From an uncultured Methylococcaceae bacterium (GTDB lineage: Bacteria; Pseudomonadota; Gammaproteobacteria; Methylococcales; Methylococcaceae), in NCBI GenBank assembly GCA_903934875.1, contig CAIZPP010000142.1:1-33624 (forward strand): a DNA stretch of 33,624 nucleotides. Direction: 5' to 3'. The notes under the pieces were generated by a model. The model did not search any database and was not told the DNA's origin. It worked only from the letters and a program-made list of their open reading frames with translations. Below are positions 1-33,624 of this stretch, piece after piece. Every line of letters begins with the position of its first letter. Positions within the stretch are counted from its first letter, which is position 1. Position numbers and translations under genes: made by a program.

Positions 1-96
1 GTGAACCACCCGATCCCATCCCGACCTCGGAAGTGAAACCGCCCAGCGCCGATGATAGTGTGGACCCCCATGCGAAAGTAGGGCACTGCCAGGCAC
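1..96 (+). rRNA. rrf: 5S ribosomal RNA, 3' part
   Basis: The sequence matches the conserved body and 3' end of bacterial 5S rRNA, including the blocks GAAGTGAAAC, GCGCCGATGATAGTGTGG and the closing GGGCACTGCCAGGC. About 20 bases of the 5' end are missing because the window begins inside the gene. The 3' end is placed near 95-96 by comparison with the usual terminus. This is presumably the end of an rRNA operon. Confidence 0.95.
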
Positions 97-103
97 CCAT
101 ACC

Positions 104-141
104 AAAACCCCCTCCGCCCAACGGCGCAGGGGGTTTTTTTT
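104..141 (+). terminator. Rho-independent terminator of the rRNA operon
   Basis: A GC-rich hairpin (arms around ACCCCCT and AGGGGGT, loop near 118-122) is followed directly by a run of eight T. It lies a few bases after the 5S rRNA 3' end, as expected for an rrn terminator. Confidence 0.9.
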
Positions 142-260
142 CGGAAAAAATTACTATTAGGTAGCCAATCTCGGTTCGGGCCGTGGATGTTGATAGCCCC
201 GTCATTTCGGCCTGGATGCGGAAATCCAGCGACCAAGGAAGGTAAGCCGTTCATGGTACG

Positions 261-287
261 CGGGTCGGGATTTGTAATCCCGACCCG
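261..287. repeat. Palindromic intergenic repeat 1
   Basis: Perfect 12-bp arms (261-272 and 276-287) around a 3-base loop. The core is CGGGAT...ATCCCG. It resembles the hairpin at 334-358, and both have an AACGTTA sequence beside them, so the two look like members of one REP-like family. Confidence 0.7.
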
Positions 288-333
288 AACGTTATGTCCA
301 CAGACCACAGTCCTGCCATTGCACAAAACGTTA

Positions 334-358
334 CGGACGGGATTATAAATCCCGTCCG
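334..358. repeat. Palindromic intergenic repeat 2
   Basis: Perfect 11-bp arms (334-344 and 348-358) around a 3-base loop. It shares the CGGGATT...AATCCCG core with the palindrome at 261-287. Confidence 0.7.
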
Positions 359-413
359 GCGGAGCAGGGGTGCACCCCCCAAGAAACCGGGGTCGCGACG
401 TAAACATTAGTTG

Positions 414-469
414 GGAGTGCAAGGCCTGCCTTGCCTTTAGATGCCCTTGCAAGGCAGGCCTTGCACTCC
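414..469. repeat. 21-bp-arm hairpin downstream of relA
   Basis: Arms 414-434 and 449-469 are perfectly complementary over 21 bp, with a 14-base loop. The hairpin ends 11 bp beyond the relA stop codon (relA runs on the minus strand), so it could terminate relA transcription. It has no clear T-run and may instead be a dispersed intergenic repeat. The rest of 142-480 holds only this and the two palindromes above. Confidence 0.65.
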
Positions 470-479
470 TGCACCACTT

Positions 480-2651
480 TTAGACGATTGTCCCCGTCCG
501 CCGCGCCCGCAACACGTTATGTATTTCGCTTATCTTGTCCAAGGCTTGGCTAAGCTGTCCCAAGTCTTGTATCTCAATGGTGATATCCATAGTCACCGAT
601 TGGTTTTTGGTGTTGGTGTGGGAGTTGGTGCCCAAAATATTGATGTGTTCCTGGGCTAGAATTTGCGCCACATCTTTCAGCAGGCCTTTGCGGTCGATGG
701 CGTTGACCTCAATCTCCACTGGAAAAGACTCTTGGTCCTCCCCCCAATCCACATCAATCAAACGGCCTTGCTTATGGGATGGCAGTTGGATGACGTTGGC
801 GCAATCTTGTGCATGGATGGCGACCCCATGCCCGATGGTGACATAGCCTACAATCGGAGTGCCCGGTGTGGGGCTGCAGCAATGGGCGTAATGCATCATC
901 AGATTGCGAATGCCCTGCACCGTCACCTTCGCCTGACCGGCCTCCACCACAGGCTCGGGTTTGGGGTGGATGTGCGCTGGCGGCGGCTGGACACCAGGCA
1001 CTTTCAAGGCTGATGCGAGCTGGACCGAGGAGATATCACCACGCCCGATGGCCAGTAGCAGATCGTCGGCACGGGGCAGGTGGAAATGGCGGACCAAATC
1101 TTCCACTTCTGATTCCTTCAACGCTGCCATGCCTAATTTGTGGCGTTCCCGCTCCAGCATGGACTTGCCCGCGCGCAAATGCTTTTCGTGGTCCTGCTGT
1201 TTGAACCATTGCCTGATCTTGCTCCGGGCATGGGAAGTGGCAACATATCCCATATGCGGGTCCAGCCATCCCAAGCTCGGTGCACCCTGCTTGGCGGTGA
1301 GAATTTCCACTTTTTCGGCAGACTTGAGTTGATAAGTCAAGGGCACGATGCGTCCATTGACTTTGGCGCCCCGGCAACGGTGTCCCACCTCAGTATGGAT
1401 TGCGTAGGCAAAATCCACCGGTGTCGCTCCCTTCTTTAGGCGCACTACTTGGCCCCTAGGCGTCAGCACAAAAATTTGGTCGGCGAACAGTTCAGAGCGG
1501 AAATCGTCCAGAAGCTCGCGGTCATCCTCTTTGCTTTCCAGTAGGCGACGCAAAGAGTTGATGCTGCGATCCAAGGCTTCGTCATGTTTGCCGCCTTCCT
1601 TGTAGCGCCAGTGTGCGGCGACGCCAAATTCGGCGAAGGCGTGCATTTCCTTGGTCCTAATCTGCACTTCAACCGGTTTCCCCTCCGGCCCAACCACCAC
1701 GGTATGGAGCGACTGGTAGCCGTTGTCCTTGGGATTGGCAATGTAATCGTCGAATTCCTTGGGTATGTGCATCCATAGCCCATGCACCAGTCCCAGCACC
1801 GCGTAACAGTCGCTTATTTTGTCCACCATCACCCGCACTGCCAACAGGTCGTAGAGGTCTTCCAGGCTAAGTTGTTTCCGCTTCATCTTTTTCCAGATGC
1901 TATAAAGATGCTTGGGTCGGCCATAAACTTTGGCATGGACCTCGTTCTCAAGCAATTCTTGCTCCAGTTTTTGGATAAAACTGTGAATGAAACGCTCGCG
2001 TTCGCCACGGTTGGCATCCAGCGAATTGGCCAAATTCTTGTATTCCACCGGCTCCAAATAGCGAAAAGCCAAATCTTCCAATTCCCATTTGAGTTGTCCA
2101 ATTCCCAGCCGATTGGCCAGCGGGGCGAAAATATCCAGGGTCTCGCGGGCAATTTTGTAACGGAAGGGTTCTTCCTCGTGTTTCATCATGCGCAGGCGCT
2201 GCAAGCGGTAAGCCAGTTTGATAAGCACTGCGCGGACATCATCCACCACGGCGAGCAGCATACGGCGTAGCAATTCCGCTTGGTCGGGTTCTTTGATGTC
2301 CCGCGTAAATTCGTTGAATGTATTAAGCCAGTTAACCCCACGCACCATTTTAAGTACCACGTCACCAAAATAGGACTCAATGACGGGTTCCTTGTTGTTT
2401 TCCCGCAGCCACGGGTCGGCGAGCAGGGCCGCTTGCAGTGTTTGGGCGTCCACTCTTAATGCAAGCAGAGTGTTGGCAACATCAATGCCACGCGGCCTGG
2501 TCAATAAATCCTGGTCGCGGGCCTCCTCTGCAAACCTCAAGGCCACCTCTATCCGCTCGGCCTCATCCTTAGTGAAGCCGGCGGAAAATTTTTCCAGTAG
2601 TTGGTCGTGCGAACGGATCGAAATGTCGGATTGATAGAGTGAGTGCTTCAT
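480..2651 (-). CDS. relA: GTP pyrophosphokinase RelA (monofunctional (p)ppGpp synthetase)
   Basis: Makes (p)ppGpp from ATP and GTP or GDP on stalled ribosomes during amino-acid starvation. The 723 residues are close to the length of E. coli RelA. Domains in order: a degenerate pseudo-hydrolase domain (about 30-190) without the HD metal-binding residues, the synthetase domain (about 243-355) with EFDD at 299-302, a TGS domain (391-453), a Cys-containing region near 587-625 (HYAHCCSP), and a C-terminal ACT domain (about 650-723). In this family the ExDD form of the synthetase motif marks monofunctional RelA, whereas bifunctional SpoT has RxKD and an intact HD site. It is therefore called RelA rather than SpoT. 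The start ATG has only a weak GAG-type ribosome site upstream. It is divergent from the CHAD gene. Confidence 0.95.
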   Translation of the reverse strand: MKHSLYQSDISIRSHDQLLEKFSAGFTKDEAERIEVALRFAEEARDQDLLTRPRGIDVANTLLALRVDAQTLQAALLADPWLRENNKEPVIESYFGDVVLKMVRGVNWLNTFNEFTRDIKEPDQAELLRRMLLAVVDDVRAVLIKLAYRLQRLRMMKHEEEPFRYKIARETLDIFAPLANRLGIGQLKWELEDLAFRYLEPVEYKNLANSLDANRGERERFIHSFIQKLEQELLENEVHAKVYGRPKHLYSIWKKMKRKQLSLEDLYDLLAVRVMVDKISDCYAVLGLVHGLWMHIPKEFDDYIANPKDNGYQSLHTVVVGPEGKPVEVQIRTKEMHAFAEFGVAAHWRYKEGGKHDEALDRSINSLRRLLESKEDDRELLDDFRSELFADQIFVLTPRGQVVRLKKGATPVDFAYAIHTEVGHRCRGAKVNGRIVPLTYQLKSAEKVEILTAKQGAPSLGWLDPHMGYVATSHARSKIRQWFKQQDHEKHLRAGKSMLERERHKLGMAALKESEVEDLVRHFHLPRADDLLLAIGRGDISSVQLASALKVPGVQPPPAHIHPKPEPVVEAGQAKVTVQGIRNLMMHYAHCCSPTPGTPIVGYVTIGHGVAIHAQDCANVIQLPSHKQGRLIDVDWGEDQESFPVEIEVNAIDRKGLLKDVAQILAQEHINILGTNSHTNTKNQSVTMDITIEIQDLGQLSQALDKISEIHNVLRARRTGTIV

Positions 2652-2732
2652 TGCTGTTCTCGACTGGAGAGCTTGGATTTGTCAAAAGCCATATCGCGCC
2701 ATAAGTTTGTGTGTGGCGGTCGGCGGCTTTGC

Positions 2733-2738
2733 TATACT
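2733..2738 (+). promoter_or_regulatory. Possible -10 element for the CHAD gene
   Basis: TATACT lies in the gap between relA and the divergent CHAD gene, 110 bp before the CHAD start codon. No convincing -35 box is seen at the right distance, so this is weak. Confidence 0.25.
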
Positions 2739-2848
2739 ATTAGTAAAAATAAACGGCAAGGTTCCTGCCAAAGCGAACAATTCCTAAGCCGAAAATAAAT
2801 ACATAATGGGGCTTGTCCGCACTCCGTTCAAGAGGAAACATTTCGGCC

Positions 2849-3883
2849 ATGAGCGATGACCCATCCGCCAAACCCAACACAAGCGTCACTGTCGGCAGCC
2901 CCACCTGCGAATTCCCCACTGCAGACCCGGCCCAGCGGGCGGACGAGGCTGGCAAAGCCATCCTGCGGCGCTTGCTGGGGGAGCTATTAGCCAATGAGGC
3001 TGGCGTGTTGCGCAACGATGACCCGGAGTGTCTGCACGATTTCCGCATCGCGGTGCGCCGCACCCGCTCCGCTCTGGGCCAGATCAAGGGCATATTTCCG
3101 CAGAAAACGGTGCGGCGTTTTGCCCCCCGCTTTGCCTGGCTGGGTACTATCACCAGCCCTCCACGCGATTTTGATGTTTACCTGCTCGGTTTCGACGATC
3201 TCAAAGCCGGCTTGCCCGCACCCTTTCAAGAGGCCATTGAGCCGTTGCGTAGCTACTTGGAAAACCATTGTAATCTCGCTCACACAGAATTGGCACTGCA
3301 CCTCCGTTCGGCGCGTTTTCGGACGCTGTTGACCGGGTGGGGAAAGTTTTTGTCGGAACCTTGCCCGAAAAAACCACAATCCCCCCATGCATTGGCACCC
3401 ATCAGGCAAATTGCCGATGTGCGTATCTGGAAACTGTTCCGGCGCGTGTTGAAACAAGGTCGGGGTATCTCGCCTGACACACCGGCGGAAAATATCCATG
3501 AGCTGCGCAAGACCTGCAAAAAATTGCGCTACTTGCTTGAGTTTTTCCGCGACCTTTACCCGCCCGATGAAATTGACCGGCCCATCAAACAATTGAAGAA
3601 ACTGCAGAATTACCTGGGTGATTTCCAGGATGTGCACGCCCGTATCGACATGCTGCGCGGCATCAGCGATGAAATGCGCAATGATATGGCCGTCCCCACC
3701 GAAACCTTGCTGGCGATGGGTGTGTTATTGGCTTCGCTGGATAACCAACAATCGGCTTTGCGGCAGGAGTTCCCCGAGCATTTCGACCCCTTTGCCAACC
3801 CCCGCAACCGGGAGCGGTTTCGGGAGTTGTTTAAGCCTGTCTCTTTGAGCAAAGCCGTCGAGCAGGAGGAGTCGTCCGATTAA
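2849..3883 (+). CDS. CHAD domain-containing protein
   Basis: A 344-residue protein with the conserved-histidine alpha-helical domain (CHAD), a family known to bind inorganic polyphosphate. The first half has LHDFRIAVRRTRSAL with H63, followed by a Arg-rich helix. The second half repeats the pattern at IHELRKTCKKLRYLLEF with H217 and continues with LGDFQDVHARID. These His/Arg/Lys faces form the basic anion-binding groove. There is no CYTH (triphosphatase) domain, which is often fused to CHAD. The frame is open from a TTG at 2813, but the ATG at 2849 is preferred because AGAGGA lies 12 bases upstream. It is divergent from relA. A link between polyphosphate and the stringent response is plausible but only inferred from position. 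Confidence 0.85.
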   Translation: MSDDPSAKPNTSVTVGSPTCEFPTADPAQRADEAGKAILRRLLGELLANEAGVLRNDDPECLHDFRIAVRRTRSALGQIKGIFPQKTVRRFAPRFAWLGTITSPPRDFDVYLLGFDDLKAGLPAPFQEAIEPLRSYLENHCNLAHTELALHLRSARFRTLLTGWGKFLSEPCPKKPQSPHALAPIRQIADVRIWKLFRRVLKQGRGISPDTPAENIHELRKTCKKLRYLLEFFRDLYPPDEIDRPIKQLKKLQNYLGDFQDVHARIDMLRGISDEMRNDMAVPTETLLAMGVLLASLDNQQSALRQEFPEHFDPFANPRNRERFRELFKPVSLSKAVEQEESSD

Positions 3884-3953
3884 AAAATCAACAGAAAGTT
3901 TTACGCAAAGGCGCAACGTAGGAAGAATATTTGATTACAAAACGGATATCTGT

Positions 3954-4523
3954 TCAAGTGCCTTCCCAAAGATCGCCTAGGGCAATCACGGCGGCATCAA
4001 ACGGGGCGACCGACACTTCGTCTTGATCTTGAAACAAGCCAGTTACTGTCCAGCGCCCGTTGTCCAAGGCATAGGCTTCAAGAATCCGTGCCAAGGGGTC
4101 GATCAGCCACAAATAGGCCACCCCATATTGGGCATAGACTTTCATTTTGCTGATACGGTCAGTCCTCTGTGTGCTGGGCGACAGCACTTCACATACCCAG
4201 TCCGGCACAACTTCAAAGCGATGGTCCTGCGGCAACACCGGCATGCGCTCGCGCCGCCAACCGGCGAGGTCAGGAACCAGTACCTCAGTGTCACGGATAA
4301 AATGGACTTCCGGTTCTACCAGTATCCACCAGCCGCCAGGCCCACCATGCCCCTTGTGGTAAGGGTTGTATAGCTCACCTTCCACAGCGGAGGCAGCCAA
4401 GGCGTGTCGTGCGCTGGGTCGTGGCTGGGTGTGGAGAACCCCTGCGATGATTTCACCCGTCACATTGGCGGGTAAAGCCAATAGATGCTCATAAAAACTG
4501 GGTACTTGAACGACAGCAGACAT
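3954..4523 (-). CDS. Uma2 family endonuclease (DUF820)
   Basis: A 189-residue protein of the Uma2/DUF820 family, which has a restriction-endonuclease-like PD-(D/E)XK fold and is found mainly in cyanobacteria and a few other bacteria. The usual landmarks are present: VEPEVHF, then VLVPDLAGWR carrying the Asp, then CEVLSPST and RISKMKVYAQYGVAYLWLID. The substrate and biological role of the family are not established. It stands alone in the minus orientation between the CHAD gene and the NACHT gene, in a stretch that also holds a MITE-like repeat, so it is probably accessory. Confidence 0.85.
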   Translation of the reverse strand: MSAVVQVPSFYEHLLALPANVTGEIIAGVLHTQPRPSARHALAASAVEGELYNPYHKGHGGPGGWWILVEPEVHFIRDTEVLVPDLAGWRRERMPVLPQDHRFEVVPDWVCEVLSPSTQRTDRISKMKVYAQYGVAYLWLIDPLARILEAYALDNGRWTVTGLFQDQDEVSVAPFDAAVIALGDLWEGT

Positions 4524-4617
4524 TGTTATTACAGCGTTTTTAATATCGAAGAGTTACTTGTTGAGTTGTATCATTTTGCGAGGCACAGACACACATGTTG
4601 GTTTAATTGATTGTCCT

Positions 4618-4749
4618 TTATTCAATACCTTCGCCAATATCGTGAGAGACCTCCAATTTTGGCACAGAACCGCCGATCTAAGGGCCAAGCTGGTGCTTGG
4701 CGTTCCCATTGGGAGCGCCAAGCACCAGCTTGGCGAAGGTATTGTTATT
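4618..4749. mobile_element. MITE-like element with TTATT target duplication
   Basis: Outer terminal inverted repeats of 15 bp (4623-4637 and 4730-4744) are perfect. They are flanked on both sides by the direct repeat TTATT (4618-4622 and 4745-4749), as expected for a target-site duplication. Inside lies a second inverted repeat with 19-bp arms (4684-4702 and 4716-4734), whose right arm overlaps the outer one. The 122-bp core has no coding capacity. It fills most of the gap between the Uma2 and NACHT genes (4524-4878); I see nothing else in that gap. Confidence 0.6.
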
Positions 4750-4878
4750 GTATTCCTTTAAATGATTGGTTGGCATACATTTCTAAATAATTGGTATGTG
4801 AAGCATGGGTAACTCGCTGATGTTGAAAACGCTGTAAGTAGCATCGTTGGGTTTCGAACAACGGCGCAAGCAGGTATC

Positions 4879-7791
4879 ATGCAGGCTACGGAACTTTGCC
4901 AAGCTATCCCAACCATGCCTAACTGCCCTCGCTGTTTATCCATCCCTGTGAAACCTTCCCGACTGCAAGCAACAAGCCGGTTTTGGCTAGGCGCGGGTGG
5001 GTGGAGGTTGTTGTTGGTCGTGGTGTTGGGTTTGGGGATTGTGATGGAGGCTGGGGCTGGCTTTGCTAAATATGACCCAGATAAGGAATTAGGCTTAATT
5101 CACAAATGGGAAGAACTGGGGCTGTTGACAGTATTAGAGGATAGGTCGAAAAAAACCCAGCTTGCCGCTGAGGGTAGACTGGAATCACGCCCAACACAAA
5201 ATGACGCAATCATCAAACTTATCCTTGAATGGCTTCAGAAACCTGAAACCAGACTGTATGCTTTGATAGTGATGGGAAATTTCAATGAAGCATACCACCC
5301 TTTGGCCCCTCGCGTCGCTGCTAGTCTGGAAGACCCGGATGATCTAGTAAGATGTGCAGCAATAGGTGCACTGAGTATCATGGGTGCGGACGCTATTCCC
5401 TACGCTAAACAATTCGCAGACAGACTCTCCGACTCAAATAGTCAAGTACGTCAGACGGCATTGTACGCACTTGGCAACATGGGCGAGGCTGCCCGTCCTT
5501 ACGGAAAACAGATTGTCGGTTTATTAAGGGATCAATCCGCACAGGTACGGAAGATTGCCAGCGAAGCCCTTAGAAAAATTAGTGCGCAAACCAACCTCGC
5601 TGGTCCTTTCCGAATATCAAGTGATAAAGACAAACCCGCTGAAGTAATACCAAAACCTGAACACTTGCCAGCAGTCGAACTCGTCACTCAATTGCAATCC
5701 AAAGATTATGAAATTAGCGGGCAAGCACGTGCCACGCTAACAAAATTGGATACTGCCGACCTACTTCCGATTATGCCCAAATTAGCCGAATTGCTGGAAC
5801 GCTCGGACCATGATGGAACAGCGGCAGCATTGTTAGGCAAGCTAGGCGTAGCCGCAAAACCTTACGCACCAAAAATTGCCAAACATCTGGTTGATGAGGG
5901 TTATGGTATTGACACTTACAGAATCGCGCTGTTCCGCTTAGGCCCATTCGACGACCCTGAAATGCGGCGGGAAATCTGGATGGACGTACTCGCCGCCGCC
6001 GAGGTACGTTGCGAAAGTCGGTATAAGCTGCGTGTCGATGCGTATCTGCTATTCGGCCAAGATGCTGACTTGTTGACAGCGACAGCGTGGCTGGGCAAAC
6101 GGCAAGTTGATGAATTGCCGGATATCGGCAAACACGACCAAACCGCCAAAATCCAAGCTGTCAACGCGTTACGCATCGCGCTGCACTACCCGGATAGACA
6201 AGAATTCCATGAAGTGGCGAAGGAGGCGGCGGAAAATATTGTCCGTTTGGTTGATAGCGGCGGCTGGAAGTTGGACGATGTGGCATGGTTGGAGGGCGTG
6301 AGGCTGGATGTGCAGAATAACCAACCCAGTTTGGCCCTGGATGTGGACAAGGCGATGGAGCGCATTCAGCTTTGGCGGATTGTGCGCGGGTTATTATTAG
6401 CGGGCTTGGGCCATGCCGCGTTTTGGTCCGTACTGATAGTGTTGTATCCGCGTTACCGCATCGTGCAAAGCTTGGTGTTCCGCCATCGCTGGTTTCGGCG
6501 CTTTTTCGGGCTAGGCTATGTCAGTGTGTTGTTGACCATCGTGCCCTCGTTGCGCCGCCGCTTGTTCGCCCCGTTCCGCGACGTGCTGGTGCCGCCCGGT
6601 GCCTTGGGCAATTTCGATGAGGCCAGTTATTTCCAGCACTGCCAACTGGTTTCCAAAACCCATACTCACCATGCCCCAGAAAACGCCCACACGCTGCTGG
6701 AACCCTTGCGCGGCCAGCATGTGATCGAAGCCACTTCGGGTTTGGGCAAGACTACGCTGCTGCGTCATCTGGCTTTGCAAAGCCGCCAATATCAACCGGC
6801 GGTGTTATTGCGGGCGGTGGATTGCAGCGAGGGAGTATTGCCCGCGATTCAGAAGCGCTTGCAAGGCCATGCCCGCGACGAGCAATATTTGCGTGATTTG
6901 GTCTATGTGGGGGCCTTGGATATTTTCATTGACGGGCTGAACGAAGCCCCGCCAGACACCCGCGCCCGTATTGCGCAGTTTTTTCAAGAATCGTTCAGCG
7001 GGAATTTCGTCCTGACTACCCAGCCCTTAGTCTGGGATGCGCCACTGACTGCCCGTGTTTGGGAACTGCAACCGCTGGCGGTCGAGGAGGTGGAAGAATT
7101 TATGCGGGTGCAGTGGCCTCGCTTGCAGCCTTCCGCGAAAATTGAGGAGGATAGGTACACACTAGCGGTGCGGGATTTATTGGCGGGTTTGCGGGAGCAG
7201 GCTGGGCAGCATAAAGCCATCGCCGCCGAACGTTTGCGGATGCTGTGCAACCCAATGGAGTGCGTGTTTGCCGCCGAACTGCTGGCGGCGGGGCTGGTGC
7301 CGGAGCCGGGCTTGGTGTTGGCGCAGATTTACCGGCTGATGGTGGAGGAGTTCCAAGCCAAGCGCGGCATACCGTTTCCAGAGCAGCGCTTCGCCGAGCG
7401 GGTATTTAACTGGAGGCAGTCGGGCGAGCCGTATGTCGATATGCAGGGCTTTGAGCATGAGGCACTCGCGTTGGAAAAGCACAAGCTGATGCGCAAATTG
7501 GCGGTTGACGGCAAGGAAGAAGTCGGCCCTTGGGTGTTCCGCCATGACAAGGTGATGGATTTCTTCCTGTTGCCTGCTTTCTGCGGCGAACACAAGGAGC
7601 GGCGTTACGACGTGGTTGCCGATGGCCGGTTTTCCGGGGTTTATGATTTGCTGGCGGGTGTGCTGGCTGGTGACGAGGCAGACGCGCTGTGGCGGTTTTT
7701 GGCGCAACACGCAGCTAAAACCGGCGACCATACCGTCTTTGACCGCTACACACAGTTATGTACTTTCATGGCAACCGAGTCGGTCTATTAA
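4879..7791 (+). CDS. Membrane-anchored HEAT-repeat / NACHT-type NTPase
   Basis: A 970-residue protein of unknown function. It has a hydrophobic N-terminal segment (41-62, ending GAGFA) that is a signal anchor or signal peptide. Next come HEAT-like repeats (about 105-235 and 275-340, with repeating VRxxAxxALxxMG patterns), a strong membrane segment (about 503-524), a weaker one near 545-560, then a P-loop NTPase. Walker A is ATSGLGKTT (618-626) and Walker B is LDIFIDGLNEA (680-690). After these come a sensor-like FVLTTQP strand and an all-helical C-terminal half. Hydrophobic strand, DG and acidic residue at Walker B fit NACHT/STAND NTPases, many of which are defence proteins. If both membrane segments hold, the HEAT part would face the periplasm and the NTPase the cytoplasm. 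Its stop overlaps the convergent hicB by 4 bp. An alternative start is ATG 4915. Confidence 0.75.
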   Translation: MQATELCQAIPTMPNCPRCLSIPVKPSRLQATSRFWLGAGGWRLLLVVVLGLGIVMEAGAGFAKYDPDKELGLIHKWEELGLLTVLEDRSKKTQLAAEGRLESRPTQNDAIIKLILEWLQKPETRLYALIVMGNFNEAYHPLAPRVAASLEDPDDLVRCAAIGALSIMGADAIPYAKQFADRLSDSNSQVRQTALYALGNMGEAARPYGKQIVGLLRDQSAQVRKIASEALRKISAQTNLAGPFRISSDKDKPAEVIPKPEHLPAVELVTQLQSKDYEISGQARATLTKLDTADLLPIMPKLAELLERSDHDGTAAALLGKLGVAAKPYAPKIAKHLVDEGYGIDTYRIALFRLGPFDDPEMRREIWMDVLAAAEVRCESRYKLRVDAYLLFGQDADLLTATAWLGKRQVDELPDIGKHDQTAKIQAVNALRIALHYPDRQEFHEVAKEAAENIVRLVDSGGWKLDDVAWLEGVRLDVQNNQPSLALDVDKAMERIQLWRIVRGLLLAGLGHAAFWSVLIVLYPRYRIVQSLVFRHRWFRRFFGLGYVSVLLTIVPSLRRRLFAPFRDVLVPPGALGNFDEASYFQHCQLVSKTHTHHAPENAHTLLEPLRGQHVIEATSGLGKTTLLRHLALQSRQYQPAVLLRAVDCSEGVLPAIQKRLQGHARDEQYLRDLVYVGALDIFIDGLNEAPPDTRARIAQFFQESFSGNFVLTTQPLVWDAPLTARVWELQPLAVEEVEEFMRVQWPRLQPSAKIEEDRYTLAVRDLLAGLREQAGQHKAIAAERLRMLCNPMECVFAAELLAAGLVPEPGLVLAQIYRLMVEEFQAKRGIPFPEQRFAERVFNWRQSGEPYVDMQGFEHEALALEKHKLMRKLAVDGKEEVGPWVFRHDKVMDFFLLPAFCGEHKERRYDVVADGRFSGVYDLLAGVLAGDEADALWRFLAQHAAKTGDHTVFDRYTQLCTFMATESVY

Positions 7792-8210
7792 CCCTCAAAC
7801 GACAATACTAGGCGTTTGCCCAATACTTGCGCGGCTTTTTCCAACTGTTTGAGCGAGGGCCAGTGATGTGGGTCTTCCAACCGTTTCGCCGCCGGCCATG
7901 AGGTTTCTAACGCACGGGCGATGTCAGCCAAGGAACGCTCCCCCCGCGTCAACCGAACCAGCAATGCCGCCTGGGTGCGTGCATCAGGAGCGATGGGGTA
8001 TTGCTTGGGGGCCAATAGTGACGGCAGGGGAATCGGTTGATTATTATCTAGTTTCCAGCCAAGCATGGCGGTCAATACCTCGGCAGCATTAAACAATGCC
8101 TCGTCCAGAGTTGCGCCTTCGGTGAAGGTATCCGGGAGGTCAGGAAAAGTTACCAGTAAACCATATGGCTCTTGAGGTTCGATTATTGCGGGGTAATGAA
8201 TATCCATCAA
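7788..8210 (-). CDS. hicB: HicB family antitoxin with C-terminal helix-turn-helix
   Basis: A 140-residue antitoxin partner of HicA. The N-terminal part (about 1-60) has the HicB partial RNase-H-like fold pattern: YPAIIEP, YGLLVTFPDLP, then GATLDEALFNAAEVL. The C-terminal part (about 88-138) has a helix-turn-helix pattern around SLADIARALETSWPAAKRL, which in this family binds the operon's own operator. It lies 5 bp downstream of hicA in the same orientation (toxin first, the typical hicAB order). Its stop overlaps the end of the convergent NACHT gene by 4 bp. Confidence 0.9.
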   Translation of the reverse strand: MMDIHYPAIIEPQEPYGLLVTFPDLPDTFTEGATLDEALFNAAEVLTAMLGWKLDNNQPIPLPSLLAPKQYPIAPDARTQAALLVRLTRGERSLADIARALETSWPAAKRLEDPHHWPSLKQLEKAAQVLGKRLVLSFEG

Positions 8211-8215
8211 GGTAA

Positions 8216-8401
8216 TTATTTCAATTTGACACCAGTTTGCCTTTGAATGGCCGCCACTAGACCAGTGCCTATGTCGCGGCTGCCATGAACAGGAACGGGA
8301 ACCGCTCGACCGTCTTTTACCATAATGCGATGGCTACCGTTTATACGGTCAAGTTTCCAACCAGCGGCTTTTAACTTGGAGATGATTTCGTTTCCATTCA
8401 T
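8216..8401 (-). CDS. hicA: HicA type II toxin (mRNA interferase)
   Basis: A 61-residue protein with the HicA double-stranded-RNA-binding-like fold. It reads ISKLKAAGWKLDRINGSHRI, with catalytic His24, followed by VPVPVHGSRDIGTGLVAAI and a basic C-terminus. HicA toxins cleave mRNA and are neutralised by HicB. The length is normal for the family and all key residues are present, so the toxin looks intact. It is the first gene of the hicAB operon, just downstream of a palindromic operator at 8413-8432. Confidence 0.92.
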   Translation of the reverse strand: MNGNEIISKLKAAGWKLDRINGSHRIMVKDGRAVPVPVHGSRDIGTGLVAAIQRQTGVKLK

Positions 8402-8412
8402 GGGAGAATATC

Positions 8413-8432
8413 ATAGACCAGTTTTGGTCTAT
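8413..8432. promoter_or_regulatory. Palindromic operator upstream of hicAB
   Basis: Perfect 8-bp arms ATAGACCA and TGGTCTAT are separated by GTTT. The site lies 11 bp upstream of the hicA start codon. Given the helix-turn-helix in HicB, it is probably the autoregulatory binding site. The function is inferred from position and symmetry. Confidence 0.6.
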
Positions 8433-8490
8433 CAGCAATGGGCTTAAAGCTGTTGCAAAACCCGCTGAACGATACCAACAATATGAAGGT

Positions 8491-8595
8491 GTGCTGGACG
8501 GCTTAGGCTTCAAAGTGGTTTACCGGGAAAATGGTCAGAAAAGGGAATGGCTGATTAACCGCCAGTCCATTCTCTGCAAGGGAAAAAACCGTTAA
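8491..8595 (+). pseudogene. Possible remnant ORF, unrecognised
   Basis: A reading frame on the plus strand is open from about 8406 to a TAA at 8593-8595. Its only usable start is a GTG at 8491, which gives about 34 residues (GLGFKVVYRENGQKREWLIN and a short tail). The translated text looks protein-like, but the frame has no proper start upstream and I recognise no family. It may be the 3' end of a gene lost when hicAB arrived, or chance. Confidence 0.25.
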
Positions 8596-8627
8596 GATAG
8601 GGCATTGTTTCCGTTATCCTACCCGAT

Positions 8628-9734
8628 ATGAAAGTGAAATCCCACCTGCTCCTATCTCTACCCATTGCCATGGGGCTGCTGTCTATGGCAACGAACGGCC
8701 CTGCTGCGGGCGTTGAAACCCATACGGCGGGCGCCCATTATTTGATGCTGGCGGCCGCAGACGATGATGAGGAAGACGACGAGGAGGAAGAGGCCGTCGA
8801 TTACCGTGACCGGGTACGCGAAATCCAAGGCTGGATGCACCGTCGCAATGCCCAACGCAGCCAGGGTTCTGGTCTGACGGTGTCCCCTTCGTCCAATGAC
8901 GCATCAGGCTACCGGCCCTCTTACCGGGCTGTGCGCCGGGTCAGGCTACACAGAGCACACCATCGGGCCTACAGTCACAGACACCATAACAGACATGTTT
9001 CTTGGCACAGGGTAACGCACAAGCATGTGCATTCCCACAAGTCTGGCCATGTCCTCCATCATAGGCACAGTTACCGGCCCCATCATGTGTCTAGGCATGT
9101 GCGTCCGCAACGGCACACCCATCATGTTGTCCGGCATGTGCATCCGCACCGGCACGCCCATGTTGTCAGGCATGTGCGTCCGCACCGGCATACCCATGTT
9201 GTCCGGCATGTGCATCCGCACCGGCATACCCATGTTGTCCGGCATGTGCATCCGCACCGGCATACCCATGTTGTCCGGCATGTGCATCCGCACCGGCATA
9301 CCCATGTCGTCCGGCCTATGCGTCCGCACCGGCACAGCCATGTTGTCCGACATGTGCATCCGCACCGGCATACCCATGTTTCCAAACCTGTGCATACCGT
9401 GCGGCATAAACCTGTCCACAGCTTGGGTTCCCATCATGGGAAGGCCCATCATGCACACCTGCGCATCGTGCCACATCGCCATCAGGCACATTCCCCACAC
9501 TCTGCGGGCAAGCAGGCCCAACGTGTGGCTCGTCATGCGCAAGCGTCTAAACACCCTATAGCAGCCGGCCATGCAAAATTCCGGTCTAAACAGCAGGCCA
9601 ATCGTGTGGTCCACCATGCAAAAGTACCAAAACGCCATAGTATCAGCCATGCCCAGCCACAGTCCAAACATCTTGCTGTAAAGGCCAAAGCCAGACCGGC
9701 AAAAACAGTAAGGAAAGGCAAGTCCAAGCATTAA
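8628..9734 (+). CDS. Exported histidine-rich repeat protein
   Basis: A 368-residue protein with a signal peptide (KVKSHLLLSLPIAMGLL, probable cleavage near GPAAG). A very acidic stretch follows (about 46-57, DDDEEDDEEEE), then a long His/Arg-rich region from about residue 103 to the end. Residues 156-252 hold eight tandem copies of a 12-13-residue unit of type RHVHPHRHTHVV, rich in HxH and HPH pairs. Such density suggests binding of Ni, Cu, Zn or Co, or of a polyanion, in the periplasm or at the cell surface. This is inference, as no named family was recognised. Several other frames are open through the repeat, including a long antisense one. This frame was chosen because it has the signal peptide, a normal start and stop, and a sensible composition outside the repeat. 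Confidence 0.7.
   Translation: MKVKSHLLLSLPIAMGLLSMATNGPAAGVETHTAGAHYLMLAAADDDEEDDEEEEAVDYRDRVREIQGWMHRRNAQRSQGSGLTVSPSSNDASGYRPSYRAVRRVRLHRAHHRAYSHRHHNRHVSWHRVTHKHVHSHKSGHVLHHRHSYRPHHVSRHVRPQRHTHHVVRHVHPHRHAHVVRHVRPHRHTHVVRHVHPHRHTHVVRHVHPHRHTHVVRHVHPHRHTHVVRPMRPHRHSHVVRHVHPHRHTHVSKPVHTVRHKPVHSLGSHHGKAHHAHLRIVPHRHQAHSPHSAGKQAQRVARHAQASKHPIAAGHAKFRSKQQANRVVHHAKVPKRHSISHAQPQSKHLAVKAKARPAKTVRKGKSKH
9093..9383 (+). repeat. 36-bp tandem repeat array (8 units)
   Basis: One 39-bp unit (9093-9131) is followed by seven 36-bp units beginning at 9132, 9168, 9204, 9240, 9276, 9312 and 9348. Units 4 to 6 are almost identical in DNA, while the outer units carry substitutions, as in an array growing from the middle. 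Each unit encodes 12 residues, so copy-number changes stay in frame. Confidence 0.9.
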
Positions 9735-9745
9735 GTTGACGTTAC

Positions 9746-9765
9746 ACAACCCGCGTGGGTTGTGC
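9746..9765. terminator. Hairpin after the His-rich gene
   Basis: Perfect 8-bp arms CACAACCC and GGGTTGTG with a 4-base loop, 12 bp past the stop codon. No T-run follows, so terminator function is uncertain. Confidence 0.4.
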
Positions 9766-9774
9766 CATGTTACC

Positions 9775-9884
9775 CCGGATTGCGCCGCAAGCGGCTGCAT
9801 CCGGGCTACGGCACTGCCGAAACTCAGATGTGTTGGAGTGCGGCGACTCGTCGCCGCTATTTGCCTACGGTGGTGACGAGTCGC
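9775..9884. repeat. Two REP-like intergenic hairpins
   Basis: The first hairpin spans 9775-9806 (CCCGGA...TCCGGG with inner GCCGC...GCGGC). The second pairs 9843-9855 with 9872-9884, 12 of 13 positions complementary. They fill the gap between the His-rich gene and the 3' end of hpnB, and look like dispersed extragenic palindromes. Confidence 0.5.
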
Positions 9885-9931
9885 AGTAATGCACATATTG
9901 CCACCCTCTACCGATGAGTGCGCAAGGTCAG

Positions 9932-11059
9932 TTATTCTTTTGCCGAATAAATCCGATTTTTCCACTGGCTGCGGACGCCGCGCCAGAATCGAATAGCCGA
10001 GGTCCAGGTCATGGCGAGATATAATGTGGCGATGACCGGCAGCAACAAAGCCCATGCGACATTTCTGCCATAATAGCGCAAGGTTGGCCAGTAACTGACC
10101 ATCATGCCGACATACGCGGCGGCAGACCAAACCAGAGAATCACCCACCCCCCAAGCCATGCCCGCCGAGGGTGCCAGAAAAAGCGCCGCAAGCAATAGGG
10201 TGCAAAGGGCAAGCAATGCGGCAGAATAATTTAATTGCGTGAAGGCGGAGCGGGCCACCATTGCCCAAATGGGTTCGAGCCGGTCATAACAGCGCACACT
10301 GACCACCGAACGGGATTGGCCTATCCAAATTCGGTGGCCTATTTTCTTGACCTGTTTGGCCAGGTTGCAATCGTCGATAATCGCGCCACGTATGGCGGAA
10401 AACCCCCCGATTTCAACAAGCACTTTGGTTTGCAGCAAAATGCACCCGCCTGCCGCCGCAGCGACATAAGGGCTGTCGGAGTTTGCCAGTCGGAAGGGGT
10501 AGAGCAGCTTGAAAAAATAGATGAAGGCGGGCATGAGCAATTTTTCATAGAACGATTCCATGCGCAGGCTAGCCATGATAGAGACGAATTGCCGGTCATC
10601 GCGTTTTGCGTGGTCGAGCAGGGTTGCCACTAGGCCGGGTGCAAGCAGAATGTCGGCATCTAGCAGCAATATCCACTCTGTCTTGACTTCCCTAGACGCT
10701 TGCTCCAATGCCCATAGTTTGCCGCTCCATCCCTCCGGCAGGCTCTGGCTGTCAATAACGGCGAGATCGACTCCTCCCGCAGCCTGCTTGGCGACGCTTG
10801 CCGTGCCGTCTTCAGAAGCATCGTCCACTAGCACGACTTTAAGCCCAACGCCTTGTGCCGCCAATCCGCGCAGGGTTTCTGCGATCACGTCCGCCTCGTT
10901 GCGGGCGGGTATCAAGACAGTCACGTCCCCTAGCCCGCAGTTGCCGGTTGATTTTGGCTCCAAGGTTTCGCCGTTAAGCCAGGGTCGCCACGGCAAAACC
11001 AGCACGACAAACCAAATGACAGATGCAAAGATGGATAAGAAAAGTAAAATGGAATTCAT
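9932..11059 (-). CDS. hpnB: Hopene-associated glycosyltransferase HpnB
   Basis: A family 2 glycosyltransferase of 375 residues. It has an N-terminal membrane segment (about 3-22), then the GT-A core: VTVLIPARNEADVI, VVLVDDASEDGT, LPEGWSGKLWALEQA, and LLLDADI carrying the DxD metal site. IIDDCNLAKQVKKIGHRIW follows, and then three to four C-terminal membrane segments. The LPEGWSGK block and overall layout are typical of HpnB, which occurs in hopanoid clusters; its acceptor is not firmly known. The frame is open up to 11125, but a start there would lie inside the hpnH terminator hairpin, so the ATG at 11059, directly before the membrane segment, is used. No clear ribosome site is seen. It lies downstream of hpnH on the same strand, separated by the terminator. 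Confidence 0.88.
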   Translation of the reverse strand: MNSILLFLSIFASVIWFVVLVLPWRPWLNGETLEPKSTGNCGLGDVTVLIPARNEADVIAETLRGLAAQGVGLKVVLVDDASEDGTASVAKQAAGGVDLAVIDSQSLPEGWSGKLWALEQASREVKTEWILLLDADILLAPGLVATLLDHAKRDDRQFVSIMASLRMESFYEKLLMPAFIYFFKLLYPFRLANSDSPYVAAAAGGCILLQTKVLVEIGGFSAIRGAIIDDCNLAKQVKKIGHRIWIGQSRSVVSVRCYDRLEPIWAMVARSAFTQLNYSAALLALCTLLLAALFLAPSAGMAWGVGDSLVWSAAAYVGMMVSYWPTLRYYGRNVAWALLLPVIATLYLAMTWTSAIRFWRGVRSQWKNRIYSAKE

Positions 11060-11104
11060 ATCGCGCAAGGGCAAAGTTTCAGGGACTTTGGGTATGCAAC
11101 AAAC

Positions 11105-11140
11105 ACAAAAGCCCGCGACCGGCAACGGTGGCGGGCTTTT
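11105..11140 (-). terminator. Rho-independent terminator after hpnH
   Basis: A hairpin with arms AAAAGCCCGC (11107-11116) and GCGGGCTTTT (11131-11140). Read on the minus strand it starts 17 bp after the hpnH stop and ends in a T-rich run. Some transcription may still read through into hpnB. Confidence 0.75.
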
Positions 11141-11157
11141 GAGGGAAGGGGGAGGGA

Positions 11158-12276
11158 TTACTCCACAGCTTCGATGCGGATGGTGGGACGTACCGGGGCG
11201 GCCTGACCGGTTTCCCCCGGCTGGTTAACCCATTCGGGAACGGGTTCGGGTGCCATCGGCCCGTGAGTGCGCGGCCCCATTACACCGGCCCAGAGAGCTT
11301 TCAGCGGATTGCTGATGGAATCGTCGGCGGCGGTAGCTTCGAAACCGCAATGGGCCATGCAGTTGGCGCATTTCGGGTTTTTCGAGTTGCCATATTTGTG
11401 CCAAGGGGTTTCTTCCATCAAGGACTGGAAGCTAGGCGCGTAGCCTTCGTCCACCAACAGGTAACAAGGCTTCTGCCAGCCGAAAACATTGCGGGTAGGG
11501 TTGCCCCAAGGTGTGCAATTATAACTTTGGTTGCCGGCGAGGAAATCTAGGTATAATGGGGAGTGGTTTAGCGGCCATTGGCGGTCCTTGCCGATTTTAA
11601 ACACTTTTCTGAACAGTTCTTTGCTCTCGCGCATCTTGATAAAGATGTTTTTCAGCGGCGCATGTTCGTAGCTGAATCCAGGAGCGATGGTCACACCTTC
11701 CACGCCCAAGGCCTTGACGTAATCAAGAAATTCGGCGATTTCTTCTGCCGACTCGCCTTGGAACAGCGTGCAATTGACGGTGACGCGGAAGCCCTTGTCA
11801 ATTGCCAGTTTGATGACGTCCACTGCACGGTCAAACACGCCGGCCTGGCATACGGAGGCATCATGGCGCTCGCGGTTTCCGTCTAGGTGGATGGACAAGG
11901 TCAGATAGGGGGAAGGTTTGTAATCATCCATCCTTTTTTTCAACAACAATGCGTTGGTGCAAAGGTAGACATATTTCTTGCGGGCTATAATGCCTTCTAT
12001 GACTTGCGGAAGCTCCTTATGTAGCAAGGGCTCCCCGCCGGCTATGGATACGATAGGCGCACCACATTCGTCCACGGCGGCCAAGCAGTCATCCACACTA
12101 AGTCGGCGATTAAGAATTTCATCAGGATAATCAATTTTGCCGCAACCGGCGCAGGCCAAATTGCAACGGAACAAGGGTTCCAGCATAAGCACCAGGGGAT
12201 AACGCTTTACGCCCTTCAGCTTTTGCTTGAGCAGGTAGCTCGCCACGGTAATTTGTTGACGCAAAGGAACGCCCAT
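11158..12276 (-). CDS. hpnH: Adenosyl-hopene transferase HpnH (radical SAM)
   Basis: Joins the 5'-deoxyadenosyl group of S-adenosylmethionine to diploptene (hopene), giving adenosylhopane, the first step in making the C35 side chain of bacteriohopanepolyols. In the 372 residues the radical-SAM cluster motif CNLACAGC supplies Cys38, Cys42 and Cys45. It is followed by the SIAGGEPLLH motif and LTLSIHLDG. The C-terminal part has further cysteines (CANCMAHCGFE), typical of HpnH. The start is well supported by AGGAG about 9 bases upstream. It is divergent from the squalene synthase gene across a 428-bp gap and has its own terminator. Confidence 0.95.
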   Translation of the reverse strand: MGVPLRQQITVASYLLKQKLKGVKRYPLVLMLEPLFRCNLACAGCGKIDYPDEILNRRLSVDDCLAAVDECGAPIVSIAGGEPLLHKELPQVIEGIIARKKYVYLCTNALLLKKRMDDYKPSPYLTLSIHLDGNRERHDASVCQAGVFDRAVDVIKLAIDKGFRVTVNCTLFQGESAEEIAEFLDYVKALGVEGVTIAPGFSYEHAPLKNIFIKMRESKELFRKVFKIGKDRQWPLNHSPLYLDFLAGNQSYNCTPWGNPTRNVFGWQKPCYLLVDEGYAPSFQSLMEETPWHKYGNSKNPKCANCMAHCGFEATAADDSISNPLKALWAGVMGPRTHGPMAPEPVPEWVNQPGETGQAAPVRPTIRIEAVE

Positions 12277-12532
12277 TTTTTATTTCTCCTGGTTGAATCT
12301 GTTTGTAACTAGTCCGCCTAGGCATTGAGTTGCCATAGCTTTTCGGACCCACTCTTCGACTGTTTTGCTGTACGCTTAAGACTGCTTTAGACAGGGATAT
12401 TCTCAGACCATTCTCATATTTTCCAGCATAACTGTCCAATTGAAAACAAGTCAGTCCGGTTCATATGATAATGCAAAAATGTGTCGTTGCGTTGTTTTTT
12501 TCTCATAGTTTTTAGCTAATTTACAACATAAC

Positions 12533-12560
12533 TTGACGTGAATGCAAAAAACGATAGAAT
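12533..12560 (+). promoter_or_regulatory. Sigma-70-type promoter for the squalene/hopanoid operon
   Basis: TTGACG (12533-12538) and TAGAAT (12555-12560) are separated by 16 bp, giving a predicted start near 12567 and a leader of about 138 bases. The leader holds a small GCTTGG/CCAAGC inverted repeat (12602-12642). The rest of the hpnH to squalene synthase gap (12277-12704) is AT-rich, and I see no gene in it. Confidence 0.55.
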
Positions 12561-12704
12561 TTTATGACATTTATGCAACTCTGCAATGAGGCTTTATGGG
12601 AGCTTGGCGGTGTGCGGATTTCACCCCACGCCCAAACCAAGCCCTGGTGGCATTAAGCAGAGGCGCAGAATAATTAACCTAAATAACTGAAAATTAACAC
12701 CCAC

Positions 12705-13820
12705 ATGAACGGAAACCGTTCACAGAACAGCACGGCGGAACTTGATTCGCTGCCAGACGACGAACTTCAGGCTCACTTGCTAGAGGGAGTCTCGCGCACG
12801 TTCGCATTGACCATTCCGCAATTGCCGGAAGGTTTGGCCAAGCCAGTTTCCAATGCTTATCTATTGTGTAGGATCGTCGATACCATCGAAGACGAAGTCT
12901 CGCTAGACTCGGTCCAGAAACGTGAGTTTTGCCGTCAATTCATCGCCGTTGTCGCCGGGGAGGAACTGCCTGAGAAGCTGTCGCAGGCATTGTTCCCCTT
13001 GCTTTCGGAGCAAACTATTCCGTTGGAACATGAGTTGATCCGGTTGATTCCTAGGGTCGTCGCTATCACTCATGGGCTTGACGTTCAGCAACGGGAGGCT
13101 CTAAGCCAGTGTGTCGCCATCATGGGCAAAGGCATGGCGGAGTTCCAGGATCGCGACCTGAGGCATGGCTTGGTTGATATGAAGCAAATGGATAGCTATT
13201 GTTACCATGTTGCCGGCGTGGTCGGGGAAATGCTGACCCGCCTGTTTTGCCATTATTCACCTGAAATCGCAGTCCACCAAGAGTTAATGGTGAAACTGGG
13301 CGTGTCCTTCGGCCAAGGTCTGCAGATGACCAATATCTTGAAGGATATTTGGGATGATCATTCACGCGGTGTCTGCTGGTTGCCAGGCAACGTTTTTGCT
13401 GCTAAAGGTTTTGACCTTGCCGATTTGCAGCCAGGCCATAACAATCCGAAATTCGCCGCAGGTTTCCAGCAGTTGATCGGCATTGCCCATGCCCATCTGC
13501 GTAACGCATTGGAATACACTTTGCTTATTCCTGCTTATGAGACAGGAATCAGGGAGTTCTGCCTATGGGCATTGGGCATGGCCATGCTAACCCTACGCAA
13601 AATCAATGCCCATCTTTACTTTAGCGACTCCAAGCAGGTCAAGATCAGCCGTCGCAGCGTAAAAGCCGTGATTGCCGGTAGCCGCCTCGCGAGGCGTAGT
13701 GATATTTTGTTAAAAACCTTGTTTTATTTGATTGGTAGAGGTCTTCCCGCACCTGAACGCCAAGTTTTGGCCCTTGCGGCTACAGTAACGACGCCCGAGC
13801 AGTCGAAACCCAAGTTTTAA
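12705..13820 (+). CDS. Squalene synthase, eukaryote-like single-enzyme type
   Basis: Condenses two farnesyl diphosphates to presqualene diphosphate and reduces it to squalene. The 371 residues show the two Asp-rich motifs of trans-isoprenyl head-to-head synthases: RIVDTIEDE (D59, D63) and MTNILKDIWDD (D214, D217, D218). The text YCYHVAGVVGEMLTRLF and the DTIED form of the first motif resemble eukaryotic squalene synthase (FDFT1/ERG9) more than bacterial HpnC or HpnD. No HpnC, HpnD or HpnE gene lies in the cluster, which fits a one-enzyme route. The C-terminal membrane anchor of the eukaryotic enzyme is not evident. No good ribosome site is seen before the ATG. It lies 13 bp before shc, so the two are cotranscribed. 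The alternative, phytoene synthase, is less likely given the cyclase next door. Confidence 0.88.
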   Translation: MNGNRSQNSTAELDSLPDDELQAHLLEGVSRTFALTIPQLPEGLAKPVSNAYLLCRIVDTIEDEVSLDSVQKREFCRQFIAVVAGEELPEKLSQALFPLLSEQTIPLEHELIRLIPRVVAITHGLDVQQREALSQCVAIMGKGMAEFQDRDLRHGLVDMKQMDSYCYHVAGVVGEMLTRLFCHYSPEIAVHQELMVKLGVSFGQGLQMTNILKDIWDDHSRGVCWLPGNVFAAKGFDLADLQPGHNNPKFAAGFQQLIGIAHAHLRNALEYTLLIPAYETGIREFCLWALGMAMLTLRKINAHLYFSDSKQVKISRRSVKAVIAGSRLARRSDILLKTLFYLIGRGLPAPERQVLALAATVTTPEQSKPKF

Positions 13821-13833
13821 GAGGAAAATACCC

Positions 13834-15798
13834 ATGTTTAAAGAAGCAAGCTTACTTTTTGGCATTGATTCCGCCTTTCTAGGCTCAATGCAATCGCCGC
13901 TGGACGGCGCCATCGAACGCGCCAAAGAACACCTGCTTCGCCTGCAAAGCCAAGAGGGCTATTGGGTCTTCGAATTGGAGGCTGATTGTACCATCCCTTC
14001 CGAGTACATCTTGATGATGCATTTCATGGATGAAATCGACGAAGATTTGCAAGTGAAAATCGCCAATTTTCTGCGCACCCATCAAACTGAAGACGGCAGT
14101 TATCCGCTTTTCCGGGGAGGGGAGGGCGATATTTCATGCACTATCAAGGTCTATTACGCATTAAAAATGGCCGGTGATGATATCAGCGCCCCGCATATGC
14201 GGAAAGCCCGCGAATGGATACTTGCCCACGGCGGGGCGGCTAAGGCGAATGTGTTCACCCGTATCATGTTGGCCATGTTCGGGCAAATCCCTTGGCGGGG
14301 GGTGCCGTTCATTCCTGTGGAAATCATGTTGCTGCCCAAGTGGTTCCCTTTTCATTTGGACAAAATTTCTTATTGGTCACGCACCGTGATGGTGCCGCTG
14401 TTGATTCTTTGCACCTATAAAGTTACTGCCCGCAACCCGAATAAAATCAATGTGCGTGAATTGTTCACCATTGATCCAGAAAAGGAAAAGAACTATTTTT
14501 CGCATGTCAAAACACCCATGGGCAAGGCCATTTTGCTCTTGGAGCGTTGCGGACGCCTATTGGAACCTTTGATTCCGCGTTCCATGCGCAACAAGGCGAC
14601 GGCAAAAGCCCGCGACTGGTTCATGGAAAGGCTTAACGGCTATGATGGTTTGGGGGCAATTTTTCCCGCTATGGTGAATGCCTACGAAGCGATGGATTTT
14701 TTGGGCTTTCCAAAGGACGACGCGCGGCGCGGCATTGCTCTTGAATCCATTCGGCGCCTGTTGGTAGTCAAGGGTGACCAAGCTTACTGCCAACCCTGCG
14801 TTTCCCCTATTTGGGACACTGGGTTAGTTTCCCTCGCTTTGCAGGAAGTGGACAAATACGAGCAATGCGAGCAAACCCGGATGCAAATCAAGCAGGGTCT
14901 GCGTTGGCTGGCGAGCAAGCAATTAACCGACGAGCCAGGCGACTGGCAGGTCAAGCGCCCCGGTCTTCCTGGCGGCGGATGGGCTTTCCAGTTTGGCAAC
15001 AGTTGGTACCCTGATGTAGACGACTCGGCCGTGGTTGCCCATGCCTTGGTGCAATCTGAAGAAGAAGAATTCAGTGAAACCATTAGGCGCGCCGGAGTCT
15101 GGATAGCCGGCATGCAGTCCAGCAATGGTGGCTATGGCGCTTTCGATGTGGACAATGACCATTACTACTTGAATCATATCCCCTTCGCCGACCATGGTGC
15201 GCTGTTGGACCCGCCCACTGCCGATGTGTCAGGACGGTGCGCAATGTTTCTGGGCAATTTGGTTAAGACCAACCCCGAATATCAGCCGGTGCTGGACCGT
15301 TGTATCGCCTACCTGAAAAGCGAGCAGGAAGAAGACGGCTCATGGTTCGGTCGCTGGGGCACCAATTACATCTATGGTGTCTGGTCTGTACTGCTGGCTT
15401 ATGAAACAGCCGGTGTGTCCAAGGACGACCTTAGTGTCCGCAAAGCCGTGGCTTGGTTGAAGCGTAAGCAACGGGCTGACGGAGGTTGGGGTGAGGGCAA
15501 CATGACTTACCATGACAGCAGCCCGGATAATCGCGGCGAATTCCACACCAGCACAGCCTTCCAAACCGCCTTTGCGCTGACTGCCCTGATGGCTGCCGGC
15601 GAATCGGAATCTCTGGAAGTCCAGGCCGGCATTGATTATTTGCTGAGAACCCAGCAGGCCGACGGCTTCTGGAAAGACGTATGCTTTACCGCGCCTGGCT
15701 TCCCTAAGGTGTTTTACCTCAAATACCACGGCTATGATAAGTTCTTTCCGCTGTGGGCATTGGCCCGTTTCCGCAACGAGCGTTTTGCAGTCGCGTGA
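13834..15798 (+). CDS. shc: Squalene-hopene cyclase
   Basis: Cyclises squalene to hopene (diploptene) and hopanol at the cytoplasmic face of the membrane. The 654 residues have the usual length and several QW repeats (for example DGSYPLFRGGEGD, DGSWFGRWG, DGGWGEGN). The catalytic acid motif is DVDDSA at 394-399, where the family usually has DxDDTA; the Asp residues are intact. GWAFQFGNSWYPDVDD lies directly before the proton donor. The start is well supported by an AGAGGA ribosome site. The stop overlaps the GTG start of hpnG, showing translational coupling. Confidence 0.96.
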   Translation: MFKEASLLFGIDSAFLGSMQSPLDGAIERAKEHLLRLQSQEGYWVFELEADCTIPSEYILMMHFMDEIDEDLQVKIANFLRTHQTEDGSYPLFRGGEGDISCTIKVYYALKMAGDDISAPHMRKAREWILAHGGAAKANVFTRIMLAMFGQIPWRGVPFIPVEIMLLPKWFPFHLDKISYWSRTVMVPLLILCTYKVTARNPNKINVRELFTIDPEKEKNYFSHVKTPMGKAILLLERCGRLLEPLIPRSMRNKATAKARDWFMERLNGYDGLGAIFPAMVNAYEAMDFLGFPKDDARRGIALESIRRLLVVKGDQAYCQPCVSPIWDTGLVSLALQEVDKYEQCEQTRMQIKQGLRWLASKQLTDEPGDWQVKRPGLPGGGWAFQFGNSWYPDVDDSAVVAHALVQSEEEEFSETIRRAGVWIAGMQSSNGGYGAFDVDNDHYYLNHIPFADHGALLDPPTADVSGRCAMFLGNLVKTNPEYQPVLDRCIAYLKSEQEEDGSWFGRWGTNYIYGVWSVLLAYETAGVSKDDLSVRKAVAWLKRKQRADGGWGEGNMTYHDSSPDNRGEFHTSTAFQTAFALTALMAAGESESLEVQAGIDYLLRTQQADGFWKDVCFTAPGFPKVFYLKYHGYDKFFPLWALARFRNERFAVA

Positions 15799-16508
15799 CT
15801 AAGATAGGCATCCTCGTCGCGATGGCGGTTGAATGCCGCAGTCTGACACCTAAGCGGATACCGGAGGGTGGTTGCCTGGAATTAAGCGACGGCTGCATCA
15901 TTGGATTGTCCGGGGCAGGCCCTAAGGCGGCGCAAAGTTGCTGTGCCGCACTGGTTGAAGCCGGGGCTGCCTCTCTGATCAGTTGGGGCTGTGCGGCTGC
16001 TTTGGCACCAGGGATCAATCCAGGCGACTTAATCCTGCCGACCCGGATTGCCTGCACGGACGGTATGCAGATTGACACGGATGGGACGTGGCATGCACGC
16101 CTATTGTCCGAACTGGAAGGAAACATGACTGTCTACACGGGCATTCTTGCCGAAAGCGACCGCATAGTGGCACGGGAAGACGAAAAACGCGCTATCTCCG
16201 CCTGCACGGGGGCCATTGCCTTAGACATGGAGAGCGCTGCCGCCGCCCGCGCTGCCGGACAATTCAAACTGCCATTCCTGGCGATTCGAAGCATCGTTGA
16301 TCCAGTCGGTGTCACCCTGCCGCCGTCCGTACACGCTGCATTTGATGAAAACGGAATGCTGAATGTTCCAAAACTGTTGTTGCGGTCGCTACGGCATCCT
16401 GCCGATATGGTCGGAATCATCCGGCTAGGCAGACACTTTGGCGCGGCCATGAAATCCCTGCGCCTTGCCGCCGCCATAAGCCGTGAAGCCCATTTTGCCG
16501 CTGCTTGA
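15795..16508 (+). CDS. hpnG: Adenosylhopane nucleosidase HpnG
   Basis: A nucleoside phosphorylase-fold enzyme that removes adenine from adenosylhopane, leading to ribosylhopane and then bacteriohopanetetrol. The GTG start at 15795 overlaps the shc stop (GTGA) and gives 237 residues, placing the first beta strand (KIGILVAMAVECRSL) at the N-terminus as the family requires. The frame is open further upstream inside shc, but that part is not family-like. Seen in sequence: LSGAGPKAAQ (phosphate/ribose loop), ISWGCAAALAPGINPGD, ALDMESAAAARAA (ribose-binding Met-Glu), and RSIVDPVG with the base-contacting Asp. Third gene of the sqs-shc-hpnG-hpnN-hpnO row. Confidence 0.92.
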   Translation: MTKIGILVAMAVECRSLTPKRIPEGGCLELSDGCIIGLSGAGPKAAQSCCAALVEAGAASLISWGCAAALAPGINPGDLILPTRIACTDGMQIDTDGTWHARLLSELEGNMTVYTGILAESDRIVAREDEKRAISACTGAIALDMESAAAARAAGQFKLPFLAIRSIVDPVGVTLPPSVHAAFDENGMLNVPKLLLRSLRHPADMVGIIRLGRHFGAAMKSLRLAAAISREAHFAAA

Positions 16509-16559
16509 AGACAGCATAACTCCTCTCCTTAGCCTTAACCCCTAGGCACATACCCGACG

Positions 16560-19205
16560 ATGAGCAAAACGACAGACAGCCTAATTATCAAAACCATCCA
16601 TTGGTGGGAAAAGAACATTCTTAATCGCCCGTGGTTGCTGATTATTTTATTCGTCGTCGCTGCAGGGCTAGTCGGCAAATACACGATGGACAATCTTACC
16701 GTGAATACCAACACGGCGGATATGATTTCCATCCAACTGCCTTTCCAGCAAAACCGGATCAAGCTGGAAAAGTCATTTCCCCAAGATATCGACACCGTTT
16801 TGCTGCTAGTTGAAGGAAATTCACCGGAACAAACTTCCGCCGTGGTCGACAGGGTCGCCATTGGTTTGCGCGACAACAAGGAGGTTGTGAAATCCGTTTA
16901 TGTGCCGGACGAGGGCGTTTTTTTTGACCGCAACGGCATGCTTTATCTGAGCATTAAAGAGTTGGAGGCAATCTCCAAGCGCTTGACCAATGCCCAGCCG
17001 CTGATCGGCAAGCTATCCAAAGACAATAGCCTGCACGGACTAGTTGACATTCTTGTCCAAGCGATTAAAGCCGCCGGCGACGATGATTTTGAATTGGAGA
17101 TGAATCCGGTGTTTGGCAAAATCAGCCAGGCTTTGGATGCCGTGCGCGAGGGGAAGCCTTACCAATTGTCCTGGCAGCAATTGATGCTGGACAAGCAAAG
17201 CGGCTTTGGGGTCACAAAACGCCTCATTATCGTGACACCGATTTTGAATTATGCGAAATTGCTACCGGCGGAAAGCTCCATTGCGACCATTAAAAATACG
17301 ATTGCCGAGGCGACCGCGGGGGAGTTTGCCAACGTCCATGTCAGTATGACTGGCGAGGTCGTATTGGAATACGAAGAAATGGACAGCATCACAAAAAGCA
17401 CCACGATAGCCGGAATTGCCTCGTTCATTCTGGTCTGTATCACTTTGTGGATCGCTTACCGCTCTTTCAAGCTGATGTTTGCCACCTTTGTCTCCCTAGG
17501 GCTGGGTCTAATCCTGTCCATGGGGTTTGCCACCGTGAGCATCGGCCATCTCAACCTGATTTCCATTGCTTTCGCGGTTTTGTTCATCGGCATGGGCGAT
17601 GCCTACTCCTCACATTTTTGTCTGCGCTACCGGGAATTGATCATGCGCGGCGAATCTCAGGGTGACGCATTGAGGGATACGTTAACCTCGACAGGCTCAT
17701 CCCTGATTTTATGCACATTCACCGCTGCCATTGGCCTTTACGCATTTATTCCCACCCACTATGAAGGCGTGTCGGAACTGGGTGTCATTGCCGGTACCAG
17801 CATGTTCATCGCCTTGCTTACCACGTTCACGGTGTTGCCCGCATTGATGAAAATCATGCCGATCAGAAGGCACAGAAACCAGGCGGAGGAGTCTGTGGGG
17901 TCATCCTTGCTGCTGTCCAACTGGCCTATGCGCTACGCCCGACCGATACGTTGGTTAACTTTTGTTTTGACCCTGGCCGCGCTTGCCTTGCTGACTCAGG
18001 TGACTGCTGATTTCAACCCGATCAACCTCCGCGACCAAAGCACAGAATCGGTCAAAACCTTCAAGTATCTTCTCCAAGACCAAAATACCACGCCGATGAC
18101 GCTCTCCTCGCTGGCTGACAGTGAGAAGGATGCGCTGGACAAAAAAAGCCGCTTTGCAAAATTACCCACAGTCGATAAAGTGGTCACACTGTTTGATTTG
18201 ATTCCAGAGGACCAAGAAGCCAAACTCGCCATCATTGAAGAATTGGGTTTGTTGTTGGGTCCGCAACTCGGAAATTTTCCTGTCACTGGGGGAGCTGCGA
18301 AGATAGAGAGTCTGGAGGAACTTCAAGCCAGTATACTGGTGCGAATCGCCAAAGGTGAAGGCGGCAACGCCGATCTGTTGGAACTAAGCGAAAGTCTGGA
18401 AAACTTTCTGGATTATTTAGATACATTGCCCGAGGAACTTCGCCAGCCAAAATTGGACACATTGCAAAATGCGTTGTTGGGTGCCTTGCCTGCCAGCATG
18501 GAAAAACTTAGGCTTGGCCTAGATGCGGAACCCGTTACCCTGGAGTCGCTACCCCCTGCGCTGAAACAACGGTGGTTGAGCCAAAGCGGGCTATACCGTG
18601 TGCAGGTTTACCCGAAAAAAGATTTGAACGATCTGGAAAATCTGCGTGAATTCATCCGGGAGGCGCAGAAAGTTGACCAAGACGTGACTGACCTACCCGT
18701 CACCTATCTGGAATCAATGAATGTTGTCATCCAATCTTTCGTGCAGGCTTTCAGTATTGCCTTGGTGGCAATCTCCCTATTGCTACTGGTCATTCTGCGC
18801 AATGTGAAGGACACTCTATTGGTGCTGCTACCGCTATTATTAGCCTCTTTGTTCACAGCGGCGGCAACGGTGGTGTTCAAAGTTCCATTCAACTTTGCCA
18901 ACATCATCGCGTTGCCCTTGCTATTTGGCTTAGGGGTGGACAGTGGCATCCATATGGTACATCGCTTACACTATCTGGATTCGACCGAGGAAAACCTGCT
19001 TGGCACCAGCGAGTCGCAAGGCGTGTTCTACGGGGCGTTGACGACCATTTTCAGTTTCAGCAGTTTGGCGTTTACCTCACACGAAGGAACCGCTTCCATG
19101 GGCATCTTGCTCTCTATAGGGTTGTTTATGACCTTGATCTGCGCACTGGTCGTGTTGCCGGCTTTTAGCGTGCTGCACATTAAGCGCCACCATTTTTACA
19201 ATTAA
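16560..19205 (+). CDS. hpnN: Hopanoid transporter HpnN (RND/MMPL family)
   Basis: An inner-membrane RND-type exporter needed in other bacteria to move hopanoids to the outer membrane. The 881 residues show two homologous halves. Each half has one membrane helix (about 25-42 and 464-482), a large periplasmic loop, and a five-helix bundle (about 278-440 and 730-875). The loop pattern GMGDAYSSHF in the first bundle and GLGVDSGIHMVHRL in the second are the charged-residue segments expected in this superfamily. It starts 51 bp after hpnG with only a weak ribosome site, and ends 10 bp before hpnO, so it is part of the operon. Confidence 0.92.
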   Translation: MSKTTDSLIIKTIHWWEKNILNRPWLLIILFVVAAGLVGKYTMDNLTVNTNTADMISIQLPFQQNRIKLEKSFPQDIDTVLLLVEGNSPEQTSAVVDRVAIGLRDNKEVVKSVYVPDEGVFFDRNGMLYLSIKELEAISKRLTNAQPLIGKLSKDNSLHGLVDILVQAIKAAGDDDFELEMNPVFGKISQALDAVREGKPYQLSWQQLMLDKQSGFGVTKRLIIVTPILNYAKLLPAESSIATIKNTIAEATAGEFANVHVSMTGEVVLEYEEMDSITKSTTIAGIASFILVCITLWIAYRSFKLMFATFVSLGLGLILSMGFATVSIGHLNLISIAFAVLFIGMGDAYSSHFCLRYRELIMRGESQGDALRDTLTSTGSSLILCTFTAAIGLYAFIPTHYEGVSELGVIAGTSMFIALLTTFTVLPALMKIMPIRRHRNQAEESVGSSLLLSNWPMRYARPIRWLTFVLTLAALALLTQVTADFNPINLRDQSTESVKTFKYLLQDQNTTPMTLSSLADSEKDALDKKSRFAKLPTVDKVVTLFDLIPEDQEAKLAIIEELGLLLGPQLGNFPVTGGAAKIESLEELQASILVRIAKGEGGNADLLELSESLENFLDYLDTLPEELRQPKLDTLQNALLGALPASMEKLRLGLDAEPVTLESLPPALKQRWLSQSGLYRVQVYPKKDLNDLENLREFIREAQKVDQDVTDLPVTYLESMNVVIQSFVQAFSIALVAISLLLLVILRNVKDTLLVLLPLLLASLFTAAATVVFKVPFNFANIIALPLLFGLGVDSGIHMVHRLHYLDSTEENLLGTSESQGVFYGALTTIFSFSSLAFTSHEGTASMGILLSIGLFMTLICALVVLPAFSVLHIKRHHFYN

Positions 19206-19215
19206 AGAGGTTTCC

Positions 19216-20604
19216 ATGTCGAAAACCATAGCAGAATTGCTCGCTGAACGGGCGGGAGAAAGTTTCGACCTGCATGACAAACACCTGAACACCCAAATGG
19301 TGCGGGTGCTGAAAACCATCGGTTACGACCGGGTTTACACCAAAGCCAAAGGCCCTTACCTGTACGACAGCAAGGGCGATGAATATCTGGACTTGCTCTC
19401 AGGCTTCGGCGTGTTCGCCTTGGGCCGCAACCACCCCACTATCGTGCAGGCCTTGAAAGACGTGTTGGATGCGGAATTACCGGACATGGTGCAGATGGAC
19501 GTGTCTTTGCTGTCGGGTCTGCTGGCGGAAAAAATTCTCGCCACTTGCCCGCCTAATCTGACCAAGGCGTTTTTTTGCAATTCCGGCGCGGAGGCGGTGG
19601 AAGCGGCCATCAAATTCGCCCGCTTCACCACCAAACGCCAAAAAATCGTCTATTGCGAACATGCCTTCCATGGGCTGACCACCGGAGCCTTGTCCTTGAA
19701 CGGCGAGGAACTGTTCCGCGAAGGCTTCGGCCCGCTGTTGCCCGGTTGCTCGGATGTGCCGTTTGACGACCTGCCCGCCTTGGAACGGGCATTGAGTGGC
19801 AAGGAGGTTGCCGCCTTTATCGTCGAGCCTATCCAAGGCAAAGGTGTCAACCTGCCCTCCGCAAACTACCTGCGTGAAGCGCAGAGATTATGCAAGCAGA
19901 TGGGCACACTGATCATCGCCGATGAAATCCAATGCGGCATCGGGCGAACGGGCAAATTCTGGGCGATTGAACACTATGGCGCGGAACCCGACATGATACT
20001 GATGGCCAAGGCCCTTTCCGGTGGCTTCATACCCGTCGGCGCGGTGGCGATGACCGACCAAATCATGAACGCGGTATTCAACCGGATGGATCGCGCTGTC
20101 GTGCATGGCTCAACCTTTTCCAAGAACAATATGGCCATGGCGGCCGGCATCGCCTCTTTGCAAGTCATTGAAGAGGAAAAACTGGTGGAAAACGCCGCCA
20201 AGATTGGTGGTGAAATCATCAACGGGCTGCAAGCGATGGTGCCGAAATACGACTTCCTGAAACAAGTGCGGGGCAAGGGCTTGATGATCGCCGTGGAATT
20301 CGGCTCTCCCGACGGCCTGTTGAGGAAAGCCGCCTTCGCGGGGCTGGAAGCCGCCAACAAAGGCTTGTTCAGTCAAACCGTCACTATCCCGCTGTTCAAG
20401 AACCACCGCATCTTGAGCCAAGTGGCGGGCCACGGCATGAATGTCGTTAAGTTCCTGCCGCCTTTGGTAGTGAATGAGCGGGACCGGGATTGGATCTTGT
20501 CGGCGATGGATCAAGTGGTTGCAGGCACTCAAGAAGTCGGCGGGGCGATCAGGGACTTGGGCAAGAATTTAATCAGCCATGCGTTGAAGCAGAAGGCCGG
20601 TTAA
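19216..20604 (+). CDS. hpnO: Hopanoid-associated aminotransferase HpnO (class III, PLP-dependent)
   Basis: A 462-residue class III aminotransferase of the ornithine/acetylornithine type. PLP-binding landmarks are CNSGAEAVEAAIKFAR, EHAFHGLTTGALS, IVEPIQGKGV, IADEIQCGIGRTG, and AKALSGGFIPVG with the Schiff-base Lys265. In this genomic context it is HpnO, which replaces the terminal hydroxyl of the bacteriohopane side chain by an amino group to give aminobacteriohopanepolyols, abundant in methanotrophs. An AGAGG ribosome site precedes the start. It is the last gene of the hopanoid operon, and its stop codon lies within the 41-bp perfect hairpin at 20601-20641. The substrate is assigned from context. 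Confidence 0.88.
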   Translation: MSKTIAELLAERAGESFDLHDKHLNTQMVRVLKTIGYDRVYTKAKGPYLYDSKGDEYLDLLSGFGVFALGRNHPTIVQALKDVLDAELPDMVQMDVSLLSGLLAEKILATCPPNLTKAFFCNSGAEAVEAAIKFARFTTKRQKIVYCEHAFHGLTTGALSLNGEELFREGFGPLLPGCSDVPFDDLPALERALSGKEVAAFIVEPIQGKGVNLPSANYLREAQRLCKQMGTLIIADEIQCGIGRTGKFWAIEHYGAEPDMILMAKALSGGFIPVGAVAMTDQIMNAVFNRMDRAVVHGSTFSKNNMAMAAGIASLQVIEEEKLVENAAKIGGEIINGLQAMVPKYDFLKQVRGKGLMIAVEFGSPDGLLRKAAFAGLEAANKGLFSQTVTIPLFKNHRILSQVAGHGMNVVKFLPPLVVNERDRDWILSAMDQVVAGTQEVGGAIRDLGKNLISHALKQKAG

Positions 20605-20641
20605 TTATCGCTCTCACGCAAAGCGTGAGAGCGATAATTAA
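20601..20641. terminator. 19-bp perfect palindrome at the end of the hopanoid operon
   Basis: Arms 20601-20619 and 20623-20641 are perfectly complementary over 19 bp around an AAA loop. The left arm contains the hpnO stop codon, and the right arm ends one base before the GTG of the next gene. The AATTA ends can give a short T-rich tail on either strand, so it could terminate in both directions. It also marks the border with the AT-richer accessory stretch that follows. Confidence 0.6.
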
Positions 20642-22120
20642 GTGAAAGAGCTGATTGCCTTACATAGAATCACATGGGCTGGTTTCAAGTTCGACAAAAA
20701 GGCAGCTATAGACGGTATCGTTATGTTAAAACCTAAAGCTGAAATTGCAATCGTATATGGACATCAGACTGATCTCAGGGAAGCCGCGCTTGAAGCAATC
20801 GATAAAATGAGTGCTGACGGGTTTCGTGTTCGTTCACGGGTATTAACCAAAAATGAATTAAAGAAGGAAAACACAAATATTTTTGATGCTCTATTGACTA
20901 CGTTCCAAGAACTGGATGCAGCTATCGTTTTTATGACGGCAGATGATTTTGGTTTGTCGAAAAAAGATGTGGCTGAATTTCCTATTAGCGGATTAACAGG
21001 AACCGAGGTTGTAAATAGACTGCATGATCGTTCACGCCAAAACGTGGTTTTTGAACTCGGTCTTCTGATCGGCGCTCTGGGGCATCAGCAGGTAAGACTA
21101 ATTGGCCCTCGAACTCTCGAATATCCAAGCGACATCCAAGGGTTTTATGTGGTTGATGAACTTACACCAGAGGGTGTACTCGAAAATGTCCGTCAAATTA
21201 TTGTGGAACGGCTTCGTTTGAAACCTACACCAGCACCTTTGAGCGACAACTCCCGAATGCTTTCTTACGCAAATATCGGTCCAATTGGTTCGGATACCCT
21301 AAAGGTCTTTGAGAAGGAGTTTAATCGTCTGGAAGACGAGAATGAACGATTAGTATATTTGCTTGAACGCATAGTGTTTGAGTCTTACCTCCAAGTAGAA
21401 ATTACCGAACAATGGTGGTCTAAGCGAGTCGCCACAATTGATGCGAAAAATGATTTACAGAATGCCTGTAAGCAACTACTTAAAGGCGTTACTGATTATA
21501 TGGCATGGTGGCGCCCACCAGACGTAACTGATTATCAGTGTATTGGCTCATGTGTAGAAAATCTTGAACGAATTATAAATGTACTAACAAAATCTGAGGT
21601 TGCGCCTATCGCAAAAATCGTTGCTTATGACTATCTCGGTTTAGCGTATGACAAAGTAGCTCGAGATTCTGGAGTGCGTGAAAATCAGCGAAAAGATGCA
21701 GTTACTAAATCTTTGCGGGCTTTCCAAGCCTGCCTCGACTTCGCGGAAAGGTATGATGATCATGATCTGCATTTATGGAAAGGTTATGCACTTTTCAATC
21801 TCGCAAGAACAAATCATCTAAAAGGAAATAAGAAGTGGCGAAAATTAATGAAAGAGGCGGTTGCAGTTAGAAGTTCTTGGCAACGTGCTGGCCACACTAT
21901 CCCAGAAGATGTTGAAGAAGGTCTTATAGCTGAGTATTTTCATGCTGTTGCGAGTCAGGCCGAACTTGATGATGAACTTACCACAGATCAGATAAAACTG
22001 CTATTTGGTCAGTATGAAGACTGGAGAGTGAGTGCGAGGAAGAGGGTTAGACTTACAATCAATGTCGCGAATACATGGCAACGTATTTTTGAGAGAAACC
22101 CAACCATCAGGGTTATTTGA
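20642..22120 (+). CDS. TIR-like (CAP12/Pycsar-effector type) protein with helical C-terminal half
   Basis: A 492-residue protein. The N-terminal part (about 33-190) matches the TIR-like nucleotide-binding family found in CBASS/Pycsar effectors. It has AEIAIVYGHQTDLREAAL (strand A and first helix), LDAAIVFMTADD, then RSRQNVVFELGLLIGALG with the presumed catalytic Glu138, VRLIGPR, and YPSDIQGFYVV. In such proteins the domain cleaves NAD+. The C-terminal 300 residues are helical, rich in Trp and charged residues, and vaguely TPR-like (AFQACLDFAERYDDHDLHLW); I do not recognise the family. No nucleotide cyclase is adjacent. Codon use is AT-richer than in the hopanoid genes, suggesting transfer. 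The GTG start sits against a hairpin and lacks a ribosome site. ATG 20723 (residue 28), still before the TIR fold, is an alternative. Confidence 0.75.
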   Translation: MKELIALHRITWAGFKFDKKAAIDGIVMLKPKAEIAIVYGHQTDLREAALEAIDKMSADGFRVRSRVLTKNELKKENTNIFDALLTTFQELDAAIVFMTADDFGLSKKDVAEFPISGLTGTEVVNRLHDRSRQNVVFELGLLIGALGHQQVRLIGPRTLEYPSDIQGFYVVDELTPEGVLENVRQIIVERLRLKPTPAPLSDNSRMLSYANIGPIGSDTLKVFEKEFNRLEDENERLVYLLERIVFESYLQVEITEQWWSKRVATIDAKNDLQNACKQLLKGVTDYMAWWRPPDVTDYQCIGSCVENLERIINVLTKSEVAPIAKIVAYDYLGLAYDKVARDSGVRENQRKDAVTKSLRAFQACLDFAERYDDHDLHLWKGYALFNLARTNHLKGNKKWRKLMKEAVAVRSSWQRAGHTIPEDVEEGLIAEYFHAVASQAELDDELTTDQIKLLFGQYEDWRVSARKRVRLTINVANTWQRIFERNPTIRVI

Positions 22121-22209
22121 CCGATCCCGCTCCCCCCGTTACTACCATTAAGTTAAGGATTTTGCATATGTTAAAAACGTTCATAGTCTCGGCGTTACCC
22201 GGTTCTGTT

Positions 22210-22271
22210 GGTTCCCAAGTTCCAGCTTGGTAACCATGGTTTTGGAAGCTCTGCTTCGTTTTAGGCGAAGC
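22210..22271. repeat. Two small hairpins in the TIR to DUF4160 gap
   Basis: 22210-22219 pairs with 22226-22235 (9 of 10 positions), and GCTTCG 22253-22258 pairs with CGAAGC 22266-22271. The first resembles the common AAGCTGG/CCAGCTT intergenic hairpins such as that in the element at 4618-4749. No gene is seen between 22121 and 22334. Confidence 0.4.
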
Positions 22272-22334
22272 GGACAAGCAAAGGGCGTTACGTTAAAATA
22301 GCCCGATACGAGTAGCCAAATTCCTTATGTATCA

Positions 22335-22580
22335 ATGTTTTATGGAATTATTATCAGAATGTACCATAACGGGCATAACCCTCCACATTTTCACGCAGAA
22401 TATCAGGGACAACGGGGTTTGTTTGACTTCAATGGAGAATTACTAAAAGGTAATATGAAATCGAATACAGCCAAAAAACTTATCAAGGTATGGGTAGTTC
22501 TTCATCGGGAATAATTGCTAGAAAACTGGAACAAGGCTACCCAAGGTAGAGATATAGTTCGTATAGAACCTTTGAATTAG
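22335..22580 (+). pseudogene. DUF4160 protein, interrupted by an in-frame stop
   Basis: Translation gives the DUF4160 hallmark text FYGIIIRMYHNGHNPPHFHA, then EYQG, LFDFNGELLKGN, and after the stop LLENWNKATQG and a normal C-terminus. The frame is intact over 82 codons except for a TAA at 22512-22514, in the middle of the usual HRE-x-LLENW helix. A single base change would explain it. It lies 13 bp before the DUF2442 gene, its usual partner. It is either a recent pseudogene or a sequencing error. The start at ATG 22335 may miss a few N-terminal residues. Confidence 0.75.
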
Positions 22581-22593
22581 AGAGGTATACCCC

Positions 22594-22866
22594 ATGGACT
22601 ATTTGCCTGTTGTTGTGGATGCGACTTATTTGGCTGATTACAAAATAAAGATTACGTTCGACAATGGAGAAGAAAAGGTTGCCGATTGCCTGAAATGGTT
22701 GAATGGGGAAATATTTGAGCCACTCAAAGATAAAAATTACTTCCAGCGTTTTTTCGTCGATGGATGGTCGATTGCTTGGCCCAATGGTGCCGATATTGCC
22801 CCAGAGACATTGTACAAGGAAAGTGAGCCGGTTTATAGGACACAGCCATACCCCCTTGTCAAGTAG
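22594..22866 (+). CDS. DUF2442 domain-containing protein
   Basis: A 90-residue protein with the DUF2442 pattern: YKIKITFDNGEEKVADCLKW, then FEPLKD, YFQRFFVDGWSIAWPNGADI and APETLY. The function of the family is not known. It is commonly found next to DUF4160 genes, as here, and such pairs have been suggested to be toxin-antitoxin-like. With DUF4160 broken upstream, only this half appears intact. A ribosome site AGAGAGG lies upstream of the ATG. Confidence 0.85.
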   Translation: MDYLPVVVDATYLADYKIKITFDNGEEKVADCLKWLNGEIFEPLKDKNYFQRFFVDGWSIAWPNGADIAPETLYKESEPVYRTQPYPLVK

Positions 22867-22870
22867 CTAT

Positions 22871-22941
22871 TAGACTTTATCGGAAACCAAGTAAGTGCCC
22901 CCGGCGTTCCTGTGTCATAGGAAGGTTTCCGATAAAGTCTA
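22871..22941. repeat. 18-bp inverted repeat upstream of the Rpn gene
   Basis: 22871-22888 and 22924-22941 are perfectly complementary over 18 bp with a 35-base loop. A third copy of the same sequence (17 of 18 bases) follows the Rpn gene at 23817-23834. Confidence 0.8.
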
Positions 22942-22973
22942 TCTGATATTGAAACGCTGTAAGAGATTAAAAA

Positions 22974-23819
22974 ATGTGCAAAATTAATCCCCGAGTTGAT
23001 TTCGCTTTTAAGAAATTGTTTGGTAGCGAAGAAAACAAGGATTTGCTGATATCACTGATAAATTCCATTGTATCAGAGCAAGAACAAGTTGTCGAAGTCA
23101 CCTTAAAAAACCCTTACAACTTGGCCGATTATCGGGCAGGCAAGATGTCCATACTCGACATCAAAGCGCGTAGTGAGAATAATCGCTGGTTTAATGTTGA
23201 AATGCAAATCAGTGAAGACTACAACTTCGATAAACGTGCAATTTACTATTGGGCAAAACTAGTCACTGAACAACTCAGTGAAGGCATGATGTTTAAAGAG
23301 CTAAAAAAAACCATCAGTATTAATATACTGGATTTTAACTTTATTCCAGAAACTGTAGAAGTGCATAGCTGTTATAAAATCATCAATACCAGTACCGGTG
23401 AAGACGACAAACTGCACGATATTTTTGAATTGCACTATATAGAACTAAAAAAATTCACAAAAAACTATCACCAAATTGAAAGCACACTGGACCGCTGGAC
23501 TACCTTTTTAACCAAAGCCCACCAACTGGACAAAGAACATGTCCCTAAAGAACTGGCATCAGACAAGGACATTGTCAAGGCGATAGAAGCGGTGGATCGC
23601 ATGTTCAACGAGGAAGAACGACTGGTTTATGAAATACGAATGCAATCTTTAGCCGATGTTGAAAGCAAGATTGCATCGGCAGAAGAAAAAGGCATGGAAA
23701 AAGGTATAAAAAAAATAATCAGGCAGTTATCGACAACGCAATCTCCCGAACAGGTTGCAAAGCTTACTGGTTTAACCATTGACAGTATTATCAAAATAAA
23801 TGATGAAACGAAACCTTAG
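22974..23819 (+). CDS. Rpn family recombination-promoting nuclease / putative transposase
   Basis: A 281-residue protein of the Rpn (PD-(D/E)XK transposase-like) family. In E. coli the related RpnA-E proteins are DNA endonucleases that promote recombination. The N-terminus PRVDFAFKKLFGSEENKDLL is diagnostic. The nuclease core runs through MSILDIKARSENNRWFNVEMQ (Asp, then ExQ), and RAIYYWAKLVTEQL follows. The C-terminal tail is a charged helix (EEKGMEKGIKKIIRQL). It is AT-rich relative to the hopanoid genes. The gene sits between inverted copies of an 18-bp sequence (22924-22941 and 23817-23834), so it may be, or have been, the cargo of a small mobile unit. Confidence 0.88.
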   Translation: MCKINPRVDFAFKKLFGSEENKDLLISLINSIVSEQEQVVEVTLKNPYNLADYRAGKMSILDIKARSENNRWFNVEMQISEDYNFDKRAIYYWAKLVTEQLSEGMMFKELKKTISINILDFNFIPETVEVHSCYKIINTSTGEDDKLHDIFELHYIELKKFTKNYHQIESTLDRWTTFLTKAHQLDKEHVPKELASDKDIVKAIEAVDRMFNEEERLVYEIRMQSLADVESKIASAEEKGMEKGIKKIIRQLSTTQSPEQVAKLTGLTIDSIIKINDETKP

Positions 23820-23834
23820 ACTTTATAGGAAACC
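23817..23834. repeat. Third copy of the 18-bp repeat, right border of the Rpn unit
   Basis: Matches 22871-22888 at 17 of 18 positions, and is the inverted counterpart of 22924-22941. It overlaps the Rpn stop codon. Confidence 0.75.
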
Positions 23835-23951
23835 ATCTGATTTCAGTTTCCACACCCTAGCTTAAGAAAAAAGAGCGCCGAAGTGCTAGAATAAGGGCCG
23901 ACCATCCCCACGCATTCCCTGTGGTTTAGCAAGTTACCCAAGAGTCAGCCT

Positions 23952-25634
23952 ATGTCAACCTCCAGCGGACCTAACCGGACCAGAGCAGTCGGCAACGCGA
24001 CATTGCTCGCATCAGCCCTCGCGACGGTTTTTTTATTGCCAAGCATGGTCTGCGCCGAAGCTGAAGCAAACGGCGGACAGCCTGCAAGCGGGGTGTATTA
24101 CCCGATCAAGGCCAGGCCGCTAGCCGAGGTGCTGAAGGATATTGCCACCCGTAGCGGCATCAGCTTCCGGCTGGCGGATAGCTTGAAGCGGGAGAAGATC
24201 ACAGCCACCTTGATCGGAAAAGACTGGTCCGAAGCCTCCAAGAGCTTGCTGAAAGGCTACAACTATGCGATTGAAGTCAGCAAGAGTGGCTCGTGGGAAT
24301 CGGTCACTGTCAGCGGCAAAAACGGCGATGGTAAGCTCACCGCCAGTTTAGGCAGCCAGTTCCAACGTTATTCCCGTTCGTCATTGAAAGACCTGCCTGC
24401 CCGTTTGCAAGGACTTAACCCCGGTTCCGTGACCCCCATCACCCTGCCTATGTCCACGCTGAAAGGGATGAGGCTAGGCCAGTCCGTTTCCCTGGATTTG
24501 CCCTCAGGCCAAAATAGCTTCGTCAATGACAACCGCTTCAACCATTCTAACGGCGATATTACATGGGTCGGATATCCGGCGGATGACGGGCAACCTTACC
24601 GCGCGATGATCACTATGGGCAGGGGTGGAGCAATGGGCTACATCACAACGCCCGAGGGGAATTACCAGATCATCACAGAAGATGGTCAAACCTATTTGCT
24701 TGACATCAATGCGTCAGGACTTCAGCCCGGTTCGCTGTTGGATGACCAGGCCGGGGTAAATGCCAGCCCCGCCGACAGTCCCGGAGCCGATTTGGTCTTG
24801 CTTGGAAGCGGGGGCGGCGTGTCGAATAAGGCTGCTTTAGCGGCCAGCGAAATGCCCGCCGGCAGCCCCTCGCCGACCAACACCGCGACATCAGGAAGCG
24901 GCGCAAATGCTGGCAACATCTCAACTATCGATGTGCTGGTGCTTTACACTAAGGGCTTGTCCCAACCCGAAACCCGTGTTAATTACTTGGCTGCTTTGAC
25001 CAATCAAGCCTATCTGGACAGCAAAATCAACGCGAAAATAAGAGTAGTCAAACTCGAAGCGGTGGACTACGGCAGCGCGGGCGACAATTCGCAGGCTTTG
25101 TCCGACTTGACTAATGGGGCCAGCCCGTTCGACAAAGTTCAGGCGTTGCGGGAAAAAAACGGTGCCGACCTAGTTACTTTGATCAGGCCTTTCCACGCTA
25201 GCAGCCAAAAGAGTTGCGGCATAGCATGGGTCAATGGCAGCAACGGGAGCGCGCTGTCCCCAAGCTTAGGTTTTTCGGTGGTTAGCGACGGTGCCGACCA
25301 AGATGGCCAGCCGGTCTATTGCGGGGACCATACTCTGGCCCATGAATTGGGCCATAATTTGGCCAATGTGCATGACCGCCCATTTACCAATAATGCTGGT
25401 GCATTTCCTTATTCGTACGCTTGGGGCGTCGAGGGTAGCTTCGGAACGATTATGAGCTACCGCCAGCCAACGGTGCTAGTGTTCGCTACCCCGTTACTGC
25501 CAGTGTCCTGTTATGGGCAGCCCTGCGGCTATCCTGAAGGTTCCCCCAACGCATCTGACAATACTGCGACCATCAATCAAACTGCTCCTGTTGTCGCTGG
25601 TTTCCGACCGACGGCCATACCTAGCAAACAGTAA
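23952..25634 (+). CDS. Exported metzincin (reprolysin-like) zinc metalloprotease
   Basis: A 560-residue secreted protein. It has a signal peptide (hydrophobic about 15-34, likely cut after VCA). A domain at about 50-105 resembles the short secretin/TonB N-terminal (STN) fold (PLAEVLKDIATRSGISFRL, then a short beta pattern). A pro-like beta-rich region (about 130-260) and a Ser/Gly/Ala-rich linker (about 285-320) follow. The catalytic domain comes last, with zinc motif HELGHNLANVHD (H464, E465, H468, H474) and Met-turn GTIMSY at M501. HExxHxxxxxH plus the Met-turn defines metzincins. Several Cys near 415-525 may form disulfides. Substrate unknown. The STN-like module is unusual for a protease and was assigned by pattern only. 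Confidence 0.82.
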   Translation: MSTSSGPNRTRAVGNATLLASALATVFLLPSMVCAEAEANGGQPASGVYYPIKARPLAEVLKDIATRSGISFRLADSLKREKITATLIGKDWSEASKSLLKGYNYAIEVSKSGSWESVTVSGKNGDGKLTASLGSQFQRYSRSSLKDLPARLQGLNPGSVTPITLPMSTLKGMRLGQSVSLDLPSGQNSFVNDNRFNHSNGDITWVGYPADDGQPYRAMITMGRGGAMGYITTPEGNYQIITEDGQTYLLDINASGLQPGSLLDDQAGVNASPADSPGADLVLLGSGGGVSNKAALAASEMPAGSPSPTNTATSGSGANAGNISTIDVLVLYTKGLSQPETRVNYLAALTNQAYLDSKINAKIRVVKLEAVDYGSAGDNSQALSDLTNGASPFDKVQALREKNGADLVTLIRPFHASSQKSCGIAWVNGSNGSALSPSLGFSVVSDGADQDGQPVYCGDHTLAHELGHNLANVHDRPFTNNAGAFPYSYAWGVEGSFGTIMSYRQPTVLVFATPLLPVSCYGQPCGYPEGSPNASDNTATINQTAPVVAGFRPTAIPSKQ

Positions 25635-25768
25635 TCACCATCGGCAAAGACAATGCCCGCGCCTTGCGAATAGGATATGGCCGGGAACAATTTCCCTGAA
25701 ATGAGTCTGTGGATGAGTTAGCGCAGTTTTCCTAAGCAGGTTTTCGGGAAGTTGTTTTTACCAAATCC

Positions 25769-26134
25769 CTAATTGATAGGGAGTGCTTTTAACAAGTCGC
25801 TGTGGGTAAAAGGCTTTGCCAAAAATCCGCAGATAAGGCCTTGGTCAAACGCTTGGCGTATCACCGGGTCATCGTGGTAGTGATACCCCGAGACCAACAC
25901 GACACGCACGGTGCCGGGCCTAGTCGCATGGGCATGACGGACGACATCCAAGCCATCCATATCGGGAAGCTTGGCATCCATGAATACAAAGAAGAAATCC
26001 CGGTTGGCGAGTTGGTAACACGCCTCTTCGCCGCTCAGTACGGTAACCACTTCATAGCCCTGTGAACGTAAAATGCATTCCATTACCCAACACATGTCGG
26101 GTTCGTCATCAACTACAAGTATAGGCCCATTCAT
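25769..26134 (-). CDS. Single-domain response regulator (receiver only)
   Basis: A 121-residue receiver domain with no output domain. The acidic pocket is VVDDEPD (D9, D10), the phospho-acceptor is D53 in FMDAKLPDMDG, the switch Ser is in VVLVSGY, and the conserved Lys is in LAKPFT. It starts 3 bp after the histidine kinase gene on the same strand, so it is cotranscribed with it and probably its target. Without an output domain it would pass phosphate on or act by protein contact. A short TCCCT/AGGGA hairpin overlaps its stop codon. It is convergent with the metalloprotease gene; the 134-bp gap holds nothing clear. Confidence 0.92.
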   Translation of the reverse strand: MNGPILVVDDEPDMCWVMECILRSQGYEVVTVLSGEEACYQLANRDFFFVFMDAKLPDMDGLDVVRHAHATRPGTVRVVLVSGYHYHDDPVIRQAFDQGLICGFLAKPFTHSDLLKALPIN

Positions 26135-26137
26135 AAC

Positions 26138-27595
26138 TTACAAGAGAGGCAGTCGTACGGTCAATGTAGCCCCTTTTCCAGGGGAACTCTGCACATGGAT
26201 GGAGCCTAGATGTTGCTGGACAATTGAATAGCAAATAGACAAACCCAAGCCGGTGCCTTTGCCTATGGGCGATGTGGTATGGAATGGGTCAAATATTTTG
26301 TCCAAATCAGACTCCTCTATTCCCATCCCAGTGTCTGAGATGCGCACCGCCACCTCGGCTTCGGAGATTTCCTCCACAATGGTCAATACCCCGCCGTCAG
26401 GCATGGCATTGATGGCATTAAGAAAAATATTCATAAAAACTTGTTGCAATAAGCCGGACACCCCAAGGACGAGTACCGGCCTCATTTCCAATTCCAGTTG
26501 AATGCGAATTTGTTGTACCCTAGCCTGATTGGTAATCAGATCAAGTGTTTCTGTAATAACCGTATTTAAATCAACTTGCACCATCTCAGTATCGGGTGAA
26601 GGTCTGGCAAACCGTAGCAGGTTTTCGATAATGGCAGAGGCCTTCTGGATTCCCGCCTGTATCTTTCTAGAACACTCATTGCGAAACTCAACGGAAATAT
26701 TATCCATCAATAGAAATTCCGCGGCTGAATAACAAACAGCAAGGGGGTTACGTATTTCATGAGCAATTCCCCCAGCCATCACACCTAATGCGGCAAGCTT
26801 CTGTGATTGCCGTAGTTGATTTTCTAGTTTTCTCCGTTCTGCGAGATCTCGTCCGACGACCACGGCTCCGACGGTTTGTCCATAATCATCTTTCATAGGA
26901 GAAAAAACCCAGGAGACCAATATGCCGTCTCCATTACTGGTGACTAAAGGGAACTCAGTGGTATGGGATTCATTGCCAGATTTCATCAGCATGAATACTT
27001 TACGTACGGTCTGCTGCTGGTTGCTGTCGCAGAACTGAAAGAAATACTGGCCTCGGACTTCTTGCGCCGATAAGCCGGAAAGCTTTTCAGCCGCTGAATT
27101 CCAAGTCAGTATCCTTCCTTCGGTATCGGTAGAAAGCACGATATCGCTAGCACTCTCCACAACCGATGCCAGATGCCGCTCAACTCTGCGCACCTCTTCA
27201 GAAAGGCGAACCTGTTCGGTTACGTCCTCCATCAATAACATGACTTGGTTGGTGGGAATGGGGAGAATGGAATAATAGTATATGCGGATGGGCACACCCG
27301 GTGCGCGATAGGTCATCCGCTGGCCTTTCACGGAAGTTCCCGTGCGGAAAACCTCGCGAATGCGCCTTTCGATATCCGTATTTTCCAAAATGATGGTGGG
27401 AAACACCTCAGCCAATGGACGCCCGACCGTCCTAGCCTCGCCACGTTGGCTTTTCACAAGAAAATTGCGGTTGACGGATACAATGTGCAGCTTTTCGTCC
27501 ACCAGCAAAACTGATGAAGGTATGGCGTCCAGCAGCATGCCGTAGAGGAGTTCAAACCGGTTTGGAGACAAATCGTAGTCTAACATGGGCTTCAT
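26138..27595 (-). CDS. Soluble PAS-domain sensor histidine kinase
   Basis: A 485-residue kinase with no membrane segment, hence a cytoplasmic sensor. There are two PAS domains, about 18-128 (ending MEDVTEQVRLSEEV) and about 140-255 (DTEGRILTWNSAAEKLSG). The HisKA dimerisation domain carries the phospho-acceptor H279 (MAGGIAHEIRNPLA), and the HATPase_c domain has the N box (NIFLNAINAMPDGG) and G boxes (ISDTGMGI, GKGTGLGLSI). The layout is like NtrB-type kinases. It is divergent from the gas-vesicle cluster across a 695-bp gap, so a role in gas-vesicle control is possible but unproven. No haem, flavin or other cofactor site could be assigned. Confidence 0.93.
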   Translation of the reverse strand: MKPMLDYDLSPNRFELLYGMLLDAIPSSVLLVDEKLHIVSVNRNFLVKSQRGEARTVGRPLAEVFPTIILENTDIERRIREVFRTGTSVKGQRMTYRAPGVPIRIYYYSILPIPTNQVMLLMEDVTEQVRLSEEVRRVERHLASVVESASDIVLSTDTEGRILTWNSAAEKLSGLSAQEVRGQYFFQFCDSNQQQTVRKVFMLMKSGNESHTTEFPLVTSNGDGILVSWVFSPMKDDYGQTVGAVVVGRDLAERRKLENQLRQSQKLAALGVMAGGIAHEIRNPLAVCYSAAEFLLMDNISVEFRNECSRKIQAGIQKASAIIENLLRFARPSPDTEMVQVDLNTVITETLDLITNQARVQQIRIQLELEMRPVLVLGVSGLLQQVFMNIFLNAINAMPDGGVLTIVEEISEAEVAVRISDTGMGIEESDLDKIFDPFHTTSPIGKGTGLGLSICYSIVQQHLGSIHVQSSPGKGATLTVRLPLL

Positions 27596-27906
27596 TGTTA
27601 TTGGCAGGGAGTTACACCCTTGCGGGTTGGCCGATGGATAGAGCTTTGGCCTTTCAGATTACAATCATTCCGGCTTCTTCTTGAGCGCATATAGTGAACA
27701 ACCGTTTGGTGAATTCGATACTTGCTAGTGACTGATGCCTAGAATGGCCGAAAACAGGGTGCAAACTATACCACAGTTACTCTCTAGAGTAGCCAGTTAC
27801 TGCCAACTTTGGTCAAATTTTTGTAGCCTACATCTGCTGTCCCACACCGTCCGTATTTAAAAATAAGCTGAATGGTGAGCTGAAGCTTTGCCCTCATGGC
27901 ATTGAC

Positions 27907-27940
27907 ACCATAGCTATGGAATTAATTCCATAGATATGGT
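27907..27940. promoter_or_regulatory. 34-bp near-perfect palindrome between kinase and gvpA
   Basis: Two 17-bp arms with one mismatch meet without a loop (ACCATAGCTATGGAATT and its partner). It lies about 265 bp upstream of the sigma-54-type promoter of gvpA and 312 bp upstream of the kinase start. Length and symmetry suit a dimeric regulator or enhancer-binding site. The rest of 27596-28290 has AT-rich stretches and the promoter below; no gene is seen. Confidence 0.5.
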
Positions 27941-28173
27941 GCAAGCAAATGGGGGGTGGCATGGGGGCCAGCGTGCAAACATTGTCTAAAAAGAGGGTGA
28001 TTTTTTTTCTGTGCGCGTAGAGAAAAAAATTTAAGCCAAGTAAAAACAGTACATCAGTATCCCTATAAATCATAATCTTGCAAGTTGATGCTAAAAATAA
28101 AGCAACAATATTTGCATTACAGCAACACTTTGTGATTGATATACAGCCTTCTACAATTCATCCCAAAGCCTGG

Positions 28174-28189
28174 TGGCATCCCTTTTGCT
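28174..28189 (+). promoter_or_regulatory. Sigma-54 (RpoN) type promoter of the gas-vesicle cluster
   Basis: TGGCATCCCTTTTGCT matches the -24/-12 consensus TGGCACG-N4-TTGCW, with the GG and GC pairs 12 bp apart as required. The predicted start near 28200 gives a leader of about 90 bases before gvpA1. Such promoters need an ATP-driven activator bound upstream; none is encoded in this window. Confidence 0.6.
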
Positions 28190-28290
28190 TTCTATATGTC
28201 ATGCAGCATCAAGCTGTAAATTTTAAAACCTTAAGAACCAGTTGGGCCTTAGGGGTTCATCTAACAAACTATTGTATGGAGTATGTCATC

Positions 28291-28509
28291 ATGGCAAAAG
28301 TACAAAAATCTACCGATTCTTCCAGCTTGGCCGAAGTTGTGGACCGCATTCTGGATAAGGGCATCGTTATTGACGCATGGGTTAAGGTATCTTTGGTAGG
28401 CATCGAACTGTTGTCTATTGAAGCCCGCGTCGTCATTGCTTCCGTTGAAACCTATTTGAAGTATGCCGAAGCTATCGGCTTGACCGCAAGCGCGGCTGCT
28501 CCAGCCTAA
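28291..28509 (+). CDS. gvpA1: Gas vesicle structural protein GvpA, copy 1
   Basis: A 72-residue main wall protein of gas vesicles, which packs into the hydrophobic ribs. It has the typical order [18 protein letters not shown] (helix 1 and strand 1), then [20 protein letters not shown] (strand 2 and helix 2) and a Tyr-containing tail, with a short Ala-rich C-terminus. The frame is open further upstream, but the ATG at 28291 with GGAG 9 bases before it matches the other three copies. It is the first gene of the cluster, behind a sigma-54-type promoter. The encoded protein is identical to that of copies 2 to 4, but the DNA differs at silent sites. Confidence 0.97.
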
Positions 28510-28524
28510 AAAGGCTAGGATAAG

Positions 28525-28551
28525 GCGGTAGGCGGGGAGACCCGCCGCCGC
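28525..28551 (+). other. Hairpin between gvpA1 and gvpA2
   Basis: GGCGGG (28531-28536) pairs with CCCGCC (28541-28546) around GAGA, and GCGG and CCGC extend the stem outside a small internal loop. There is no T-run, so it is more likely an RNA-stabilising or attenuating hairpin than a full terminator. Confidence 0.5.
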
Positions 28552-28596
28552 GAAAGATTGATATTTTTGAAAAACAAAATTTAGGGGTATGTCATC

Positions 28597-28815
28597 ATGG
28601 CAAAAGTACAAAAATCAACTGACTCTTCCAGCTTAGCAGAAGTTGTAGATCGCATTTTGGACAAAGGCATCGTCATTGACGCATGGGTTAAGGTATCTTT
28701 GGTAGGTATCGAACTGCTGTCGATTGAGGCTCGCGTAGTCATCGCTTCTGTTGAAACCTATTTGAAGTATGCCGAGGCCATCGGCCTGACTGCTAGCGCA
28801 GCCGCTCCAGCCTAG
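28597..28815 (+). CDS. gvpA2: Gas vesicle structural protein GvpA, copy 2
   Basis: Encodes the same 72-residue GvpA as copies 1, 3 and 4. The upstream sequence GGGGTATGTCATC is nearly the same as that of the other copies, so ribosome sites were duplicated with the genes. It shares with copies 3 and 4 the silent changes early in the gene (AAATCAACTGACTCT) that differ from copy 1. Confidence 0.97.
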
Positions 28816-28870
28816 TCTATTTCACTGTAAAATTTTTCGATCTTAAAACAAATTTTAGGAGTATGTCACC

Positions 28871-29089
28871 ATGGCAAAAGTACAAAAATCAACTGACTCT
28901 TCCAGCTTGGCCGAAGTTGTAGACCGCATTCTGGACAAGGGCATCGTCATTGACGCATGGGTTAAAGTGTCCTTGGTAGGTATCGAACTGCTGTCGATTG
29001 AGGCTCGCGTAGTCATCGCTTCTGTCGAAACTTATTTGAAGTATGCCGAAGCCATTGGCCTGACCGCCAGTGCGGCTGCCCCAGCCTAA
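28871..29089 (+). CDS. gvpA3: Gas vesicle structural protein GvpA, copy 3
   Basis: Encodes the same 72-residue GvpA as the other copies. It is preceded by TTTTAGGAGTATGTCACC, with AGGAG as ribosome site, and lies 55 bp after copy 2. Differences from its neighbours are silent. Confidence 0.97.
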
Positions 29090-29164
29090 CGGCTTGTATG
29101 AGTTGGCGTAAACACGCCACCGTAGAATAACAATCATAACAAAACTTTTTAGGAGTATGTCATC

Positions 29165-29383
29165 ATGGCAAAAGTACAAAAATCAACTGACTCTTCCAGC
29201 TTGGCCGAAGTCGTAGACCGCATTCTGGACAAGGGCATCGTTATCGACGCATGGGTTAAAGTATCCTTGGTAGGTATCGAACTGCTGTCCATTGAAGCTC
29301 GCGTAGTCATCGCATCAGTCGAAACCTATTTGAAATATGCCGAAGCTATTGGCCTAACCGCCAGCGCTGCTGCTCCAGCCTAG
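29165..29383 (+). CDS. gvpA4: Gas vesicle structural protein GvpA, copy 4
   Basis: Last of the four gvpA copies, with an identical 72-residue product. AGGAG lies 9 bases before the ATG. It is followed by a hairpin at 29399-29431 that probably lowers transcription into gvpC and the assembly genes, matching the much larger need for GvpA. Confidence 0.97.
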
Positions 29384-29398
29384 AGCGAGAGTGAAGCT

Positions 29399-29431
29399 GC
29401 CCTGCCGCTGGTAACCCAGCGGCGGGGTGGC
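29399..29431 (+). terminator. Hairpin/attenuator after gvpA4
   Basis: GCCCTGCCGCTGG pairs with CCAGCGGC and GGGGTGGC around a TAA-containing loop, followed by CTTTT. Its place between the wall-protein genes and gvpC suggests partial termination. Confidence 0.55.
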
Positions 29432-29487
29432 TTTTGAGCATAAGGCGGAAAAAGAAGCATTTTGATTAAAACACAAGGAGAAGAACC

Positions 29488-30597
29488 ATGGGCCGATTAA
29501 CAGAAGATCTGGCGCGTTTGCGCCTAAACATCAATGACAGCCGCGAAGCTCGCTCTAAAGACAATGCGGAACGCGCAGCGCAAGAATATGTACGGGCAAC
29601 CAGTGTAAACACAACAATTGCCGGATTTGCGTCCGCGCGTGCTAACCAAGCAAAAGTTGATGCACAAGCACTGGAGGCTTTCGCCACCGAAAATACACGT
29701 AACGTAGTGAATCTGCTTGGTCGTTTCAGTAGCGACCATCAAGACAGAGCGCGGCAGGGCAGGGAGGATCGTGCTTCGTTTGTGGCCGATGTGGCAAAAA
29801 AAACTGCCGATCTGATTGCGGAATACGACTCCAAGCATAAAGAAGAATCGGAAAGGGCAGCAAAGGAGAGAACGGATTTCATTGCCAATCTAGGTCATGA
29901 CGTGGCTAGCCTGCTAGAGAGCTTCAGCTCCACGCGGAATTTGCAAGCAAGTGAATCTGCTCATGAGCGCGCTGAATTCTTCAGCGAACTGGCACGTTCG
30001 ATCAGTAGATTTTTGGACGAAACTAAAACAAACCGTGCAAACAATGCTAAACTGTCCGCAGAGGAAAGGAATAATTTCGTCACGTCTTTAGTAGGTCAAG
30101 TTTCCAGTCAGCTTGATTCTATAAACAAAGCCCGCGCTGAGTTAGCAAAGAGTTCAAGTGAAGAACGAGCGGCTTTCGTGTCTAACTTAGCAAGTGGCGT
30201 GGCTGCTCTAATCCATGAGTTAGCCAGTGACCGTGCAGGTGCAAATGCTGCATTTTTTGGGGAAGCAAAGGCTGAAAAAAAAAAAGACACCCCACAAATA
30301 GCCGTACATCAAGCCGAAGCGGTCGTAGTTAAGCCCAGAGAGCGGGAAAAGGCTGATGTTTTGGTACAAGAAAACAATGAACAGGAATATGTTCAATCAC
30401 AAATTGTGCAGGTACAAGCGACACAGCCGATAGAACAGGAGTCGCAAGTGGCCGATTCTGTTCAAGATGTGTCGGAACAGCCTACTTTGTGGGATAGTTT
30501 GGTCGTAAAAAAGGTCAAAGAACATGACAAACCAAGGAAGAAACATCAAGGATCGACTGCAGAAGATAGGCCTGAAAATAAGCCGGACGAAAACTAA
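29488..30597 (+). CDS. gvpC: Gas vesicle outer-surface protein GvpC
   Basis: The stiffening protein that binds along the outside of the GvpA ribs. Residues 94-258 consist of five helical repeats, each exactly 33 residues (94-126, 127-159, 160-192, 193-225, 226-258), starting (E/D)R and following the pattern ERxxFvxxLaxxvxxlL. The 33-residue period is the one known from cyanobacterial GvpC. Residues 1-93 include weaker, shifted repeat-like helices. A C-terminal extension (259-369) is charged, Gln/Glu-rich and probably disordered (EKKKDTPQ, DRPENKPDEN), unlike the short tails of classic GvpC. A strong AAGGAG ribosome site precedes the start. Confidence 0.9.
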   Translation: MGRLTEDLARLRLNINDSREARSKDNAERAAQEYVRATSVNTTIAGFASARANQAKVDAQALEAFATENTRNVVNLLGRFSSDHQDRARQGREDRASFVADVAKKTADLIAEYDSKHKEESERAAKERTDFIANLGHDVASLLESFSSTRNLQASESAHERAEFFSELARSISRFLDETKTNRANNAKLSAEERNNFVTSLVGQVSSQLDSINKARAELAKSSSEERAAFVSNLASGVAALIHELASDRAGANAAFFGEAKAEKKKDTPQIAVHQAEAVVVKPREREKADVLVQENNEQEYVQSQIVQVQATQPIEQESQVADSVQDVSEQPTLWDSLVVKKVKEHDKPRKKHQGSTAEDRPENKPDEN

Positions 30598-30653
30598 TCC
30601 AAGAAGTATGGATAATTGAATGCCTATTTTCCAATGCCTAGGGTGTTGGATTA

Positions 30654-30781
30654 ACCGCGCTATGTGAAAGAATACTGAACCGTTGAAACCTTTAGCGTAT
30701 GATTTAAGCTTGAAATTGATTACGCTTAAGATGCCAGTTTCTAACTATACTGTTTCATTATTCGTTAGGACATAGCGCGGT
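30654..30781. repeat. Distant 12-bp inverted repeat in the gvpC-gvpN gap
   Basis: ACCGCGCTATGT (30654-30665) and its exact complement ACATAGCGCGGT (30770-30781) enclose 104 bases, which contain a further TTAAGC/GCTTAA pair. This may be a MITE-like insertion without a visible target duplication, or a structured RNA between gvpC and gvpN. No gene is seen in the gap (30598-30925). Confidence 0.45.
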
Positions 30782-30925
30782 GTATTTAATACAGAGGTGG
30801 ATAGAGTTCAGGTATCGAGCATTATTCAATTATGACATGTTGTATCCTCCCCCCCTTATTACTAAAACCTTCAATTACTCTTGTCAAAGACAAGGACAAT
30901 ATAGTTCTATACAGGACCACTCTTG

Positions 30926-31933
30926 ATGACTAATAAAAATACAATATCGAGCTTGAATCTCCCTACAGAGGAAGAAAATATAATTCCGGAAGCGAGCGAT
31001 GGCTTTGTCATCACCCCTTTTGTTAGGGAAGTTATTGAACGGGCTCTACTCTATCTTAATGCAGGTTATCCTGTGCATTTCGCTGGTCCGTCTGGAACCG
31101 GAAAAACGACGCTTGCTTTTCATTTGGCTGCCCAATGGGGGAGGCCCGTGACCCTTTTGCAGGGGAACGAAGAACTTGTGACTTCCGATTTAACTGGAAA
31201 AGATATTGGATACCGCAAAAGCAAATTGGTTGATAATTTTATCCATTCCGTGATTAAGACGGAAGAGCAGATGAGCCGTGTATGGGTTGACAATAGGCTC
31301 ACGACCGCTTGCAGAAAAGGGGATATGCTTATCTATGATGAATTTAATAGGTCAAAAGCTGAAACAAACAATGTTTTGCTTTCAGTATTAGCCGAAGGGA
31401 TTTTAAATTTGCCTGGGCTACGTGGTTCAGGTGAAGGATACATGGACGTTCATCCTAGTTTTAGGGCAATTTTCACGTCAAATCCTGAAGAGTACGCAGG
31501 TACGCATAAAACTCAGGATGCATTGATTGACCGTATGATCACAATAAAGCTAGACCACCCGGATAGAAATACTGAACTCAAAATATTACATTCCCGTTCT
31601 GGTTTGGAGGAGCATGAGGCAGCATATATTGTAGATATCATACGGGAGCTGAGAGGTGATGAGCATAAATCTAAAACAAGCCTGCGTGCAGGTATAGCCA
31701 TAGCAAAAATAATTAACCAGCAGGGTATAAAACCTCGCTATGGCGATAAATTATTTCAAGCAATTTGTTATGACACATTAAGCATGGAAACCGCTAAAAT
31801 TCAGCATGCGGGTCGGTCAATTTTTTACGAAATTGTGGATGACGTTATCCGTCAAGTATGCCCTCCTTTGGAAATTGCAATAGCCAGCCCGCAACCACAC
31901 CAGCCTAGAAAAATAAAGGCTGTGGAGAAATAG
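30926..31933 (+). CDS. gvpN: Gas vesicle assembly ATPase GvpN
   Basis: A MoxR-like AAA+ ATPase needed for normal gas-vesicle growth. The 335 residues include Walker A GPSGTGKTT (54-62), Walker B MLIYDEFNR (134-142), sensor 1 RAIFTSNPEEYAG and the arginine-finger region DALIDRMITI. The start was set to ATG 30926, because the in-frame TTG directly before it adds only one residue and AGGA lies 11 bases upstream. It follows gvpC after a 328-bp gap and is closely linked to the small genes downstream. Confidence 0.95.
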   Translation: MTNKNTISSLNLPTEEENIIPEASDGFVITPFVREVIERALLYLNAGYPVHFAGPSGTGKTTLAFHLAAQWGRPVTLLQGNEELVTSDLTGKDIGYRKSKLVDNFIHSVIKTEEQMSRVWVDNRLTTACRKGDMLIYDEFNRSKAETNNVLLSVLAEGILNLPGLRGSGEGYMDVHPSFRAIFTSNPEEYAGTHKTQDALIDRMITIKLDHPDRNTELKILHSRSGLEEHEAAYIVDIIRELRGDEHKSKTSLRAGIAIAKIINQQGIKPRYGDKLFQAICYDTLSMETAKIQHAGRSIFYEIVDDVIRQVCPPLEIAIASPQPHQPRKIKAVEK

Positions 31934-31935
31934 TA

Positions 31936-32241
31936 ATGGCTATACGCACTAGGCCACCACGTTCAGTCTCAGATATTAAGACTCATTCTGGACGGACGAA
32001 TAATAAACATGAGACCTATAGAAACTATTTCCAAGTTGGTGCTTTGGAATTAGAGCGTTGGCGTCGTGAGCGTGAGCGCGAAGCTGCCGCGGCGCGCATC
32101 GCCGACATTGATAGCCGCATTGCTGATATTGACAAAGAAAAATTGGAATTATTAGCGGATGCAGCCGAAGCACATGGCGAAAAGAAAAACGATTCTGTGC
32201 TTGTTGAAAAAAAATCCTCTGGATTAAAAATAAAATATTAA
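31936..32241 (+). CDS. Small gas-vesicle-associated protein (GvpV-like?)
   Basis: A 101-residue basic protein that starts 2 bp after the gvpN stop. The N-terminus is basic and unstructured (RTRPPRSVSDIKTHSGRTNN). The middle is a long charged helix, probably a coiled coil (LELERWRREREREAAAARIA, then DIDSRIADIDKEKLEL). Small proteins of this shape occur after gvpN in several bacterial clusters and some are called GvpV. I cannot fix the name from sequence alone. By position it should act in assembly. Confidence 0.7.
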   Translation: MAIRTRPPRSVSDIKTHSGRTNNKHETYRNYFQVGALELERWRREREREAAAARIADIDSRIADIDKEKLELLADAAEAHGEKKNDSVLVEKKSSGLKIKY

Positions 32242-32251
32242 GGTGAAGGCA

Positions 32252-32446
32252 ATGAGCAAGTTACGCACAAGTTCGCATATTCGCACCCATCGGGGATTAA
32301 AAAGCTTCCGCTCTTGCGTAAATGCGACTGGGGTAGCGCAAATCCTCCCTGACCGTGGTCGAGTTATATTAGAAGAATACCGTCGTTCGAACAGAGCGTT
32401 GCAAGCTAGTCAAAATATAACTAGAAGAAATCGTACAGGAGTATAA
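32252..32446 (+). CDS. Small basic gas-vesicle-associated protein
   Basis: A 64-residue basic protein between the previous gene and gvpF. The N-terminus SKLRTSSHIRTHRGLKSFRS resembles the start of other small gas-vesicle-cluster proteins with an HIRTxRGL-type opening. An in-frame GTG at 32243 would add three residues; ATG 32252 is preferred because AAGGTG lies 6 bases upstream. It may be a shortened relative of its neighbour. Function unknown. Confidence 0.65.
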   Translation: MSKLRTSSHIRTHRGLKSFRSCVNATGVAQILPDRGRVILEEYRRSNRALQASQNITRRNRTGV

Positions 32447-32448
32447 TA

Positions 32449-33255
32449 GTGAATGCTATCAAGACAAATAGCGGACGTCCAAAAATTCTTTATGCTCTCT
32501 GTGCTGCTGAGGGTGAAATTCCAATTTACAAAGTTAAAGGATTAGAGGCTGCTGCTGTTTATGCAATAGACAACGGAGAGCTAAGAGCTATAGTTAGCGA
32601 TACCTTAAGCCCTAGAGTACGTCCAGAAAGACGGAACATTACCGCACATCAAGCTGTTCTACATTATTTAATGGAACACGGAACGGTTTTACCCATGCGT
32701 TTTGGGGTTATAGCCCGCAATGCAGATGCTATTAAAAAGCTGCTTGAAGCCAATCGTAAAAGCATCAAAGAGCATATTCATCGCCTCAGTGACCGCGTGG
32801 AAATGGGGTTAAGGGTCAGTTGGGACACATCTAATATATATGAATATTTTGTTTCGACTCACCCAGTATTACGTGAAGCGCGTGACGAATTATATAGGAC
32901 ATCGGACAATATCCAGAGAGACCAGAAAGTCGAGTTGGGCAGGTTATATGAATCTTTACGTGATGCGGACCGCAAAGAGTGCGCGGAAAAAGTAAAGGAA
33001 GTCTTATCTGATTATTGTGAAGATATAATTGAAAATCCGGCCAAAAAAGAGAAGGATGTAATGAATTTGGCTTGTTTAGTGGAAAGGAAACACATGGATG
33101 AATTTGCCAAGGGCGTATTCCAAGCCTCTAAACTTTTCGATAATGTCTATTTGTTCGATTATACTGGTCCATGGGCACCGCATAATTTTGTTTCTTTAGA
33201 CTTGCACATACCTTCATCGAAAACTAAAGTCAAGGAAAGCGATGACTTGGCTTAG
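32449..33255 (+). CDS. gvpF: Gas vesicle protein GvpF/GvpL
   Basis: A 268-residue protein of the GvpF/GvpL family, which binds GvpA and is thought to help start vesicle assembly. Landmarks are LYALCAAEG, LRAIVSDT, the block HQAVLHYLMEHGTVLPMRFG, MNLACLVERKHMDEF, and the closing YTGPWAPHNFVSLDL. The GTG start has AGGAG 7 bases upstream and lies 2 bp after the previous gene, so it is cotranscribed. F and L cannot be told apart with certainty here; gvpF is chosen because gvpG follows. Confidence 0.93.
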   Translation: MNAIKTNSGRPKILYALCAAEGEIPIYKVKGLEAAAVYAIDNGELRAIVSDTLSPRVRPERRNITAHQAVLHYLMEHGTVLPMRFGVIARNADAIKKLLEANRKSIKEHIHRLSDRVEMGLRVSWDTSNIYEYFVSTHPVLREARDELYRTSDNIQRDQKVELGRLYESLRDADRKECAEKVKEVLSDYCEDIIENPAKKEKDVMNLACLVERKHMDEFAKGVFQASKLFDNVYLFDYTGPWAPHNFVSLDLHIPSSKTKVKESDDLA

Positions 33256-33264
33256 GGTTTTAGC

Positions 33265-33624
33265 ATGTTTGTAGTAGATGATATATTGTTTTTCCCTGCA
33301 AAAGGGATCAACTGGATATTCAAACAAATACATGAAATAGCTGAGGAAGAGTTGGCTGGGGAGGGTGACCGTATTCGGAATAACCTTACAGAGCTATATA
33401 TGTTGCTGGAAACCGGTCAAATTTCGGAAGAGGAATTTGACCAGCAAGAAAAGGAATTGTTAGATCGTCTTGATAAACTGCAAGAAGATGATGATGTAAT
33501 AGGAAGTGACTCGGAAGAGGAAGAGGAAGAGGAAGAGGAAGAGGAAGAGGAAGAGGAAGAGGAAGAGGAAGAGGAAGAGGAAGAGGAAGAGGAAGAGGAA
33601 GAGGAAGAGGAAGAGGAAGAGGAA
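33265..33624 (+). CDS. gvpG: Gas vesicle protein GvpG with poly-glutamate tail, 3' end missing
   Basis: The frame starts at ATG 33265, 9 bp after gvpF, and is still open at the window end (120 codons). Residues 1-75 match GvpG: FVVDDILFFPAKGINWIFKQ, then an acidic helix, and ETGQISEEEFDQQEKELLDR. GvpG is a small assembly partner of GvpF/L and GvpA. Residues 84-120 and beyond are an uninterrupted run of Glu coded by alternating GAA and GAG. Ordinary GvpG proteins are about 80-100 residues and lack such a run as far as I know. No stop is visible, so the tail length is unknown. Confidence 0.9.
   Translation, partial: MFVVDDILFFPAKGINWIFKQIHEIAEEELAGEGDRIRNNLTELYMLLETGQISEEEFDQQEKELLDRLDKLQEDDDVIGSDSEEEEEEEEEEEEEEEEEEEEEEEEEEEEEEEEEEEEE
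33514..33624 (+). repeat. GAAGAG hexanucleotide microsatellite
   Basis: At least 18.5 perfect copies of GAAGAG (111 bp) run to the end of the window, in frame with gvpG. Being a 6-bp unit, gains and losses change Glu number without shifting the frame. A contig often ends in such a repeat, so the true length may differ. Confidence 0.95.

Follow-up and report, generated by a model that had tools for sequence, protein, structure and literature searches.

The window, a stretch of 33,624 nucleotides from an uncultured Methylococcaceae bacterium, carries a gene for a 970-residue protein in which a signal-peptide-like segment, a HEAT solenoid, a membrane segment and a NACHT module follow one another in that order (Table 1). 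The protein belongs to an unnamed bacterial family that is patchily spread. Its best reading, which we believe and doubt in equal measure, is that of an NLR-like conflict receptor that is encoded by one gene, is anchored in the membrane and has a periplasmic sensor open to exchange. The computed evidence comprises the HEAT repeats, the NACHT fold, the conservation of the family, the exchange of the ectodomain in one pair of alleles and the variable site of the gene.

Table 1. Features of the gene and its surroundings in the window
Feature	Position	Strand	Basis
Whole gene, 970 aa	4879..7791	+	one open frame
N-terminal targeting segment, residues 1-63, hydrophobic core 44-56	4879..5067	+	hydropathy
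HEAT-repeat ectodomain, residues about 105-480	5191..6318	+	Pfam, AlphaFold2 model
Membrane segment, residues 503-523	6385..6447	+	hydropathy, AlphaFold2 model
Juxtamembrane segment, residues 524-572, basic	6448..6594	+	family conservation
Walker A ATSGLGKT, residues 618-625	6730..6753	+	motif, alignment
Walker B / NACHT acidic motif IDGLNE, residues 684-689	6928..6945	+	alignment
FRHDK motif, residues 887-891	7537..7551	+	FRH invariant, 19 aligned rows
Variable block between CHAD gene and His-rich protein gene (conserved flanks)	3862..8554		comparison with relatives
Uma2 family gene, inside variable block	3954..4523	-	Pfam
Copy of dispersed ~125-bp hairpin-bearing repeat	about 4618..4745		genome comparison
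HicB-like gene, inside variable block	7788..8210	-	Pfam
HicA gene, inside variable block	8216..8401	-	Pfam

The earlier note on this DNA had described a HEAT-repeat protein with membrane segments fused to a NACHT-type NTPase, a description borne out by Pfam, hydropathy, an AlphaFold2 model and a profile. HEAT profiles, which it had named as a check, matched above their gathering scores (PF02985, E 1.1e-12, 47.3 bits against a cut-off of 23.5; PF13646, E 2.6e-12), and model residues 108-244 resemble the solenoid of alphaRep chain 9t1m_A (Z 17.0, rmsd 2.8, 131 residues). This ectodomain is presumably a periplasmic sensor. The true start codon of the gene is uncertain and the ATG at 4879 was taken; judged by eye, a candidate cleavage site follows GFA (residue 63). 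Promoter and terminator scans gave no excess over shuffled sequences.

Hydrophobic segments, by mean Kyte-Doolittle value, lie at residues 44-62 (2.29) and 504-522 (1.99), with a weaker one at 542-560 (1.21). In the AlphaFold2 model a long helix spanning residues 483-522 ends in the membrane segment, whose hydropathy is modest and whose position-weighted insertion score of 2.58 is not favourable. Positive charges are found on the NACHT side of this segment, with a family mean per residue of +0.13 and +0.12 after the segment as opposed to +0.01 before it. The start of the protein is signal-peptide-like in 32 of 38 family rows (29 as called, two behind an overlong called start and one just upstream of the annotated start), while the remaining six begin inside the protein. 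When nine regions were compared from residue 486 onwards, that is, in the C-terminal half, residues 524-548 were the best conserved with 2.95 bits per position, the NTPase (611-735) reaching 2.56. The earlier note had placed the HEAT repeats outside and the NTPase inside the cell, an arrangement for which hydropathy, charge and homologues speak; export and topology are thereby predicted from sequence, and we consider the HEAT/membrane/NACHT architecture and topology highly probable as proposed. The second hydrophobic stretch (542-560), which is also present in the family mean, weakens the case for a single membrane helix. In the model this stretch is broken into short helices of low confidence, and the membrane segment too is modelled weakly (pLDDT 63-82 over residues 501-600, mostly 81-95 over 601-970).

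The earlier note had made its proposal depend on a NACHT-like fold in a structure model, and such a fold was found: residues 549-970 of the model match NLRC4 (4kxf_N; Z 23.1, rmsd 3.9, 386 residues), with further matches to NLRP3 (Z 21.5) and NOD2 (Z 20.4). This is consistent with the 19-row family profile, whose best PDB match is again NLRC4 (E 8.5e-6). Walker A is present together with an acidic Walker B in which a small residue follows the aspartate (DG..E); all 19 aligned rows, the window protein's among them, have SGxGK and DGLNE unchanged, and NLRC4 carries DGYNE at the position aligned with DGLNE. The search with PF05729, also proposed in the earlier note, gave no match for the window protein, and as a single sequence it had no NACHT match in Pfam-A, PADLOC or NCBIfam. 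Seven of the 19 family members do match PF05729 at E <= 0.01 (best 1.3e-5), with L025 at 22.8 bits and L022 at 16.9 bits against the cut-off of 26.7. As this cut-off is a curated score limit and not a biochemical property, the failure does not outweigh the tests of fold and motif. The NLRC4-aligned range runs to residue 970, the last of the protein, so that no sensor or accessory domain follows the NACHT module. No effector domain was recognised before the module in the window protein, where only the HEAT repeats and the membrane segment lie, or behind it.

A scan of genome contigs with the full protein gave 33 stretches and no close relatives, while 19 loci came from a profile built on the membrane-NACHT half, for which reason HEAT-based searching was dropped. 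Matches in G001, G033 and G099, in which the HEAT repeats alone were covered, were rejected as family members. The family is present in at least 9 of 244 genomes of the cyanobacterial phylum, at least 12 of 195 of the myxobacterial phylum and at least 1 of 369 gammaproteobacterial genomes, the last being the window's own; these figures, like the numbers of copies, are minimum values since the genome scans scored part of the first-look candidates (for example 4, 6, 8 or 2 per genome in separate scans, the two-candidate scan having queried the whole L025 protein). Further members occur in Bradyrhizobium, Rhizobium, Pseudomonas and methanotroph genomes, one Archangium genome holds three copies, one of them disrupted, and four plasmids carry the family, two of which were typed as conjugative. 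Altogether 37 loci were called, with L069, L071, L081 and L083 lacking an intact family ORF by the motif rule; L016 and L073 duplicate other loci and were removed, and L011 (a copy of L010) and L014 (a copy of L002) were left uncalled. No copy was found in 50,697 phage records at E 1e-8, and E. coli genomes gave no DNA match. An IMG/VR match, L084, lies on a contig equal in length (74,417) to the Corallococcus contig of L017. The phylogeny leaves the deep branching unsettled, with 55/97 at the root forks and long branches for P0001 and L025, and no transfer route is therefore claimed.

In the same-genus pair L002/L003, the first 232 coding bases are 92% identical in DNA and the last 1.87 kb 85% identical, with the flanking core DNA of the two species at 71-78%; between these matching gene ends the HEAT arrays are without orthology. 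The sensor has thus been exchanged between L002 and L003 with both gene ends kept. Across eight pairs, a break in synonymous divergence was clear in one, suggestive in one, confounded in one and absent in five. In all 67 full-length pairs whose NACHT halves reach an identity of 0.60 or more, the ectodomain was the more divergent part (median identity 0.44, against 0.69 for the NACHT half). These pairs are not independent and come from the 31 of 38 rows remaining once L088 and six rows with no start seen had been set aside. The Pseudomonas copy L025 has an ectodomain with no HEAT match in Pfam. A beta-propeller in its place was considered, but there was no propeller match in Pfam, the PDB matches were of E 0.11 or worse and an alignment-free AlphaFold2 model reached a pLDDT of only 37.

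The gene lies in a variable block whose site was compared in four of the six same-genus relatives (G001, G003, G005 and G006, leaving out G002 and G004); the site is empty in one relative and holds a TIR-domain (TIR-FGE) gene in another. The hicAB pair, the Uma2 gene and the mobile repeat, all of which the earlier note had seen beside the gene, were located, the genes by Pfam and the repeat by no fewer than 38 further copies elsewhere in the genome, with 40 out of 753 first-look candidates scored. The hicB and NACHT genes share 4 bases at their 3' ends. As evidence for defence, HicAB, Uma2 and the repeat are weak. Among 429 neighbours of 31 loci (limited to proteins of at least 70 and fewer than 1500 aa; 10 members scanned), the largest groups of alike proteins were ABC ATPases (6 loci), histidine kinases (4) and protein kinases (4), common generic families scattered in position and strand, which led us to reject a family-wide operon partner; a defence-island pattern was not seen at these loci. 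No Pfam family occurred in more than two of the 116 nearest neighbours, which include tRNA synthetases and AcrB, and PADLOC named 75 families among them, many generic and none in more than two members, a tally without matched controls from which nothing is concluded. To the earlier note's question whether homologues lie only among housekeeping genes, the answer is mixed: the generic neighbours speak for it, and the plasmid copies and the variable site with its TIR gene in a relative speak against it. An operon partner is retained for the alphaproteobacterial branch, where the gene overlaps a small-protein gene by 4 bases in six of six checkable cases and the small protein has a signal-peptide-like start.

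Several known systems share part of this design. NLRs are generally cytosolic, with an effector (CARD/PYD) before the NACHT module and an LRR sensor behind it. The animal proteins NLRC4, NLRP3 and NOD2 align with the window protein from the start of the NACHT module to the protein end (Z 20-23), and NLRC4 shares DGxNE; unlike them, the window protein has a HEAT sensor, predicted to be exported, and then a membrane segment before the module and nothing after it. AVAST (Avs) proteins are likewise bacterial STAND-type NTPases; they are cytosolic, with the effector before the NTPase and a TPR-type sensor behind. No PADLOC defence model fits the window protein: at E <= 1 its sole match was a HEAT-type model (E 0.025), with none to Avs, models of which the library presumably includes. 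Sensor kinases with periplasmic ectodomains also combine an outside sensor, a membrane helix and an inside output, but their output is a kinase whereas that of the window family is a NACHT module. In most clades of bNACHTs, the bacterial NACHT proteins, an effector domain precedes the NACHT. Clade 14, however, has no readily discernible effector according to the accessible part of PMC12169576, so that the missing effector of the window protein does not argue against kinship with this clade. The same part of that source shows phage defence by bNACHTs, from which an antiphage role of the window family could be proposed by analogy; it mentions neither a signal peptide nor a membrane segment, nor a sensor that is exported. 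DGR-diversified STAND NTPases also join a diversifying putative antigen sensor to a STAND/NACHT NTPase, and for some DGR targets membrane segments or periplasmic portions are predicted; there, in the portion of PMC10907252 available, a lectin-fold sensor is altered by a retroelement, whereas in the window family a HEAT array was exchanged in one pair. A description of such a family was not found in the open-licence literature, a weak negative that applies to this licence class only.

A mechanism can be proposed by analogy with these systems. The N-terminal signal peptide would export the HEAT solenoid to the periplasm, where it would bind a ligand, most likely a piece of a phage or other intruder, or damage caused by one. 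The last solenoid helix would continue through the inner membrane and relay binding to the cytosolic NACHT module, which would then open, exchange nucleotide and oligomerise as in NLRs. As the conserved membrane and juxtamembrane segments occupy the place of the NLR effector, their clustering would make the membrane open up or lose its integrity, and the infected cell would be halted. The membrane is the likeliest output because no recognisable effector lies before or behind the NACHT module in the window protein, though that it acts as the output itself is a tentative suggestion, more doubtful than not. We lean slightly towards a conflict or immune role, and it is plausible by the same analogy that the family acts against phages.

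A non-immune receptor for envelope stress or nutrients, in which the ectodomain senses the state of the cell wall or outer membrane and the NACHT module regulates a cytosolic partner, is unlikely. It would suit the housekeeping neighbours, the ABC transporters and sensor kinases at some loci and the secreted alphaproteobacterial partner, which could be a periplasmic ligand-binding protein, and the Pseudomonas ectodomain without a HEAT match recalls how sensor kinases vary theirs; presence in a small minority of genomes, carriage on plasmids and the exchanged ectodomain of one pair are nevertheless unlike a house sensor. Kin or self recognition would account for ectodomain exchange no less well than immunity does. 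Here the exchangeable HEAT ectodomain would read a partner on a neighbouring cell, a match or mismatch triggering the NACHT module, as the exchange of a whole ectodomain between conserved ends, the members in filamentous cyanobacteria and myxobacteria (among them the Archangium genome with its three copies) and the parallel of fungal NACHT incompatibility proteins (accessible part of PMC7159879) would suggest. Contact recognition is less expected for the copies in Bradyrhizobium, Rhizobium, Pseudomonas, methanotrophs and plasmids, and no specific surface-protein partner recurs among the neighbours, which makes this a distinctly unlikely explanation.

Improbable, too, is an entirely cytosolic sensor, with the HEAT repeats and NACHT module both inside, the N-terminal segment a mere anchor and the membrane part a hairpin. 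The stretch at 542-560, in the family mean as in the protein, favours it, but the model, at low confidence, breaks this stretch up, most members start signal-peptide-like with cleavage-like ends, an N-terminal anchor preceded by positive charges would still place the HEAT repeats outside, and the alphaproteobacterial partner is secreted to judge by its start. There is very little to be said for a decaying or functionless mosaic gene: GC3 does differ between the sensor and NACHT halves (0.39-0.51 over residues 101-400 and 0.63-0.78 over 401-970), and L066, L075 and L082_9110 are disrupted or start inside the protein, yet the window gene is an uninterrupted frame of 970 codons with catalytic motifs and fold intact, and the GC3 step is common to all three same-genus copies examined.

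The membrane-anchored conflict receptor is the preferred reading. As a bolder and rather speculative extension, the family might be a widespread transmembrane class of bacterial NLRs conferring outside-in innate immunity, in which recombination can replace the periplasmic recognition domain while the signal peptide before it and the membrane-plus-NACHT chassis behind it stay fixed, and in which the conserved membrane segment is the death effector. Such proteins are likely to escape a survey that depends on the Pfam NACHT cut-off, and the allele pair with exchanged ectodomains makes a role in recognition directly testable. If the reading is true, cell-surface and NLR-type sensing would be joined in one protein, and the cell could respond before phage DNA enters.

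The open reading frame is uninterrupted and encodes 970 aa, and its HEAT repeats, noticed in the earlier note, score far above the Pfam cut-off. Pfam did not find NACHT in this protein, and PADLOC and NCBIfam give it no name. In the AlphaFold2 model (full protein with 18 homologues in the alignment; mean pLDDT 77, with residues 1-107 poor and 501-600 only 63-82), the HEAT solenoid spans residues of about 105-480. A long helix (483-522) and then short, broken ones as far as 570 lead to an alpha/beta NTPase that has helical domains and fills the rest of the protein up to the C-terminus. The NACHT fold proposed in the earlier note is present in this model, with residues 549-970 matching PDB structures of NLRC4 at Z 23.1 (rmsd 3.9, 386 residues), NLRP3 at Z 21.5 and NOD2 at Z 20.4. 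For residues 108-244 the PDB match is a designed chain of HEAT repeats (Z 17.0; 131 residues at rmsd 2.8). In the Foldseek list, NLRC4 takes rank 2 and ranks 4-6 (best E 3.0e-6) and NOD2 comes eighth; most of the other matches are helical repeats. An independent profile of 19 membrane-NACHT halves also had NLRC4 as its top PDB match (E 8.5e-6; next molecule 0.0077), with the P-loop and the DGxNE motif aligned. By predicted structure and profile, the C-terminal module is a NACHT module and the protein, by fold, a NACHT protein. The family is easy to overlook because PF05729 matches 7 of the 19 members at E <= 0.01, and two members score 22.8 and 16.9 bits, below the cut-off of 26.7.

Hydropathy of the protein gives a strong segment at 44-62, a second at 504-522 and a weaker stretch at 542-560. 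A signal-peptide-like start is found in 32 of the 38 family rows: directly in 29 (28 with core hydropathy of at least 1.97, plus L020 at 1.44, counted by eye), behind an overlong start in two (L017, L072) and just upstream of the annotated start in one (L088). Six rows begin inside the protein: L019 owing to a contig edge, L012 to an in-frame stop, L066 and L075 to frame breaks, and, besides these four, L024 and L082_9110. Arginines are conserved behind the membrane segment, where the mean charge per residue is +0.13 and +0.12 versus +0.01 before it. The signal-like starts and the side of the charge therefore favour the topology suggested earlier, with HEAT predicted outside and NACHT inside, but the stretch at 542-560 leaves it in some doubt. 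Among nine regions from residue 486 on, conservation is highest at 524-548 (2.95 bits per position, compared with 2.56 for the NTPase and 2.21 for the membrane helix), and the membrane and juxtamembrane consensus, H..FW..L.F.YP.S..VQA.FFWNPWVR...GLGYVG.LLTWVP.LRRRL, is unusually rigid, more so than expected of a mere anchor. In NLRs, the effector domain occupies the position equivalent to this juxtamembrane segment.

The ectodomain is less identical than the NACHT half in 67 of 67 full-length row pairs whose NACHT halves share an identity of 0.60 or more (medians 0.44 vs 0.69; the pairs are interdependent). Ahead of the conserved half, the called proteins have 295-895 residues, a length that counts signal peptides and overlong starts. 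Relaxed constraint could by itself explain these differences. In the two same-genus copies, L002 and L003, identity is 90-92% over the upstream DNA and the first 232 coding bases and 85% over the last 1.87 kb, while the HEAT arrays (about 1.2 and 1.8 kb) have nothing more in common than short matches at the level of single repeats (65-82%). By synonymous differences (pS), the two copies are close over the first 75 codons (0.12), far apart in the HEAT array (0.77) and in the 130 residues that precede the conserved half (0.78), and closer again in the membrane part (0.35) and in NACHT (0.21); the replacement thus extends almost to the membrane. Both gene ends are more alike than the flanking core DNA of the two species (71-78% identical), so in this one pair the gene has passed from species to species and has had its sensor exchanged in the process. 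Synonymous divergence was compared in eight pairs, and the break is clear in L002/L003 only; L013/L064 hints at one (dS 2.63 in the HEAT array vs 1.08 in NACHT), a frame break confounds L075/L082, and five others give no clear HEAT excess (e.g. L027/L078, 0.46 vs 0.27-0.47 elsewhere). The Hyalangium copy L075 and the Archangium copy L082 are 94% identical on either side of a 934-base piece of HEAT array that L075 lacks.

L002 and L003, at 35-36% identity to the window protein, are the only other NACHT-half matches among 101 relatives' genomes. A profile scan of contigs from 84,980 species gave 19 loci (L002 and L003 are among them, and one Mastigocoleus copy is counted twice) in cyanobacteria, myxobacteria, a deltaproteobacterial MAG, Azospirillum, Bradyrhizobium, Larkinella and one Pseudomonas. 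The family occurs in at least 1 of 369 gammaproteobacterial genomes (the window's own), 9 of 244 genomes from the cyanobacterial phylum, 12 of 195 from the myxobacterial phylum and, with the L025 protein as query, 1 of 298 Pseudomonas genomes (the starting genome), all lower bounds that take in starting-point genomes and a few fragments, first-look candidates having been partly scored. One Archangium genome holds three copies, one of them disrupted. Four copies lie on plasmids (Calothrix, Mesorhizobium, two Rhizobium leguminosarum, the latter two plasmids typed conjugative), all annotated as hypothetical or unknown; none was found in phage records.

Alphaproteobacterial receptors extend some 150-200 residues past NACHT. 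Six of the genes (L023, L024, L026, L086, L087 and L088) overlap by 4 bases a downstream gene whose product, of about 166-185 aa, has a signal-peptide-like start; in the seventh copy, L021, the contig ends there. Three such partners were without Pfam match; a co-encoded, putatively periplasmic protein fits an exported sensor.

Within the genus, the site is flanked by a CHAD gene and a His-rich protein gene (the latter present in 3 of 4 relatives' stretches, without Pfam match). The comparison covered the genomes G001, G003, G005 and G006, leaving out G002 and G004. Between the flanks lie about 0.15 kb in G005, about 0.5 kb in G001, a TIR-domain gene in G003, and Uma2, the NACHT gene and HicBA in the window; in G006 other ORFs follow the CHAD gene. 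As the flanking stretches of G001 and G003 are 92-97.6% identical, the TIR gene was gained or lost recently. Gene content at this site turns over, and one relative has an immune-type gene there, which speaks for the defence setting suggested earlier, although neighbours at other loci are mixed and generic. In a single case, on the Mesorhizobium plasmid, the family gene has upstream of it, with one gene between, a gene for a trypsin plus exo/endonuclease-phosphatase protein; the MBL-type nuclease with trypsin-like proteases described in PMC12799240 is a different one.

Coordinates of the gene, its surroundings and features at homologous loci
Locus	Position (strand)	Feature
Window	4618-4745	Dispersed ~125-bp repeat with inner hairpin, directly upstream of NACHT gene; at least 38 other genome copies
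Window	4879-7791 (+)	NACHT gene
Window	8628-9734 (+)	His-rich, exported-looking protein
Window	9094-9380	36-bp tandem array in it, 7.9 copies
Window	20642-22120 (+)	492-aa protein, CAP12/Pycsar-effector TIR domain (PF10137, E 9.7e-19), second immune-type gene of the window; preceding genes resemble a hopanoid operon
Window	28078-33255	Gas vesicle genes: gvpA-type (PF00741), GvpF/L (PF06386), AAA ATPase
Window	28571-29383	Tandem near-copies of ~280-bp gvpA-type unit
Window	33513-33624	Perfect GGAAGA repeat, 18.7 copies, to contig end
L109 (G003 site)	3136-4470 (-)	444-aa protein, TIR_2 (E 9e-19) and FGE-sulfatase (E 4e-57)
L014 (copy of L002)	6586-6768	~32-bp short repeats behind G003 copy, also in front of G005 copy
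L025 (Pseudomonas)	8222-11329	Member whose ectodomain has no HEAT match; possibly all-beta sensor (poor model)
L080 (Mastigocoleus)	7975-13614	Member with ~620 extra residues behind NACHT; second P-loop by eye
L086 (Mesorhizobium plasmid)	2969-5083	Trypsin + exo/endonuclease-phosphatase protein

Unlike standard bNACHT and Avs proteins, the window protein has neither a recognisable effector nor a rear sensor. The lack of a visible effector is common to it and the clade 14 bNACHTs, which defend nevertheless (PMC12169576). The nearest published idea of a diversifying sensor on NACHT is that of DGR-diversified STAND sensors, of which some are predicted to have membrane or periplasmic parts (PMC10907252). 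The open-access literature yielded no description of an exported-HEAT, membrane and NACHT family.

A receptor logic, with ectodomain outside, membrane helix and NACHT inside, follows from the predicted anatomy. What such a receptor would serve is somewhat better accounted for by a role in conflict or immunity than otherwise, because the sensor is exchanged in one pair, the site turns over, plasmids carry the gene and the distribution is patchy. A receptor sensing the envelope is less likely, and one for allorecognition slightly less likely still. In a conflict or immune role, the ectodomain would be triggered by a ligand outside, and the membrane helix would relay this to NACHT inside. The extra C-terminal residues of the Mastigocoleus member could hint at an output domain. 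The membrane itself is a tentative candidate for the output, preferred since the juxtamembrane part is so highly conserved and an effector of another kind is not visible.
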